From contig NZ_JAGHQX010000003.1 in assembly GCF_017744095.1 (NCBI RefSeq), positions 62,001 to 126,000 on the forward strand: a stretch of DNA of 64,000 nt, given 5' to 3'. This document shows positions 1-64,000 of this stretch, piece by piece (positions within the stretch are counted from its first letter, which is position 1; each line of letters opens with the position of its first letter). This DNA comes from Shimia sp. R10_1 (GTDB lineage: Bacteria; Pseudomonadota; Alphaproteobacteria; Rhodobacterales; Rhodobacteraceae). Below the pieces are notes generated by a model that saw only the letters and a program-made list of their open reading frames with translations, did not search any database and was not told the DNA's origin. A program made the position numbers and the translations under genes.

Positions 1-714
1 GGCGCGCATCGCCACCGGATCGTCAGTTGCCGATACCGGCTCAGGATCGCGCAACACGTATCCACGGCCCCAGACTGTTTCGATATAGTTATCGCCATCT
101 GTTGCTTCGCTCAGTTTTTTGCGCAGCTTACAGATAAACACGTCGATGATTTTGAGCTCTGGCTCATCCATGCCACCATAGAGGTGGTTCAGGAACATCT
201 CTTTGGTCAGGGTTGTGCCCTTGCGCAGGCTCAACAGCTCCAGCATTTGATATTCTTTGCCGGTCAGGTGAACGGTTTTGCCTTCGACTTCAACGGTTTT
301 GGCATCAAGGTTCACAGAGATACGGCCAGTTTTGATCACAGACTGACTGTGACCTTTCGAACGACGGATAATCGCGTGAATGCGCGCGACCAGTTCTTCG
401 CGATGGAACGGTTTGGTCAGGTAGTCATCCGCACCATAGCCAAAGCCTTTCAGCTTGCTCTCGGTGTCATCGGCACCAGAAAGGATAAGGATCGGCGTAT
501 CAATGCGCGACGTGCGCAGCTGGCGCAGCACTTCGTGACCGGGCATGTCCGGCAGACCGAGATCCAACAGAATCAAATCGTAGTCATACAACTTCGCCAA
601 ATCGATGCCTTCTTCACCGAGATCGGTGGCATAAACATTCAAATTGGCATGTGTCAGCATCATTTCGATGCTTTTGGATGTAGTAGGATCGTCTTCGACC
701 AGCAGCACTCTCAT
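1..714 (-). CDS. ctrA: Cell-cycle response regulator CtrA (3' end cut by window)
   Basis: OmpR-type two-domain response regulator that binds TTAA-type boxes and controls cell-cycle, motility and gene-transfer-agent genes in alphaproteobacteria. The protein starts [10 protein letters not shown]. The receiver domain covers about residues 1-115 with acidic residues at 7-9, the phospho-acceptor D51 (LLDLGLP) and the conserved K of LTKPF. The winged-helix domain follows (about 125-225), with the KLRKKL recognition helix and a GRGYVLRDP end. 238 codons are present without a stop, so only the last few residues can be missing. It lies downstream of sciP on the same strand, the usual roseobacter pairing. 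The upstream gap is unusually rich in TTAA boxes. Confidence 0.97.
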
Positions 715-753
715 TTTGACTTCCTTACAACTGGGAGGGTTTCAGCGTTAACA

Positions 754-777
754 TTAACCTTAATGATTAAAGGTTAA
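754..777. promoter_or_regulatory. TTAA-rich inverted repeat in the ctrA promoter
   Basis: TTAACCTT and AAGGTTAA flank an 8-base centre. TTAA occurs five times, starting at 748, 754, 760, 767 and 774, the last three exactly 7 bases apart. CtrA recognises TTAA half-sites, so autoregulation is likely. However, no pair has the classical N7 gap between half-sites, so the mode of binding is uncertain. A GATTC site (the GANTC class methylated by CcrM) lies at 806-810, just upstream. Confidence 0.5.
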
Positions 778-814
778 CGACCCGTTACCAGTTTAGAAAG
801 GTTAAGATTCAAAA

Positions 815-1093
815 TCAGTTGTGCCGAAATCTTTGTATCGCAGTTGCTTTCAAAGCCTCTTGACCATGGGTTGACACAGCGGTCACCCATTCGTTGAATT
901 CGTCATCGCTTATTTTATATGTTTCAAGCGCTTCGCGTTTGGTGATCAATCCATAGGCCACACCGCGCACAACCGCAGCCTTGCGTGATGCCACCCACCG
1001 CTTGGTGTTGGCAGACGGCAAATCCGCGCGGGTCATCACCTGCCCATCTGACAGGGTAACGCACCTTGGCCCTTCAACTTTTTTCAAAAACAT
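815..1093 (-). CDS. sciP: CtrA inhibitor SciP (DUF1153)
   Basis: Small helix-turn-helix protein of 92 residues. In Caulobacter, SciP binds CtrA and represses CtrA-activated promoters in G1. Recognised from the family hallmark start MFLKKVEGPRCV, the LPSANTKRWVASRKAAVV core (about residues 25-42) and the tetrahelical HTH segment around YKISDDEFNEWV. The length is normal. It is transcribed in the same direction as ctrA, 100 bases upstream of it, so the pair may form a feedback unit. A CtrA-like box lies upstream of its start. Function is transferred from the family; identity is secure. Confidence 0.93.
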   Translation of the reverse strand: MFLKKVEGPRCVTLSDGQVMTRADLPSANTKRWVASRKAAVVRGVAYGLITKREALETYKISDDEFNEWVTAVSTHGQEALKATAIQRFRHN

Positions 1094-1136
1094 TTCGTCC
1101 GTCTCCTCGAATGAGGAAAATTTTCGACGAAGGGAC

Positions 1137-1151
1137 TTAACGACGCCCTAA
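1137..1151. promoter_or_regulatory. Probable CtrA box between sciP and mnmA
   Basis: TTAA-N7-CTAA, one mismatch from the CtrA consensus TTAA-N7-TTAA. It begins 44 bases upstream of the sciP start, a position consistent with CtrA control of sciP. Inference from motif only. Confidence 0.4.
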
Positions 1152-1217
1152 AGCGCCCCTTGAGAGTATCTAAGATTTTCCTATATTCTCGACGACTTCT
1201 GATAAGAGAGACTCACC

Positions 1218-2363
1218 ATGGCGCTTGACAGCGACACCCCCCTTAATTCCTTGGGCTTTGCGAAGCCCCCTTCTGAGACCCGTGTGGTCGTGGCCATGTC
1301 TGGCGGTGTCGACAGCTCCGTTGTGGCCGCACAGTTGGCTGACGAAGGCTATGATGTTGTGGGTGTGACCTTGCAACTATACGACCATGGCGCCGCTTTG
1401 GCCAAAAAAGGCGCGTGTTGTGCGGGAATCGATATTCACGATGCCCGCCGCGTGGCAGAGGAAAAAGGCTTCCCGCACTATGTCTTGGATTATGAGAACA
1501 TTTTCCAGGACGCGGTGATTGATGAGTTCGCAGACAGCTACCTGAGCGGCGCCACCCCCGTGCCCTGCATTCGGTGCAATGAACGTGTGAAGTTCAAGGA
1601 TCTTCTGGAAACCGCAAAGGATCTCGATGCGGATTGCATGGCCACGGGCCACTACATTCAGCGCAAAGTCGGAGACAACGGGCCGGAGCTACACTCCGCG
1701 GCTGATGCCCGCCGCGATCAAAGCTACTTCCTGTTTTCGACCACTCCAGAGCAGCTGGACTACCTTCGGTTCCCGCTGGGTCATTTGCCCAACAAAGACG
1801 CAACACGGGCCCTAGCTGCTGAATATGGGCTGTCGGTGGCAGACAAGCCTGACAGTCAGGATATCTGCTTCGTGCCAAATGGCGACTATGCCAGCGTGAT
1901 TGAAAAACTACGTCCAGGTGCCGCAGATGCTGGAGAGATTGTGGATCACGAAGGCAAGGTGCGGGGCACGCACAACGGTGTGATTCACTACACCATTGGC
2001 CAGCGCCGAGGGCTTGGCATCGGCGGACTGAGCGAGCCGCTCTATGTGGTGAAGCTGGACGTAGACAAGAAGCAGGTGGTTGTTGGGCCCAAGCATATGC
2101 TCTCAACCCGCATCGTGCCTGTGCGTGAAATCAACTGGCTAGGGGATGAACCGTTTGAGTCACGTGCTGAATGGCATCTGGCGGTCAAAGTGCGCTCGAC
2201 CCGTCCGCCACGCGAAGCGATTATTCGTCCCACCGGTCCGACCACAGCTGAGGTAGAATTGCTCACCCCAGAAGAAGGTGTGTCTCCCGGTCAGGCCTGT
2301 GTGTTCTATGACACCGACAGCTCACGTATCTTTGGCGGTGGCTGGATCTGGCGTGGCTACTAA
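1218..2363 (+). CDS. mnmA: tRNA 2-thiouridylase MnmA
   Basis: ATP-dependent thiolase that places the 2-thio group on U34 of tRNA-Lys, -Glu and -Gln. The PP-loop SGGVDSS is at residues 28-34. The two catalytic-site cysteines fit C120 in the PCIRCN motif and C217 in DICFVPNG. The C-terminal beta-barrel domains and the [10 protein letters not shown] segment are present. At 381 aa it is of normal length. An AGAGAG ribosome site precedes the ATG. It is divergent from sciP, and its stop overlaps the end of the convergent membrane-protein gene by four bases. Confidence 0.96.
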
Positions 2364-2938
2364 ACCGCGTCGGTCGCGGTGTTCAGCACAACGTAGAGCC
2401 CGATTGCGATCATAACGTAAGGCGCAAACCGCTCCAATCGGGCCACCTGCGCCACGCGACTAGGTGCAAATTGCCCGATCAGGGCGCCAGCCAAAGCGAG
2501 CGCCATCGCTGACACAGCCGCCCCCAAGAGTACAGGTGCGGAAAAGGCGGCGCGCGAATCCGCTAAAAGCGGCGCAAACACTGCAAATGTGTCAAACGAC
2601 AGGCTCAAAAACAGCAGGGTCAATGCAAACACCTGCGGTTTTACTGTTGGCGATTGTGTCTCTGTTGAGGAGTCATCTCCCCCTCGCCACAGCGACCACA
2701 GGCCTAACACAATTGGAATTACGCCGAGGTATCCCACAGGTATCGGCAACTCTGTGTCCACACGCTCCGCCACAAAAAAAGCCGCTGCCAAAACCGCGAC
2801 TTGCGCCAGAAGATAGCCGGAAATTGCAGGACGCCGGCCAACCGTCGCAATCAAACCAATCAGAATAATCAGATTGTCCAGATTGGTCGCCACATGAGCA
2901 ACCGCAGAAGAGACCGCTAAAGTGGCAATCTCGATCAT
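2360..2938 (-). CDS. CadD/LysE-like membrane transporter
   Basis: 192-residue, very hydrophobic protein with about five or six predicted membrane helices. The N-terminal [13 protein letters not shown] segment resembles the TN(I/L)DD motif of cadmium-resistance (CadD) transporters in the LysE exporter superfamily. A hydrophilic loop rich in S/T/Q sits at about residues 88-102. Its start overlaps the lpxB stop in an ATGA arrangement, so it is probably the last gene of the lpx operon, although its role there is unknown. Substrate cannot be told from sequence. The 3' end overlaps mnmA tail to tail. Confidence 0.75.
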
Positions 2939-4092
2939 CCCTTCAGGCCTTCCAGAACCGCCCGCGCGGCGCGCAGCCCCGGTGCCTCTTGCCCTTTTCC
3001 CAGACGCTCCATGGTCAGGCTCATGGCCGCATTCTGGGCGTCGGGATTTTCCAAAACACGTAAGATCGCAGGCGCGATGTCTTTGGGCAGAAACGCAGGG
3101 CCCAAAAATTCCTCAACGGTGCGGGTCTCAGACACCAGATTGACCAACGTCACTGTATCTATCAACGCCATGCGGCTCATGATCTGCCAGCTCAGCCAAC
3201 TCATGTCGTAGGCCACAACCATAGGCGTCGCGCTGGCGGCCAGTTCCAGTGACACCGTGCCAGAAGCGGCCAAAGCCACATCAGCCGCTGCAAAGGCCGC
3301 GCGCTTCTGAGCAAGTCCGTCCGCCTGCCCCAGCTGGTTGGGATCAAGCACAATCGGGGCATGTGGCCATGCCGCGACCGCTTCTTTCACAGCCTCTGCC
3401 ACCGGCGCCGCCGCTGGCACCACCACCTGCAGATCCGGCTTTTCTGCTTTCAGTAGCCCCACCACTTCACCAAAGGCAGGCGTCAGCCGCGCAACTTCGC
3501 CCCGCCGCGACCCCGGCAAAGCAACCAACAGCGGCGCATCTCCGATGTCATGCTGCGCCCGAAACGCCGCGACCTCTTCTGTGCTGGCCACAGGCTCTGT
3601 CACAACCGGATGCCCAACAAAATCGCAGCGCAGCCCTGCCGCCTCCATGTAAGGCGGCTCAAACGGAAGCAGTGCAAGCACATGATCGACTGAACGGGCC
3701 ATTTTCTGCGCTCTTTTGGGACGCCAGGCCCAAACCGAGGGAGCGACATAATGCACACAACGGATCACGCTTTTGGCTTTCACCTCACGCGCCACACGCA
3801 GGCAAAAATCAGGGCTGTCTATGGTGATCAGCACATCGGGCTGCCAATCAACAACTGCCGCTGCGGTTTGATGCATCCGTTTCACGAGATGGCGATACTT
3901 CGGCAGCACCTCTGCGATACCCATCACGCTCAGCTCATCCATGGGAAACAGGCTCTCAAGCCCCTGCGCGCCCATCAATGGGCCACCCACCCCGGCGAAT
4001 TGAACATCCGGCATCAACTGGCGTAACCCCTCCATCAAGGCCCCGCCCAACCGGTCGCCCGACAGTTCTCCAGCGACCAGAAATACCTTCAT
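2935..4092 (-). CDS. lpxB: Lipid-A-disaccharide synthase LpxB
   Basis: Glycosyltransferase (GT19) that joins UDP-2,3-diacylglucosamine and lipid X into the tetraacyl disaccharide 1-phosphate of lipid A at the inner face of the cytoplasmic membrane. The start MKVFLVAGELSGDRLGG and later blocks FVGHPV, LPGSRRGEV and VAYDMSWLSW are family hallmarks. At 385 aa it has the full usual length. It overlaps lpxI by one base and the downstream transporter gene by four, so the genes are translationally coupled. Confidence 0.96.
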   Translation of the reverse strand: MKVFLVAGELSGDRLGGALMEGLRQLMPDVQFAGVGGPLMGAQGLESLFPMDELSVMGIAEVLPKYRHLVKRMHQTAAAVVDWQPDVLITIDSPDFCLRVAREVKAKSVIRCVHYVAPSVWAWRPKRAQKMARSVDHVLALLPFEPPYMEAAGLRCDFVGHPVVTEPVASTEEVAAFRAQHDIGDAPLLVALPGSRRGEVARLTPAFGEVVGLLKAEKPDLQVVVPAAAPVAEAVKEAVAAWPHAPIVLDPNQLGQADGLAQKRAAFAAADVALAASGTVSLELAASATPMVVAYDMSWLSWQIMSRMALIDTVTLVNLVSETRTVEEFLGPAFLPKDIAPAILRVLENPDAQNAAMSLTMERLGKGQEAPGLRAARAVLEGLKG

Positions 4093-4892
4093 CAGAGCAC
4101 GCGCCCCATCAGGAAAAGCCCGCTGCGGGCTAGCGCAGCAAGGGTTTCTTCACGGTCAATGATCATCACCTTGCCCGCGTCAACGACAATGCCCTCAACA
4201 CCAGCTGCTGCCGCGGCGTCTACCGTCGCAGGGCCAATAGCTGGCATATCCACACGCAGATCCTGCCCCCGCTTGGGCGCTTTCACAAAAACGCCTTTTC
4301 CACGCCGCAGCGACTGCGGTGTTTCACCCACAAAGCGCAGCAAAGCATCGGTGCCTTGCAGGGTTTCAATGCCCAAGCACAGGCCAGCCGCGACAACCAC
4401 GCCCTGCCCGACGTCAAGTGGCGACAGCGTATCCAGAATTGAGACCGCGCGTGTTGCATCTGATAGCGCGGCATCTGAGGGTGCAGGGCCGGCAATCAGC
4501 CCCTCCTCAGCACAGATACCCGGCAACAGGCTATGCGCGCCCACAACCTCAAATCCCTGCTCTTCGAAGACCGCAATGATCAGCCGCAAAATGGCATCAT
4601 CACCCCCTTGAAGCGCAGGCAATAGGCGCGGCGCAATGGCCATCATACCGGCATCAAAGCGGGTTGGATCCAGCGCAGGACGTCCCAGGGCCCCAGCCAT
4701 CACCAACTTCGTGACACCTGCTTCATGCAATGCTGCAAACAGCGCCCCCATTTCTTCGAACCGATGCTGATGCACGTTGCCACGCATGGCGTGAGCAACG
4801 CCGTCAAACACCACGCAATGGGCGTCTGGATGCGCCTCTGCCAATGCTGGCGGCAGATTGCCACCACCACAAAGAATCGCCAGTTTGCTCAT
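4092..4892 (-). CDS. lpxI: UDP-2,3-diacylglucosamine pyrophosphatase LpxI
   Basis: Hydrolyses UDP-2,3-diacylglucosamine to lipid X, the step done by LpxH in enterobacteria; alphaproteobacteria use the unrelated LpxI (DUF1009). Seen here are the GGGNLPP start block, the VMAGALGRP segment and the C-terminal domain with VDMPAIGPATV and GIVVDAGK. 266 aa, normal size. It sits between lpxA and lpxB, as usual for the class, giving consecutive lipid A steps in one operon. Confidence 0.94.
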   Translation of the reverse strand: MSKLAILCGGGNLPPALAEAHPDAHCVVFDGVAHAMRGNVHQHRFEEMGALFAALHEAGVTKLVMAGALGRPALDPTRFDAGMMAIAPRLLPALQGGDDAILRLIIAVFEEQGFEVVGAHSLLPGICAEEGLIAGPAPSDAALSDATRAVSILDTLSPLDVGQGVVVAAGLCLGIETLQGTDALLRFVGETPQSLRRGKGVFVKAPKRGQDLRVDMPAIGPATVDAAAAAGVEGIVVDAGKVMIIDREETLAALARSGLFLMGRVL

Positions 4893-4916
4893 ATCAGCCT
4901 CAATCGAAAAGACGGC

Positions 4917-5714
4917 TTAGCGCGGTGTCAGGAAGGACCGGTCGGTCTCCCCCAGAACAAAAGCCACGATTTCCTGCACATAGTCGCTGTCGGAATCCTC
5001 ACCCAAACGCTTGGCACGCTCAAGGAAAGCGCCTTCCCCCTGTGCCAGCATCTGAAACGCAGCCCGCAGCGCGGTGATATCCGCGCGCGCAACGCCGCGC
5101 CGCTTCAAGCCTACAAGGTTAAGCCCATCCAGCTCGCCGCGTGGCCCCTGCACCAATCCATATGGAATGACATCGTTGGTCACCATGGACACTGCACCAA
5201 TGATCGCGCCACGGCCGATCCGTACCCACTGATGAATGCCGCAAAGCCCGCCGATAATGACATCGTCCTCAATGATACAATGCCCGGCCACAGCCGCTGA
5301 ATTCACCACAATCACGCGATCACCGATTTGGGCATCATGCGCAATGTGGCAGCCAGCCATAAACAACCCGTCGTTGCCGACAAGGGTCACACCGCCACCG
5401 CCTTCTGTGCCGGTGTTCATCGTGACATGTTCACGAATGCGGTTGCGCTCACCGATGACAAGCTTGCTGGCTTCGCCATCAAACTTCAGATCTTGTGGCA
5501 CTTCACCAATCACCGAAAAGCTGAAGATCTCTGTCTCCGCGCCAATCTCAGTGTTGCCAGTCACAACCACATGGCTTTTGAGCACAACATTCTTGTGCAG
5601 AACAACCTGTGGCCCCACAACGCAAAACGGGCCAACAACGCAGCCCTCCGCGATGCTGGCGCCCGCTTCAATGACGGCTGAGGCGTGAATTTGAGCAGAG
5701 TCCGAAACTCCCAT
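4917..5714 (-). CDS. lpxA: UDP-N-acetylglucosamine acyltransferase LpxA
   Basis: First enzyme of lipid A synthesis; transfers a hydroxyacyl chain from ACP to UDP-GlcNAc. The left-handed beta-helix is visible as hexapeptide repeats across about residues 5-185 (for example IHASAVIEAGASIAEGCVVGP). The helix includes HDAQIGDRVIV, which carries the catalytic histidine region. A helical C-terminal domain follows. 265 aa, normal. fabZ starts just five bases upstream of it, the common fabZ-lpxA arrangement. Confidence 0.96.
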   Translation of the reverse strand: MGVSDSAQIHASAVIEAGASIAEGCVVGPFCVVGPQVVLHKNVVLKSHVVVTGNTEIGAETEIFSFSVIGEVPQDLKFDGEASKLVIGERNRIREHVTMNTGTEGGGGVTLVGNDGLFMAGCHIAHDAQIGDRVIVVNSAAVAGHCIIEDDVIIGGLCGIHQWVRIGRGAIIGAVSMVTNDVIPYGLVQGPRGELDGLNLVGLKRRGVARADITALRAAFQMLAQGEGAFLERAKRLGEDSDSDYVQEIVAFVLGETDRSFLTPR

Positions 5715-5719
5715 GAGAC

Positions 5720-6184
5720 TTACTCCTTGGGCAGGTCCATCATGGCAGTGAATTCAACTTCACACGCCACTTCACCGTCAACTGTGGCTGTGCCAGCAAA
5801 CTTCCAGACCTTGCCACCAGGCTTGCCCCGTGTCGTGGTCACACGCATTTCAAGCACATCGCCGGGCACCACCATCCGGCGGAACTTACATTTGTCGATG
5901 CCCATGAAATATACCAACAGATCTTTGTCAGCCATATCAAGCGCCACGCCCACCATCACAGCAGAGGTTTGTGCCATTGCTTCCACAATCGTCACGCCCG
6001 GCATGATTGGCTTGGACGGAAAATGTCCCTGAAAATGCGGCTCATTCATGGTGACGTTCTTGATGCCGGTTGCAGAAGCGTACCCATCAATGTCAACAAC
6101 TTTGTCCACCAGCAGAAACGGGTAGCGATGAGGAATGATCCGTTGGATCAGATCAATATCGGCACTCTTAAGCTCTTGAGACAT
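5720..6184 (-). CDS. fabZ: 3-hydroxyacyl-ACP dehydratase FabZ
   Basis: Hot-dog fold dehydratase of fatty-acid elongation; it competes with LpxA for hydroxymyristoyl-ACP, which explains the clustering. The motif HFQGHFP gives catalytic H54, followed by PxMPGV and E68 of VEAMAQ. I start at ATG 6184 because AGGAG precedes it at good spacing. The open frame runs 36 codons further upstream but that part has no family similarity. 154 aa, normal. Confidence 0.95.
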
Positions 6185-6301
6185 TTTGCGCTCCTGCTGC
6201 GTCTTGTTTGGTGTTGTAGCCCTAGCAATCCCCGGCGCGAGGGGCAAGCATGCGCCCCGAGGAAGCGATGCGTTATCGCGGCCAAAATGCACGAAAAGCG
6301 A

Positions 6302-6895
6302 TCAGTTGTCCTGACCGGCATCCTGCGAATTGTCGCCTTGCACGCGGCCATCGCCAAGTCTCTGATTGAGACGTTGAATCGCTATGGTCGTAATATCAAT
6401 TGAGGGATCAGCCAGCAGCGTGTCGCGCCGCTCCATTATTACACTCGCTTCTGCTTCACGCATGAGATCGGTTAAAATTGGGCTGGCCGCGCGAATAAAC
6501 TCTTCCTCTTCACGCTTTCGGCGCACCTCAATATTGCGCGATTTCTGCTCTTGCTCGATGCGGATCTGTACCACACGAGCGTCAAAAGCATCGGCAATGG
6601 CGCGAAATGCTTTCGGATCCATACCCTCGCGCTGAGCAGTCAATTCCCGCTCTTCTTCGGTGAGTTCAGCTTGAATGCGTCGGTTCTCTGCCAGAAGCAC
6701 CGCTTCTTCTGCAGCGAGTTCTTGGCTGACCCGCAACCCAAATAGGGATTGCGCATACATCACCTCACTGTCCACCGTCAGGACCGCCGCGATAGGCACG
6801 ACGCTCTCCGGCGATGCGACCTCCTGTGCAAAAGTGGCGGGCGCTTCCAAGAGCCCCGCCACCCCGATCGCAACCCCTGCAAGCAGGCCGCGCAT
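6302..6895 (-). CDS. skp: Periplasmic chaperone Skp/OmpH family
   Basis: Holdase that carries unfolded outer-membrane proteins to BamA. A signal peptide is visible (hydrophobic stretch, then APATFAQE). The mature part is mostly helical, with a charged coiled-coil section at about residues 65-145 (EEERELTAQ, RRKREEEEF) that forms the tentacles. A GTG two codons earlier, directly after the bamA stop, is an alternative start. It lies immediately downstream of bamA on the same strand, as in most Gram-negative genomes. Confidence 0.9.
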   Translation of the reverse strand: MRGLLAGVAIGVAGLLEAPATFAQEVASPESVVPIAAVLTVDSEVMYAQSLFGLRVSQELAAEEAVLLAENRRIQAELTEEERELTAQREGMDPKAFRAIADAFDARVVQIRIEQEQKSRNIEVRRKREEEEFIRAASPILTDLMREAEASVIMERRDTLLADPSIDITTIAIQRLNQRLGDGRVQGDNSQDAGQDN

Positions 6896-6901
6896 CAGCA
6901 C

Positions 6902-9271
6902 TTAAAACTGCGCACTGATGGTGAAGTCAAAGTTCTGCTCTCGGTCGAACTCTTCTTTCTGCAGCGCTTTTGTAAAGTTAAAGCGCAGCGGCCCAATTGG
7001 CGTGTTCCAGAAAATGGAGGCACCGATCACATGGCGCAGCGAGAAATCTTCACCGACCACATTGGGAGACGTCTGATCCAGCCCCCACAAAGAGCCTACA
7101 TCATAAAACAGACCACCCGTAATCCCGAGTTCCTCTGGCAGGCCAAGCGGGAACTCCGCCTCAAAGCGTGCGACGGCATAAAAGTTGCCGCCCAAAGCAT
7201 CATCAAACGTCGTGCCACCGCTGGTGCCCTGTTCACGTGGACCAATACCATAAGGCTCAAAACCGCGAATATTGCGGGCTGTCACGATGAAGCGGTCGTC
7301 AATGCGGCTGTCATTGTCTGGCGAGTAAAGCGCGCCCCCCTGCAAGGTTGCCCGCAACGTGACTTCTTCATTCAACACCAACGCTTCGGCCACGGCGCGA
7401 CCCGTCGTCTCAACATAAGTGTAATCCCCACCTATGCCGCCAAACTCCTGACCGAATTCCAGCAAGAAACCGCGTGTCGGATCAAGGCCCGAGCGACGCG
7501 TGTCATAGCGGTAGGTATAACCAACCGAACTCTTCCAGATGTCACCGCGTGCAGCTTCCTGGTTGATGATCGTGTCATTCAGATCAGTGCCTTGCTCGAT
7601 GCTCATATCCGAATTGATCAACGAGTACCGCAGCTGCATACGAGAGTACTCGCCAAGCTGGAAGCCCATCGATGGCGTAAAGTCACCAACGGTGTTGCTG
7701 AAACGCGCATCACTTGGCTCAAACTCGCGATACGACAAATTAAACCCAGCACTCAAATCCCGCCCAAGAAACGCAGGTTCCTGGAAGGACAAGCCATAGT
7801 CTACAATGTCAGACGAGGTCGAGAACGACAGGTTCAAGTTCTGTCCACGCCCAAGGAAGTTCGCCTCACTAAAGCGGACCGCAAGGCCAATCCCGTCATT
7901 GGTTGAGTATGTACCACCAAGAGAAAGCGAGCCTGTGGGCTGTTCTTCTACATCAACATCCACAATCACCTGACTGGGGCTGCTGCCTTCACGTGCATTG
8001 ACCTCAGCATTTGCAAAGAAGCCAAGCGCCCGAATGCGTTCGGCACTCTCTCGAATTTCGCGCGGATTGAAGGGGTCGCCTTCCACAATACGGAACTGCT
8101 GGCGGATCACTTTGTCGAGGGTTGTTGTGTTGCCCTCAATATCGATCCGCTCAACAAAAATCTTTGGTCCGCGTGTGATGACAAAATCCACATCGAGTGT
8201 CAGATCACGGTCATTGCGTGTGATGCGCGGATCGACACGAATGAAATCTTCGCCCTCTTTCAGCGCGAAACGCTCCATGCGCGCGATCGAGCTCTCAACC
8301 AAGCTCGGCGTGTATACCACGCCAGGTTTCAGACGCAGAGTTTCCAAATAGGCCTGCGCGTCCAAACCTTCGATATCGGAAGAGGCAGAAATCTGACCAA
8401 ATTTGAACTGCTGCCCTTCTTCGACATTGAAGGTCACAAAGTAGCTGTCTCGCTCACGGGAGAGCTCAGCGTTCACACTCAGCGTGCGGAAATCGACATA
8501 TCCTCGGGACAGGTAGAAGTCGCGCAGCACTTGTTTGTCAAATTCGATACGGTCGTTGACGAAGGTATCTTGCTGAAAGAACGCCCGCAGCAGGCCGGCT
8601 TGTTTTGTATTCAAAACCCGGCGTAGGCGACTGTCTCCAAAGTTCTGGTTGCCCACAAACCCGATACGCTCAATCTCTACGATCCCGCCCTCAAAGACCT
8701 CAAACACCAGATCAGCGCGGTTGTCGCTGCGGCGAATGATACGCGGTGTGACGCGCGCGGCCAAACGGCCGGACTCTGCATAGGCTTGTGTGATGCGTGC
8801 AGCGTCACGCTCAGCCACAGTGGGGTTCAGTACCCGGCGCGGCTCAGATTCAACCAGGCCCTCAAGCGCATCGTCTTTCAGGCGCTGGTTGCCTTCAAAG
8901 CTGATGCGGTTGATCGTCGGATATTCCGTGACCTTGATGGTCAGCGTGTTACCACTGGGGACAAGCTCAACAGTCTCAAACAGTCCGCTTTCCAAAACGC
9001 GCTGGTAGGCGGCATTCAACTGGCCACCTGTCACAGGCTGCCCTGTCTGCAGGCCGGCATAGTTGGTGATCGCAGAGGATTCGATCCGCTGGTTTCCGTC
9101 CACGCGAATTGAGCCAAAGTTATAGTTCTGTGCATGGCCAACGCTCGGCATCGCGACCATAGCCGCGAGCGCCGCAGCAAAGGCTGCGCTATAAATTCCT
9201 GTCACAAAACGCCTGCTCTGCGCCTCGTCACGGTCTTTGGTTGTTACCAAAGCACATGTTTGTTTGGTCAT
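6902..9271 (-). CDS. bamA: Outer-membrane assembly factor BamA
   Basis: Beta-barrel that folds and inserts outer-membrane proteins. A signal peptide ends near GHAQN, followed by five POTRA repeats over roughly residues 45-420 and the 16-strand barrel to the terminal phenylalanine (TISAQF). The barrel carries the VRGF-type lid motif (NIRGFEPYGIGP). About 789 aa, normal. ATG 9271 is preferred over the TTG two codons upstream. It is followed directly by skp. BamE of the same machinery is encoded at 59.8 kb. Confidence 0.96.
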   Translation of the reverse strand: MTKQTCALVTTKDRDEAQSRRFVTGIYSAAFAAALAAMVAMPSVGHAQNYNFGSIRVDGNQRIESSAITNYAGLQTGQPVTGGQLNAAYQRVLESGLFETVELVPSGNTLTIKVTEYPTINRISFEGNQRLKDDALEGLVESEPRRVLNPTVAERDAARITQAYAESGRLAARVTPRIIRRSDNRADLVFEVFEGGIVEIERIGFVGNQNFGDSRLRRVLNTKQAGLLRAFFQQDTFVNDRIEFDKQVLRDFYLSRGYVDFRTLSVNAELSRERDSYFVTFNVEEGQQFKFGQISASSDIEGLDAQAYLETLRLKPGVVYTPSLVESSIARMERFALKEGEDFIRVDPRITRNDRDLTLDVDFVITRGPKIFVERIDIEGNTTTLDKVIRQQFRIVEGDPFNPREIRESAERIRALGFFANAEVNAREGSSPSQVIVDVDVEEQPTGSLSLGGTYSTNDGIGLAVRFSEANFLGRGQNLNLSFSTSSDIVDYGLSFQEPAFLGRDLSAGFNLSYREFEPSDARFSNTVGDFTPSMGFQLGEYSRMQLRYSLINSDMSIEQGTDLNDTIINQEAARGDIWKSSVGYTYRYDTRRSGLDPTRGFLLEFGQEFGGIGGDYTYVETTGRAVAEALVLNEEVTLRATLQGGALYSPDNDSRIDDRFIVTARNIRGFEPYGIGPREQGTSGGTTFDDALGGNFYAVARFEAEFPLGLPEELGITGGLFYDVGSLWGLDQTSPNVVGEDFSLRHVIGASIFWNTPIGPLRFNFTKALQKEEFDREQNFDFTISAQF

Positions 9272-9479
9272 TCCCAAACTCCGAAGTATCCCTGTACACG
9301 ATGTGAGTACCGGGATTACCCGACGTTGTCAAAACAGCAATAGCAGGAATCTTGCCACTGTTTCTTGTTGCCAACACACCAAAGATGGCAGGTGCCGCAC
9401 GAACAGCTACTGGATATAGCGTAACTCCGCGCAGAAATCGCGCCGCGCGCGCAGCAAACGGGAGAAGTGATTTACCCTG

Positions 9480-9611
9480 TTAGTGGATCAAACTGCTGAT
9501 ATAGGCCCCAATAATTAGCCCAGCCACAACAGCAGACGGATACACAAAACGGTCCCAATTGATATCAATCAAAAGACCAATTGCGCGATATCCATTTGTG
9601 ATTGTTTGCAT
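9480..9611 (-). CDS. Small single-pass membrane protein (43 aa)
   Basis: Short open frame between rseP and bamA, on their strand. The protein starts MQTITNGYRAIG, has the charged stretch IDINWDRF, and ends in one hydrophobic helix (VVAGLIIGAYISSLI). The composition (amphipathic N-terminus, then a single membrane span) is what a real small inner-membrane protein looks like. The region otherwise holds nothing. The ribosome site is weak (TTGGGGC). The function is unknown; a role linked to envelope stress or RseP would be speculation. Confidence 0.55.
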   Translation of the reverse strand: MQTITNGYRAIGLLIDINWDRFVYPSAVVAGLIIGAYISSLIH

Positions 9612-9684
9612 TTATCTAGCCCCAAATCTTAGATCCGTATTGATCTGTAAAGACAATAATAACTTTTGATTGGGGCAGAATTAG

Positions 9685-9707
9685 GGCGCGCAAAAAATCT
9701 GCGCGCC
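9685..9707 (-). terminator. Hairpin after rseP
   Basis: GGCGCGCA and TGCGCGCC form an 8-bp stem around a 7-base A-rich loop, 43 bases past the rseP stop. There is no strong T tract after it on the minus strand, so it may be only a partial terminator or an mRNA-stabilising stem. Confidence 0.45.
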
Positions 9708-9749
9708 TTAAAGGTTAACGGCAAACCTGCATTGAACAGGCTTTTCCGC

Positions 9750-11096
9750 TTATGGGCAGAACAAATCGTTGGTCAGTCCAAACAGCATCATGCCCAGAAC
9801 GATCATCATGCCCGCGGTCATCAAAACCCGCAACACGCCATCCGCGGGCGGACGGCCAGTGACAGCTTCGTAAGCGTAAAAAACAAGATGTCCGCCATCC
9901 AGCATGGGAATCGGGAACAGGTTGAGAAGACCAATTGCCGTCGACAAGACCGCAATGAACCAGATGAAGCTTTGTGTGCCTTGGCTCGCCATCGCAGCCG
10001 AGGTCTGCGCAATCCCAACGGGTCCAGACAGGTTACAGCTGCTGATCGCTCCCGTAATCATATGATAGAGCCCACTCAGCGACCCCTCCATGATCCGCAC
10101 AGTCTGAGATGCCCCAGCCGCAACCGCCTCGCCAAATGGCAGCGCCTCGGTAGCGGGCTCAAAAGCGAAACCGCCACCGATGCCAATCCGCCAATTTGTA
10201 ACGAAGCCACCATCGTCTTGTGGTTCATCCACGCGGCGCGGAGTCAGCGCAAACTCCTGCTCCTCTCCATCTCGCGCAACCGTCAAAAGCAACGTCTGCC
10301 CTTCCCCGGTTTCCACAGCCTCTTTCAACTCTGAAAACGCAACGACAGGCGCGCCGTCAATCTCGGTAAATACATCCCCCACTTCCAGACCTGCGTTGTA
10401 AGCCGCAGAACGTGGCGCAAGCGACAACACCATTGGGGGATAAAGATACGGCCCAGTAACTTCGACCTCTTCTCCATCGCGGCTGACGAGATACGGCAGC
10501 GGGTCCTGCTTCTCCATATCACGCCAAAATTCCGCAAATGCCTCAGGCTCATCAAATGAGGGCAGCGTAACGCCATTTACCTCGCGCACCAAATCGCCGG
10601 GCTGCAAGCTGTACGGTGCATTTGGCAAGTCCCGCATTTCGCCGACAATCAACCTACTGCCAACCTGCCCATTCACCATCATGACAGCGGCAAAAATGAT
10701 CAGTGAAAGAATGAAATTGAAGATCGGCCCGGCCGCAACAGTGGCTGCCCGCGCCCATAGCGGTGCCCCGTGCATGCTGGCCCGCCGCTCTTCATCATTC
10801 ATGACAGCCATGGCCTCGCCATCTTTGCCACTTGCGGCATTGGCGTCCCCTTTGAACTTCACATAGCCACCCAGCGGGATTGCAGCGATCTGCCATTGTG
10901 TGCCGCGTTTATCAACGCGCGACCACAGCACTGGCCCAAAGCCAATGCTGAACACATCCGCGCCAATGCCACTCCATCGGCCCACGATGTAGTGGCCATA
11001 CTCATGGATCGCCACGATGATCGACAAAGCCACAACAAACCACAGCACCGTCAATGCGCCACTGCCGAAACTCGGGATTAGCGTTGAAATATCCAA
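9750..11096 (-). CDS. rseP: Site-2 zinc metalloprotease RseP
   Basis: Intramembrane protease that cuts anti-sigma factors in the envelope stress response. The zinc motif HEYGH is at residues 31-35 in the first membrane helix. Two PDZ-like domains occupy the periplasmic middle, and the second metal motif appears as NLFPIPMLDGGH near residue 390. I start at TTG 11096 because GAGGA lies 7 bases before it and the resulting MDIS start fits the family. The GTG two codons earlier has the ribosome site too close. About 448 aa. dxr would normally precede it but is absent. Confidence 0.94.
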   Translation of the reverse strand: MDISTLIPSFGSGALTVLWFVVALSIIVAIHEYGHYIVGRWSGIGADVFSIGFGPVLWSRVDKRGTQWQIAAIPLGGYVKFKGDANAASGKDGEAMAVMNDEERRASMHGAPLWARAATVAAGPIFNFILSLIIFAAVMMVNGQVGSRLIVGEMRDLPNAPYSLQPGDLVREVNGVTLPSFDEPEAFAEFWRDMEKQDPLPYLVSRDGEEVEVTGPYLYPPMVLSLAPRSAAYNAGLEVGDVFTEIDGAPVVAFSELKEAVETGEGQTLLLTVARDGEEQEFALTPRRVDEPQDDGGFVTNWRIGIGGGFAFEPATEALPFGEAVAAGASQTVRIMEGSLSGLYHMITGAISSCNLSGPVGIAQTSAAMASQGTQSFIWFIAVLSTAIGLLNLFPIPMLDGGHLVFYAYEAVTGRPPADGVLRVLMTAGMMIVLGMMLFGLTNDLFCP

Positions 11097-11328
11097 ATGC
11101 ACGTCCTCTTTTTGGCGCTTCTGGCGGCCTTTGAGCCATTATTTTGCAGAAAACTCATCCGCTCTCTTGCGAGCGAGATGGTCAGTTTTCGCCCTCGTAT
11201 CAAGGCATAATTCGACATTCTTGAGGCAAGCGTGGGGAGAAAGCAGGCACAGGTCCTATTAACACCTCAAGCGCAAACGATGCGTGCCGGGCAGGTTGTC
11301 CCGGGCGCAAACGCCAAACGACTGCGCC
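11097..11328. other. Gap where dxr is normally found
   Basis: About 230 bases between cdsA and rseP. In most Rhodobacteraceae this site carries dxr. I translated the minus strand and found only short frames with no resemblance to the Dxr C-terminus. No repeat, transposase or scar is visible. Confidence 0.6.
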
Positions 11329-12111
11329 TCAGATCGCTGGCAAACCCAACGCAGCGCCCAGCAGCAGCACCAACAAGGCGCCCCCCATCATTCCGTCAAA
11401 CCGATCCAGCAAACCGCCATGACCGGGAATGAGATTTGAACTATCTTTAATGCCGGCCATCCGCTTCAGCGCACTTTCCGCGGCGTCTCCCATTTGAGAC
11501 GCAAACGCCGCCATCACGCTAAGCACAATCAATGTCGTACCGCCAAATGCCATGCCAACTGCCGCCGCCGCGACCCAGCCTGCAGCCGTCCCAGACCAAG
11601 TCTTTTTGGGGCTCACCTTCGGCCAGAACTTCGGGCCACCGATGATACGCCCTGCGAAATAGCCAGCCACGTCTGTCGCTACGACAACGGAGACAAGCCA
11701 TAACAGCCAGTAGGCACCGCGCACATCTCGGAGCACGATCAAGCCGTAGCAGGCAAACATCAATCCGACCGCATAAGCGCCATAAATCAAACGATATTTA
11801 CCCGCCTGACCAGCCCCCACGAAGCCGACAGCAGCCAAAACCGGCGCAATCGCAAAACCAGGCAAAACATATGTCGACAGGAGCGCTGCCCCAGCGATGA
11901 TGGCCATCACGAGCGCGCTGCGCCCGTCGCCGCCATTCAGCATGCGGGTCAATTCCCAGACCATGCCAGCGCAGATCAAGACCACCAGTTCATGAAAGAG
12001 CACACCGCCCTGCCAGATGGCCACACCGCCCACAGACAACATCACCAACGCCGATCCCATCCGCGCAGGCAAGTCCCCCCAAATGCCGCTGTCCTTCCCT
12101 GTGCCGCTCAC
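11329..12111 (-). CDS. cdsA: Phosphatidate cytidylyltransferase CdsA
   Basis: Makes CDP-diacylglycerol from phosphatidate and CTP in the inner membrane, feeding all phospholipid synthesis. Multi-span protein of 260 aa. The signature block is S-P-K-K-T-W-S-G with the following helix, then KRMAGIKDSSNLIPGHGGLLDRFD near the C-terminus, which contains the conserved K-D and D-R-D-type metal residues. It overlaps uppS by four bases (ATGA), so the two are coupled. Confidence 0.95.
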   Translation of the reverse strand: MSGTGKDSGIWGDLPARMGSALVMLSVGGVAIWQGGVLFHELVVLICAGMVWELTRMLNGGDGRSALVMAIIAGAALLSTYVLPGFAIAPVLAAVGFVGAGQAGKYRLIYGAYAVGLMFACYGLIVLRDVRGAYWLLWLVSVVVATDVAGYFAGRIIGGPKFWPKVSPKKTWSGTAAGWVAAAAVGMAFGGTTLIVLSVMAAFASQMGDAAESALKRMAGIKDSSNLIPGHGGLLDRFDGMMGGALLVLLLGAALGLPAI

Positions 12112-12842
12112 GCGCTCACAGCTCCAAATCGGCGATCACGGGCGGAATAGGCTTCCACCAACTTCCGAAATTCCTCTTTGGAAAAATCCGGCCACAGCGT
12201 GTCGATAAACTCATATTCAGCATAGGCCGACTGCCAGAGCAGAAAGTTCGAGATCCTTGCCTCACCACTGGTGCGCACCACCAGATCCGGATCAGGCAGA
12301 ACACAAGTGTCCAAATATTTCGGCAATGTCTCTTCGTTCACATCTTCAGGCTTCAGCGTGCCGTCCGCAACATCCTGCGCAAGCCGCTGTGTGGCACGCG
12401 CCACTTCATCCCGACCGCCGTAGTTCAAGGCAATCGTCAGATTCACGCCTGTGTTTTCAGCAGTCAATTCTTCCAATTCGTCCATCAAAGCCTGCAACTT
12501 TGTGTCTAGCCCGGGACGGTCGCCAATAAAGCGCACACGCACGCCCTCAGCTTTCAAAGAACGCGCTTCCTTGCGAATATACTGACGAAACAGGCTCATC
12601 AGCCCGGTCACTTCCGCCTGCGTACGCTTCCAGTTCTCGGTCGAAAACCCAAAGATCGTAAGATATTCAACACCCAAAGGTGCGCAGGCGCGCACAATCT
12701 CTTTCACCCGTTTGGCACCGGCATGGTGCCCAAAAAGTCGAGGACGCCCCCGCGCTTGAGCCCACCGACCATTGCCATCCATAATAATGGCCACGTGACG
12801 AGGGCCCGTTCTCAGTTTTTGTGCGGGGAGGTCCTCACTCAT
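12108..12842 (-). CDS. uppS: Isoprenyl (undecaprenyl) diphosphate synthase
   Basis: Cis-prenyltransferase that makes the lipid carrier of peptidoglycan and O-antigen. The MDGNGRWA motif holds catalytic D22. HHAGAKRV, FGFSTENWKR, ALNYGGRDE and the C-terminal RTSGEARISNFLLWQSAYAE stretch are all conserved. I chose the ATG at 12842 (MSEDLPAQ), 15 codons inside the open frame, because the family starts there. 244 aa. It lies four bases downstream of frr. Confidence 0.95.
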   Translation of the reverse strand: MSEDLPAQKLRTGPRHVAIIMDGNGRWAQARGRPRLFGHHAGAKRVKEIVRACAPLGVEYLTIFGFSTENWKRTQAEVTGLMSLFRQYIRKEARSLKAEGVRVRFIGDRPGLDTKLQALMDELEELTAENTGVNLTIALNYGGRDEVARATQRLAQDVADGTLKPEDVNEETLPKYLDTCVLPDPDLVVRTSGEARISNFLLWQSAYAEYEFIDTLWPDFSKEEFRKLVEAYSARDRRFGAVSA

Positions 12843-12846
12843 CAGC

Positions 12847-13413
12847 TTATACCTGCATGATTTCGGACTGTTTGTTTTCAAGCGCACTGTCGACCTGCTT
12901 GATGTAGCTGTCGGTCAACTCCTGCACTTCACCTTCCCAGATCTTCTGATCATCTTCGGACAGGCCGTCGTTCTTGGCCTTCTTGATCTGATCCATACCG
13001 TCGCGGCGGATGTTACGGACAGCCACGCGTGCATGCTCCGCATATTGCGCTGCCACACGGGCCAACTCTGTGCGACGCTCTTCGTTCAACTCCGGAATCG
13101 GCAGCATCACAATGGTGCCGTTGGTCTGTGGGTTGATCCCAAGGCCGGAATTCATAATCGCCTTTTCAACCGCGTTCACCAGCGATTTGTCCCAGACGTT
13201 GACAGTCACCATCCGTGGCTCAGGCACGTTCACCGTACCAACCTGATTGATCGGTGTCTTGGAGCCATAGGCATCCACCATCACCGGCTCCAGCATCGTG
13301 GCCGACGCCCGGCCGGTGCGCAGCGATGCAAATTCGGTTTTCAGAGCCCCCATAGCACCGTCCATACGGCGCATCAGGTCATCGGTATCAAGTTCAAATT
13401 CTTGGTCAGACAT
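12847..13413 (-). CDS. frr: Ribosome recycling factor
   Basis: Splits the post-termination ribosome together with EF-G. Conserved blocks are [30 protein letters not shown] and the [16 protein letters not shown] helix. 188 aa, normal length. It heads the uppS-cdsA-rseP direction of transcription. Its usual upstream neighbour pyrH lies 1.2 kb away, beyond an inserted gene on the other strand. Confidence 0.96.
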
Positions 13414-13653
13414 TGCTGCTCTTCCAGTCTCTCATGTTCTGCTGGTAACGCTCATAGGCTATTGTCAAAAGCTTGTATAGCACTGGAGCCAGACGGTGAA
13501 GTCCTCAGTCTCATCTCTGGAGACCACAAAATAGCGAAAGCTCATCTAAATTTACCCCTTACGCAAACCGACGATCCAGCGTCGTTTCCGCACGGGATTT
13601 ATTCTGATTATTTTAGTAAGGAATCAACATCGCATATCCTCAGGACACGACAA

Positions 13654-14475
13654 ATGAGCAGAATGATTCCCACACCAAACGCTGGTTATGATGCGCACAA
13701 ACCCGCTGAAATCACCCGACTTGTCCGCCTATCCGGCGTGACCAAAGCAGAGATGCCCCTTCTGCCATTGATCACCCTATCAATTCTCGGCGGTGCCTTC
13801 ATCTCTTTCGGGGCACTCTTTTACACCCAAACCACCTCAGGCTTTGTCGACATCAACGGCGCACTAAAACTTATGGGTGGCATCGCCTTCTCGCTGGGTC
13901 TCATCCTGGTTGTGATTGGCGGCGCAGAGCTGTTCACCGGCAATACGATGATTGTGATGGCCTATGTGGACCGGCACATCAGCACTGTTGCATTGATGCG
14001 CAATTGGACTGTCGTACTGATTGGCAATGCTTTGGGATGTGTTGCTGTACTGGCCTTGGTGCAGGGCGCAGGATTGCTTGATGGCAGCCATGGCGCACGG
14101 GCGGCAGCCATTGCGGAAGCCAAGAGCTCGCTCACACCTCTGGAGGCTTTCTGCCGTGGGATCCTGTGTAACGCGCTGGTATGCTTGGCAGTCTGGCTCG
14201 CGGTCTCCGCGCGCTCGACACTTGGAATGATCCTGTCGATCATCTGGCCAGTTTCGGCATTTGTCGCCATCGGCCTGGAACACTCCATCGCCAATATGTA
14301 CCTGATTCCAGCAGGCGCACTCTCCGGGGCAGACATCAGTCTTGCAGCTCTGATGCACAACATCGTGCCAGTATTACTTGGCAACATCATCGGGGGCGCA
14401 GGAATCGTAGCGCTGGCCTATCGCCTTGCTTACGGTCGCAACCTTGCAGAAGAACAGGCGGTTGCCGCTGAATAA
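13654..14475 (+). CDS. Formate/nitrite transporter (FNT) family channel
   Basis: Pentameric channel for small monovalent anions such as formate or nitrite. The FNT signature GGAELFTGN is at residues 89-97, and the central pore histidine fits H210 in GLEHSIANMY. Six membrane helices are visible in 273 aa. The start ATG 13654 was chosen because the frame upstream overlaps frr antisense and is not hydrophobic. Formate and nitrite (FocA versus NirC) cannot be separated from sequence. It is flanked by strong hairpins and stands alone between frr and pyrH on the opposite strand, which suggests insertion. Confidence 0.88.
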   Translation: MSRMIPTPNAGYDAHKPAEITRLVRLSGVTKAEMPLLPLITLSILGGAFISFGALFYTQTTSGFVDINGALKLMGGIAFSLGLILVVIGGAELFTGNTMIVMAYVDRHISTVALMRNWTVVLIGNALGCVAVLALVQGAGLLDGSHGARAAAIAEAKSSLTPLEAFCRGILCNALVCLAVWLAVSARSTLGMILSIIWPVSAFVAIGLEHSIANMYLIPAGALSGADISLAALMHNIVPVLLGNIIGGAGIVALAYRLAYGRNLAEEQAVAAE

Positions 14476-14479
14476 ATCT

Positions 14480-14510
14480 GCACAAGGGGCCCACAGCGGG
14501 CCCCTTGTGC
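14480..14510. terminator. Strong hairpin after the FNT gene
   Basis: Perfect 13-bp stem (GCACAAGGGGCCC and its complement) with loop ACAGC, four bases past the FNT stop. No T run follows on the plus strand; a T-rich stretch follows on the minus strand. It may act in both directions. Confidence 0.7.
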
Positions 14511-14519
14511 ATCAAAGAA

Positions 14520-14551
14520 AAAGCGCAGCAGGGCATCCCCAGCTGCGCTTT
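14520..14551 (-). terminator. Rho-independent terminator of pyrH
   Basis: 10-bp stem AAAGCGCAGC/GCTGCGCTTT followed on the minus strand by TTTTTCTTT, placed 24 bases after the pyrH stop. It ends the pyrH transcript before frr. Confidence 0.8.
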
Positions 14552-14574
14552 GAAATCCACGAAAAGCGTGGCGC

Positions 14575-15309
14575 TTAGCTGACCTTGGTATAGGTGCCTC
14601 GCCCCGCCAGAATACCACGAAACCCACCCGGCTCATCCAATGGGAACACGATCAAGGGCAGATTGTTGTCCCGCGCCAGTGCAATCGCACTCGCATCCAT
14701 AACCTTAAGGCGTTTGGTCAACACATCATCATAGCTGATGGCATCAAAACGCACCGCATCATCATGCTCTGCCGGGTCTTTGTCGTAAATCCCGTCCACA
14801 CCGTTCTTGCCCATAAAGATTGCTTCACAGGCCATCTCATTGGCGCGCAGCGTCGCTGCCGTATCTGTGGTAAAATAAGGGTTGCCGGTCCCGGCCGCAA
14901 AAATACACACCCGCTTTTTCTCAAGGTGGCGCACAGCGCGACGACGGATGTAGGGCTCTGCCACCTCATCCATACGGATTGCACTGATCACGCGGGTGAA
15001 CACGCCAAGGCTCTCAAGCGCACTCTGCATTGCAAGCGCATTCATCACTGTGGCCAGCATACCCATGTAGTCCGCCGTGGTGCGTTCCATACCCTGAGCT
15101 GCGCCAGACAAGCCGCGGAACACGTTGCCGCCACCAATCACCATGCAGATTTCAACACCCATGTCGTGAACAGATTTCACTTCCTTGGCGATGCGCTCAA
15201 TTGTGGGGGGATGCATGCCAAAGCCCTGATCTCCCATCAACGCCTCCCCTGAAATCTTCAACATCACACGGTTAAAGGTCACCTCAGCGGTCCCGGCGGC
15301 GTCGGTCAT
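14575..15309 (-). CDS. pyrH: UMP kinase PyrH
   Basis: Phosphorylates UMP to UDP in pyrimidine nucleotide synthesis; hexameric amino-acid-kinase fold. The conserved KISGEALMG start block, [10 protein letters not shown], and the [16 protein letters not shown] stretch identify it. ATG 15309 is preferred over the one four codons upstream because GGAG lies six bases before it. 244 aa. A strong terminator follows, so it is not co-transcribed with frr here. Confidence 0.95.
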
Positions 15310-15426
15310 ATTGCACTCCATCTGCGCATCGTTTTAGGATTGCGGGCAAAATGTCGGAAAACGGGCGCAGGTTCAATGCGAGAGTTGCCTCCTTCCCGAA
15401 CAAACTCTCAACTGTCAGGCAATCCC

Positions 15427-16311
15427 ATGTCCAACTTGCCCCCCATTGCGCCGGATCAACCGGTTCTCATTGCCGGCCCAACCGCCAGTGGCAAAAGCGC
15501 GCTCGCTCTTGAAATTGCCGAAACTCATGGCGGCGTGATCCTCAATGCAGATGCCATTCAAGTATTTGATAATTGGCGTATTCTGACCGCTCGACCTCCG
15601 CAGGAAGACGAAGCGCGCGTGCCGCATCATCTGTATGGCCATATGCCCGGAGATGCCGAATATTCCGTGGGCCATTGGCTGCGTGATGTCGCGCCTTACC
15701 TCGCGAAAGGGCCACGTCCGATCATTGTCGGCGGCACAGGGCTTTACTTCACCGCGCTCACCAAAGGATTGGCAGACATTCCCGCAACACCGCCAGAACT
15801 ACGCGAAGCGGCCAACGCCCGTGTGGCCGACGAAGGATTCGAGGCGCTCTTGGCTGAGCTTGATTCTGAAACCGCCGCACGCATCGACATCCAAAACCCG
15901 ATGCGTGTGCAACGCGCCTGGGAAGTGCTCACCGCCACCGGACGCCCGCTGGCGGATTGGCAGGACAACACGCCGCCCCCTCTCCTTCCTCTCTCAGACA
16001 CCTTGCCCATTGTGTTTGATGTGGACAAAGACTGGCTCAACAACCGCATTACCCGTCGGTTCGATATGATGCTGCAAGAGGGCGCTCTGGAAGAGGCAGA
16101 GGCGAACCTCGCGACTTACGATCCAGCACAGCTTTCGGCAAAAGCCATTGGCGCCCCCGAACTCATTGCCCATCTTCGTGGTGAAATCAGTCTCAAAGAG
16201 GCGCGCGCACGCGCCACCATCGCGACCCGACAGTTTGCCAAACGGCAACGCACATGGTTTCGCTCAAAGATGGCAGACTGGATCCACTACAGGCCCGACA
16301 CAACAGCCTAA
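15427..16311 (+). CDS. miaA: tRNA dimethylallyltransferase MiaA
   Basis: Adds the isopentenyl group to N6 of A37 in tRNAs reading UNN codons. The P-loop GPTASGKS is at residues 17-24 and the DSRQxY-equivalent block reads [18 protein letters not shown] and the [11 protein letters not shown] stretch follow. 294 aa from ATG 15427, normal; an extra 29 in-frame codons upstream lack family similarity. It is divergent from pyrH. It needs dimethylallyl diphosphate, so the genome must keep an isoprenoid route even though dxr is missing from its usual place. Confidence 0.94.
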
Positions 16312-16452
16312 CACAAAGGCAAAAGACACGCAGCAAAAGCGGCGGCGCACAGCCGGAACGACCAGCCATTAACCAAAAACTTGCCCGAATCCCCTATCCC
16401 GCTGTTTAGTCGCGCCATTGTGAAAGAGAAGACCATCAACATACCGTCCTTC

Positions 16453-17334
16453 ATGACCCAACCCGGCTTTGGCACAGAGCCGATTGCGCCCCCTGCTGCG
16501 GTCAGACCAAGGGCGAAACCTGCCCCCCTGCGTAGCGGCAGTCAGCCCTTGGCTGACACAAGCGTCAAAAGCCTTGTAAGTGCACACACGACCGAACGCT
16601 GGCGACTGGAGCAATTGCATGTGGTCGACCACCACCGGCTCTACTGGACAACGCGGGGTCAGGGGCGCGCGCTCCTTGATGGGCGCCGCTGCGGCTTTGG
16701 GGCGCACAACGCTATTTTCGTACCAGCTGGTGCGGTGTTCGCCATCGAATTGGGCCCCCATGTTCAAGGGTTTGAGACGCGAATCCCAAACGATGGACGT
16801 GTACAATTGCCAACTGGGTGCCACCTCGTCCGCTTCAAAGATGGCATGGAACATTCTGAATTTACGTCCATGTTTGACGCCATGCGCAGAGAAACTCAAA
16901 ATCAGCGCCCCTTTATGACCGAAGCACTGGCCGCCCATGCAAACCTTTTGTCCATCGCGCTCAAGCGCGCCATTGCAAATGAAACTGCGCAATCCCGCCT
17001 GCCCGCCAAAGAGCGCCTAGCCAAAGCATTTTGCGCCCTGCTGGCGCTTCAGTTCACATCAGGTCAGCCAATGGCCTGGTATGCGGCGGAACTGGGGATC
17101 ACCCCGACCCACTTGACCCGAGTGTGTCGTCAATCAGCTGGTATCACAGCGGCAGAGATGCTTTCTCAAATGGTGCAACACCGCACCCGAAGTCTGCTTA
17201 TAGAAAGTGACATGCCAATCAAGCGCATCGCAGATGCGATGGGTTTCGGCAGTGCCGCCTATTTCACACGTTTCTGCCAGCAGCACTTCGGTGCAGCGCC
17301 CAGCAAACTGCGCAAACAGGCGCACGGGCTTTGA
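16453..17334 (+). CDS. AraC-family transcriptional regulator
   Basis: The C-terminal AraC domain (about residues 190-290) has two helix-turn-helix units: MAWYAAELGITPTHLTRVCRQ and IKRIADAMGFGSAAYFTRFCQQHFGAAPS. The N-terminal half has the look of a cupin-like sensor (GRGRALLDG-type strand, then FVPAGAVFAI). ATG 16453 is my choice; the frame stays open another 24 codons upstream with a TTG. No adjacent target operon is obvious. The inducer is unknown. Confidence 0.85.
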   Translation: MTQPGFGTEPIAPPAAVRPRAKPAPLRSGSQPLADTSVKSLVSAHTTERWRLEQLHVVDHHRLYWTTRGQGRALLDGRRCGFGAHNAIFVPAGAVFAIELGPHVQGFETRIPNDGRVQLPTGCHLVRFKDGMEHSEFTSMFDAMRRETQNQRPFMTEALAAHANLLSIALKRAIANETAQSRLPAKERLAKAFCALLALQFTSGQPMAWYAAELGITPTHLTRVCRQSAGITAAEMLSQMVQHRTRSLLIESDMPIKRIADAMGFGSAAYFTRFCQQHFGAAPSKLRKQAHGL

Positions 17335-17337
17335 CGG

Positions 17338-17961
17338 TCAGCCGCCCAGAATGATCCGCACATAGTTACGGGTCTCTTTGTAAGGTGGCACCCCGCCATA
17401 TTTCTCAACAGCATGCGGCCCCGCATTATAGGCCGCCAAGGCCAACCGCCAGCTGCCAAACTTCAGATACTGCTGCTTCAGATACCGCGCGCCACCCTCA
17501 AGATTCTGTCGTGGATCAAGAGGATCGACACGCAGCGCCTTCGCTGTGCCCGGCATCAATTGCGCAAGCCCAAGCGCCCCTTTGTGGGATTTTGCTGTGG
17601 CGTTCCAATTGCTTTCCTGCTGCACAAGCTTCAGAAACAGATCCACCGGGATACCATGCAATAATGCCGCCTCACGCGCCATTGCAAGATACGGCCCTTT
17701 ATATTTGCCGTTGTAACTGCCATCGCCCCACTTTGAGGGCGTATAAACAGGCCGGGGCTTCAGTCGCACCGAATTGCGATACTGCTCAGACGCCCGCCCA
17801 TCCAGCACACGTGTCTGATTTTTAAACAACCGGGCCTGAGACTTGCTTGAAACAGATTGCGCACCCGCTGTGCTGATCGTCAGACCAACCACAACCGTCG
17901 CGCCCGCAAGCGTCCCCAAATACCGTGCCATGACCCTGCGCATCAGCGCCCGCTCCACCAT
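17338..17961 (-). CDS. Lytic transglycosylase (SLT family, secreted)
   Basis: Cleaves the glycan strand of peptidoglycan. The N-terminus is basic then hydrophobic, ending in STAGAQS (signal peptide). The SLT fold begins at about residue 90 with catalytic E116 in VQQESNWN, then [13 protein letters not shown] and the NLEGGARYL and ALAAYNAGP motifs. 207 aa. The start could also be ATG 17943. It ends tail to tail with the AraC gene and is divergent from ssb. Confidence 0.9.
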
Positions 17962-18146
17962 GATTCCAGTTTTTACATATCAAATCGTCACAATTTTTCC
18001 AGACACAGCGCCGTCATAAAGAAAATCTCCGCACCAAAGTGGCCCTCAAACCCAGCTTTTCCACAAGAAACTGCTTCCCATTCAGCACTTGCGGTGGTGT
18101 ATGGTGAGCCAAATCGACTGATAGAATCCGTGGGAGTGATAGGCGT

Positions 18147-18665
18147 ATGGCCGGATCGGTGAACAAAGTAATCCTCATTGGCAACCTGGGCCGCGACCCA
18201 GAAGTGCGTTCATTCCAAAACGGCGGCAAGGTCTGCAACCTGCGCATTGCCACCTCCGAAAACTGGAAAGACCGCAACACTGGTGAACGCCGTGAGCGCA
18301 CCGAATGGCACTCGGTTGCAATCTTCAATGAAGGTCTCGTCCGTGTGGCAGAGCAGTACCTGCGCAAAGGCTCCAAAGTTTACATTGAAGGGCAGCTGCA
18401 AACCCGCAAATGGCAGGATCAGTCCGGCCAAGACCGCTACTCCACCGAGGTTGTGCTCCAAGGCTTTGGCTCTACGCTGACCATGTTGGATGGTCGCTCC
18501 GGTGGTGAAGGCGGCGGCGGATTTGGTGGTGGTGGCGGTGGCGGCTACGATCAAGGTGGCGGTTACGGCGGTGGCTATGATCAAGGCGGCGGTGGTGGCT
18601 TTGGCGGCGGCAATCAGGGCGGCGGCGCCCCAAGCCGTGACATGGACGACGAAATCCCGTTCTAA
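18147..18665 (+). CDS. ssb: Single-stranded DNA-binding protein
   Basis: OB-fold domain at residues 1-110 ([42 protein letters not shown]). A glycine-rich, low-complexity linker with GGGYDQGGG units follows, and then the acidic tip DMDDEIPF that recruits repair and replication partners. 172 aa, typical. Terminator just downstream, so it is monocistronic. Confidence 0.97.
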
Positions 18666-18695
18666 GCCACGCAAAACAGCGCGAAATCAGATCAG

Positions 18696-18724
18696 AAGGG
18701 TCGGCATAACGCCGGCCCTTTTTT
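18696..18724 (+). terminator. ssb terminator
   Basis: 10-bp stem AAGGGTCGGC/GCCGGCCCTT with one G-T pair and loop ATAAC, followed by TTTTTT. Confidence 0.85.
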
Positions 18725-18919
18725 CTGTATCAGGCGCTCACATCTGGAAATGCTGACTTGCCAGCCCCTTAAAACTAAGGGAAACTGGTCTTTAATACGC
18801 ACTCATTTGTGTAAGAGAGTTCATGGTTAATAGGGGTGGCGCGCCCCGAGGCAGTCTCCCTCAAACGTCGCCGAATGAAGTGTGATCTCTCTGCAAAATT
18901 ACAAAAATTTATCAGGGAG

Positions 18920-20545
18920 ATGGACGTGTTTTCTTATTCTATTAAATCCTCAGTCGCTGCTGCATTTCTCGCAACGTCGGCCGCAGCGCCAGCAATGGCC
19001 AGCGATCTCGGGGCCGCCATTGCAGGCGCCATCGTGGGCGGGGCAATTGTCTCCAGCGCACAGAAGCAGAAACAACAGAAAGTCAAACGGCAATCCAACG
19101 CCGCCTATTATTCTGCGACACGCGCTCAAAACCGCGAAACCCAGAATGCGCTAAACTATTTTGGCTTCCCGGCAGGCACCCCGGATGGTGTGCTTGGCTC
19201 CCGCTCTCGGTCTGCCATTATGGGCTATCAAAGCTACGTCGGCTTTCCCGCAACAGGGCGACTCTCCCCCTATGAGCGGGACTTTCTTGTCTCGTCCTAC
19301 AACCGCGCGCAAGTCGGCGGACCACAGGTGGTGAAGGCCATGCAAACCCATCAACACGGGGTACGCAGCCTGCTCACCACATGGTACGCCGAAGTGCACG
19401 GCGGCCCCTCTGGCACGATCTACGGCGGCATGCCGGTTGAGGTCTCAAACGCCATCGACGAAGTGGCGCAAAGCTCTGATCCGAGCGCCGAACAGCTCTT
19501 GCAACGCTCCGGTTTCATCCAACTCGCTGATCTGAACGGAGACGGCAAAACCGACTATATTCTCGATACATCGGTCTCCGGCAGTGCCTATTGGTGTGGC
19601 GCCAAAGACTGTACGGTGATGGTGTTTGCATCTGGCCCCAGTGGCTTCACCCGCAACGACTTTCTCAGCCATGTGGCCACCCCGGCAAGCTTTTCCTGCC
19701 ACCAATCCACGTGTCGCTTAAACGAGTCGGCCACCACGGAAGTCGCCGCCGCCCCTGTGGCGCCGGTGGCACCCGCACCAACCGTTCCGGTCACTACCCC
19801 TGTCGTGGCTCAAGAACAGCCTGCGCAAGGGCTCAATAGCCTCACTCTATTTGAAACAACTCAGCCTGCCGCTCCGGAAAAATCACTTGCGGGCTATTGT
19901 GGCAAGGTCGGGCTGCTCACCAGTTCTAACGGCGGCTTCACGACTGTCTCCAAAATCACCGATCCTGATTTTGTGCTGAGCGAACAGTTCTGCCTGGCGC
20001 GCACCTACACTGTCGCCAATGGCGAAAAGCTCATGCAATCCGTTCAGGGTGCAACACAGGCGCAGGTAGATCAGCAATGTGATGCCTTTGGCCCCGTTCT
20101 TGCACCCTATGTTGGCAAACTGCCCACAGCAGCGCCTGCCCAACTGCTGTCTGAGGTGCAGAGCTTTGTGCTGAACTCCAACATGTCACTTGAGCAGCTT
20201 CAGGATACGGCCAAGATTTGCCTGTTCTCCGCCTATCGCCGCGATGACATGCAGGTCGCTCTGGGCTCTGCGCTCATCATGTCCGCCATTGGTCAAAAAC
20301 CCTATGGCGAACTGATCGCCCATCATCTGCAGCATGGCTTTGGCCTTGCCCCAAATCCGGGCCAGGCACAGGCGTGGTATGCAATTGCAATTGAGGCGCT
20401 CACAAACGGGGCAGAACCCGTGTTTGCACCAGGCCAGACAGAACGCACAGCCCTACTGCAAACAGCTGTTTCCGCAGGATCGGGCACGTCTACACCGCTT
20501 GTCCAACCTGCCGCAGCCCTTCCAACCATATCGTTAGGTGACTGA
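18920..20545 (+). CDS. Secreted peptidoglycan-binding-domain protein, function unknown
   Basis: A signal peptide is evident (AAAFLATSAAAPAMAS). Next comes a glycine-rich helix of outer-membrane-lipoprotein type (AAIAGAIVGGAIVSS), then a peptidoglycan-binding helix bundle (NALNYFGFPAGTPDGVLGSRSRSAI, about residues 75-125). A calcium-type loop LNGDGKTDY lies near residue 205, followed by a proline-rich linker. A C-terminal helical region contains a Sel1-like piece (NPGQAQAWYAIAI). AGGGAG directly abuts ATG 18920 but is correctly spaced for GTG 18926, so translation may begin there. Likely a periplasmic or cell-wall-associated protein; enzyme activity cannot be assigned. Confidence 0.8.
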   Translation: MDVFSYSIKSSVAAAFLATSAAAPAMASDLGAAIAGAIVGGAIVSSAQKQKQQKVKRQSNAAYYSATRAQNRETQNALNYFGFPAGTPDGVLGSRSRSAIMGYQSYVGFPATGRLSPYERDFLVSSYNRAQVGGPQVVKAMQTHQHGVRSLLTTWYAEVHGGPSGTIYGGMPVEVSNAIDEVAQSSDPSAEQLLQRSGFIQLADLNGDGKTDYILDTSVSGSAYWCGAKDCTVMVFASGPSGFTRNDFLSHVATPASFSCHQSTCRLNESATTEVAAAPVAPVAPAPTVPVTTPVVAQEQPAQGLNSLTLFETTQPAAPEKSLAGYCGKVGLLTSSNGGFTTVSKITDPDFVLSEQFCLARTYTVANGEKLMQSVQGATQAQVDQQCDAFGPVLAPYVGKLPTAAPAQLLSEVQSFVLNSNMSLEQLQDTAKICLFSAYRRDDMQVALGSALIMSAIGQKPYGELIAHHLQHGFGLAPNPGQAQAWYAIAIEALTNGAEPVFAPGQTERTALLQTAVSAGSGTSTPLVQPAAALPTISLGD

Positions 20546-20576
20546 CAAACTGCTGGTTCCTCCCCCAGCACACTGG

Positions 20577-20600
20577 CCTCGGCGCGTCACCGCGCCGGGG
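20577..20600 (+). terminator. Terminator after the peptidoglycan-binding gene
   Basis: 10-bp stem CCTCGGCGCG/CGCGCCGGGG (one G-T) with loop TCAC, followed by TCATTTT. Confidence 0.65.
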
Positions 20601-20699
20601 TCATTTTGTGAAATCTGCTCAAATTCCCCCCCACGCCCTACCACGCGCGATTGAAGCGTCTTATGTTTTGCACAACAGACATCAAACCAAGGACATATC

Positions 20700-21941
20700 G
20701 TGCCAGAGTATCCGAATTTCGACAGCGCACTCACCGCTCGTTTGGTCGCCTATTGTGCCATCGACAGCCAAAGCGACGAGCATGCCACCAGCACACCAAG
20801 CACCGAAATTCAGCTGGATGTCTCCCGTCATCTGGTGGCGGAGCTGGAGCGCATAGGTGCCTCCGATGTCACACTCACCTCCTACGGTGCGGTGCTTGCC
20901 ACGGTACCAGCAACGGATCCTGATGCGCCTACAATCGGCTTCTGTGCCCATGTGGACACCGCCCCACAGTTCAACGCCACAGGTGTGAAACCCCGCGTGA
21001 TCCACGCATGGGATGGCACACCAATCACCTATCCAGACAATCCTGATCTGATCCTTTCTCCTGACACCTCCGCTTATCTCAAAGGCAAAGAAGGTGAAGA
21101 CATCATCACGGCCTCTGGTCTCACACTTCTGGGAGCCGACGACAAGGCGGGCATCGCCATCATCATGACCATGGCAGAGCACCTTCTGACAACGCCGGGC
21201 CTCAAACACGGCAAGGTGCGCCTGGCTTTTACACCGGATGAGGAAATCGGACGCGGTGTGCATCCGGATCTGCCGGCCGATTTCGGCGTGGATTTCGCCT
21301 ATACGCTCGATGGTGCACAGCGCGGCACTCTGGAATATGAGACGTTCTCAGCAGACGGCGCCGTGGTCACAATCACTGGCACCTCCGCCCACCCCGGATA
21401 TGCCAAAGACAAGATGACCAACGCTCTGCATGTGGCTGCACAGATCGTGGCGGCCTTGGATGAAGCCGGCACCACACCCGAAACCACCTCAGGCCGCGAA
21501 AGCTTCACCCATATCTACGCCCAAGAAGGTGGCAGCTCCGAAACCACTCTGCGCTTCATCCTGCGCGCCTTTGAAATGGACGAATTGGAAGCCCAAGCCG
21601 ATAGGCTGAAGGCCATTTGCGAAAAGGCAGCAACAGAGTTTCCAGGCGCGACTGTTTCCTGTGACATCACCAAACAATACCGCAACATGCGCTACTGGCT
21701 TGAACAGGATATGACGCCAGTGGAGCTGGCACGCGATGCCATTCGTGCCGAAGGGCTGGAGCCCAAATCCGTCCCCATTCGCGGTGGAACAGATGGCTCT
21801 CAGCTCACCGAAAAAGGTGTGCCCTGCCCCAATATCTTCACTGGTATGATGGAAATCCACGGCCCACTTGAATGGATTTCAGCGCAGGATATGGCCAGCG
21901 CAACGCGCGTCATTCTCAACCTGGTGCAACGCAACACTTAG
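20700..21941 (+). CDS. pepT: Peptidase T (tripeptide aminopeptidase)
   Basis: Cytosolic M20B zinc aminopeptidase releasing the N-terminal residue from tripeptides. Metal and catalytic blocks: AHVDTAP (H84, D86), LGADDKAG, FTPDEEIGRG and the IRGGTDGSQL block. The dimerisation domain lies in the middle. 413 aa, normal. The start is GTG 20700 with AAGGA upstream. Confidence 0.94.
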   Translation: MPEYPNFDSALTARLVAYCAIDSQSDEHATSTPSTEIQLDVSRHLVAELERIGASDVTLTSYGAVLATVPATDPDAPTIGFCAHVDTAPQFNATGVKPRVIHAWDGTPITYPDNPDLILSPDTSAYLKGKEGEDIITASGLTLLGADDKAGIAIIMTMAEHLLTTPGLKHGKVRLAFTPDEEIGRGVHPDLPADFGVDFAYTLDGAQRGTLEYETFSADGAVVTITGTSAHPGYAKDKMTNALHVAAQIVAALDEAGTTPETTSGRESFTHIYAQEGGSSETTLRFILRAFEMDELEAQADRLKAICEKAATEFPGATVSCDITKQYRNMRYWLEQDMTPVELARDAIRAEGLEPKSVPIRGGTDGSQLTEKGVPCPNIFTGMMEIHGPLEWISAQDMASATRVILNLVQRNT

Positions 21942-22081
21942 CGCTCCTCCCTCTCGTCATGAGGCTTCGCCAGTTTTGACCGGCGGGCCTCCGCCGAGCT
22001 GAAAACACCTCACAGCTTCGTGAAAATCCGTGAATTTCATCCTCACGTACCCCTCCCATTGAACAAAACTGGGAGAGAACA

Positions 22082-23708
22082 ATGAGTTTTTTTTGATGCC
22101 TTACTGAAACGCCTGCTGGAGCGTTTCAATCTTCACGATCCCGCACCGACCCCGCCGCCAGCACCAACTCAGACCATCGCCGAAATCGCATCCGCCAATG
22201 GGAACTTTGACATTCTTGTCGCCGCTCTTGATGCTGCCGGGCTCAAACAAACATTTCTGGATCCGGGCAATTTCACGGTCTTTGCCCCAACAGACGAAGC
22301 TTTTGAAATTCTGGCACGTGACACGCTCGGCATTGATACCAATGGGCTTACAGAAACCGAAATCGCTGTCGAAATCGTGACGGCTGTCGGTGTCTCGACA
22401 CTCAAAGACATCCTGTTTTACCACGTCAAAGCTGGCAGCAGCTCCCTGCAAGAGGTGCAAGACAGCGGCTCGGTAGACACTCTGCTGAACGCCGCGAGCT
22501 TTGGCGTGGCGGGTGACACACTCAACGACAATGACCCAGATGTCGAGGATCCTGAGTTTGTCGAGGGGCTCACGGATATCAAAGCCACAAACGGTGTCAT
22601 TCACGTCATCGATCGCGTCCTTCTGCCAATCGACGTGATGGAAGAGACTGCTCAACCAACCATTGCTGACATTGCTGGTGGCAATCCAGCCTTTGAAGCC
22701 CTTGTGGGCGCCCTTGTGGCAACAGGGCTTGTGGATCTCTTCACTGATCCAAACAATGACTTCACGGTCTTTGCCCCCACAGATGATGCCTTCCGCGCCC
22801 TTGCCCAAGAATTGGGCGTCGACACAACCGGACTTGCAGACGCCGATTTGCCCGGCGCGATTGTAGGCGCTGTTGGCATTGATCTTGTGCGAGATGTGCT
22901 ACTTTACCATGTGCAGGCAGGCGGCCAGTCCCTTGCAGACATTAAAGAAGCGCGCCTGGTGGAAACCGCGCTAGAGGGCGGCCGGTTTGTGGTTGATGGC
23001 AACAGCCTCAACGATTCAGATCCCGGTCGCGCCAACCCCAACTTTGTCGAAGGCCTCACAGATATCGAAGCCTCTAACGGTGAGATCCACGTGATAGACG
23101 CGGTGCTTCTGCCAATTGATATCGCGGATGTATCCCCGATTCACGATCGCGGCGGCTTTGGCGACGATGTGCAGATCGGTGGCGCAACAGATGATTATCT
23201 GAGCGGCGGGTTCACAGGAGATGACATTCAGATCGGCGGTGCTGGCAACGACCGCATGTATGGCCGCTTGGGCGATGACATCCAGTTCGGTGGCAGTGGA
23301 AACGATCGTATGTTCGGCGGCTGGGGAAATGACCGTATAGATGGCGATGGCGGCAATGACCTGCTCAAAGGTGGGCGTGGAAACGACACGCTCGATGGCG
23401 GAGAAGGCAACGATGTCCTACGTGGCGGCAGTGGTCATGACACGCTGATCGGCGGAGAAGGCGATGATCGCCTATATGGAAACTGGGGCGCAGATGCGTT
23501 TGACTTCTCCGAACTCAGCGGAAATGACACAATCGGCGACTTTGGGCGCCATGACACGATCCTGCTAGATGCTGCAGAATTCGCCGATTATGCTGAGGTG
23601 ATGGAAAACACCTCTTTCCGCGGGCACATTGCGACCATCGAAGGTGACGAAGGCTCCATTACCCTCAACGGACGCCATCTGGATGAAAGCGACTTTGTCT
23701 TTGTCTGA
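22082..23708 (+). CDS. Fasciclin (FAS1) x2 plus RTX-repeat protein with a frameshift at the start
   Basis: Two FAS1 adhesion domains (about residues 30-160 and 195-320 of the rebuilt protein; NFTVFAPTDEAF and DFTVFAPTDDAF are the H1-type motifs). They are followed by roughly ten RTX nonapeptides of GG-x-G-x-D type and a short C-terminus ending in FVFV, typical of type I-secreted proteins. A perfect ribosome site (GGGAG, six-base gap) and ATG lie at 22082. That ATG runs into a stop after four codons because of eight T's at 22087-22094; seven T's would give one frame of 541 codons (MSFFDALLKRLLERF). Without the shift the first start in frame is GTG 22377, which would cut the first FAS1 domain. 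It may be a sequencing error, phase variation, slippage or a broken gene. Confidence 0.8.
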
Positions 23709-23719
23709 CGCCCCAACAC

Positions 23720-23743
23720 GGTGAGCCGAAACATCGGCTCACC
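23720..23743. terminator. Bidirectional hairpin between the FAS1-RTX gene and aroB
   Basis: Perfect 10-bp stem GGTGAGCCGA/TCGGCTCACC with a 4-base loop, in the 47-base gap between two convergent genes. No clear T run on either side. Confidence 0.65.
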
Positions 23744-23755
23744 CTCTCCAATGAT

Positions 23756-24865
23756 TTAGCGCGCCGCCAGCTCTTGCGCGAGCAACTCGCGCACCACGTC
23801 TCGCGGTACATCCGCAGTCACAAAGGCCGCGCCAATCCCGCGCGCGAGGATAAAGCGCAACTGGCCATCCACGACCTTTTTATCCTGCCCCATCAAGTCA
23901 AGCAGCGCATCGGCATCCGGTAAATCGCCTGCAATGTCTTTCAGATCCACTTTCATGCCCATGTCACGCAGATGCTGTCGCACCCGGCTTGGATCTTCCT
24001 GCGCACAGAGGCCCAGCCGCGCGCTCAACTCAAACGCCAGCGCACAGCCCACAGCCACACCTTCGCCATGCAGCAGACGATCACCATAGCCCGTTGCCGC
24101 TTCAAGCGCATGACAGAAGGTATGCCCAAGGTTCAATAGCGCGCGATCCCCCTGTTCAGTCTCATCGCGCATCACAATTTCGGCTTTCATCTCACAAGAG
24201 CGTTTCACCGCCGCAATCCGCGCCGCCACATCACCCTCTGCCAGCTTCGGACCATTGGTTTCAAGCCAGTCAAAAAACTTGGCATCGCCCAGCAGACCAT
24301 ATTTGACCACCTCACCATAGCCTGCGAGGAAATCACGCGCAGGCAATGCAGCCAAAACATCAATATCCGCCAGCACCATCTTTGGCTGATGAAATGCGCC
24401 AACGAGGTTCTTGCCCAAGGGGCTGTTGATGCCGGTTTTGCCACCAACAGAGCTGTCCACCTGCGCCAGAAGGCTGGTTGGGATCTGAACAAACCCCACG
24501 CCCCGGCGCAATATGGCTGCGGCAAAACCGGTCAGATCCCCAATCACACCGCCGCCGAGCGCAACCACCAGATCACGCCGCTCTACGCGTTGCGCCAGCA
24601 GCCATTCCACGGTTTGCTCCAGATGCGCCCAGCCCTTGGTGCTTTCGCCCGCAGGCAACACCAACGCTTCCATGGTGACCCCGGCACTTTCCAACCCAGA
24701 CCGCAAGGTGTCCAGATGCAGCGCAGCCACGTTTTCATCTGTGACAACACAGACTTGCTTGCGCGCCAGCATAGGTCCGATCAATGCCCCCGCCTGCGCC
24801 AACAGTCCGGGACCAATGTGAATATCGTATTCGCGCCCCTCAAGGCCCACATGTACCGTTTCCAT
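23756..24865 (-). CDS. aroB: 3-dehydroquinate synthase
   Basis: Second step of the shikimate pathway; NAD- and metal-dependent. Conserved blocks: the VTDENVAALH strand, GGGVIGDLTGFAAA (NAD-binding glycines), RGVGFVQIPTSLLAQVDSSVGGKTG and GHTFCHALE (metal histidine). The start is ATG 24865; the ATG one codon earlier overlaps the aroK stop. 369 aa. Follows aroK, forming the common aroK-aroB operon. Confidence 0.96.
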   Translation of the reverse strand: METVHVGLEGREYDIHIGPGLLAQAGALIGPMLARKQVCVVTDENVAALHLDTLRSGLESAGVTMEALVLPAGESTKGWAHLEQTVEWLLAQRVERRDLVVALGGGVIGDLTGFAAAILRRGVGFVQIPTSLLAQVDSSVGGKTGINSPLGKNLVGAFHQPKMVLADIDVLAALPARDFLAGYGEVVKYGLLGDAKFFDWLETNGPKLAEGDVAARIAAVKRSCEMKAEIVMRDETEQGDRALLNLGHTFCHALEAATGYGDRLLHGEGVAVGCALAFELSARLGLCAQEDPSRVRQHLRDMGMKVDLKDIAGDLPDADALLDLMGQDKKVVDGQLRFILARGIGAAFVTADVPRDVVRELLAQELAAR

Positions 24866-24867
24866 CA

Positions 24868-25419
24868 TCAGCTTGCCCCTTCCAGTACATCCGGGCGTTG
24901 ATGGATCAACGCCTCTGCCACCCGCTCCGCCATCTCGTCAATGCTCAATCCCGCCTCTGCCAACACCGGCAGATCGGCGCGGCTATAAAGCGGCACCCGC
25001 GCCGCATAAATCTCTTCAAGAGTTTTTCGTGGATTGTCTGTCCGCAACAAGGGTCTTGTATCCTTGTGTTTCACACGCGACCACAACAGCTCCACATCCG
25101 CGTTCAGCCACACCGCAACGCCGCGCTCGGAAATCACAGCCCGGTTGGCCTCTGCCAGGTAGGCCCCCCCCCCGGTTGACAGGATGCAACGTTCTTCTTC
25201 CAGAAGTCGCCCGATCACCTGACTTTCTTTCTGTCGGAAAAACGCCTCGCCATCCCGGCTGAAAATCTCTGCAATGCTCATGTTGGCCGCCTTCTCGATT
25301 TCGGCATCTGAATCGATAAACGGAACATCAAGTTTGGCCGCCAAAGCGCGTCCAACAGCGGTTTTTCCTGCGCCCATCATGCCCACCAGCACAACGGTTT
25401 TCTTCAGTTCATAGCCCAT
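24868..25419 (-). CDS. aroK: Shikimate kinase
   Basis: Phosphorylates shikimate at the 3-position. P-loop GMMGAGKT at residues 13-20, the shikimate-binding D of FIDSDAEIE, the STGGGAYL loop and the R of the DTRPLL lid are visible. 183 aa from ATG 25419 (MGYELKK); seven further in-frame codons upstream are not family-like. Divergent from the small membrane protein gene to its right. Confidence 0.95.
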   Translation of the reverse strand: MGYELKKTVVLVGMMGAGKTAVGRALAAKLDVPFIDSDAEIEKAANMSIAEIFSRDGEAFFRQKESQVIGRLLEEERCILSTGGGAYLAEANRAVISERGVAVWLNADVELLWSRVKHKDTRPLLRTDNPRKTLEEIYAARVPLYSRADLPVLAEAGLSIDEMAERVAEALIHQRPDVLEGAS

Positions 25420-25538
25420 GAAACGCCCACAATCGGCCAAGCCTTGCTCAAAATTAAGATTTTGGCATTGAATGACGTGATCTTGTGCAAAAGGCCAGTT
25501 ATAAGTTGAAAAAAACGGGCAGGAATTTGAGGGGATTC

Positions 25539-25691
25539 ATGGGCAAAGTCTTTCGGGCCTTAGTGGCTCTGTTGGTTTTGGCGGCAATCGCATTGGTGGT
25601 ATATGCCTATGTTGGCCCAATTTTTGGGGCTGATTTTTCCGCAAAACAAACTGAAATCCGCATTCCTGTAGAGCTGCAAGGCGAAGAATGA
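25539..25691 (+). CDS. Small single-pass membrane protein (50 aa), coupled to next gene
   Basis: Starts MGKVFRALVALLVLAAIALVV, one membrane helix followed by a short mostly polar tail (FSAKQTEIRIPVELQGEE) that would lie in the periplasm. GAGGGG precedes the ATG at a good distance; 18 more codons are open upstream but lack a ribosome site. Its stop overlaps the next start (ATGA), so the two are made together. Function unknown. Confidence 0.7.
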   Translation: MGKVFRALVALLVLAAIALVVYAYVGPIFGADFSAKQTEIRIPVELQGEE

Positions 25692-27235
25692 GCCGTCTTA
25701 GCGGTCTGGGCACATGGCCCGTTCTGTTCAGCCTCGCTGCTGCGCCGGGCTTTGCTCAGAATGCAGACCCAGCCACCTCAGCTGAATCCCCGCTGTCTGC
25801 CATTGAGTGGCTGAACCCCACACCAACTGTCACGCTCGACATCGGCCTGCCGCCGGAAGAGCCCCCCGTTTCCGAAGGCCTCAGCACCCCCGACATTGCG
25901 ATTTCCTCGCTGGACGACAACGGCCATGACGCTGCGGGCCTGCTGCCTTCCTCAGTAACCGGCCTGCCCGCATCGCTCTGGTCTGCCTCTCAGGCCACAG
26001 ACCTCAGCACACTGGTGCGTGCGCAGCGCCCAGATGTGCTCCCTGCCATGCAGGCGCTGCTCTACACGCTGCTCTTGGCGGAGGCGGACGCACCGCGCAA
26101 CGCAGGCGTGGCCAATGAACTGTTGATTGCCCGCATCGACAAACTGATCGAAATGGGCGCACTCGAACAGGCTGGCGCGCTTCTGGAACGTGCAGGTCCT
26201 GACACACCCGCGCTCTTTGCGCGCTGGTTTGATGTCACCCTTCTCATGGGAGAAGAGCAACGCGCCTGCGACGCGCTCATGCAAGCGCCGCATCTGGCAC
26301 CTGATTACGCTGCCCGCATCTTCTGCACCGCACGTTCCGGGGATTGGCGAGCCGCCGCGCTGACCCTCGATACGGCAAAGGCACTTGGCCTAATCTCAGA
26401 GGAAATGGATGCTTTGCTGCTGCGTTTTCTTGATCCGGATCTCTTTGAGGGAGAGCCACTGCTTGTGGCTGCGGGCCCTGTCACGCCACTCAAGTTCCGC
26501 CTCTACGAAGCCATCGGCGAGACCCAGTCTACCACTGGCCTGCCCCGCGCCTATGCCCATGCCGATCTGCGTGATACCGCCGGATGGAAGGCCCAGCTTG
26601 AAGCCTCCGAACGACTGGCACGCACCTCTGCACTGCATGAAAACCGTCTGCTTGGCATCTACTCAGAGCGCAAACCCGCTGCCTCAGGTATGATCTGGGA
26701 TCGCGTGGCCGCCCTGCAGGCCTTGGACGCCGCGATCGCAGCAAATGACACAGCCAAAGTTGCAGACACTCTTCCTGCAGCATGGGCCGCGATGCAGCAG
26801 GTCCACCTCGAAGTGCCCTTTGCACGCATCTATGGGCCAGCCTTGTTGAAGCTGCCCCTGCAGGGTGTGACCGCACGTCTGGCGCGCGACATCGCCCTCC
26901 TGTCTTCGGACTATGAGAAGGCCGCCCGCAGCGGCCCACGCGACTTTCTCGCAGGTCTTGCGCTTGGTGCACCACCCCGGGTCACCACCGATCCTGTCCA
27001 CCGCGCGATTTCTGATGCATTCCACGGCGCCGGGGTGCCTCAGGATATTTCAACCATGCTTGCACGCGGCCAATTGGGCGAAGGCATCCTCACGGCCATG
27101 TCACTGATGGATGATGGTGCTGCGGGCAATCTCGGCGCGCTGACCGATGCGCTCGCCACATTGCGCGCTGTTGGCCTGGAAGACACCGCGCGCCGCGCTG
27201 CACTCCAAATTGCATTGCTGGACACGCGAGGCTGA
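25688..27235 (+). CDS. Secreted alpha-helical repeat protein, function unknown
   Basis: 515 aa. A signal peptide is clear (LFSLAAAPGFAQN), then a proline-rich stretch, then a long alanine/leucine-rich helical region that reads like degenerate TPR or SEL1-type repeats (for example EQAGALLERAGPDTPALFARWFD). No catalytic motif was found. It is coupled to the 50-aa membrane protein before it and lies four bases before xerD, so the three probably form one transcript between aroK and xerD. A periplasmic scaffold role is a guess. Confidence 0.7.
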   Translation: MSRLSGLGTWPVLFSLAAAPGFAQNADPATSAESPLSAIEWLNPTPTVTLDIGLPPEEPPVSEGLSTPDIAISSLDDNGHDAAGLLPSSVTGLPASLWSASQATDLSTLVRAQRPDVLPAMQALLYTLLLAEADAPRNAGVANELLIARIDKLIEMGALEQAGALLERAGPDTPALFARWFDVTLLMGEEQRACDALMQAPHLAPDYAARIFCTARSGDWRAAALTLDTAKALGLISEEMDALLLRFLDPDLFEGEPLLVAAGPVTPLKFRLYEAIGETQSTTGLPRAYAHADLRDTAGWKAQLEASERLARTSALHENRLLGIYSERKPAASGMIWDRVAALQALDAAIAANDTAKVADTLPAAWAAMQQVHLEVPFARIYGPALLKLPLQGVTARLARDIALLSSDYEKAARSGPRDFLAGLALGAPPRVTTDPVHRAISDAFHGAGVPQDISTMLARGQLGEGILTAMSLMDDGAAGNLGALTDALATLRAVGLEDTARRAALQIALLDTRG

Positions 27236-27239
27236 GGCG

Positions 27240-28238
27240 ATGGCACCCAGCACACAAAACCTATGGATCGAAACGTTTCTGGACGCGCAAGCCGCTGAGC
27301 TTGGCGCCTCCCCCAACACGCTCGCCGCCTATTTGCGCGACCTCACGAGCTTTGTTGAATGGGCCAAGCGTCGCTCCATCTCATTTGAAACCGCAACTCA
27401 GACCCAGATCGAAGACTATTTGCTCTTTTGTGATGCAGAAGGATTGGCCCAATCCACGCGCGCACGCCGCCTCTCTGCACTCAAACAGCTCTTTCGGTTT
27501 GCCTTTGAAGAAGGCTGGCGAGACAGCAACCCCGCCATTCAAATCCGCGGCCCAGGAAGATCCAAGCGCCTGCCCAAAACGCTCGAAGTCACAGAGGTCG
27601 ATGCCCTACTCAAAGCCGCCCGTGAAACAGGCCGCAATCCGCAGGATCGCCTGCGCAACACCTGCCTGATGGAATTGCTCTATGCCACCGGCATGCGCGT
27701 GACAGAACTCGTAAGCCTCCCTGTCGCGGCCGCCCGCGGCAATCCACAGATGCTTCTGGTGCGCGGCAAAGGCGATAAAGAACGCATGGTTCCGCTGTCC
27801 CCACCCGCGCGCGAGGCGCTCTCTGCGTGGCTCTCCGTGCGCGACCGTGCAGAAGAGGACAAACAGACCAAAGGCAAGCCAGCCTCTCTCTTTCTCTTCC
27901 CGTCCCGTGGTGCGCTGGGTCACATCACTCGCAATTGGTTTCACACGCTAATCAAAGATCTCGCGATCACCGCAGGCGTGCCACCCGTGAAGGTTACGCC
28001 CCACACTCTGCGCCATGCGTTTGCCACCCATCTGCTGGCCAATGGCGCAGACCTGCGTGTGATCCAAACGCTTCTGGGACACGCCGATCTCTCGACCACC
28101 GAAATTTACACCCACGTGCTGGATGAACGTTTGCATGAGTTGGTGACAACCCATCACCCGCTGGCGCGCGAAGATGAAAGCCGCACAGAGAGTGGCACCC
28201 GCAAGTCCTCAGGCAAAACGTCCTCCGAAGGCCAATAA
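27240..28238 (+). CDS. xerD: Tyrosine recombinase XerD
   Basis: Resolves chromosome dimers at dif with XerC. The catalytic set is visible: R153 (GMRVTELV), K180 region (GKGDKER), H255-x-x-R258 (HTLRHAFATHL), H281 and nucleophile Y290 (TEIYTHV). N-terminal core-binding domain at residues 5-95. 332 aa, slightly longer than usual because of a serine/lysine/glycine-rich C-terminal tail. That tail overlaps the convergent phosphoesterase gene by 85 bases. The start ATG 27240 is chosen because the family begins there. Confidence 0.93.
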   Translation: MAPSTQNLWIETFLDAQAAELGASPNTLAAYLRDLTSFVEWAKRRSISFETATQTQIEDYLLFCDAEGLAQSTRARRLSALKQLFRFAFEEGWRDSNPAIQIRGPGRSKRLPKTLEVTEVDALLKAARETGRNPQDRLRNTCLMELLYATGMRVTELVSLPVAAARGNPQMLLVRGKGDKERMVPLSPPAREALSAWLSVRDRAEEDKQTKGKPASLFLFPSRGALGHITRNWFHTLIKDLAITAGVPPVKVTPHTLRHAFATHLLANGADLRVIQTLLGHADLSTTEIYTHVLDERLHELVTTHHPLAREDESRTESGTRKSSGKTSSEGQ

Positions 28239-28987
28239 CCGCTCACGAGTCCGTCATGGTAGCCTTGTGTCAGCCCCGCTTTCTGCATCTTCTGAAACGC
28301 CTGCGCCGTATCATAACACAACGTATGAAACGTCACCGTTTTTCCATCAAACACGGCGTATCGCGTGGCCTGCCCGCCATCATGTGGCGGCATGCCAATC
28401 ACGCCAGCATTGATCCAGCGCACAGCGCCGATCTGGCGCTCAAAGGGGATACCACAATGCCCCGCCAACACCACATCCACGGCACCAACTTTGTCTGTGA
28501 GCGCCGCAATTTCTTCAGCAAATGCGGCCTCCGGTGACGTCTCCCACAAAAACCGCGCCACATCCGTGACGCCGCCATGTATCACCGCCACTCGCTGGCC
28601 AGCCAATTCGAAACAAACGATGTCGGGCAGTCCCCCCATCCAGGCTCGCGCAGCTTCGTCCACTTGCTGAGCGGCATAGCCATACCACCCCGCGGAAAGC
28701 AGATCACAAATGGTACCTTCCTCAAATCCACACCCGCAATCCACTGCGCCACTGGCCAACTGAATCTCACAGTTCCCAGCAACCACAATTGCGCCGCTCT
28801 CCCGCACAACGGCCACGGTTTCTGCTGGCTGCCCGCAATAGGCAACCACATCTCCTGTGCATATCAGATTGTGCCCCGCGATACCCTGCGCACGGGCCTC
28901 TTGCAGAACCGCCTGAGTTGCCTGCAAATTCGAATACGGCCCACCAAACACCAAAACCGGGCCTTCAAGCCTCCCCAAGTCCTGCAT
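28154..28987 (-). CDS. Metallophosphoesterase-fold protein with degraded metal site
   Basis: Calcineurin-like fold: strand plus GGPYSN at residues 15-20 in place of the usual D-x-H-x-N, then TGDVVAYCGQP (D46 kept), GNCE at 71-74 in place of GNHD/E, VIHGG with H137 kept, and GHCG at 176-179 in place of GHxH. Thus several metal or catalytic histidines are replaced. The fold is otherwise complete at 277 aa. It may bind a ligand without hydrolysis, or use fewer metals. Convergent with xerD, overlapping its 3' end by 85 bases. Confidence 0.8.
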   Translation of the reverse strand: MQDLGRLEGPVLVFGGPYSNLQATQAVLQEARAQGIAGHNLICTGDVVAYCGQPAETVAVVRESGAIVVAGNCEIQLASGAVDCGCGFEEGTICDLLSAGWYGYAAQQVDEAARAWMGGLPDIVCFELAGQRVAVIHGGVTDVARFLWETSPEAAFAEEIAALTDKVGAVDVVLAGHCGIPFERQIGAVRWINAGVIGMPPHDGGQATRYAVFDGKTVTFHTLCYDTAQAFQKMQKAGLTQGYHDGLVSGYWPSEDVLPEDLRVPLSVRLSSSRASG

Positions 28988-29169
28988 CTTTTGCGCCCCT
29001 AAGTGATCTTTGATCCAGCTCTATCCAATAGGGCCTCAGTCCCCCAATCACAAATCCGACAACGAAACGCGGATTTGCAGGCATCATGCCACCTCTTTCA
29101 AGCCTACGCCCCCTTGATCCGACTTCCCCCTGCACCCATAACAAATTTGACACGTCAAATGAGGATCTT

Positions 29170-30474
29170 ATGGAGCCCGCAACGTCTATCGACACCGCAT
29201 TTTGGATCACCGCTGGGGTGATTTTATTTTTGCTCATGCTCTCAGGCTTCTTTTCGGGCTCTGAAACCGCGCTCACAGCCGCCTCGCGCGGCAAGCTGCG
29301 TACGCAGGCCGACAAAGGCAGCCGCGGTGCGCAACGCGCCCTAGCGGTGACAGAGGACAGCGAGCGCCTTATCGGCTCTGTCCTTCTGGGCAACAACCTC
29401 GTGAATATCCTCGCAACCTCGCTCGCAACCGCGCTTTTCACACGCGCTTTTGGCGAAGGTGGCGTGGCCATGGCCACCTTGGTCATGACGCTGCTGGTTC
29501 TGATCTTTGCCGAAGTGCTGCCCAAAACCTACGCCATCACCCGGCCCGAAGACGCCGCCTCCACCGTGGCAGGCCCGATCAGCTTGATTGTCACCGTATT
29601 CTCACCGGTGGTATCTGCCGTGCGCATGCTGGTGCGCGCCGTGCTGCGCCTTTTTGGCGTGGAAACGGACCCGGACAGCCAAATTCTCGCCGTGCGCGAA
29701 GAAATCGCTGGCGCCATTCAGCTCGGCCACTCCGAAGGAATCGTGGAAAAAGAAGACCGCGACCGCATCCTCGGTGCGCTCGACCTATCTGACCGCACCG
29801 TCGAAGAGATCATGCTCCACCGCTCAGGCATCGAAATGATCAACGCAGATGACAGCCCCGCTGACATTCTCAATCAGTGTCTGGAAAGCAACCACACCCG
29901 CCTGCCTGTGTTCAAGGATGAGCCGGAAAACATCATTGGTGTGGTCCACGCCAAAGACCTGTTCCGCGCAATGTATCGCCGGGTGCGCGAGGCAGACACG
30001 TCACCAGAACGCATGACTGACATTGTCTTGGATGAGGTTGCCAAAGAGCCCTATTTCGTACCCGAAACCACTGCGTTGGACGATCAGATGCGCGAATTTT
30101 TGCGCCGCCACGCGCACTTCGCGCTTGTCGTGGACGAATACGGCTCGCTTCAGGGCCTGATCACGCTTGAGGACATCCTTGAGGAGATCGTCGGCGAAAT
30201 CACCGACGAATTTGACGAAGATGGCGACCATCAGATCAGCAAGTCCGAAGATGGTCAGTTCCTAATTGAAGGGGCCATGACCATCCGTGATCTCAACCGG
30301 GCAACCGATTGGAACCTGCCAGATGATGAGGCCAACACCGTTGCTGGTCTGGTGATCCATGAGGCGCAGATGATCCCAACGGTCGGACAGGTGTTCTCCT
30401 TCCATGGCTTCCGCTTTGAGGTCACAGGCCGCGAGGCCAACCGCATTACCGGCCTGAAAATCCGTCCACTCTAG
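29170..30474 (+). CDS. CNNM/CorC-type transporter-associated protein (DUF21-CBS-CorC_HlyC)
   Basis: N-terminal DUF21 membrane domain (FFSGSETALTAASRGKL, about residues 5-190), CBS pair (residues about 205-330; LPVFKDEPENIIGVVHAKDL and VVDEYGSLQGLITLEDILEEIVGEI), then the C-terminal CorC_HlyC domain (VAGLVIHEAQMIPTVG). This family is linked to magnesium and cobalt efflux; the old name hemolysin C is misleading. 434 aa. GAGG lies six bases before ATG 29170. Confidence 0.9.
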   Translation: MEPATSIDTAFWITAGVILFLLMLSGFFSGSETALTAASRGKLRTQADKGSRGAQRALAVTEDSERLIGSVLLGNNLVNILATSLATALFTRAFGEGGVAMATLVMTLLVLIFAEVLPKTYAITRPEDAASTVAGPISLIVTVFSPVVSAVRMLVRAVLRLFGVETDPDSQILAVREEIAGAIQLGHSEGIVEKEDRDRILGALDLSDRTVEEIMLHRSGIEMINADDSPADILNQCLESNHTRLPVFKDEPENIIGVVHAKDLFRAMYRRVREADTSPERMTDIVLDEVAKEPYFVPETTALDDQMREFLRRHAHFALVVDEYGSLQGLITLEDILEEIVGEITDEFDEDGDHQISKSEDGQFLIEGAMTIRDLNRATDWNLPDDEANTVAGLVIHEAQMIPTVGQVFSFHGFRFEVTGREANRITGLKIRPL

Positions 30475-30487
30475 GCGCTGCCCTTCC

Positions 30488-30537
30488 CACAGGCCCATTG
30501 CGTGATATGCCGTATCATCAAAATGAATGGGCCTGTG
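30488..30537 (+). promoter_or_regulatory. Nested stem-loop upstream of the EamA gene
   Basis: Perfect outer 12-bp stem CACAGGCCCATT/AATGGGCCTGTG enclosing an inner 5-bp stem TGATA/TATCA with loop TGCCG. It lies 13 bases after the CorC-type stop and 73 bases before the next start. There is no T run, so it could be a weak terminator, a processing site or a leader structure. Confidence 0.5.
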
Positions 30538-30610
30538 TCGCGTTCTGACTTGCCGACAACTCGCCGACACGCCACTGCTGCCAGGACACTCGCGCGGCAC
30601 AGGCTCCCCC

Positions 30611-31498
30611 ATGCACAACGTACACGGCATTCTCATCATCATTGCAGCCATGCTTGGCTTCACGCTTGAGGACATGTTCATCAAGGCGCTTTCGGCCAGC
30701 CTGCCTGTCGGCCAAATCTTGATGTCGCTGGGGATCGGATCTGGCAGCGTTTTTGCAATCCTCGCTATCGCGCGCCGTGATCGGATTTTTGCACCAGCGG
30801 CCTGGTCGCCCATCATGATGTTGCGCACGCTGTCCGAGGCCCTTGGCGCTGTGCTCTTTGCCACAGCCCTTGCGCGGGTTGATCTCTCTACTGTGGCCGC
30901 GGTGTTCCAAACCCTGCCGCTGGTGATCACACTTGGCGCAGCACTTTTCCTTGGCGAGGCCGTCGGCTGGCGGCGCCTCACTGCGATCCTTGTTGGTTTC
31001 TTCGGCGTGATGCTGATCATCCGCCCCGGCACTGCTGGCTTTGATCCCAACGCCCTATTGGTGCTGGGCGCTGTGCTGGCCGTTGCTGTCCGCGATTTAA
31101 TCACCCGCAGAATTGATGCCTCTGTCTCGTCCTTCGTGGTTTCTTTCCAGAGTTTTGCATCGCTGATCCCTGCTGGGATGTTGCTGCAAATGCTAAACAC
31201 CAGCACTTATGAAGCTCTCAGCCACTCGCATCTCTTAATGTTTGCAGGTGCCGTTGTTTTTGGCGCGGCGGGCTATTGGGGCGTCGTTACCGCCCTGCGC
31301 ATTGGCGAAGCATCCGTTGTTGCGCCCTTCCGCTACTCTCGCCTGCTGTTTTCCATCCTGATCGGTATGCTGGTGTTTTCAGAGCGCCCCGACATGCTCA
31401 CGCTGCTTGGGGCAAGCCTGATCATTGGGTCGGGTCTCTTCACCTTCTTGCGCGAACAGCGGCTCGCCCAAACCCACCGCACAGCCCAAAGCGCTTGA
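30611..31498 (+). CDS. EamA/DMT-family transporter
   Basis: Ten-helix drug/metabolite transporter with two EamA repeats (about residues 3-130 and 145-285). Seen are EDMFIKALSASLP at the end of helix 1, the RTLSEALGAVLFATALARVDLSTVAAVFQTLPL block and the second-repeat VVAPFRYSRLLFSILIGMLVFSE. 295 aa, normal. Start ATG 30611 (MHNVHG) is where the first helix begins. Substrate unknown. Confidence 0.87.
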   Translation: MHNVHGILIIIAAMLGFTLEDMFIKALSASLPVGQILMSLGIGSGSVFAILAIARRDRIFAPAAWSPIMMLRTLSEALGAVLFATALARVDLSTVAAVFQTLPLVITLGAALFLGEAVGWRRLTAILVGFFGVMLIIRPGTAGFDPNALLVLGAVLAVAVRDLITRRIDASVSSFVVSFQSFASLIPAGMLLQMLNTSTYEALSHSHLLMFAGAVVFGAAGYWGVVTALRIGEASVVAPFRYSRLLFSILIGMLVFSERPDMLTLLGASLIIGSGLFTFLREQRLAQTHRTAQSA

Positions 31499-31614
31499 TC
31501 GCCTTTAGGAAAGCGCTCAAAAAGCAACGCGGCCTAACTGTTAGCCCTAACCTCAAGAAAAACCACCGTTAGCGCTACCAAATGCCGTTTACTTTTGGGC
31601 CTGCCCTGCTATAG

Positions 31615-32925
<1,311 letters not shown>

Positions 32926-32971
32926 CCGTAGGGTGCGCATTCACTGCGCACCGCCATCGAAATCGGTGATG

Positions 32972-32999
32972 AAAGGCGGCTCCATGAGCCGCCTTTTTT
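32972..32999 (+). terminator. eno terminator
   Basis: Perfect 10-bp stem AAAGGCGGCT/AGCCGCCTTT, loop CCATG, followed by TTTC; 47 bases after the stop. Confidence 0.92.
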
Positions 33000-33056
33000 C
33001 TTGCGCTTTGCGCTGCATATGGCCCTATGGAGCCAAAAGAAATTGGACTTACCCAA

Positions 33057-33482
33057 ATGACCGCCGATCAAATCATCGCCCAGCTCAACCTCGCCCCGCA
33101 CCCAGAGGGCGGCCACTACCGCCAGACATGGATCGCCGACGCTCCAGAGGGCACACGCCCCGCTGGCACAGCGATCTATTTCCTGCTGAAGGCAGGTGAG
33201 GTCTCACATTGGCACCGCGTCGATGCCGCCGAAATCTGGCACTATTACGCGGGCGCGCCGCTGATCCTGTCGCTCTCGGAAACTGGCGCTGGCCCGGCGC
33301 AAGATCTGACCCTCGGCCCGGATCTCGCTGCAGGCCAGCTGCCACAGCACATCGTGCCACCCCATCACTGGCAGGCCGCACGCAGCACGGGCGACTGGAC
33401 CCTTGTCGGCTGCACGGTCTCCCCCGCTTTCCAATTCGAAGGCTTTGAGCTCGCGGCCCCCGGCTTTGACATCCCGCGATGA
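33057..33482 (+). CDS. Cupin-domain protein (DUF985/YML079-like)
   Basis: Small beta-barrel protein. The family start IIAQLNLAPHPEGGHYRQTW and the later SHWHRVDAAEIWHYYAGAPL block are clear. The histidines of the second block may hold a metal or ligand. About 141 aa from ATG 33057; an in-frame ATG at 33027 is possible. The stop overlaps the desaturase start (ATGA). Enzyme activity is not known for most members. Confidence 0.85.
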   Translation: MTADQIIAQLNLAPHPEGGHYRQTWIADAPEGTRPAGTAIYFLLKAGEVSHWHRVDAAEIWHYYAGAPLILSLSETGAGPAQDLTLGPDLAAGQLPQHIVPPHHWQAARSTGDWTLVGCTVSPAFQFEGFELAAPGFDIPR

Positions 33483-34387
33483 GCGTACCGCTGAGCCACA
33501 AGGAGGCCCTTGCGCGCCTTACGCCGGACCGCCGCAGCGTGCTGCAAACCCGCTCTGACGCCGCAGGCCTGCGTCACCTCGCGCTCTATCTCGGCGCGCT
33601 TGTCCTCTGTGCCCTCTGGGTCGGCCTGCGCGCCCCGCTCTGGCCGCTGATGCTCCTGCCGCTCGGCGTGCTCTTGGTGTTTCTCTTCACGCTCAGCCAC
33701 GAATGCACCCACGACACGCCGTTTGCCACCCGCTGGATCAACCGTGCGGTGGGCCACGCCTGCGCTCTGCCGCTGATACTGCCTTTCACATGGTTTCGCG
33801 CCTTTCACATGGCACATCACAAATTCACCAATGATCCCCAGCGCGACCCGGAGCTGGCGGGCGGCCCCCGCCCGGACACATGGCGCAGTTATCTGCTTTA
33901 TCTCTCCGGCCTAAGCTACTGGCAAGCAGCGGTAAAAACGCTTCTTCAGAACGCCTTTGGCACGCTTGACGCCCCCTATCTGCCAGCCCGCAAACACGCC
34001 GCCATGCGCAGCGAGGCCCGCATTCTACTCGCGCTCTACTTCCTTGTCTTTGCCAGCCTACTGGTCTCGCCACTCATTTTCTGGATCTGGATTATGCCCA
34101 GCCTGATTGGCCAGCCTTTCCTGCGCGCCTATCTTTTGGCAGAGCACGGCCGCTGCCCGCCAGTGGCAAATATGCTGGAAAACTCCCGTACCACTCACAC
34201 CAATCGTCTGGTGCGTTTTATGGCCTGGAACATGCCCTATCACGCAGAGCATCACGCCTTCCCAAACGTGCCTTTCCACCAACTCCCAGCACTGCATGAA
34301 GATCTAAAGGTGCATCTGCAGAGCACGTCAGGTGGCTACGCGGCCTTTCATAGCGAATACCAATCTGGCCTGACGTCCGGGCGGTAG
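33479..34387 (+). CDS. Membrane fatty-acid desaturase/hydroxylase
   Basis: Di-iron membrane enzyme with three histidine boxes: HECTH at 74-78, HMAHH at 110-114 and HAEHH at 255-259. Two pairs of membrane helices lie around residues 35-70 and 180-215. 302 aa. It is translationally coupled to the cupin gene before it. The boxes fit acyl-lipid desaturases and also hydroxylases of ornithine lipids. An olsB gene is at 59.0 kb, but nothing here proves a link. Confidence 0.85.
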   Translation: MSVPLSHKEALARLTPDRRSVLQTRSDAAGLRHLALYLGALVLCALWVGLRAPLWPLMLLPLGVLLVFLFTLSHECTHDTPFATRWINRAVGHACALPLILPFTWFRAFHMAHHKFTNDPQRDPELAGGPRPDTWRSYLLYLSGLSYWQAAVKTLLQNAFGTLDAPYLPARKHAAMRSEARILLALYFLVFASLLVSPLIFWIWIMPSLIGQPFLRAYLLAEHGRCPPVANMLENSRTTHTNRLVRFMAWNMPYHAEHHAFPNVPFHQLPALHEDLKVHLQSTSGGYAAFHSEYQSGLTSGR

Positions 34388-34393
34388 ACGGGC

Positions 34394-35503
34394 TCACCCC
34401 TGCGGCACACTCACCGTGCCGCCGCCCACCATCGCCATCACACCCGTTGTACTTGGCGCAGAGGTCGGAAGGCCGCGCGCCACACGCACCGCCAGATAGG
34501 CAAAGGCCTGCGCCTCCAGCATGTCGCCATCCAGTCCCACATCCTCCACGGGCACCACCGGACAGTCCAGCGACACACGCAGCATCTCCATCAGCACCGG
34601 ATTGTGCCGCCCGCCTCCGGTCACCAACACGCGGCTTGGCGGCACCGGACAATGTACCATCCCCTGCACGACACTGGCGGCACACATGGCTGTCATCGTG
34701 GCCGCCGCATCTGCATCAGACAGCTCGCGCACCAGATCCATCATTTCCGGAAAGTCATTCCGGTCCAGAGACTTGGGCGGCATACGCGAGAAGTAGGCCT
34801 CTTGCAAAAACAACTCCAGCGCGCCCGTGGCCACGGTGCCCTGCGCGGCAATCTTCCCGCCTTCGTCAAACGCCAATCCACGCCGTGCACGCAGCAAATC
34901 ATTCAGCGGCGCATTTGCCGGCCCGGTGTCAAACGCTAGCAAAGCCCCCTCTGCCTCTGGCCCCTCTTTGCGCGGATCCACCCATGTGATGTTGCCAACA
35001 CCGCCCAGGTTCAAAAACGCCACCGGCTCACAGGCGCCAAACCACTTGGCACAGGCAAAATGAAAAAACGGCGCAAGCGGTGCGCCTTCTCCCCCCAACT
35101 CCACGTCAGCACTGCGGAAATCCCAGACCACAGGCACACCCAGCGCCTCAGACAGCGCCTGCCCGTCGCCCACCTGGCACGTGCCACGGCCCCGTGGCTC
35201 ATGCGCAAGCGTCTGACCGTGAAAGCCAATCAGATCAATCTCTTCAAACCGGCCCAGAACCTCTGCATGTGCCGCCTCAATGACCTTGGCAGCTGCCGTC
35301 GCTTCAACGCCGCCCCAATGGCCCAGCGCCTTGGTCAACACAGCCTGTTCATCTGCAGAATAGGCCCGATACTCACTGGGTCCAAAGCTATGAATTGTGA
35401 CGCCGTCGGTTTCCACCACAGCGGCATCAACCCCATCCAAAGACGTGCCGGACATGGCGCCCAGCGCCACCTGAACCGCGTCAGCTCCCTGACCTTTCGC
35501 CAT
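34394..35503 (-). CDS. anmK: Anhydro-N-acetylmuramic acid kinase
   Basis: Recycles cell-wall anhydroMurNAc to MurNAc-6-phosphate. Hallmarks: [12 protein letters not shown] at the N-terminus, [26 protein letters not shown] and the VTGGGRHNP block near residue 293. 369 aa, normal. It is convergent with the desaturase, seven bases apart. In related genomes it is commonly next to tyrS; here 2.6 kb lies between them. Confidence 0.94.
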
Positions 35504-35724
35504 GCCTGATCCTTCCGCTCACCTCAGCGCCCGGCTTATGCGCCGGTTTGGCCAACTCATAAAGGATCAGCGCCCCACCACGCCACAACAAAAAAAACAC
35601 GCCTTGATGAAAGGCAGAGCACGGGCACCTGTCTCAGGCCAATCACCAAGGCGTGGAAACAAAACATCTGGCACTCTGTCGGTTCGGGCAAGTTGGGGAT
35701 CCCGAAAGACACAGACAGAGGGAA

Positions 35725-36038
35725 TTAGTTGCCTCCGTTTTGATAGTTTGAATTCAGCTTCATCCTGCCCCCAATGGCCGCAAAACCAACGCAGATCCAG
35801 AACACTTGAAACGGAAACGACCCAAGATTGAAACCGAGCCAAAGCCCAAACAACACAAGCATCGCCTCAAAAATAATGAGGGCAAAAACCTGATGTTCTG
35901 ACTGCTGATCATGTGGAATGAGATCAAAATATAATTGGTCAAATAGAGTAAAAATCCCAATGCGCCGAAGACGGTGAAGATCGAAACAGGGAAAGCATGT
36001 AAAACATAAAAAATGAACTCTAACACAACAAAACACAC
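35725..36038 (-). pseudogene. Frameshifted small multi-span membrane protein
   Basis: Two overlapping frames each hold half of a membrane protein. The first (from GTG 36038 or the GTG four codons later) reads EFIFYVLHAFPVSIF, TVFGALGFLLYLTNYILISF and HMISS. The second then gives EHQVFALIIFEAMLVL, FGLWLGFNLGSFPFQVFWI and CVGFAAIGGRMKL to a stop at 35725. The switch must occur at about 35891-35912 and equals loss of one base. Joined, the product of about 104 residues has three or four helices and resembles the short CBU_0592-type membrane proteins. The stretch is clearly more AT-rich than its surroundings. Confidence 0.5.
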
Positions 36039-36125
36039 CTTCTAAAATATGGTGCTCTTTCTTCACTGATACAGTGCTTAAATGACCCCAGCTTTCCCCC
36101 CTATCCCCAATTGGGGACAAACCGC

Positions 36126-37907
36126 CTAAAGGTCTGGAATCTCGTAAATAGTCGCACCGACATCCAGCTCAGCACCAGCCGCACGGGCAATCAGCCAGGG
36201 CCAGTTTTCAATATGATGATAATGCCCTCTGCCCGCCAATACCGTAAGCTGCGCATTAGGCAACTCTGCGCAAAGCGCCTGCGCCCCTTTCAAGGGTGCA
36301 ACATTGTCATCCGGGCCCTGAAAAATCTCGACGGGCACCTCAATGGTCGCCACATCGAAATCCCACCCCTGCACATTCAGAACGTTTTCCTCCACCATAC
36401 CCCGCATACCCGCAGCCGTGCGCAAAGCCAGCATGTCCGCTGTGCGTTTGCGGATCACTGGATGGGACAACAATCGAATGTCATCAACGCTTTTTGCGCG
36501 TTTGCAATATCGGTCGAAATAGCGATCCGCATTCTGCAAAATCGAACGCACAAGGAAAGGAATGATTTGACGCAGCATGGATGGCCAGTACCGCCCCAAG
36601 ATGGCCGACATATGATAAAACTGATCCAACTCACGCCAGTTTTCATGTCGATAGTTCGGATAGCACGCTGAAGACATCACAAGTTTGGTCACGCGGCCTT
36701 TTAACTCATGGGCAATCGCCAAGGCAGAGCCGTTGCCATAGGACACAGACATCGCCCCCACTCTTGCCAATCCCAGTTGATCCAACAACGCAGCCACGTC
36801 GTCAGCAAAATCCCGCAGACTTTCCATTGGCGCAGGATCAGACAAGAAACTGCCGGGGCGACAGGGGCAAATCACCTGCACGTTCAGCCGCTCCAATATG
36901 GCATGACAGCGGTCTGGAAATCCCAGCACATCAATTGTCACCCCCGCCAGCGCGTCAAACACCAAAACAGGTTTGGCGTCTTCTGCTCCCAGACGAAAGT
37001 ACTCAAGTTTGCGCCCATCTGCCAAAATGATGCTGCGGCGCACCTGTGATGCGCGCCTGTCCTGAGGCATCGCCTCTCGCACCACTTTTAATGGGGAACC
37101 TGCCAGGACTGCCGCCAGCTCACTGCGACTGCCCGTGTTGGTTTTCTCATAGATTCTCTTCAGATAGGTCCGTGCAGTCTCGTAAGAAACGCCCATTTGC
37201 ACCGCAATCTCACGCAGATCGCCGGGCAAGCCAATGTGGCGCAGGACCTCGGCCTCCCGTCGGGTCAAGCCGTGAGACTGGGCAAAAAACGCAATCCCGG
37301 CCGCGTTACACCCATCTGAAGCCAATATGACATTGGCGGCATGCGGTGGAAACCCAATCCGGGCGGCGTCCTCTCTGGGCAGCAACACCACATTGGCTGC
37401 CTGCCCACGACCTGTGTGAAAGGCACTGGCCTGGCCGGTTTTGCGCACACAGCGCAACGCCTGTGCCAGCCCCTGCGGCGCCCCGCCTTCCATAGGGAGC
37501 AGCAAGTGTTCCTGTGCCATCAGTGGCGTAAGCGGCAACACATCCTGCATTGCATGATTGGAGAGCAAAACACCCCCTTCTTCATCCAGCAGTGCAATAC
37601 CGAAAGAGAAACTGTTCAAGACCGAAGACAGGTTGCTTTGTTGCTCTTGCAGACCAACAATGCGCTCTGAAATCTGAAACGCCCGCCGCACATGCTGCGA
37701 AAGATGCTCCAATGCAGAAGCATCTGTTGTGGGCAGTGTTGCACCGCTCTTGTGCGCCTTTGGCCCATCGGCATCCGCGATCAGCGCGTCCTCATCCAAT
37801 GCCGGCTGAAGAATTTCAGTCAGCTCAAGTACAAGCTCCGGCCACAAAGAGTTGTCCAAAGCCGCTTCATAAACCAAATGGGTCAATTGATCGAAATCTC
37901 GAACCAT
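36126..37907 (-). CDS. LuxR-type regulator fused to an alpha/beta hydrolase
   Basis: About 593 aa in three parts. Residues 1-210 form a PAS-like sensor region with a coiled stretch. A LuxR helix-turn-helix (LTRREAEVLRHIGLPGDLRE, then VSYETARTYLKRIYEKT) lies at about 214-268. The alpha/beta hydrolase covers about 290-590, with nucleophile S389 in SVSYGNG, an acid in QGPDDNVAP and the histidine in GRGHYHHIENWP. The nucleophile elbow is S-x-S-x-G rather than G-x-S-x-G. ATG 37907 is the start; TTG codons five residues upstream are less likely. Its neighbours are a broken membrane gene and tyrS, so it is a single-gene signalling unit with no visible target. Confidence 0.85.
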   Translation of the reverse strand: MVRDFDQLTHLVYEAALDNSLWPELVLELTEILQPALDEDALIADADGPKAHKSGATLPTTDASALEHLSQHVRRAFQISERIVGLQEQQSNLSSVLNSFSFGIALLDEEGGVLLSNHAMQDVLPLTPLMAQEHLLLPMEGGAPQGLAQALRCVRKTGQASAFHTGRGQAANVVLLPREDAARIGFPPHAANVILASDGCNAAGIAFFAQSHGLTRREAEVLRHIGLPGDLREIAVQMGVSYETARTYLKRIYEKTNTGSRSELAAVLAGSPLKVVREAMPQDRRASQVRRSIILADGRKLEYFRLGAEDAKPVLVFDALAGVTIDVLGFPDRCHAILERLNVQVICPCRPGSFLSDPAPMESLRDFADDVAALLDQLGLARVGAMSVSYGNGSALAIAHELKGRVTKLVMSSACYPNYRHENWRELDQFYHMSAILGRYWPSMLRQIIPFLVRSILQNADRYFDRYCKRAKSVDDIRLLSHPVIRKRTADMLALRTAAGMRGMVEENVLNVQGWDFDVATIEVPVEIFQGPDDNVAPLKGAQALCAELPNAQLTVLAGRGHYHHIENWPWLIARAAGAELDVGATIYEIPDL

Positions 37908-38083
37908 GCATCCCAACAACAAAACAAAATCAATGTGTTTTCATACCGAAAATCAAAAGGGCGCTACAGTCGGACAATCCTGACCATTGAGTCAAAATCG
38001 CTGCGCCAAAGCCCATCTGCCACCTATAAAGAGCGCTTACAACTTCGCGCCCAAGGTGCTAGGAGGGGGCAAACCTTGAACAG

Positions 38084-39349
38084 ATGAGTGGACGTATGAC
38101 CTACCAGCCCAAATCGGATTTCCTCACCGTGATGCTTGAGCGCGGCTTTGTGGCCGATTGCACAGATTATGAAGGCTTTGACAAAGCTCTCTGTGCCGGC
38201 GTGGTTCCCGGCTATATCGGCTTTGATGCCACGGCAAAATCCTTGCACGTCGGCTCGCTCATCCAGATCATGATGCTGCGCTGGTTGCAGAAAACCGGCC
38301 ACAAGCCAATCACTCTGATGGGCGGGGGCACCACCAAGGTGGGCGATCCGTCCTTCCGCGCTGATGAGCGCCCGCTGCTCAACAATGCCCAGATCGACGA
38401 CAACATCGCCGGCATCAAAAAAGTCTTCGCCAAATACCTCGACTACGGCGATGGAGACACAGATGCGCTGATGCTCAACAATGCCGAATGGCTCGACGAT
38501 CTGAACTACCTCGAATTCCTGCGCGACATCGGCCGCCACTTCTCGGTGAACCGCATGTTGTCCTTTGAGAGCGTGAAATCACGCCTGGATCGGGAACAAT
38601 CCCTGTCCTTCCTCGAATTCAACTACATGATCCTGCAGGCCTATGACTTCCTGGAGCTCAACCGCCGCTACGGCTGTCTGGTGCAGTTTGGCGGCTCCGA
38701 TCAATGGGGCAACATCGTCAACGGCATCGACCTCACCCGCCGTGTGGATGAGGGCGGCCTGTTTGGTCTCACCTCGCCGCTGCTGACCACCTCTGATGGC
38801 AAGAAAATGGGCAAAACCGCCGATGGCGCGATCTGGCTCAATGCGGATATGCGCAGCCCTTATGAGTTCTGGCAGTTCTGGCGCAACACCACCGATGCTG
38901 ACGTCGGTCGCTTCCTCAAGCTCTACACCGAAATGCCGGTGGAGGAGTGCAACCGTCTCGGCGCGCTGACGGGCAGCGAAATCAATGAGGCGAAAATTAT
39001 TCTCGCCAATGCGGTGACCACCCTGTGCCACGGCGCAGAGGCCGCCGCTACAGCCGAAGCCACCGCACGCGAAGTTTTCGAAAAGGGCGGCGTTGGCGAT
39101 GATCTTCCCACCGTGACCCTCACCTCCGAGGACCTCGGCGACGGCATCTCCATCGTGCAGCTGATCGTGAAATCCGGCCTCGCAAAATCCGGCAAAGACG
39201 CCAAGCGCCTGATCAAAGAAAACGGCGCGAAGCTTGATGACGCCCCTCTGACAGACGCCGGGTTGATGATCGACGCAGCCGCGTTGGCCGCTCCAATCAA
39301 ACTGTCAGCCGGCAAAAAGCGCCACGCCTTGGTGCAGCTCGACGGCTAA
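38084..39349 (+). CDS. tyrS: Tyrosyl-tRNA synthetase
   Basis: Class I synthetase. The HIGH-type motif appears in [11 protein letters not shown] and the KMSKS-type loop as [10 protein letters not shown]. The tyrosine pocket sequence is [14 protein letters not shown]-terminal S4 RNA-binding domain begins near residue 350 ([23 protein letters not shown]). 421 aa. The second ATG at 38096 (MTYQPKSDF) is also a plausible start. Followed by a strong terminator. Confidence 0.96.
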
Positions 39350-39373
39350 GGAAACAGTAATTTTCTAGACGTT

Positions 39374-39400
39374 AAAGGCCCGCACTTCCTGCGGGCCTTT
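39374..39400 (+). terminator. tyrS terminator
   Basis: Perfect 10-bp stem AAAGGCCCGC/GCGGGCCTTT with a 7-base loop, followed by CTT. Confidence 0.85.
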
Positions 39401-39414
39401 CTTATGAAGGCGCT

Positions 39415-40368
39415 TCAAAAAGTGTGTGTCGCGCGCCTAAAATGCGAAGGCGGCGCGCCAAACGCGCGCGAAAAGGCGGTCGCAAAGTTCTCAGCAGAAC
39501 GGAACCCAGAAAATTCGGCGGCCTCGGCCACGGACATCTGACCATTTGAAATCTTGTCGCGCGCTATCGTCAGACGGAGTTTTTTGGCGAAATGCAACGG
39601 CGCACAGCCGTGCTCTTTTTGGATCAATCTGCGCAGAGACGAGGCGCTCAAGCCGCTTCCCCGTGCCAGTTCCGTCAATCTCGGCATCGGCCCAGGCAGC
39701 AGCGCAAGCTCGGTAAACCGCGCCAATTGCGCCTGTTCGCGAGAGGTCAGCGCTGCTTCGTTCTGATGCCCCCCCATTTTCTTGAAACTGGACGACAGCA
39801 GCTTCAACACGCTCGCCTCTGCATCCAGCTTGGCGAATGGATCCGCGAAATTGACATGTGAGGCCAAGTCTTCCAGCAGAGCCAGATCCTGATGGTCCGC
39901 AGCCCACTCTATGACCTGACCACTCAATCGTGCTTCGGCAGAGCTGTCTGGCACCGAAATCCCATAGGCCTCCAACCAATCATGCGACAGCATCACGCTG
40001 ATCTTGCGTACATATTCATCCGGCTTACTACGGCGTTCAAACCGCATGGGCTCATCAATCGAAGAAAACGCAAACTTCACAGGGGCCCCCTTGCGCCGTC
40101 CCACCTTCATGGGGCGCCCATCCAGCCACGCCTCAGTTGTTCCTTCCAGAAAACACAAGAGAACCGCCCCAGGCTTGCGCACGGTGGACATTTCAAAAGG
40201 CCGGCGCGCACGCGCGTTCAACGTATGCAGGCCAAATCCTTCGCGGAACTCTACAGCCGTCACCGACCCGTCAAAGATCCGGTCGCTGGGGCTGTCCTTT
40301 TGATGAAACAATTCAAGGCGCTCATCGTTCGAAGCGCATCTGAGAGACTGAAGTGAGGCGTGTGACAT
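39415..40368 (-). CDS. AraC-family regulator, probably of the divergent TonB receptor
   Basis: 317 aa. The C-terminal AraC domain has both helix-turn-helix units (PRLTELARGSGLSASSLRRLIQ and MSVAEAAEFSGFRSAENFATAFSRAFGAPPSHFRR). The N-terminal two thirds carry the pattern of AraC regulators paired with siderophore or haem receptors. It is divergent from a TonB-dependent receptor, separated by 164 bases containing inverted repeats. Control of the receptor is inferred from position only. Confidence 0.85.
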   Translation of the reverse strand: MSHASLQSLRCASNDERLELFHQKDSPSDRIFDGSVTAVEFREGFGLHTLNARARRPFEMSTVRKPGAVLLCFLEGTTEAWLDGRPMKVGRRKGAPVKFAFSSIDEPMRFERRSKPDEYVRKISVMLSHDWLEAYGISVPDSSAEARLSGQVIEWAADHQDLALLEDLASHVNFADPFAKLDAEASVLKLLSSSFKKMGGHQNEAALTSREQAQLARFTELALLPGPMPRLTELARGSGLSASSLRRLIQKEHGCAPLHFAKKLRLTIARDKISNGQMSVAEAAEFSGFRSAENFATAFSRAFGAPPSHFRRATHTF

Positions 40369-40372
40369 ATGC

Positions 40373-40408
40373 GAGCTCTAAGCAAACCCTTTGTGAGGTA
40401 TAGAGCTC
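40373..40408. promoter_or_regulatory. Inverted repeat in the AraC/TonB-receptor intergenic region
   Basis: GAGCTCTA at 40373-40380 and TAGAGCTC at 40401-40408 are perfect inverted copies. Between them lies CAAACCCTTTGTG, and a near inverted copy of that stretch (CGCAAAGGTTTGTG) occurs at 40430-40443. These are good candidates for the regulator's binding sites. Confidence 0.5.
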
Positions 40409-40532
40409 GACAGCACATTCTGGTCAGTTCGCAAAGGTTTGTGAACAGACCACAAAGATGGCCATCTGGCGAAAGTTCACTCAGCACTCTAGTTACCTGA
40501 CAATAATAGTCAATAAAATGAGGGGACAAATC

Positions 40533-42503
40533 ATGGCCCATCCTTTGGTGCGTCTGAGTCTTTTGGCATCCACGGCGCTGTGCACCCCGCTTCTGGCGGG
40601 TGCAGCCTCGGCACAAGACACAGGCGAATTGTTTGAACTTGAAGACATTCGCATCGAATCCGATGATGCGCAGTCAGTGTTGGGCAACCACGAGGTATCC
40701 GAAGAGGACATCGAACGGCGCAACCCTGCGTCCATCAGCGATGTTTTTGATGGCGAATCTGCAATCAGCGTCAGCGGCGGTGCAGCGATCGCCAAAAAGG
40801 TCTTTGTAAACGGCATCGAAGAAAGTCTGCTCAGCGTGACAATCGACGGTGCGCGGCAAAACAAATCGGCCTTCCACCATACCGGCAATGTGCTGATTGA
40901 CCCCGGCCTCCTGAAAGCTGTGGAGATTTCCTCTGGTCTGGCCCCTGCCGATGAAGGACCCGGCGGCCTGGGCGGCTCCATTGCTTACACCACCAAAGAC
41001 GCAGCCGACTTGCTTGAGGCAGGCGACAGTTTTGGCGGCAAAGTCACTCTGGGCGGCGGCGACAATGGGTTTGGACTGCGCTCGGCTCTGACGCTTTACG
41101 GTCAGTCTGGTGGATTTGACTACGTTCTTCACGGCGCACAGCAAAACGGGAGCGATTACAAAGACGGCTCCGGCACAACCATTGAAGGCACAGAACCGGA
41201 CATCAGCGACTATCTCGCCAAATTCTCCTACACCTCAGAAACCGGTCACCGCGTGGCGTTCTCTGCCTCAGAAACCCGCGACACCGGCGCACGTGCTGCG
41301 CAGCGGGGTCCGGGCCCGTTTGTGTTCACCCGTCCTGACTTCAGCGGTCTGACCAGCGGCCCAAACATGATCATCGACGCATTGGCGCGCCGTACCTCCT
41401 ACAGCCTGACGTATACGCAGGATGATCCGCAGGGCTGGTTCGATCCGTTCTTCCAAATTGCTTACAACGAGCAAGAAATCGAAGCCGGCAGCGGCTGGGG
41501 TCAGAACACCAGTTTCAGCGGCACCTTCAAAAACACCTTTGCCCTGTCAAATGGCACCGTAGACGCCGGGATCGATTTCTTTGATGAGAAAGCCGAAGGC
41601 CGCACAGACAGCGGCGTTCCCACATTTGCCTTTGGTGGCAAAGAAGACACCCGCAACATTGGCCTCTTTGCTCAGGCCCGTCAGGATCTCTCTGACCGGC
41701 TCTCCGTGTCCTACGGCGGCCGCATCGACTATCAGGACTTCACAGGCGCAGACGGCTCTGAATTTTCCGAAACAGGTCTCAGCGCCAACGCCGCGATTGA
41801 CTACATCCTGTCTGACAACTGGTCCTTAAACGCGGGTGTGGCCTCAACTTTTGGCGGCTATGCTCTGGGCGAAGCCACGATCATCAACTTCTTTACCCCA
41901 TGGACCTATGATGGCTTTGACAGCTCGCGCAGCAACAGCGCCCGTCTTGGACTGCGCTTTGACAATGGCCCATGGGTTGCAAGCGGCGCGCTGTTTTACA
42001 CAGAGATTAATGATCTTGCGGCGGTCTTGCCCCGCGGCGGCGCGCGTGGCGCAACCACAGATGTTGAAACGCAGGGTTTTGACGGCTCGCTCGCATACTT
42101 CTGGGACAGCGGATTTGCACGGCTGAACTACACCTTCGCAGATGTCACAGAAAACGGCGATACCATCAGCTCCACCGCTTACTACCTAGGCCGCCCACTG
42201 GGCAGCATCGTCGCGCTGGAATCCGCATGGCAACCTGGACATGGCTGGACCATCGGCGGCACAGCCGAAATCGCACCAGAGTATAGCAAAGCCAACATGG
42301 ACTCCTATTCGGTCTGGAACGCCTATGCCGAATATGTCCCGCCATCCCTGGACAACCTGCGCATCCGCCTGGATCTGCGCAACCTCTTAGATGAAACCTA
42401 TGTGGCACGCGCAAATGACTCTGCGGGCAACACGACAGGTCGCGCGATCCCAATGAACGAGCCGGGCCGCACCATTGCGCTGACCGCCACAATGCGGTTC
42501 TGA
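40533..42503 (+). CDS. TonB-dependent outer-membrane receptor (haem/siderophore type)
   Basis: A signal peptide (LLASTALCTPLLAGAASAQD) is followed by a plug domain at about residues 45-160 (NPASISDVFDGESAISVSGGAAIAKKVFVNGI, then LLKAVEISSGLAPADEGPGGLGGSIAYTTKDA). A 22-strand barrel runs to the terminal phenylalanine of ATMRF. The plug resembles haem/haemoglobin or catecholate receptors. The C-terminal ARANDSAGNTTGRAIPMNEPGRT loop is common in iron receptors. GAGGGG lies eight bases before ATG 40533. 656 aa. Iron is the likely nutrient; the exact ligand is unknown. Confidence 0.88.
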   Translation: MAHPLVRLSLLASTALCTPLLAGAASAQDTGELFELEDIRIESDDAQSVLGNHEVSEEDIERRNPASISDVFDGESAISVSGGAAIAKKVFVNGIEESLLSVTIDGARQNKSAFHHTGNVLIDPGLLKAVEISSGLAPADEGPGGLGGSIAYTTKDAADLLEAGDSFGGKVTLGGGDNGFGLRSALTLYGQSGGFDYVLHGAQQNGSDYKDGSGTTIEGTEPDISDYLAKFSYTSETGHRVAFSASETRDTGARAAQRGPGPFVFTRPDFSGLTSGPNMIIDALARRTSYSLTYTQDDPQGWFDPFFQIAYNEQEIEAGSGWGQNTSFSGTFKNTFALSNGTVDAGIDFFDEKAEGRTDSGVPTFAFGGKEDTRNIGLFAQARQDLSDRLSVSYGGRIDYQDFTGADGSEFSETGLSANAAIDYILSDNWSLNAGVASTFGGYALGEATIINFFTPWTYDGFDSSRSNSARLGLRFDNGPWVASGALFYTEINDLAAVLPRGGARGATTDVETQGFDGSLAYFWDSGFARLNYTFADVTENGDTISSTAYYLGRPLGSIVALESAWQPGHGWTIGGTAEIAPEYSKANMDSYSVWNAYAEYVPPSLDNLRIRLDLRNLLDETYVARANDSAGNTTGRAIPMNEPGRTIALTATMRF

Positions 42504-42528
42504 TCCAGCCATCTTTGACTGCCAACCG

Positions 42529-42555
42529 AAAGGCCCGCCACCCGCGCGGGCCTTT
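42529..42555 (+). terminator. TonB-receptor terminator
   Basis: 10-bp stem AAAGGCCCGC/GCGGGCCTTT with loop CACCCGC, followed by TCT. Confidence 0.8.
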
Positions 42556-42681
42556 TCTAGTTGGGCGCACATTTTGCCCGCTGCGCAAAAGGCTGCACAG
42601 CGCCCTGCTTAACACTGGACACATCCGCCATAAGCAGTTTATTTGAACACACGTTCATTTACGGTCTGGAGGAGCCCGCCC

Positions 42682-43437
42682 ATGAAACTCGATCAAACCT
42701 GCGCCGTAATCACTGGTGGCGCTTCCGGCCTTGGAGAGGCCACCGCTCGCCATTTTGCCGCCAATGGTGCCAAAGTGGCCCTGTTTGATCTCAACGAAGC
42801 GCGCGGTCAGGAAATCGCCGCCGAACTTGGCGGATCCTTTCATAAAACCGATGTCACGGACGAAGCCAGCGTGGCTGCCGCCATCGCAGCCGCCAAAGCG
42901 GCCATGGGCACCATCACCGCTGCGGTAAACTGCGCGGGCATCGCACCGGCCGCCGCCACCATTGGCAAAAAAGGCCCCCACCCGCTCAGCACCTTTCAAC
43001 AAACCATCGACATCAACCTTGTCGGCTCTTTTAACGTCGCCCGACTGGCCGCTGAGGTGATTGCGGAAAACGAAGCAGAAGCCGATGGCGCGCGCGGCGT
43101 GATCATCAACACCGCCTCCATTGCCGCCATGGACGGCCAGCGCGGCCAGGCCGCATACGCCGCCTCCAAAGGCGGCATTGTTGGCCTGTCTCTGCCAATG
43201 GCGCGCGATCTCGCCCGCTCCGGCATCCGCGTCATGGCGATCGCGCCGGGCATCTTCCTCACCCCCATGCTGCAGGGCCTGCCCCAAGAGGTGCAGGATC
43301 AGCTCGCTGCCGATGTCACCTGCCCCAAACGTCTGGGCGACCCGTCTGAATACGCCCGCCTTGCTGGTTTCATCGTGGAAAACGGCTACCTCAACGGCGA
43401 AGTCATCCGCATCGACGGCGCCCTCAGAATGCAGTAA
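42682..43437 (+). CDS. Short-chain dehydrogenase, 3-hydroxyacyl-CoA dehydrogenase type 2-like
   Basis: NAD-binding [10 protein letters not shown] at residues 11-20, D of ALFDLN (NAD preference), NCAGIAPAA, catalytic S in [14 protein letters not shown] and Y-x-x-x-K in AAYAASKGG. The insert of acidic residues ([15 protein letters not shown]) and the [13 protein letters not shown]-terminal stretch are typical of HSD10-like enzymes that oxidise short 3-hydroxyacyl-CoAs in isoleucine and fatty-acid breakdown. 251 aa. GGAGG precedes ATG 42682. Confidence 0.88.
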
Positions 43438-43453
43438 TGCCTTTTGGGGCGGG

Positions 43454-44398
43454 TCAATCCGCCGGCTTGCCCCCACGCGCTTCAATCATGCGCACATCCA
43501 CCTGATCCCGCCGGGTGCCATAGCGCATCTCATCGTAATACACGACCTGCGTCGGCAGCTTCACGCCCCAATCATAGGCAAAGGGCTCCGCTGCGGGGCT
43601 CCCGGATTTCCCACGCGTGCCATCTGACAAATCAAAACGATCATCCAGCGCAAGCGGCGCAACCGTCTTGGTTTTGTTAAGATCCAGCCAGCGGCTGACA
43701 TAACTGTTGTAAATCCCGTATTTGACGTTGAGTTGCCCGTTTTCAACCTGAGCCATGGCTGGCGTAACCATAGGCTTGTTGTAGGTGCAGACCTTCTCAC
43801 CATTCAAATACAGGATCAGGCTCGGCCCGGTGGGGCGTTGGGAATAGTCGGCGTACAACACAAAATCCGTCCAGCGCCCACGCAACTGTGACAAAGGGGC
43901 GAGAAAGCAGTTTTCGGCCGATTGTATGTTCAAGTTAAGCCGACCGCTCTTCAACTTGATCATCCAAAGTGGTGAACGCCAGTTGCGCATTTTCACCTGA
44001 CCAAACGCAGCATTGGTTTTTCCAAGGTCAGGGTAATTTGGATCCAAATACATCGACCAACCATACCAGACCTTTGATCCCACCCGCTGTATGCGGTCCT
44101 TGGGGTCTTCCTTGCGCTCAATTCTCTGGCGATCGTTGGTGCAATCGTCCCAATATTTGTTACCACCGCAATCCCCGTGCCGGATCTCAAACCGCTGCGC
44201 TTTACGCCCATAACGCACATTGTCCCGCACCCGTTTGAAACCATAGGCACGCCCTACCCCCACTTCGCTTTCAATACGCGTCAGTCGCAAGATCGGCTTA
44301 CCCACATCTGCCGCCGAAACCGGCACCCCAGTAAGAACCAAACTGGCCGCAAAAGTCACTGCGCGCAACGCGGCTGTCGTTGTGTAAAAAGTCTTCAT
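43454..44398 (-). CDS. Secreted polysaccharide lyase (heparin-lyase-I-like fold)
   Basis: A signal peptide (LRAVTFAASLVLTGVPVSAAD) is followed by a jelly-roll type sequence. The conserved order is RFEIRHGDC, then RIERKE, WYGWSMYLDPNYP, FGQVKM, a stretch around RGRWTDFVLYADYSQ, and a terminal strand with VVYYDEMRYG. This matches the polysaccharide-lyase family related to heparin lyase I and alginate lyases. 314 aa. The substrate cannot be told; secretion implies use of external algal or bacterial glycans. Convergent with the SDR gene. Confidence 0.75.
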   Translation of the reverse strand: MKTFYTTTAALRAVTFAASLVLTGVPVSAADVGKPILRLTRIESEVGVGRAYGFKRVRDNVRYGRKAQRFEIRHGDCGGNKYWDDCTNDRQRIERKEDPKDRIQRVGSKVWYGWSMYLDPNYPDLGKTNAAFGQVKMRNWRSPLWMIKLKSGRLNLNIQSAENCFLAPLSQLRGRWTDFVLYADYSQRPTGPSLILYLNGEKVCTYNKPMVTPAMAQVENGQLNVKYGIYNSYVSRWLDLNKTKTVAPLALDDRFDLSDGTRGKSGSPAAEPFAYDWGVKLPTQVVYYDEMRYGTRRDQVDVRMIEARGGKPAD

Positions 44399-44564
44399 TT
44401 CTCAAATCTTCTTAGTTTTCCAAACCCATACAATATCTCTAGACATTACAGATACATGCTTAAAGATGCATCATCCATTTCGATGCAACCATCGCTTCTA
44501 GACACTTCGTGGGGGGCGCATTCGCCACAGGCGCTGCTATGCTCAGATCAAAGAGGAGCGTACG

Positions 44565-45194
44565 ATGACCACCACATCCCCCCGCCAAAACCGCGTTCAA
44601 CCCACCGGAGACATTCTGCGCCATCCCGCGCGCGGCAGCCTCATGGGCAACCGCGGCATCTTGCATGCCACAAGCGCGCACAGCCACGGTGCCCTCACCC
44701 ATCGTCGCTGGCAGCACAAAGCATGGGTCTGTTGTGTGCTCTCTTTCAAAGGCCGCCGCCGCACCCTCATGGCCCCCAACCGCTATACAGAACTGTTCTT
44801 TCATGACGAGGCGGTCGCCCTCGCCGCAGGTCACCGTCCCTGTGCCGAATGCCGCCGTGCCGATCACAAAGCCTATCTCGCTGCCGCCGGTCACACAGGC
44901 TCCGCGCCCGCGTTTGACAAACACCTGCACGCGGCCCGTGCCATCCCGCGCAAGTTTGAGCAAAACCGTGCCCAGATGGACGCCCAGAATCTCCCAGACG
45001 CGACCTTTGTCCTGCTCTGCGACCAACCTGCCCTGCTGATTGGTGACATGGCGTTGCCCTTTACCCCAGAAGGGTACGCTGCCCCGATCAAACGCCCACA
45101 AGGCCGCGTCACCGTGCTCACCCCTGCGCCGAGCATCACTGCGCTGCTCGGCGGCTTCCGCCCCAGTCTCCGTCTGCCGGCAAACCTGCGCTGA
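44565..45194 (+). CDS. Conserved hypothetical protein with HRPC-x2-C motif
   Basis: 209 aa, no signal or membrane span. The N-terminus is polar (RQNRVQPTGDILRHPARGSLMGNRG). The middle contains WQHKAWVCC and, near residue 92, GHRPCAECRRADHKAYL, which could bind a metal in the manner of Ada-type zinc knuckles. The C-terminal FTPEGYAAPIKRPQG and VTVLTPAPS stretches are also conserved-looking. I recognise the type as a widespread alphaproteobacterial hypothetical; no function is known to me. Confidence 0.75.
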   Translation: MTTTSPRQNRVQPTGDILRHPARGSLMGNRGILHATSAHSHGALTHRRWQHKAWVCCVLSFKGRRRTLMAPNRYTELFFHDEAVALAAGHRPCAECRRADHKAYLAAAGHTGSAPAFDKHLHAARAIPRKFEQNRAQMDAQNLPDATFVLLCDQPALLIGDMALPFTPEGYAAPIKRPQGRVTVLTPAPSITALLGGFRPSLRLPANLR

Positions 45195-45274
45195 TCTCGC
45201 CGCAACGCGGAATCGCTGGCCCTCTGCATGTGCATTTGCCATACCTTGGCCAAACAGACGATCAGGACAGCACA

Positions 45275-46150
45275 ATGACCCAAATCATCACTTCCCTTGC
45301 AGAGATTTCCGACCGCTACAAAGCTCTCTTTGTCGATCTCTGGGGCTGTGTCCACAATGGCGTCACCGCCTATCCTGAGGCTGTCGCCGCGCTGCAAGCC
45401 TACCGCGCCAAAGGCGGCATTGTGGTACTGGTCACCAACTCCCCCAAACCCCGCGCCGGTGTGGCGGAACAGCTCGGCGATTTTGGCGTACCAGCGGATG
45501 CGTATGACACAATTGCCACCTCCGGCGACAGTGCGCGCTCTGCGATGTTTCAGGGTGCCGTGGGCGAAAAGGTCTATTTCATGGGAGAGCCCGCACGTGA
45601 CGAGGGTTTCTTCCAACCACTTGAAATCCTTGAGAACCCAGTCACCATCCAACGCGTGCCGCTGGCTGAGGCCGAGGGCATTGTCTGCTGCGGGCCCTTT
45701 GATCCGATGGCAGAGGTTGAGATCAATCGCCCCGACTTCCTGTTTGCAAAACAAAAAGGCATGAAGCTGCTCTGCGCCAACCCAGACATCGTGGTGGATC
45801 GGGGTGAAATCCGGGAATGGTGCGCCGGCGCGCTGGCAAAACTTTACACCGACATGGGCGGCGAAAGCCTCTATTTTGGCAAGCCTCATCCGCCGATCTA
45901 CGATCTTGCCCGCCGCCGCCTCGCAGCGCTGGGAGTCTCGATCGCAGACAGCGACATCCTGGCAATTGGAGATGGTCCACACACCGACATCGCAGGTGGC
46001 ATGGGTGAAAATATCGATTCGCTCTTCATCACTGGCGGCTTGGCGGAAAAAGAAACGCAAACCACCCATCAGCCAGAACCTGATGCCCTAAAAGCGTATC
46101 TTGAGGCCGAACAAGTCAGTCCACAGTATGCAATCGGCAAACTGCGCTGA
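45275..46150 (+). CDS. HAD-superfamily hydrolase, NagD-like (TIGR01459 type)
   Basis: HAD class IIA phosphatase. Motif I is FVDLWGCVHNG with nucleophile D21 (the second Asp is replaced by Trp-Gly as in this subfamily). Motif II lies in VVLVTNSPKPR, motif III lysine in YFGKPHPPIYD, and motif IV in AIGDGPHTDIAGG. 291 aa from ATG 45275 with AGGA upstream. Substrate unknown; relatives act on nucleotide or sugar phosphates. Confidence 0.88.
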   Translation: MTQIITSLAEISDRYKALFVDLWGCVHNGVTAYPEAVAALQAYRAKGGIVVLVTNSPKPRAGVAEQLGDFGVPADAYDTIATSGDSARSAMFQGAVGEKVYFMGEPARDEGFFQPLEILENPVTIQRVPLAEAEGIVCCGPFDPMAEVEINRPDFLFAKQKGMKLLCANPDIVVDRGEIREWCAGALAKLYTDMGGESLYFGKPHPPIYDLARRRLAALGVSIADSDILAIGDGPHTDIAGGMGENIDSLFITGGLAEKETQTTHQPEPDALKAYLEAEQVSPQYAIGKLR

Positions 46151-46160
46151 TAAAATCCTT

Positions 46161-46239
46161 GATTTTCTGCAGCTGCGAAGTAATAAAGTTCCAAATCATC
46201 AAGATTTGCTGCCATTAAATTACTTCGCAGCCGAAAATC
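46161..46239. promoter_or_regulatory. Large nested inverted repeat upstream of the MaoC gene
   Basis: Left arm 46161-46184 and right arm 46219-46239 pair over about 20 bases: GATTTTC plus CTGCGAAGTAAT and their complement, with a three-base bulge. An inner stem AAATC/GATTT with loop ATCAA lies at 46193-46207. The right arm ends 21 bases before the MaoC start, so it could be a leader RNA structure or an operator. The whole gap is AT-rich. Confidence 0.6.
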
Positions 46240-46260
46240 TAAAACCTGTGTGGAGGCCTC

Positions 46261-46704
46261 ATGTTGGACAACCTGCCCCGTGGCACCATTTTTATCGAAG
46301 ATCTGGAAATCGGCATGTCGCGCTATGTGCGCAAAACCGTATCCGATCAGGACATCGAGATGTTCGCCGCAGTCTCCACAGATCACAACCCCGTCCATCT
46401 GGATGAGGACTACGCCAAAGACACCATGTTTGGTGGCCGCATCGCACACGGCATGCTGACCGCAGGGCTCATTTCGGCGGTGATTGGTGAACAGCTCCCC
46501 GGTCATGGCACCATCTACATGGGCCAGTCTTTGAAGTTCCTCGCACCTGTGCGCCCAGATGACACAGTGGTGGCCACGGTCACGGTCACAGATATCGACT
46601 TGTCCAAACGCCGCGTGCGGCTCGATTGCAAATGCACAGTAGATGGCAAAAAAGTTCTGGCAGGAGAGGCCACCGTGCTTGCGCCTTCGCGCAAACTCGA
46701 TTGA
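46261..46704 (+). CDS. MaoC-like (R)-specific enoyl-CoA hydratase
   Basis: Hot-dog fold hydratase with the catalytic pair D41 and H46 in STDHNPVHLDEDYA and the following GGRIAHGMLTAGLIS block. 147 aa, the size of PhaJ-type enzymes that supply (R)-3-hydroxyacyl-CoA to polyhydroxyalkanoate synthesis or reverse that flow. GGAGG precedes ATG. The structured leader suggests its own control. No pha genes are nearby. Confidence 0.87.
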   Translation: MLDNLPRGTIFIEDLEIGMSRYVRKTVSDQDIEMFAAVSTDHNPVHLDEDYAKDTMFGGRIAHGMLTAGLISAVIGEQLPGHGTIYMGQSLKFLAPVRPDDTVVATVTVTDIDLSKRRVRLDCKCTVDGKKVLAGEATVLAPSRKLD

Positions 46705-46866
46705 AGACGCGATGGCAGAACTGACTGTCCCGTATGCCAAACGGACTGTTGATCGCGACCAGAGGCGGCTGACATCGCGACATAGGAACTGTGCTTTTTG
46801 CTGACGTGCCGCAACCATGGCACCTCCTCTCTTGCACCCCGCCCGCGCAAAAGCTAACCCTGCGCC

Positions 46867-47799
46867 ATGCAGATTATTCGCGACTATCAATTCGTCACCT
46901 CAGAGCATCGCGGCGCCAGCGTCGCGATCGGCAATTTTGACGGTGTGCACCTGGGCCATCAATCCGTGATCGACCTCGCACGCAAAGCTGCGCCGGATGC
47001 ACCGCTCGGCATTATGACCTTTGAGCCGCATCCCCGCGAATACTTCGCACCGCACGCTCCTACCTTCAGGCTGACCTCCGCTGAAACACGCGCACATCGA
47101 CTGGAAAAACTGGGCGTGGACCGTCTTTATGAGCTGCCGTTTAACGCGGCCCTGTCCAGCCTCACGCCGGAAGCTTTCGCCCGCGACGTGATCGCTGATG
47201 GTCTGGGCCTCAAACACGTGGTGGTTGGCGCAGATTTCTGCTTCGGTCAGGGGCGCAAAGGCACCGCGGAAGATCTGGTCGCTTTTGGCAAGGAAATGGG
47301 CTTTGGCGTTACCATTGCACCGCTTGTGCAGGGCGGCGACGGTCAGGTCTCCTCTACGTCCATCCGCGCTGCGCTCACAGACGGGCGCCCCCGTGATGCA
47401 GCCGCCATGCTCGGCCACTGGCACCGCATCGACGGGCCCGTGATCGGCGGCGAACAACGCGGCCGAGAGCTCGGGTATCCAACAGCCAATATGTCCATCG
47501 ACGGGCTGCACCAGCCCAAATACGGCGTCTATGCGGTACTGGTAGATGTGCTCGATGGCCCACACCAAGGCAGCTACTTTGGCGCCTCCTCCATTGGCAC
47601 CCGCCCGATGTTTGGCGAAAACAAAGCCAACATCGAAACCTTCCTGTTTGATTTCTCAGGCGATCTCTATGGCCACACCCTCTCTGTCGGTCTGGTAGAG
47701 TACCTGCGTCCAGAGTTGAAATTTGACGGTCTTGAGGCACTGATTGCGCAAATGAGCAAAGACTGCGATCAGGCCCGCGAGATCCTATCAGCCTTATGA
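46867..47799 (+). CDS. ribF: Bifunctional riboflavin kinase/FAD synthetase
   Basis: N-terminal nucleotidyltransferase half with GNFDGVHLGHQSVI near residue 22 and VSSTSIRAALTDG near residue 160. The C-terminal riboflavin kinase half starts with GELGYPTANM-type motif (RGRELGYPTANMSIDG) and ends in VEYLRPELKFDGLEALIAQMSKDC. 310 aa, normal. Coupled by ATGA overlap to the next gene. Confidence 0.96.
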   Translation: MQIIRDYQFVTSEHRGASVAIGNFDGVHLGHQSVIDLARKAAPDAPLGIMTFEPHPREYFAPHAPTFRLTSAETRAHRLEKLGVDRLYELPFNAALSSLTPEAFARDVIADGLGLKHVVVGADFCFGQGRKGTAEDLVAFGKEMGFGVTIAPLVQGGDGQVSSTSIRAALTDGRPRDAAAMLGHWHRIDGPVIGGEQRGRELGYPTANMSIDGLHQPKYGVYAVLVDVLDGPHQGSYFGASSIGTRPMFGENKANIETFLFDFSGDLYGHTLSVGLVEYLRPELKFDGLEALIAQMSKDCDQAREILSAL

Positions 47800-48272
47800 G
47801 CAACAAAGACGCCATAGCACGCCACGGGCTCGCCAAACGTTTCTGGGAAAAAAAGCCGCTCACCAAGCTCAACAAAACCGAGTGGGAAGCGCTCTGTGAT
47901 GGCTGCGGAAAATGCTGCCTCAACAAGCTTGAGGATGAAGACACTGGCGAAGTCGCCCTCACCTGCGTTGCCTGCCGCCTGCTCGATGATGACACCGGGC
48001 TCTGCAGCCAATACGACATTCGCCACCAGTTTGTGCCCGAATGCATCGTCATGACGCCAGAAAATATTGACGACCATGCCTACTGGCTGCCGCAAACCTG
48101 CGCCTATCGCCTGCTCTGGGAAGGCAAACCGCTCTATGACTGGCACCCGCTGATTTCGGGCCGCCAAAGCTCCGTGCATGAGGCTGGGGTCTCCATGCGC
48201 CACCGCACCGTTTCAGAATTTGACACCCCGCTCGAGCAGTGGGAAGACCACATTATCGAGGAACCGCTCTGA
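47796..48272 (+). CDS. YcgN/UPF0260 cysteine-cluster protein
   Basis: 158 aa. A cysteine cluster CDGCGKCCLNKLED (about residues 30-43), CVACRLLDDDTGLCSQY and later histidine/cysteine positions identify the UPF0260 family, which probably binds zinc or an iron-sulfur cluster. The gene overlaps ribF by four bases and the aldolase gene by one (TGATG), so all three are made from one message. Function unknown. Confidence 0.9.
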   Translation: MSNKDAIARHGLAKRFWEKKPLTKLNKTEWEALCDGCGKCCLNKLEDEDTGEVALTCVACRLLDDDTGLCSQYDIRHQFVPECIVMTPENIDDHAYWLPQTCAYRLLWEGKPLYDWHPLISGRQSSVHEAGVSMRHRTVSEFDTPLEQWEDHIIEEPL

Positions 48273-49324
48273 TGTTTTTTGCCTCTGACAACTCTGGCCC
48301 TGCCCTCCCCGAAGTCCTCACCGCGCTGTCTGCTGCCAACGAAGGCTACGCCATGGGCTACGGCGCAGATGCGGAAATGGCGGAGGTCACAGCAAAGCTG
48401 CGCGAGATATTTGAGGCACCAGAGGCTGCTGTCTATCTGGTCGCTACAGGCACCACAGCCAACGCACTCGCACTGGCAACCCTTTCAAATCCTTGGGAAA
48501 CCATCTTCTGCTCCCATGTGGCGCATATCCACGAGGATGAGTGCAACGCGCCCGAATTTTACACCGGTGGCGCCAAACTCACCATGGCCAGCGCCAAAGG
48601 TGAGGACAAGATGACCCCTGACAGCCTGCGCACCGCCATCGCGGGCGAAGGCAATCGTGGCGTGCATGGCCCTCAGCGCGGCCCGGTCTCCATCACCCAG
48701 GTGACCGAACGCGGCACTGTTTACACATTGGCCGAACTCACAGCGCTCTGTGATGTGGCCAAATCCTTTGACTGCCCTGTCCATCTGGATGGCGCGCGTT
48801 TTGCCAACGCCATGGTCGCTCTCGGCTGTTCACCCGCAGAAATGACATGGAAAGCAGGCGTCGACGCGGTCAGCTTTGGCGGCACCAAAAACGGCTGTAT
48901 GGGTGTGGAGGCCGTGATCTTCTTTGATCCCAAACACGCCCGCGAATTTGAGCTGCGCCGCAAACGCGGCGGGCACCTCTTCTCCAAACACCGCTATCTC
49001 TCCGCCCAAATGCTCGGTTATCTGAAAGATGACGCCTGGATCACCGCCGCCACCAAAGCCAATGCCAGTGCAGCGCATCTCGCCGGTGGTTTGCGCCAGA
49101 TCGACGGTGTGGAATTCATGCACCCACCGCAGGCCAACATGATCTTTGCTTCCCTGCCCCGCGCCACCCACAAACGCCTCTTCGCCGCAGGCGCCAGCTA
49201 CCACCTCTGGGGCGCAGAGCTGGACGGCGCGGATGACACTGAATTGCTCCCCGCACGACTGGTGTGTGACTGGTCAATTGAACAGGATCAGATCCACAAA
49301 TTCCTGGATCTGGCAGCGGGTTAA
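48272..49324 (+). CDS. ltaE: Threonine aldolase (PLP-dependent)
   Basis: Beta-eliminating-lyase fold; cleaves L-threonine or allo-threonine to glycine and acetaldehyde. Start SDNSGPALPEVL is the family hallmark. The PLP lysine is K206 in SFGGTKNG, preceded by HLDGARFANA. 350 aa, normal. Which threonine isomer is used cannot be read from the sequence. Confidence 0.9.
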   Translation: MFFASDNSGPALPEVLTALSAANEGYAMGYGADAEMAEVTAKLREIFEAPEAAVYLVATGTTANALALATLSNPWETIFCSHVAHIHEDECNAPEFYTGGAKLTMASAKGEDKMTPDSLRTAIAGEGNRGVHGPQRGPVSITQVTERGTVYTLAELTALCDVAKSFDCPVHLDGARFANAMVALGCSPAEMTWKAGVDAVSFGGTKNGCMGVEAVIFFDPKHAREFELRRKRGGHLFSKHRYLSAQMLGYLKDDAWITAATKANASAAHLAGGLRQIDGVEFMHPPQANMIFASLPRATHKRLFAAGASYHLWGAELDGADDTELLPARLVCDWSIEQDQIHKFLDLAAG

Positions 49325-49354
49325 CCGCACTTACGAGACACTCTGCGCCAATAG

Positions 49355-49504
49355 GCGGTCACCATCTGCAATGCGAAAATCACAAAGAAAAACGACGACC
49401 CGGACCTTGTGATGAAGGCCGCCAATTGGTGGATCAAAACACACGAACTCGATTCCTTCGAGCAAGCCGTAAAAGTGCGCGATCTGATCCTGTCTGGCGC
49501 TTAG
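49355..49504 (+). pseudogene. Possible gene remnant (C-terminal fragment)
   Basis: A frame free of stops reads KITKKNDDPDLVMKAANWW then IKTHELDSFEQAVKVRDLILSGA and ends at 49504. It looks like protein (tryptophan pair, UVR-like E-Q-A-x-x-x-R-D pattern) but has no convincing start except ATG 49412. I read it as the tail of a lost gene or a very short protein of about 30 residues. Low certainty. Confidence 0.3.
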
Positions 49505-49583
49505 TGAGCATCAAATCAAACGATAGGAACCAGAGATATAAAGGCAGTCGCATCAGATCATGTGATTTGGTATGTTGCAACTT

Positions 49584-50204
49584 ATGAGAAAGTACGGCCG
49601 CACCTACCATCTACCCAATTCGCCTGGCTCCACCAGTGATGACAAAATCATGTCGTCGCTAGAGCGCCTGAAGGTCTCAGATCTCGTGATCACCGAAAAG
49701 ATGGATGGCGAAAACACCACCATTCATAGCGGGGGTACTCATGCCCGTAGTCCTGACAGCAAGTACCATCCTTCGCGCGATTGGTTGCAAGCTTTTGCCG
49801 CAGGGATCTCATTCCAATTGGCACCAAACGAACGCATCGTTGGCGAGAACCTGTATGCGAAGCACTCTATCGCCTACACGGAATTATCATCCTACTTTCT
49901 GGGGTTTGCGCTCATTATTGACAACGAAATCCAAAGCTGGAGCGACACGCTGAGCCGGTTCTCGGACTTGGGTATCGACCCTGTTAAAACGCTTTATCGC
50001 GGTCCATTTTCCGACGGTCTTTTTGAAGTGGTTGCGCAAAATTTGGATCAGGAAACACAAGAAGGGTTTGTGGTTCGTACAGCCAGCGCATTTCTAGAAA
50101 GCCAAATGCCAACAAACATGGGCAAATATGTCAGGGCGGGGCACGTCCAAAGTGAAATTCACTGGACCAAAGCTGAGATGGTTCCAAACCGCTTGAAAAG
50201 CTGA
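49584..50204 (+). CDS. Stand-alone RNA ligase family protein
   Basis: Small nucleotidyltransferase of the RNA_ligase type. Motif I is EKMDGEN with the lysine to be adenylated at K39. Motif Ia/III-like GENLYAKHSI is at 87-96, motif IV EGFVVRT at 160-166 and motif V KYVR at 181-184. 206 aa, so it is the catalytic core only, without an added domain. ATG 49572 four codons earlier is also possible; the family start is nearer M-x-K-Y-x-R-T. No kinase, phosphatase or toxin partner is adjacent. The region is AT-richer than the core genes, suggesting transfer. It may repair cleaved RNA; target unknown. Confidence 0.8.
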   Translation: MRKYGRTYHLPNSPGSTSDDKIMSSLERLKVSDLVITEKMDGENTTIHSGGTHARSPDSKYHPSRDWLQAFAAGISFQLAPNERIVGENLYAKHSIAYTELSSYFLGFALIIDNEIQSWSDTLSRFSDLGIDPVKTLYRGPFSDGLFEVVAQNLDQETQEGFVVRTASAFLESQMPTNMGKYVRAGHVQSEIHWTKAEMVPNRLKS

Positions 50205-50305
50205 CCTTTTTCGAATTGTACGTCTATATGTTCCTAAATAGCTCATGCGCCCCCCTTGGCGCTGCTCTTGAATGTCTTATGAAGAGGGATCAAATCACCC
50301 CCACA

Positions 50306-50335
50306 TTGACAAAATGACATCAAAACCCTATTTTG
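50306..50335 (+). promoter_or_regulatory. Sigma-70-type promoter and operator candidate of the RHH-Fic pair
   Basis: TTGACA (50306-50311), 17-base spacer, TATTTT (50329-50334). Overlapping it is the inverted repeat CAAAA-CCCTA-TTTTG at 50321-50335 and a direct repeat of TGACA. This fits autorepression by the RHH protein encoded next. Confidence 0.6.
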
Positions 50336-50361
50336 AATTCACTTCTAATAGGAGCACTCCC

Positions 50362-50691
50362 ATGTCTGTTCAAATGTCTTTGCGTGTTGATCCAACTCTC
50401 AAGTCTCATCTCGCCAAACTGGCAGAGCTGCGCAAGATGACCGTCAACAAGCTCATTGTGCAGGCGCTGGATCAGTTTGTCGCAAAGGAATCTCACGCCT
50501 TGGAAGCGGAGCTAGAAGCCTCGCTGGCACAACTGCGCCAATACCGCGCCGCTGATCCGAATTTTGAGCAAGCGATCGACGCTGTGGTTTCTGCGGAATT
50601 GTCTACCAAGGAAGATCCGGCCCAAGGAGAGATCCTGACCGAAGAGCCGCAAGAGGCCACATCGCTTGTGCGTGGGCTGCTCGGTGCCTGA
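50362..50691 (+). CDS. Ribbon-helix-helix antitoxin-like protein
   Basis: 109 aa. Residues 3-40 form an RHH DNA-binding unit: strand MSLRVDP, helix LKSHLAKLAELRK, then MTVNKLIVQALDQFV. An acidic helical C-terminal part (ELEASLAQLRQYR, later TEEPQEATSLVRGLLGA) is likely to contact the toxin. Perfect AGGAG precedes ATG 50362. It overlaps the fic gene by about eight bases, a typical toxin-antitoxin layout. I see no clear S/T-x-x-x-E-G/N inhibitory helix, so inhibition may work differently from FicA. Confidence 0.8.
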   Translation: MSVQMSLRVDPTLKSHLAKLAELRKMTVNKLIVQALDQFVAKESHALEAELEASLAQLRQYRAADPNFEQAIDAVVSAELSTKEDPAQGEILTEEPQEATSLVRGLLGA

Positions 50692-51316
50692 TTGGGACGC
50701 TGACAGCGACCAACTGACACAAAACCTCAAATCTGCCTATCGTGCGTCGCGTGACGCGGCTTTCGCGCGCGAACGGCCAACCCTGCGGATGGCGCAGGAA
50801 TGGCATGCCACAACACTGAAAGACCTCACCGTTCCCGCTGACGTTCTGTCGCAACTTTCGGTCACAGCGGACACTATCACCGGGCGCTTTCGAGGGGAAC
50901 CTGGGCTGGAACATTGTGAGGTTGGCATTGGTGTCCATCGCGGCACCCTAGCCTTTCTGGTGGCCGAAGAGCTGGCCCGTTTTGAAGAGCGCGTCCAAAG
51001 CGCAACCGCAGCTCTGGATGCGATCATTCCTCAGGGCGACGCGCCCGCCACCGCCGATCTGCTCAACGCGGTGATCGAGCTCTGCGCTTGGGTGCATGCC
51101 GAATGGGTGCGCATTCATCCCTTTGCAAACGGCAACGGGCGCACCGCGCGGATCTGGAGCGGCTTCATTGCCATGCGCTATGGTCTGCCGCCCTTTGTCA
51201 GACTGAGACCACGCCCAGATGACGGCTATGGCGCTGCATGCAACGCCGCCATGACTGGCGACTGGGCCCCAACTGCCGAAGTCTTCCGCCGCATGTATCT
51301 GAACGCGATTTCCTGA
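50684..51316 (+). CDS. Fic-domain protein (probable AMPylating toxin)
   Basis: Fic core motif HPFANGNGRTAR at residues 145-156 with catalytic H145 and all residues of HPFx(D/E/N)GNGRxxR kept except the acidic metal position, which is N149. The preceding helices are LLNAVIELCAWVHAEWVRI. 210 aa. The likely start is GTG 50684; GTG 50672 and TTG 50666 lie upstream in frame. Transfers AMP or a related group to a target protein. N-terminal helical part may carry self-control (GRFRGEPG), not certain. Paired with the RHH gene. Confidence 0.82.
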   Translation: MPDWDADSDQLTQNLKSAYRASRDAAFARERPTLRMAQEWHATTLKDLTVPADVLSQLSVTADTITGRFRGEPGLEHCEVGIGVHRGTLAFLVAEELARFEERVQSATAALDAIIPQGDAPATADLLNAVIELCAWVHAEWVRIHPFANGNGRTARIWSGFIAMRYGLPPFVRLRPRPDDGYGAACNAAMTGDWAPTAEVFRRMYLNAIS

Positions 51317-51348
51317 ACCGCTCGAAGCAAACGCCTCCCTGTTCAGGA

Positions 51349-51708
51349 CTAAGCCTGCGCGCGATCCGCCTTAATGTCCGCATGCGCGCTGCTCGCCCAT
51401 TCAATCACCGGCAACATCAGCTTCAGCAAAGTCCGCCCCCGCTCAGTCAGCCCATAGCTTACTTTTGGTGGCGACGTCGGGAACACTTCACGTGTCAGAT
51501 ACCCTTCTGCTTCCAATTTACGCAATGTGCTCGTCAATACCCGCTGCGTGATGTCACCCAGCAAGCGCTTGATCTCGTTAAACCGTTTGTCTCCGTCTTC
51601 CAGAACACAAAAAATCAGGATCGACCACTTGTCGCCCACCCGGTCCAGAACATCCCGGATCGGACAATTCTCTGCATCCTTCTTCTCCAGCACAGTTACT
51701 CTGACCAT
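51349..51708 (-). CDS. HxlR-family transcriptional regulator
   Basis: 119 aa from ATG 51708, with AGGAG six bases before it. The winged-helix core is CPIRDVLDRVGDKWSILIF, then RFNEIKRLLGDITQRVLTSTLRKLEAEGYLTRE. An N-terminal cysteine (near residue 14) is where several HxlR proteins sense oxidants or electrophiles. Divergent from a SnoaL-like gene, with a palindrome in between that is probably its operator. Confidence 0.9.
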   Translation of the reverse strand: MVRVTVLEKKDAENCPIRDVLDRVGDKWSILIFCVLEDGDKRFNEIKRLLGDITQRVLTSTLRKLEAEGYLTREVFPTSPPKVSYGLTERGRTLLKLMLPVIEWASSAHADIKADRAQA

Positions 51709-51741
51709 ACCTAAGCTCCTAAAAGTGCGTTCTTGCGCGTT

Positions 51742-51758
51742 GGTATACAATTGATACC
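51742..51758. promoter_or_regulatory. Palindromic operator, probably for the HxlR regulator
   Basis: GGTAT-ACAATTG-ATACC, in the middle of the 85-base gap between two divergent genes. HxlR-type repressors bind GTAT/ATAC palindromes of this kind around CAATTG centres. Confidence 0.65.
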
Positions 51759-51793
51759 TAAGTGCAGCAAGCAACAAACTCGGGAATCACCTC

Positions 51794-52276
51794 ATGAAAC
51801 TGCTGTCCTCATTCATCGCCGCACTCGCGCTGGCGCTCTTTTCCACAACTGCAGGAGCTGACGACATGTCTGACAACAAGAAAAACCTGATGAACTTCTA
51901 CGCCGCCTTTTCCGAAGGCGATCTGGACGCCCTGGACAAAGTGCTGATCGAAGATTGGGTCACCTATGACGCCAACCCAGGTCAGGGCGCAGGCCGTCAG
52001 GGTCTGAAAGACTTCATCCCTCTGGTCGCCGCGTCTTTCTCTGATTTTGAATGGAAAGTCGAAGAGCTGATCGAAGAAGGCAATGTGATCGTGGCGCGCT
52101 CCACCTTCTCCGGCACCCATTCCGGCGAATTCATGGGCCACGCGGCAACCGGCAAACCCTTCACCGCCAAAGCAATCGACGTGCACCATTTCAACGACGA
52201 GGGCATGGTCACCCACACCTATCACCTCGAAGACTGGATCGCAGTTCTGGCACAGATCGGCGCATTGGATCACTGA
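51794..52276 (+). CDS. Exported SnoaL-like (NTF2-fold) protein
   Basis: A signal peptide (FIAALALALFSTTAGADD) is followed by a SnoaL/ester-cyclase type domain: NLMNFYAAFSEGDLDALDKVLIEDWVTYDANPGQ, SFSDFEWKVEELIEEGNVIVARSTF, HHFNDEGMVTHTYHLEDW. 160 aa. Divergent from and probably controlled by the HxlR regulator. Such pairs often respond to toxic small molecules, but the ligand is unknown. Terminator follows. Confidence 0.82.
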   Translation: MKLLSSFIAALALALFSTTAGADDMSDNKKNLMNFYAAFSEGDLDALDKVLIEDWVTYDANPGQGAGRQGLKDFIPLVAASFSDFEWKVEELIEEGNVIVARSTFSGTHSGEFMGHAATGKPFTAKAIDVHHFNDEGMVTHTYHLEDWIAVLAQIGALDH

Positions 52277-52294
52277 GCCACGCCCACCAAACAA

Positions 52295-52328
52295 AAACAC
52301 CCGCAGCGCGCTGGCACTGCGGGGGTTT
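52295..52328 (+). terminator. Terminator after the SnoaL-like gene
   Basis: 12-bp stem AAACACCCGCAG/CTGCGGGGGTTT (one mismatch), 10-base loop, followed by CTTTT. Confidence 0.85.
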
Positions 52329-52349
52329 CTTTTGAACCGGACCAATGTA

Positions 52350-53162
52350 TCAGCCAGCGGCCTCTACCGTCTTGCGCACCTCAGCAGCGACCGCTGCTGC
52401 ATGGGAAATCGCGCCCATATGTCCAGCCCCGGCCACGGTCACCCGCCGCCCGTTCTGCACCTGCGCAGCCACGTAATCACAAGCCGGCTTCATGATGGCA
52501 GGCGACAACGCCCCATCCATCACCACAACAGGCACCTCAATCTGCCCCAAACGCGGCATGATATCTCCCAGATCATGCAGAACATCCTGCTGACTGGCGA
52601 TGACAAACGGCATCAATGCTACAAACTGCGCCCGCATCTCTGCAGGCAAAGCCGACCAGGGGCGCCCATCTCCCCATTCTTCGACAAACAGCTGGACCGA
52701 GCTCTCTGAATCTCCCGCTTCATAGTGAGCAAAGACCCGCTCCATATGCGCGTGGTTCTTCGCAACCTCCTCAGGAGCCTTCTCCTGCGCCCCCAGCATG
52801 GTCACCGGCTCATAGAGCGACAGCGAGCGCACCAGATCAGGCCGCAACAGCGCCAGCCGCAACCCCAAGAGCCCGCCATAGCTGTGGCCAATCACATCCA
52901 CAGGTTCGGTGATCTGATCAAGAATGGCATCCAGCATCCACTGCCCGGTGGGCACATCCGCGCGATAAGGCACGCTACGCCCATGCCCCGGCATATCCGG
53001 TGCCTCAAGGGTCAGCAGGTCATTCAGCGCCGCCGCAATACCGCGAAACGCACCCGAATGCCCAAGGTTGCAATGCAGCGCCAGCGCTCGGCGCGGCCCC
53101 TCCCCCAGAACACGCCAGTGAATGCCGTGCCCAGCAGCCTGCGTTTTGTCGTCCAGTGCCAT
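52350..53162 (-). CDS. Alpha/beta hydrolase
   Basis: 270 aa. Oxyanion region ALHCNLGHSGAF, nucleophile elbow GHSYGG (S about 93), and the catalytic histidine in AGAGHMGAISH. Cap domain in the middle. The fold is clear but substrate is not; related to 3-oxoadipate enol-lactonase and haloperoxidase-like esterases. It lies three bases after the isomerase gene and is probably co-transcribed with it. Confidence 0.85.
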   Translation of the reverse strand: MALDDKTQAAGHGIHWRVLGEGPRRALALHCNLGHSGAFRGIAAALNDLLTLEAPDMPGHGRSVPYRADVPTGQWMLDAILDQITEPVDVIGHSYGGLLGLRLALLRPDLVRSLSLYEPVTMLGAQEKAPEEVAKNHAHMERVFAHYEAGDSESSVQLFVEEWGDGRPWSALPAEMRAQFVALMPFVIASQQDVLHDLGDIMPRLGQIEVPVVVMDGALSPAIMKPACDYVAAQVQNGRRVTVAGAGHMGAISHAAAVAAEVRKTVEAAG

Positions 53163-53165
53163 CGC

Positions 53166-53765
53166 TTACAACTTGCCCGCCAGATGCAGATCCAGATCTT
53201 CCAACCGATCCTGCCCCCAGAACCGCGCCCCATCGTCGGTGTTGTAAAACGGCGCGCCAAAGGCCCCGGCTTCCACCGCTTCCTCCAGATTGCGCGCATA
53301 GGTTTCCGCGCCCACCAGCAACCCGCTGTCGGCCAGCGCCGGATCAAATCCCGCCGCACTCAGGCAGTCGCGGATCACATCATCCTGCGCGATGTCTTTT
53401 TCTTCGGCCCAGCACGCGCGGGTGAACCCATGCGCCAAAGCGCCCAGATCGCCCCCACCGGCGTTCTGCGCCGCAATGAACGCATAAGAGGACGGTGCCA
53501 TATTGGTGGGCCAATGCGCCGGTTTCAGATTGAACGCCATGCCCAGTTTCTTGGCCTGCCGCACCAACTCCTGCGCGCGATACTCCTGACGGCTCACATG
53601 CCGATCCTTGGGCGCGGTGCCCCCCGTGCGGCTGAACAGCCCCATGATATCGAGCGGCTTATAGACAATCTCCGCCCCATGTTTGGCCGCCACTTCCTCA
53701 AGTCGCGTGCCCGCCAGATAGGTATAGGGAGAAATTGTCGAGAAATAATACGTGATTGTGGTCAT
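53166..53765 (-). CDS. 2-hydroxychromene-2-carboxylate isomerase-like DsbA-fold protein
   Basis: Thioredoxin fold of the kappa-class GST/HCCA isomerase type: start ITYYFSTISPYTYLAG (catalytic serine in S-P-Y), then NLKPAHWPTN, and C-terminal GAFGAPFYNTDDGARFWGQDRLEDL. About 199 aa from ATG 53765. It needs glutathione as cofactor in relatives. Together with the hydrolase it could act in aromatic compound breakdown; this is inference. Confidence 0.87.
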   Translation of the reverse strand: MTTITYYFSTISPYTYLAGTRLEEVAAKHGAEIVYKPLDIMGLFSRTGGTAPKDRHVSRQEYRAQELVRQAKKLGMAFNLKPAHWPTNMAPSSYAFIAAQNAGGGDLGALAHGFTRACWAEEKDIAQDDVIRDCLSAAGFDPALADSGLLVGAETYARNLEEAVEAGAFGAPFYNTDDGARFWGQDRLEDLDLHLAGKL

Positions 53766-53872
53766 TTGCGCCTCACTATCCATCTGCATCGCTTTGCGAG
53801 ACGTTAGGGCCATGTTAAGCGGAGTGCAATGTCACGAATCTGTCACCAAAGCCACCTAGGGACCTCCGCGCT

Positions 53873-54889
53873 ATGGCCACCATTCTTGAACCCAAACTGA
53901 TCACAGGCAATGCCAATAAGCCATTGGCCACCGCCATCGCGCGGCGCATGTCCATGCACCGTGGTGTCTCCACAGAGCTGGTCAATGCGCGTGTCGAGCG
54001 CTTCAACGATGCGGAAATCTTCGTTGAAGTCTACGACAACGTGCGCGGCGAGGACATGTTCATCATCCAGTCCACGTCCAATCCAGCCAACGACAACCTG
54101 ATGGAGCTGCTGATCATGGCCGACGCCCTGCGCCGCTCCTCGGCCAGCCGCATCACCGCTGTGATCCCGTATTTCGGCTACGCCCGTCAGGACCGCCGCA
54201 CCAAGGCCCGCACCCCGATCACCGCAAAACTGGTCGCCAATATGATGGTTGAGGCTGGCATCGAGCGCATCCTCACCATGGATCTGCACGCCGCACAGAT
54301 TCAGGGCTTCTTCGACATCCCGGTGGACAACCTCTACGCCTCCCCGATCTTTGCGCTGGATATCAAAGCCCAGTTCAAAGACACCCTCTCTGACGTCATG
54401 GTGATCTCCCCTGACGTGGGTGGTGTGGCCCGCGCGCGTGAGCTCGCCAAGCGCATCAACGCCCCGCTCGCCATCGTCGACAAGCGCCGCGAAAAGCCCG
54501 GCGAAGTCGCCGAGATGACCGTGATCGGCAACGTCGAAGGCAAGAAATGTATCATCGTCGATGACATCTGCGACACCGCAGGCACGCTCTGCAAAGCCGC
54601 CGAAGTGCTGCTGGAACATGGCGCCACCGAGGTGCACAGCTACATCTCCCACGGCGTGCTCTCCGGCCCAGCGATTGAGCGCATCACCAACTCCGTGATG
54701 AAGTCCCTCGTGATCACCGACAGCATCGCCCCAACCGAGGCCGTGAAAGGCGCCAGCAACATCCGCATCGTGCCAACCGCCCCGATGTTTGCCCAAGCGA
54801 TCATGAACACCGCTGCAGGCACCTCCGTCAGCTCACTCTTTGAGACCGAGACTCTGGAGCCCGCCTATGAGGGTCTGTTCAAGGCCTGA
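53873..54889 (+). CDS. prs: Ribose-phosphate pyrophosphokinase
   Basis: Makes PRPP for nucleotide, histidine and tryptophan synthesis. Conserved blocks: [26 protein letters not shown] at the N-terminus, [10 protein letters not shown] (ATP loop), [10 protein letters not shown] and the PRPP loop [13 protein letters not shown] near residue 227. 338 aa; the N-terminal [18 protein letters not shown] stretch is slightly longer than in enterobacteria. Strong terminator follows. Confidence 0.97.
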
Positions 54890-54914
54890 TCTGAGGCGAA
54901 AGCGTTAGAATAGA

Positions 54915-54944
54915 GAAAGCCCCGGCGGATGCGTCGGGGCTTTC
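54915..54944 (+). terminator. prs terminator
   Basis: Perfect 10-bp stem GAAAGCCCCG/CGGGGCTTTC with 10-base loop, followed by TTGCTT. It marks the right border of prs; the foreign cassette starts 12 bases later. Confidence 0.9.
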
Positions 54945-54955
54945 TTGCTTAAAAG

Positions 54956-55654
54956 TCAGATCTTACCATTTGATCGTGGCACAGGTTTCCCATCACCATC
55001 GAAACAATTTCTTGCGGTGCCACTAAATTCACTAATAAACCGGTTACACATCTGTGGATGATCGGCAAATACTGTCATCCAAACTGAGAAAAATCCCTTT
55101 TCAGACGCGATTATCACGATCTGTTCTTCCAAAAGCGATAATACCTCTGCCTTTCCAAGAAATCTCTCATAGTGACCCAATTGAACTTGCGCAATGTCCC
55201 AAGTATCAGAGCGATGATCTGCGCGTTTGTCACGGGCGCTAGGGCGCTCTTTACCGCTTGGATGTCGCAACAGTTTTACCAGAGAAACCAAGTTATTCAT
55301 CAAAGTAACTTGCTCTGGAGATAGATTTGGAGAGATCGTAACAAAACCTCCAGAACAATACGCTAAGCCAAGAAAGGTATTGTCTAAATCAGGAAAAGCC
55401 GTCTCACTGAGAACTACAGCAGATGCGCCTTTGTTACTATTACAACTCTTGCAACTAAGCAAAAAATTGTTCCAAGAAAACTGTAAACTAGGAACCTTAG
55501 ACTTTGGCTGCACATGCTCTATTTCTGGAGCGTGACGAACTGGTTGTTCGCAGTAACTACAGTAGGGGCCAATCCTCGCGACTAGGTCATCTAGAGCTTT
55601 TGCGTATGGTCTATATTGGATATGAGGTGCTGCCCCTTTCGCGATTGGCCTCAT
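54956..55654 (-). CDS. ptuB: HNH endonuclease, PtuB-like (Septu defence)
   Basis: 232 aa. The HNH core is C32-x-x-C35 (YCSYC), IEHVQPKSK with H47, W-N-N (N62) and C68-x-x-C71 in SCKSCNSNKG, the TIGR02646/PtuB arrangement with a structural zinc. Start ATG overlaps the ATPase stop by four bases, so the two products are made together. In Septu systems the ATPase and the HNH protein form a complex that degrades phage DNA. Codon use and AT content differ from prs and from the ABC-F gene, pointing to transfer. The symbol is given by family role, not by a database match. Confidence 0.82.
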   Translation of the reverse strand: MRPIAKGAAPHIQYRPYAKALDDLVARIGPYCSYCEQPVRHAPEIEHVQPKSKVPSLQFSWNNFLLSCKSCNSNKGASAVVLSETAFPDLDNTFLGLAYCSGGFVTISPNLSPEQVTLMNNLVSLVKLLRHPSGKERPSARDKRADHRSDTWDIAQVQLGHYERFLGKAEVLSLLEEQIVIIASEKGFFSVWMTVFADHPQMCNRFISEFSGTARNCFDGDGKPVPRSNGKI

Positions 55655-56955
55655 TCTTTCCCCTGCTTGACACTACTTATGCGCTCCATTTTCATCATGG
55701 CTTCGAGCGCAGGATCTTGGAACCCTCGCTCCATGGCATCAAGTTCCTCTTCAAGTGCTTCTCGTTCATCTGGATCATGGCACTCAGCTAAACGAGCTAC
55801 TTTTGAAAGGTAAGCGCCAGCGCTTTCTCTTTTGTTTACGTAGCCCATCGACCGATCTCTTTCTTCAACCCCCTGAACATCAGTTATGATATCAACAATC
55901 GGCATGCTATAGACACGATCATCAAACTCCATCTCATCAAGGTCCAGCATAACGCCTTCCGATATCGACTGGATAACAAATGGCGAATGACTTGATACGA
56001 CAAATTGCATCTCGGGAAATGCCTCAAGCAGAGCCGGAACAATCTTTTTCTGCCACGTTGGGTGTAGATGCAGATCGATCTCGTCTATTAGTATTATACC
56101 ACGCGCGGATCTTACCGCTTCGGCTCCAAGATGCGGGTTCAAGATAATAGCCTTAAATGCAATATCCCCCACCATAGAAAGGATATTCCGTTGACCATGT
56201 GATAGATTTTCGTATGCCACAGTTCGACGCTCGTCCACGAACTCGACCTCAAGTCTTTCGCGGGATGGAGAGTATCCAACTTTTACATTCGCCTCAAAAC
56301 AAGCTTCGACTGCCCCTCGCCAAGCCGCAAGCGAAGGAGAAGACTCCCCCGTTTCAAACTCACCCAAACGCATTCTCCTCAACCAGTCCAACAGGTCTTC
56401 TGAAGAAACACTTGGTTCGTGACTATTTCGGTAAGCATCAAAACGAGAAGGGCGGTGTTTTCTTTTTCTCAGATAAAACAACTCCCAGAGTCGGTTAGCG
56501 CCATAGTAAGACAGTAGCGGCAAATCAGGATCATCTCCTGCAACTACAGACTGATAAGCTTTTTCGGAGATTGATGATAAATCTCTGGCTTCCTTAGTAG
56601 TAGTGCGGCCACGGATGCTCCCAAGTTCTCGTGCCCAACTCAGCTTGTGATAATCACCGGTCAAAGGATCAGGTAACCGCCCCTCTGCCTCGACCCGTAT
56701 AGGGAACGCTTTTGTAAAATCAGGCTTTCCACCGAAATCCCTTTCAAACTCGTGTGCTTCCCTCTTGTGAAGGTGACGGGCATCCGCAACGGGAATGCCC
56801 AGAAGGAAAGAACCGAAAGCAACGGAAAGTGCATCAAGTATGCTTGTCTTACCAGTGCCGTTCTTGCCCACGATCAGAGTCAACCGAGAATTTAACGGTT
56901 GATCAAAATTCGCAAACCCTCGAAAGTTTTTCAGGATAAGTCGGTCGATCTGCAT
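55651..56955 (-). CDS. ptuA: AAA/ABC-type ATPase, PtuA-like (Septu defence)
   Basis: 434 aa. Walker A GKNGTGKTS at residues 30-38 after the LILKNFRGFANF start, ABC-like signature LSHGQRN at 251-257, Walker B GIILIDEIDLHLHP around 287-299 and switch histidine in SSHSPFV (H323). This layout of a RecF/OLD-like ATPase without a Toprim domain, coupled to an HNH gene, is the Septu type I design. ABC-type head domains with a short inserted helical region explain the size. It shares a low-GC region with the HNH gene. OLD-family or Gabija ATPases are excluded by the missing Toprim domain. Confidence 0.85.
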   Translation of the reverse strand: MQIDRLILKNFRGFANFDQPLNSRLTLIVGKNGTGKTSILDALSVAFGSFLLGIPVADARHLHKREAHEFERDFGGKPDFTKAFPIRVEAEGRLPDPLTGDYHKLSWARELGSIRGRTTTKEARDLSSISEKAYQSVVAGDDPDLPLLSYYGANRLWELFYLRKRKHRPSRFDAYRNSHEPSVSSEDLLDWLRRMRLGEFETGESSPSLAAWRGAVEACFEANVKVGYSPSRERLEVEFVDERRTVAYENLSHGQRNILSMVGDIAFKAIILNPHLGAEAVRSARGIILIDEIDLHLHPTWQKKIVPALLEAFPEMQFVVSSHSPFVIQSISEGVMLDLDEMEFDDRVYSMPIVDIITDVQGVEERDRSMGYVNKRESAGAYLSKVARLAECHDPDEREALEEELDAMERGFQDPALEAMMKMERISSVKQGKE

Positions 56956-57103
56956 TCTATTGCGTCCCTGAATTCGAAGAACTGCACAGTCCCAAAATTT
57001 CGTACGCAGCCAGAGCTATCATTCGAATAAAATCGAGGCAACCTTCACCAACTCCCTACCCCACCGTCCCGACGCAACATATTCAAAAAATGCAGACCTC
57101 CGC

Positions 57104-57136
57104 GATACCGACGCAATACAGACGCGATACCGACGT
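57104..57136. repeat. Three 11-base tandem repeats at the edge of the defence cassette
   Basis: Units GATACCGACGC, AATACAGACGC and GATACCGACGT follow directly, ending six bases before the ABC-F stop codon; a related GACGCAACAT lies at 57071. They sit exactly where foreign DNA meets the core gene. No matching copy was found beside the HNH end. Confidence 0.55.
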
Positions 57137-57141
57137 GCGAT

Positions 57142-58953
57142 TCAGGTGTTGCGTTCGGCCTTTTCCTCTAGCGTCAGCCACTCTTCCTCGGCCTCAGCCA
57201 GCGCTGTTTGGCGCTCCACCAGCGCCTCTGTCGCCTTCTGGAATTTCACCGGTTCTTTGGTGAAAAGCTCCGGATCTGCCATGAATTCTTCAAGCTTTGC
57301 GATCTCGGCTTCCAGTCTTTCCATGATCCCCGGCAGCGCCTCAAGTCGGTGTTTTTCGGTAAAGCTCAGTCCCGCAGCGGGTGCCTTTTCTTGCTTTACC
57401 TTCTCCGCCTTAGATTTTGTTTTTTCGGCCTTTTTGGGCATATCCTCTTGCCGCTGTGCACGGTAATCGGACCACCCCCCGGCGTAAGTCACCGCGCGAC
57501 CATTGCCTTCCATGGCGATGGTGGTGGTCGCCACACGGTCCAGAAAATCGCGGTCGTGGCTCACCAACAGCACGGTGCCGTCATAGTCATCCAGCAGCTC
57601 CTGCAGCAGGTCCAGCGTCTCCACATCAAGGTCGTTTGTCGGCTCGTCCATGACCAGAAGATTGCTCTCCTTGGCCATCAGTTTTGCGAGCAGCAACCGC
57701 GCCTTCTCGCCACCGGAGAGAGACCGCACCGGCGCTCTGGCCTGGCGATCATCAAACAGAAATTCTTTAAGGTATCCAACGACATGCTTGGGGTTGCCGC
57801 GCACCATCACCTGATCCGCCTTGCCCGAAACCCGCATCTCCGGATCGCCTGTCAGGCTGTCCCAAAGGGTCATTTCCGGGTCAAGTTTTGCACGCGCCTG
57901 ATCAAACACCGCAGGCAGCAGATTGGTGCCCAGCGTGACCGTTCCAGAGTCCGGCTCCAGCTCTCCCATCAGCATCTTAATCAGGGTCGTTTTGCCCACA
58001 CCATTGGGGCCGACAAAGGCCACCCGATCGCCCCGCTGCACCGTCAGAGAGAAATCCGAGACAATAGCCTTTGCCTCAAAACCCTTCGACAACCCTTTGG
58101 CATCAATAACCTTTTTGCCAGATTTAGGAGCCGCAGAAAGTTCCATCGCCGCAGAACCCTGCCGCGAGATCATAGAAGCCCGCTCCGCCCGCAGATCCTT
58201 CAGCGCCCGCACACGGCCCTGATTGCGTTTGCGCCGGGCACTGATGCCTTCCACCGCCCAACGCGCCTCGGCTTTGATCTTGCGATCCATCTTGTGGCGC
58301 TGGATGTCTTCTTCTTCCCAGACCTTGTCCCGCCAGGCTTCAAACGCCTCAAATCCCTTCTCCTGACGACGCACCATTCCCCTGTCAATCCAAAGGGTTG
58401 CACGTGTAAGTGCACGCAAGAAAGCACGGTCGTGGCTGATCAAAACATAGCCTGCACGGGTCGCTTTCAGCTCAGCTTCAAGCCAGGCAATCGCCTCAAT
58501 ATCAAGGTGGTTGGTCGGCTCATCAAGCAACATCAACTCCGGCGCTTCCGCCATCAGCCGCGCCAAAGCCGCCCGCCGCCGTTCCCCGCCAGAGGCGGTC
58601 TCAACCGCGCGCGCGGGATCAAACTTAAGCCCTTCACCAGCCCGCTCAACCTTATACATTTCACCGGTCTCAAGGCTGGCTGAGGCAAAGTCGCCAAGCG
58701 TCGCAAACCCTTTCATGTCAGGGTCTTGCTCCATGTATCCCACGCTGATGCCCGGCGGCACAACGATCTCCCCGCGATCCGCTTCAACCAATCCCGCCAT
58801 CACCTTCATGAGGGTGGATTTGCCTGATCCATTACGCCCCACCAAGGCGACCCGATCACCGGGCTGCACCACAAGGCTCAACTGATCAAAAACCGGATCT
58901 CCACCAAAGGTCAGCGAGATATCGTTCATCTGCAAAAGAGGTATACGTGCCAT
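57142..58953 (-). CDS. ABC-F ATPase, Uup-like
   Basis: 603 aa cytosolic protein with two ABC domains and no membrane part. First Walker A GRNGSGKST near residue 39, signature ASGGERRR, Walker B LMLLDEPTNHLD; linker; second Walker A GPNGVGKTT near 320, signature LSGGEKAR and VMDEPTNDLD. A lysine/glutamate-rich linker and a coiled-coil C-terminal domain (about 530-600) are the Uup hallmark. Uup acts on the ribosome and in tolerance to transposon excision and replication problems. Confidence 0.92.
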   Translation of the reverse strand: MARIPLLQMNDISLTFGGDPVFDQLSLVVQPGDRVALVGRNGSGKSTLMKVMAGLVEADRGEIVVPPGISVGYMEQDPDMKGFATLGDFASASLETGEMYKVERAGEGLKFDPARAVETASGGERRRAALARLMAEAPELMLLDEPTNHLDIEAIAWLEAELKATRAGYVLISHDRAFLRALTRATLWIDRGMVRRQEKGFEAFEAWRDKVWEEEDIQRHKMDRKIKAEARWAVEGISARRKRNQGRVRALKDLRAERASMISRQGSAAMELSAAPKSGKKVIDAKGLSKGFEAKAIVSDFSLTVQRGDRVAFVGPNGVGKTTLIKMLMGELEPDSGTVTLGTNLLPAVFDQARAKLDPEMTLWDSLTGDPEMRVSGKADQVMVRGNPKHVVGYLKEFLFDDRQARAPVRSLSGGEKARLLLAKLMAKESNLLVMDEPTNDLDVETLDLLQELLDDYDGTVLLVSHDRDFLDRVATTTIAMEGNGRAVTYAGGWSDYRAQRQEDMPKKAEKTKSKAEKVKQEKAPAAGLSFTEKHRLEALPGIMERLEAEIAKLEEFMADPELFTKEPVKFQKATEALVERQTALAEAEEEWLTLEEKAERNT

Positions 58954-59013
58954 AGCGAAAGCGCCTAGCCCGCAAATCTAATCCCGTCAACCTCTCGGTC
59001 TAGAGACAAGCAC

Positions 59014-59742
59014 TTATCCAGCCAGCGCACGAAGCAAGCGCTTTCTGGCTGGGGGAATGGAACGGATCTCAACACCTGTAAACACGTGCAATGTATTCAT
59101 TTTTTTATCAACAACCGCATGATCACTGACCCATCCCCCCATCATAAGGTAGCTGCGCAGCATGGGGGGCATGTGACGTTGAGCATCCCTTAGGTTCGGA
59201 CGACGGGCCAATTTAGAAGCAAACCGAAAAACGCTCGGTGCTTTGACTTTTGGCAACCAGCATTTAGGGGCAAGGTGCCGGTCACGCAGCATCGCGAAAC
59301 TATCAAGATAGGCGCGTGTGTCGGTACCAGCGAAAGAGGCACATCCAAACAGCAGATCCACTTTGTTTTCATCGACAAAGCGCGTCATCGCCGCCCATGC
59401 GGCGCGCAGCACATCAGGATCATGCACGTCCGGGTGCATACAGAACCGGCCCATTTCAACCATACGGCCCGGATACGCCTCAAGAGCGCTGAGCTCATAA
59501 AACTGAGCGGCGTAACAATCGGCAATGTCACGGCCCTCGTTCAGAGGTAACATTCTGAAGACGCAGACCAAACGGCCGCTTGTCATCTCTTCGATAAGAT
59601 AGTGCGTACAACGTGCATCAAAATCATCACGATCCCGGCCATCCGCGTGCCCCAAAAACGCGAGACTCCGCAAGCGCTGAGCGGCCTCAAGGTCTTTGGC
59701 TGAAACAGCATTCCGGACACAGTAATGGCCATAGTTCAGCAT
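59014..59742 (-). CDS. olsB: Ornithine lipid synthesis N-acyltransferase OlsB
   Basis: GNAT-type enzyme that puts the 3-hydroxyacyl group on ornithine to form lyso-ornithine lipid. Recognised by RLRSLAFLGHADGRDRDDFDARCTHYLIEE, LVCVFRMLPL and EMGRFCMHPD blocks near residue 100 and the LFGCASFAGTD stretch. 242 aa from ATG 59742, preceded by AGG; a TTG six codons upstream is weaker. OlsA, which adds the second acyl chain, is not adjacent, so it must be elsewhere or fused. Confidence 0.85.
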   Translation of the reverse strand: MLNYGHYCVRNAVSAKDLEAAQRLRSLAFLGHADGRDRDDFDARCTHYLIEEMTSGRLVCVFRMLPLNEGRDIADCYAAQFYELSALEAYPGRMVEMGRFCMHPDVHDPDVLRAAWAAMTRFVDENKVDLLFGCASFAGTDTRAYLDSFAMLRDRHLAPKCWLPKVKAPSVFRFASKLARRPNLRDAQRHMPPMLRSYLMMGGWVSDHAVVDKKMNTLHVFTGVEIRSIPPARKRLLRALAG

Positions 59743-59839
59743 CGCATCGCCTAAGGTCAATTCGTCGACACCCCGACCCTAGCAAAACAGGAATGACGAG
59801 AAAATGACACCCGACATAGGCACACGCTGCTCGCCTGAA

Positions 59840-60313
59840 TCAGAAATCGCCGCTGCCTGGTGCCGGTGCGCCAATCGGCGAGAAGTTGCCAAGGTTGCGC
59901 CCCAATTGACGCAGCAGACCGCCAGACTCGATATTGTTGTCGGTGATACGGCGCGCCAGAGGAATCACCTGACCGTCTTCTAGGGCAAACTGCTCAATGT
60001 TGCGCGCGATCCCGTTGTTATCAAAACCAATCGCGACGATTTGGCGATCAACCACCTCGGGTCTCCGTGGACCGAAGTGTTTCACTCGACTGCGCACATA
60101 AAGATACCCGCTGTCATTTAACACGCCAGATGCGGACGGTGGGCCGAACGTGTCTGCAATGGTGTCTCGTGTATCGACACCCAGGGTGATCGACGCCAGC
60201 TCTTCTGCAGAAGGCACATAGCCATGATTTCTGTATCGGGTCGCACATGAGGCCAGCGCCAACACCAACGCCCCCATGACCGTGACTTTGATCATCGTCT
60301 TGCGCGTCTTCAT
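59840..60313 (-). CDS. bamE: BamE/SmpA-OmlA family lipoprotein
   Basis: Lipoprotein of the outer-membrane assembly complex. Lipobox LASC with C23 after a hydrophobic signal. The BamE fold follows: SITLGVDTRDTIADTFGPPSASGVLNDSGYLYV, then VVDRQIVAIGFDNNGIARNIEQF. A glycine/proline-rich tail ends the 157 aa. AGGAC precedes the ATG. Divergent from the yceD gene, as is common in roseobacters. Confidence 0.9.
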   Translation of the reverse strand: MKTRKTMIKVTVMGALVLALASCATRYRNHGYVPSAEELASITLGVDTRDTIADTFGPPSASGVLNDSGYLYVRSRVKHFGPRRPEVVDRQIVAIGFDNNGIARNIEQFALEDGQVIPLARRITDNNIESGGLLRQLGRNLGNFSPIGAPAPGSGDF

Positions 60314-60423
60314 GTTTGTCCTCTTGTGTTGGCCCGACTTGCCTTTTATCTCGCTTATAGAAGGAATGCGCGCTGTTCAAGAAAGTAAGCGCGCTGGCCC
60401 ACTCCAGACCAAAGTCAGAAACC

Positions 60424-60984
60424 ATGTCACACACAGTGCCCACCCCCACCGCGTTTCGCGTGGCAGATCTCCCGCAAAACCGCCCAACGGTTTTTGAGCT
60501 GCGTCCAGACGCGCAAACACTTGAAGCCATTGCCAAAGAGCTCGACCTAACAGGATTAAAGAAGCTCTCCTTCAAAGGGGAGTTGCACGCCTTCGGCAAG
60601 AGCGATTGGGAGCTGATCGCAGATCTTGGCGCAACCGTCATTCAGCCATGCGTTGTCACTTTGGAACCGGTCACCTCACGAATTGATGAAGTGGTAGAGC
60701 GTCGTTTCCTTGCAAAAATGCCGGAGCTTGCGGCTGACGAGGAAGAAATCGAGATGCCTGAGGACGACGATGCGGAACCTTTGGGGGCGACGATAGATGT
60801 ATTTGCTGTGATGCAGGAAGCTTTGGCGCTTAACGTTCCGCTATTTCCGCGCTCTGAAGGCGCTGCACTGAAAGAAGCGGTCTTTACCGAAGCCGGCAAA
60901 AAGGCCATGACAGACGAAGACGCGCGTCCGTTTGCCGGGCTGGCCGCCCTGCGCGATCAGTTGACACCAAAAGACGACGAATAG
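60424..60984 (+). CDS. yceD: YceD-family protein (DUF177)
   Basis: 186 aa. The N-terminal VADLPQNRPTVFELRPDAQ, then LSFKGELHAFGKSDWELIADLGATVIQPCVVTLEPV (conserved CVVTLEPV block) and an acidic region. C-terminal FAGLAALRDQL is kept. DUF177 proteins are tied to 23S rRNA accumulation and precede rpmF and plsX in most Gram-negative bacteria, as here. Confidence 0.88.
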   Translation: MSHTVPTPTAFRVADLPQNRPTVFELRPDAQTLEAIAKELDLTGLKKLSFKGELHAFGKSDWELIADLGATVIQPCVVTLEPVTSRIDEVVERRFLAKMPELAADEEEIEMPEDDDAEPLGATIDVFAVMQEALALNVPLFPRSEGAALKEAVFTEAGKKAMTDEDARPFAGLAALRDQLTPKDDE

Positions 60985-61122
60985 GGCTTGCGTTGTGGGA
61001 AAATCGCAGTATTTTCGCGCGCTCATTCGAATTTAGCGTTGGACTCAGCCGCGCATATTGCGTAGACGCTCACAACGCTCAGGAAATCGGGCAACTTGCC
61101 CCAGTAAATCAAAGGTTGCGAC

Positions 61123-61329
61123 ATGGCTGTCCAGCAGAACAAAGTATCTAAATCGCGCCGCAACAACCGCCGTGCACACGACGCCCTGGTTGCAGCGAAT
61201 CCTAACGAATGCCCAGATTGCGGTGAGCTGAAGCGCCCACACCATGTGTGCCCTTCCTGTGGCCACTATGCAGATCGCGAAGTCATCGCGATGGCTGACG
61301 ACGTCGATCTGGACGAAGACGCAGCATAA
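61123..61329 (+). CDS. rpmF: 50S ribosomal protein L32
   Basis: 68 aa, starts [20 protein letters not shown]. Zinc-ribbon-like pattern C-P-D-C ... C-P-S-C-G in the middle. Basic N-terminus and acidic end ([10 protein letters not shown]). Lies between yceD and plsX, the usual order. Confidence 0.97.
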
Positions 61330-61349
61330 ACAACAGGATCTGCGCCCCT

Positions 61350-62438
61350 ATGGCCGGTTTGACTACATCAGCAAACCCCTTCAGCGGGCGCACGGTGATC
61401 TCTGTCGACGCCATGGGTGGCGATCGCGGGCCGGCAGCAGTAGTTGCCGGCATTTCGCTTTCTGCGAACAAAAATCCCGACATTGCATTTATTCTTCACG
61501 GTCCCGAAGCGGAGTTGAGCCCACTGGTTGCGCGCAAACGTAACCTGGAAGGACGTGTAGAGATTCGCGATGTGTCAGGCACTGTCGCGATGGAAGATAA
61601 GCCACGCGACGTGATCCGTCGCGGCAAGAGCACTTCGATGTGGTCGGCAATCGAATCAGTACGCGCTGGCGAGGCAGACGCCGTGGTGAGCTGCGGCAAC
61701 ACCGGTGCGCTGATGATGTTGTCTGTGGTGCGCCTGCGCAAGATCCTCGGAGTAGACCGTCCCGCAATTGCGGTGCTCTGGCCCTCGCGTGCCCCGCAAG
61801 GCTTCAATATCATGCTGGACGCCGGCGCAGACATCAGCGCAGATGAGCATGATCTTTTGCAGTACGCATTGATGGGCGCCTCCTATGCACGCAACGGTAT
61901 GGAACTGCAGCGCCCTCGTGTCGGGCTGCTGAATGTTGGCACCGAAGAACACAAAGGCCGGAATGAGCTGAAATTGGCTCATGATCTTATCGCCAGAAAC
62001 GCCGAGATCGCGAACTATGAATTTGTCGGTTTCGTCGAAGGAAACGACCTGCCCGCAGATAAGGCAGACGTGATCGTGACCGACGGATTCACTGGCAACG
62101 TGGCCTTGAAAACCGGCGAAGGCACCGCAGGCCTGATCGGGTCTTTGCTGCGCGAAGCATTTAAATACTCGCCCCTGTCGCGCCTCGCGGCGCTCATGGC
62201 CTATACATCTCTAAACCGCCTCAACAAACGCATCGATCCACGTCGTGTGAACGGCGGCGTATTTCTTGGCCTCAATGGCACCGTGGTAAAGTCTCATGGC
62301 TCATCTGACGCAACAGGGGTGTCTTCAGCGGTGAAGCTCGCATTTAAGCTGGCGCAGTCTGGCTTTTCCGAAAAGCTTGCTGCGCGGGTTGCATCTGCTG
62401 TTTCCCTGCCGCAAGATGCCGAGAACTCAAGCGACTAA
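61350..62438 (+). CDS. plsX: Phosphate acyltransferase PlsX
   Basis: Converts acyl-ACP to acyl-phosphate for phospholipid synthesis. VISVDAMGGDRGP near residue 15, SCGNTGALMMLSV, GRPAIAVLWPS, LLNVGTEEHKG, DGFTGNVALKTGEG and VNGGVFLGLNGTVVKSHGSSDA are family blocks. 362 aa. The N-terminal 14 residues before VISVDAM are extra; GTG 61395 is an alternative start. Confidence 0.95.
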   Translation: MAGLTTSANPFSGRTVISVDAMGGDRGPAAVVAGISLSANKNPDIAFILHGPEAELSPLVARKRNLEGRVEIRDVSGTVAMEDKPRDVIRRGKSTSMWSAIESVRAGEADAVVSCGNTGALMMLSVVRLRKILGVDRPAIAVLWPSRAPQGFNIMLDAGADISADEHDLLQYALMGASYARNGMELQRPRVGLLNVGTEEHKGRNELKLAHDLIARNAEIANYEFVGFVEGNDLPADKADVIVTDGFTGNVALKTGEGTAGLIGSLLREAFKYSPLSRLAALMAYTSLNRLNKRIDPRRVNGGVFLGLNGTVVKSHGSSDATGVSSAVKLAFKLAQSGFSEKLAARVASAVSLPQDAENSSD

Positions 62439-62461
62439 AAATAACTTAGCAAGGCACAAAA

Positions 62462-63436
62462 ATGACAACGCGCGCCGTGGTTCTGGGTGTAGGCCACTAC
62501 TTACCGGAACGGGTCGTTCCAAACGCTGAGTTTGAAAAAACCCTTGATACGTCAGATGAATGGATTCGCACGCGCTCGGGCATTGAGCGTCGCCATTTTG
62601 CAGCTGACGATCAGACAACGTCTGATTTGGGCAGCCTCGCGGCAAAAGCCGCACTGAAGAGTGCTGGGCTTGAAGCCAACGATCTTGATGCCATTGTAGT
62701 GGCAACATCGACCCCTGATCTCACCTTTCCTTCAGTCGCCACCATGGTGCAGCAAAAAATCGGCATGACGCGCGGCTTTGCATTTGACGTTCAGGCTGTG
62801 TGCGCTGGTTTTGTCTTTGCCCTCACCAATGCCAATGCTCTGATCGTTTCTGGTCAGGCGAAACGCGTGATGGTGATTGGCGCGGAAACCTTCAGCCGGA
62901 TCATGGATTGGACTGACCGCGCGACTTGCGTGCTGTTTGGCGATGGCGCAGGTGCACTTATCCTTGAAGCCCAAGACGGCACTGGTGAGGCCTCTGACCG
63001 CGGTATTCTCAGCGCAGATCTCAACTCAGACGGTCAGTACCGGGATATGCTTTATGTGGATGGCGGTGTCTCCACGTCTGGAGAGGCAGGCAAACTGCGC
63101 ATGCAGGGCAATGCACTCTTCCGCCAGGCCGTGGAAAAGCTGACTTTTACAGCCCAAAACGCGCTCGATAAAATTGGCGTAGGACACGACGATGTTGCAT
63201 GGATTGTGCCACATCAGGCCAATATTCGCATCATTCAAGGCACAGCCAAGAAACTTGGCATCCCGATGGATCGCGTGATTGTGACAGTACAGGACCACGG
63301 CAACACATCTGCGGCCTCGATACCGCTGGCGCTATCGGTCGGCGTGGCCGAAGGCAAAATCAAGTCAGGCGACCTCATTGTCACGGAAGCAATCGGTGGC
63401 GGTTTGGCTTGGGGATCCGTAGCACTGCGCTGGTAG
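62462..63436 (+). CDS. fabH: 3-oxoacyl-ACP synthase III FabH
   Basis: Starts fatty-acid synthesis by condensing acetyl-CoA with malonyl-ACP. Catalytic C114 in DVQAVCAGFVFAL, histidine in WIVPHQANIRI and asparagine in DHGNTSAASIPLAL. RSGIERRHFA and LDTSDEWI at the N-terminus are typical. 324 aa, normal. Twenty-three bases after plsX. Confidence 0.96.
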   Translation: MTTRAVVLGVGHYLPERVVPNAEFEKTLDTSDEWIRTRSGIERRHFAADDQTTSDLGSLAAKAALKSAGLEANDLDAIVVATSTPDLTFPSVATMVQQKIGMTRGFAFDVQAVCAGFVFALTNANALIVSGQAKRVMVIGAETFSRIMDWTDRATCVLFGDGAGALILEAQDGTGEASDRGILSADLNSDGQYRDMLYVDGGVSTSGEAGKLRMQGNALFRQAVEKLTFTAQNALDKIGVGHDDVAWIVPHQANIRIIQGTAKKLGIPMDRVIVTVQDHGNTSAASIPLALSVGVAEGKIKSGDLIVTEAIGGGLAWGSVALRW

Positions 63437-63556
63437 AAATACCGCGTAAACCTTTGTTGCGTATCAAAGTTAAACGGGGCTGGCACAGCCCAAGTCATTG
63501 ACTTATAAAATCCCATACCTCTATGGTTTTGAGAGATTTAGAAAAAGGGGGGACTT

Positions 63557-63859
63557 ATGACTGGCAAGACATTGACCCGGATGGACCTGAGCGAAGCCGT
63601 ATTTCGTGAAGTGGGCCTTTCCCGAAATGATTCCTCGCAACTCGTCGAGAGTGTGCTCGCGCACATGTCAGATGCCTTGGTGCGTGGCGAGCAAGTCAAA
63701 ATCTCGTCTTTTGGCACATTCAGCGTACGTGAAAAAGCGGCGCGTGTTGGCCGTAACCCAAAAACCGGCGAAGAAGTGCCTATCAACCCACGCCGCGTGC
63801 TCACGTTCCGACCATCTCACCTGATGAAAGACCGCGTCGCGGCGGGCAACAAAAAATAA
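63557..63859 (+). CDS. ihfA: Integration host factor alpha subunit
   Basis: DNA-bending protein. 100 aa with [21 protein letters not shown], then the DNA-binding arm [22 protein letters not shown] (the proline intercalates in the minor groove). IHF alpha is distinguished from beta by its placement next to the merR gene and by sequence. GGGGGG precedes the ATG at good distance. Confidence 0.95.
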
Positions 63860-63873
63860 GAGAGTAACGTCCC

Positions 63874-64000
63874 ATGGCGAAATCCCGGGAGGCCTTTCGC
63901 ACAATCAGCGAAGTGGCGGATTGGCTGGGTGTGCAGACCCATGTTCTTAGATTCTGGGAAAGCAAGTTCTCTCAGGTAAAGCCGGTGAAACGCGCTGGTG
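63874..64000 (+). CDS. MerR-family regulator (cut by window end)
   Basis: The first 42 codons are present: [19 protein letters not shown], then [23 protein letters not shown]. This is the MerR helix-turn-helix and wing. It directly follows ihfA, as in many alphaproteobacteria. The effector domain lies beyond the window. Confidence 0.9.

Follow-up and report, generated by a model that had tools for sequence, protein, structure and literature searches.

What are the two AT-rich genes that lie between prs and an ABC-F gene in Shimia sp. R10_1, and how did they come to occupy this place? Analysis of the 64,000-nucleotide stretch of DNA that carries them, hereafter the window, indicated that the locus is very probably a type I Septu cassette in a 2.1-kb slot, which in the closest relative examined holds a retron type XII RT-TIR gene. 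Judging from sequence and structure models, its products probably act as a phage-triggered nuclease. The assignment to the Septu family is ordinary, and the genomic setting is well resolved and mildly surprising.

The gene pair and its surroundings

The features of the locus are as follows.

53873-54889, plus strand: prs, the left flank (Pfam Pribosyltran_N and Pribosyltran).
54916-54943, no strand: terminator-like inverted repeat 3' of prs, recognised by eye, at the left slot edge.
54946-57041, no strand: exchange slot of 2096 bases to which blastn aligns nothing from G160, the closest relative examined; the same flanks enclose 1836 other bases in G160.
54956-55654, minus strand: ptuB, 232 aa, HNH endonuclease subunit of Septu (profile, Pfam HNH, and fold matches).
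55651-56955, minus strand: ptuA, 434 aa, ABC/SMC-like ATPase subunit of Septu (profile, PDB sequence, and fold matches).
57086-57141, minus strand: one copy of an intergenic repeat built of 11-bp units and dispersed in the genome, which has 35 matches there, itself counted (40 of 57 candidates scored); it is host DNA outside the cassette.
57142-58953, minus strand, same direction as ptuAB: ABC-F gene, the right flank (Pfam ABC_tran and ABC_tran_CTD; relatives are named ABC-F family).

Both open reading frames described in the first-pass annotation were found again, and their four-base overlap was located at 55651-55654. The ABC-F gene is upstream of ptuA at a distance of 186 bases, and prs is convergent with ptuB. 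The annotation had also placed the pair 12 bases after a prs terminator. By eye, the inverted repeat indeed ends 12 bases before the stop codon of ptuB, and a similar repeat follows prs in the relatives compared, but a consensus terminator scan did not flag the one in the window. The pair had further been called AT-richer than the flanking genes, and this was borne out: ptuB (GC 0.44) and ptuA (GC 0.48) had the two lowest GC contents among the 55 window ORFs of at least 150 aa, for which the mean was 0.572 (sd 0.037). Their GC3 values were 0.37 and 0.43, respectively, against a mean of 0.622 (sd 0.068). No sigma-70-like promoter was detected in 54800-57300, where shuffled sequences gave a mean of 2.7, and this result counts against the functional Septu reading, since the pair may not be expressed. 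Elsewhere in the window, an ORF with a Fic/DOC domain (50666-51316) weakly matched the PADLOC candidate PDC-S04 (4e-13).

Assignment of the pair to type I Septu

The first-pass annotation had proposed a Septu PtuA-PtuB pair from motifs and suggested a profile search of both proteins against the two families. Both proteins matched the type I Septu profiles of PADLOC almost end to end, in agreement with the proposal: PtuA matched PtuA1 (PDLC00278) with an E-value of 1.1e-113 over residues 1-428 of 434, and PtuB matched PtuB1 (PDLC00315) with 2.7e-72 over residues 1-230 of 232.

The best sequence match of PtuA in the PDB was E. coli PtuA 8ee4 (E 2.6e-34), followed by retron type I-A PtuA. Structures were predicted for PtuA and PtuB as single chains. 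With the AlphaFold model of PtuA (mean pLDDT 93.3, 70 aligned sequences), Foldseek ranked E. coli Septu chains first, the best being 8eea_D (E 1.3e-25), and identity to E. coli Septu PtuA in the fold alignments was 24-27%. The ATPase motifs noted earlier were all found, namely Walker A (G30, G35, and K36), the signature LSHGQRN (S252 and G254), and the switch residue H323, together with Walker B (D291-E292). These residues were identical in all 70 sequences of an alignment consisting of the query and 69 relatives chosen among the best 120 of 516, and position 37 was T in 47 sequences and S in 23.

PtuB contained a Pfam HNH domain (E 1.5e-8). Its closest solved structure by sequence was a retron type I-A PtuB (4.5e-6), aligned over the HNH core only. 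Its AlphaFold model (mean pLDDT 97.3, 66 aligned sequences) gave nine fold matches at E <= 0.001, all of them chains of retron type I-A or Septu PtuAB complexes; they included 9u9y_H (4.3e-7) and 8eea_G (3.8e-4, 15% identity), and the best PDB match was retron type I-A PtuB. PtuB carried the residues C32/C35, E46-H47, N63, C68/C71, N72, and K75. In an alignment of the query and 65 relatives chosen among the best 120 of 601, E46, H47, W61, N63, N72, K75, C35, and C71 were identical in 66 of 66 sequences, and C32 and C68 in 65. The spacing of 16 between H47 and N63 is the same as that between H75 and N91 in the PtuB of Septu EcB88, where substitution of either residue, or changes in the PtuA Walker motifs, are reported to abolish immunity (PMC13096335).

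PtuB directly followed PtuA in all eight relative loci fetched; in two of these, tblastn matched one of the proteins in pieces (PtuB of L021 and PtuA of L024). In addition, 65 PtuA rows and 50 PtuB rows had 32 contig sizes in common, size being a mere proxy for the same contig. The locus thus combines what marks type I Septu: a near full-length PtuA profile match with an adjacent PtuB match, intact ATPase and HNH residues, and the folds of solved PtuA and PtuB.

Comparison with known systems placed the Shimia pair near, and apart from, E. coli Septu (8ee4, 8eea, and 8sux). The two share the PtuA-PtuB pair, the PtuA fold, the length class (434 vs 465 aa), and the lack of a reverse transcriptase (RT), but Shimia PtuA is only distantly identical, as given above, and Shimia PtuB forms a distinct subfamily. 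The PtuAB of type I-A retrons (Ec78/Eco7 and Ec83) are homologous ATPase and HNH effectors and provide the best PtuB fold matches; unlike them, the Shimia pair showed no RT alongside and no Rfam match, and its PtuA has no N-terminal extension. Septu EcB88 (PMC13096335) likewise has a ptuA-ptuB pair and the same spacing of HNH His and Asn.

The likeness of PtuB raises the question of whether the pair might be what is left of a type I-A retron (RT plus PtuAB), namely its effectors, with the RT lost or encoded elsewhere. In both sequence and fold, PtuB resembles the PtuB of type I-A retrons more than that of E. coli Septu, and in the sister species G160 the slot holds a retron-type RT. That RT, however, belongs to type XII and is itself fused to a TIR domain. 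PtuA lacks the N-terminal extension of Ec78 PtuA: the alignment starts at residue 66 of Ec78 PtuA and at residue 3 of ours, as it does with Septu PtuA. The NCBIfam equivalogs named for retron Ec78 scored far below their cut-offs (186 bits vs 500 for PtuA and 41.4 bits vs 150 for PtuB), a result that also counts against the Septu reading. No RT model matched the ten neighbouring proteins (E <= 1e-5), and a type XII RT-TIR query had no match in the own genome (E <= 1e-20) or in the eight relative loci (E <= 1e-4). Rfam gave no match in the window or in locus L053, a weak test, as the retron-type RT of G160 likewise yields no RNA. We consider a retron origin of the pair very unlikely.

It is extremely improbable that the ATPase is a housekeeping DNA-repair protein of the SMC/RecF kind with an HNH gene beside it by chance. 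The Pfam SMC_N and NCBIfam RecF models do match PtuA, but within the Walker A region (residues 3-48), whereas the PtuA profiles span residues 1-428; the pair is linked in all eight relatives; and, unlike a repair gene, PtuA has no match at E <= 1e-10 in 24 of the 25 genus genomes. A silent or decaying Septu remnant would fit the missing sigma-70-like promoter and a composition unlike that of the host, but neither frame is disrupted and the catalytic residues are still in place, and we regard this, too, as unlikely. A type I Septu cassette remains the reading that we prefer.

The slot between prs and the ABC-F gene

PtuA was present in only one of 25 genus genomes (E <= 1e-10), in two of 149 family genomes (E <= 1e-20), the second being just 32% identical, and in four of 394 family genomes including its own (E <= 1e-40). 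One family genome (G233) carried two PtuA relatives (L098 and L100), 61% and 35% identical to Shimia PtuA. No PtuA relative was confirmed in viral contigs.

The window and the corresponding G160 contig were collinear by blastn over 46821-54945 and 57042-64000, with nothing aligned in between. Identity was 0.904 in both 54001-55000 and 57001-58000 and 0.880 in 58001-59000. Between the two species, the ABC-F proteins were 99% identical and the prs proteins 97%. The 1836 bases of G160 encode one plus-strand protein of 506 aa, identified as a retron RT-TIR of type XII, that is, an RT fused to a TIR domain (PADLOC RT-TIR_XII, 1.2e-155). At E <= 1e-20 this protein was found in G160 alone of the 25 genus genomes. 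The Septu and RT-TIR cassettes thus each occur in one species of 25, between the same two borders and in opposite orientation, the latter being a single gene for an unrelated protein. Two predicted defence cassettes thus share one slot in sister species, and a relative does carry another defence gene at the site, as the first-pass annotation had proposed to check. Further stretches of the window unaligned with G160 were 35478-38096, 39347-42615, and 43437-44580.

Arrival by transfer, as the first-pass annotation had suggested, is well supported by the occurrence of PtuA in a single genus genome, the clean swap with G160, and the lowest GC in the window. As to the route of this horizontal transfer, the simplest that we infer is homologous recombination across the flanking genes, which are conserved. 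Apart from ptuA and ptuB the slot contains no long gene, and neither an integrase nor a transposase accompanies them in it. None of the prs to ABC-F intervals read provided an empty site, and the cassette may either have been gained or have replaced another.

The interval between prs and the ABC-F gene did not turn out to be a stable roseobacter neighbourhood. The two genes were on one contig within 31 kb solely in a close clade, in nine of 25 genus genomes and 1.7 to 31 kb apart; G168, a tenth close species, has them on two contigs. Of the remaining 15 genomes, 14 had them on different contigs and one had them 1.6 Mb apart, although in draft genomes different contigs do not strictly exclude adjacency. 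The intervals of Shimia sp. R10_1 (GC 0.470) and G160 (0.456) were the most AT-rich of the nine, the others ranging from 0.531 to 0.598.

G160 thus has another defence gene at this site, but not so the other seven of the nine readable intervals, where a PADLOC scan of 75 of the 76 interval ORFs of at least 100 aa revealed no clear defence system (an ORF of G157 spanning two pieces, shorter ORFs, and G168 were left out). At E <= 1e-10, matches in the seven intervals belonged to six families, the best being mad3 (3.1e-46): those to mad3, mad8, AriA, and ATPase-Toprim trace to two ABC-transporter ATPases of G157, that to Csa3 is a 111-aa protein of G159, and that to subtilase is one protein (3.7e-11). 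Among the 25 of 99 Pfam families listed for these intervals, most concerned transport, metabolism, and regulation, and none was an integrase. With clear defence systems in two of nine intervals, one each, and none in seven, the slot does not, on this sampling, qualify as a general hotspot of defence genes. Core-gene-flanked hotspots with differing defence systems at fixed chromosomal sites are described in E. coli and Pseudomonas (PMC10121019, PMC10250203); the Shimia slot resembles these in having differing systems at a fixed site and differs in how few intervals are occupied.

Another relative, G162, has the prs 3' end with its terminator twice: the additional copy (L056, around 6071-6210) lies approximately 3 kb downstream of prs, a trace of past duplication or insertion at prs. 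A duplicated prs end as an attachment site was rejected for the Septu cassette, as the best self-match of that segment scored 9-15 in the eight other intervals, including our own and that of G160, vs 104 in G162.

The first-pass annotation had taken the 11-base tandem repeats at 57104-57136 for the far border of the insertion. The repeat was confirmed at 57101-57135 (3.2 copies), but it is not a border: a copy adjoins the ABC-F gene in the own species and, by eye, in nine relatives too, and is therefore not a mark of Septu insertion; the family is dispersed in the genome; and the G160 alignment border (57041/57042) lies inward of the repeats. Consistently, of the four G160-unaligned stretches longer than 1 kb in the 35-58 kb part, the Septu one alone had a copy, and the own-genome search gave no other match within the window. 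The exact two-unit pattern occurred in 21 of 25 genus genomes and two of 149 family genomes. Of the 34 other matches, 27 could accommodate four 11-bp units, with 0-9 substitutions over 41 bases, and 12 of these 27 copies lay between convergent ORFs (crude ORF call). The repeat appears as a dispersed element of up to four tandem units (57086-57141 and loci L012-L018 and L073-L092). TTAACC or GGTTAA was found within 100 bp of 13 of the 27 copies, at 3.3 per kb vs 0.11 per kb over the remainder of these loci, a mostly coding comparison stretch, so that the excess is perhaps partly plain intergenic composition; in seven copies the motif stood 17-20 bases before the first unit. We found no literature on 11-bp tandem intergenic repeats in Roseobacter.

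A broader and rather doubtful idea is that the interval in the Shimia clade may serve as a compact, integrase-free exchange slot, in which single-cassette defence systems (Septu and RT-TIR) are swapped by flank recombination and the 11-bp-unit repeat forms a constant landing edge on the ABC-F side.

Proposed action and meaning of the cassette

By analogy with relatives, ATP-bound PtuA would assemble into oligomers that restrain PtuB, and phage infection would activate PtuB. The HNH site of activated PtuB may then cleave nucleic acid, either phage DNA or host tRNA-Tyr, both of which are reported for relatives; cleavage of tRNA-Tyr is reported for Septu EcB88 (PMC13096335). Cleavage would halt phage production, probably at the cost of growth of the infected cell. 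It is thus likely that ptuAB would stop phage infection by cutting nucleic acid. Judged by titles and the beginnings of abstracts, the listed papers that name both Shimia and Septu were unrelated.

The locus represents a branch of Septu that few genomes of the family carry and that is distinct from those of E. coli. In the precise Septu/RT-TIR swap, two close species provide a compact and sharply delimited example from nature of one defence system standing where the other stands, without mobile genes in the slot, and the cassette lends itself to the question of whether DNA or tRNA is the target of PtuAB beyond enteric bacteria.
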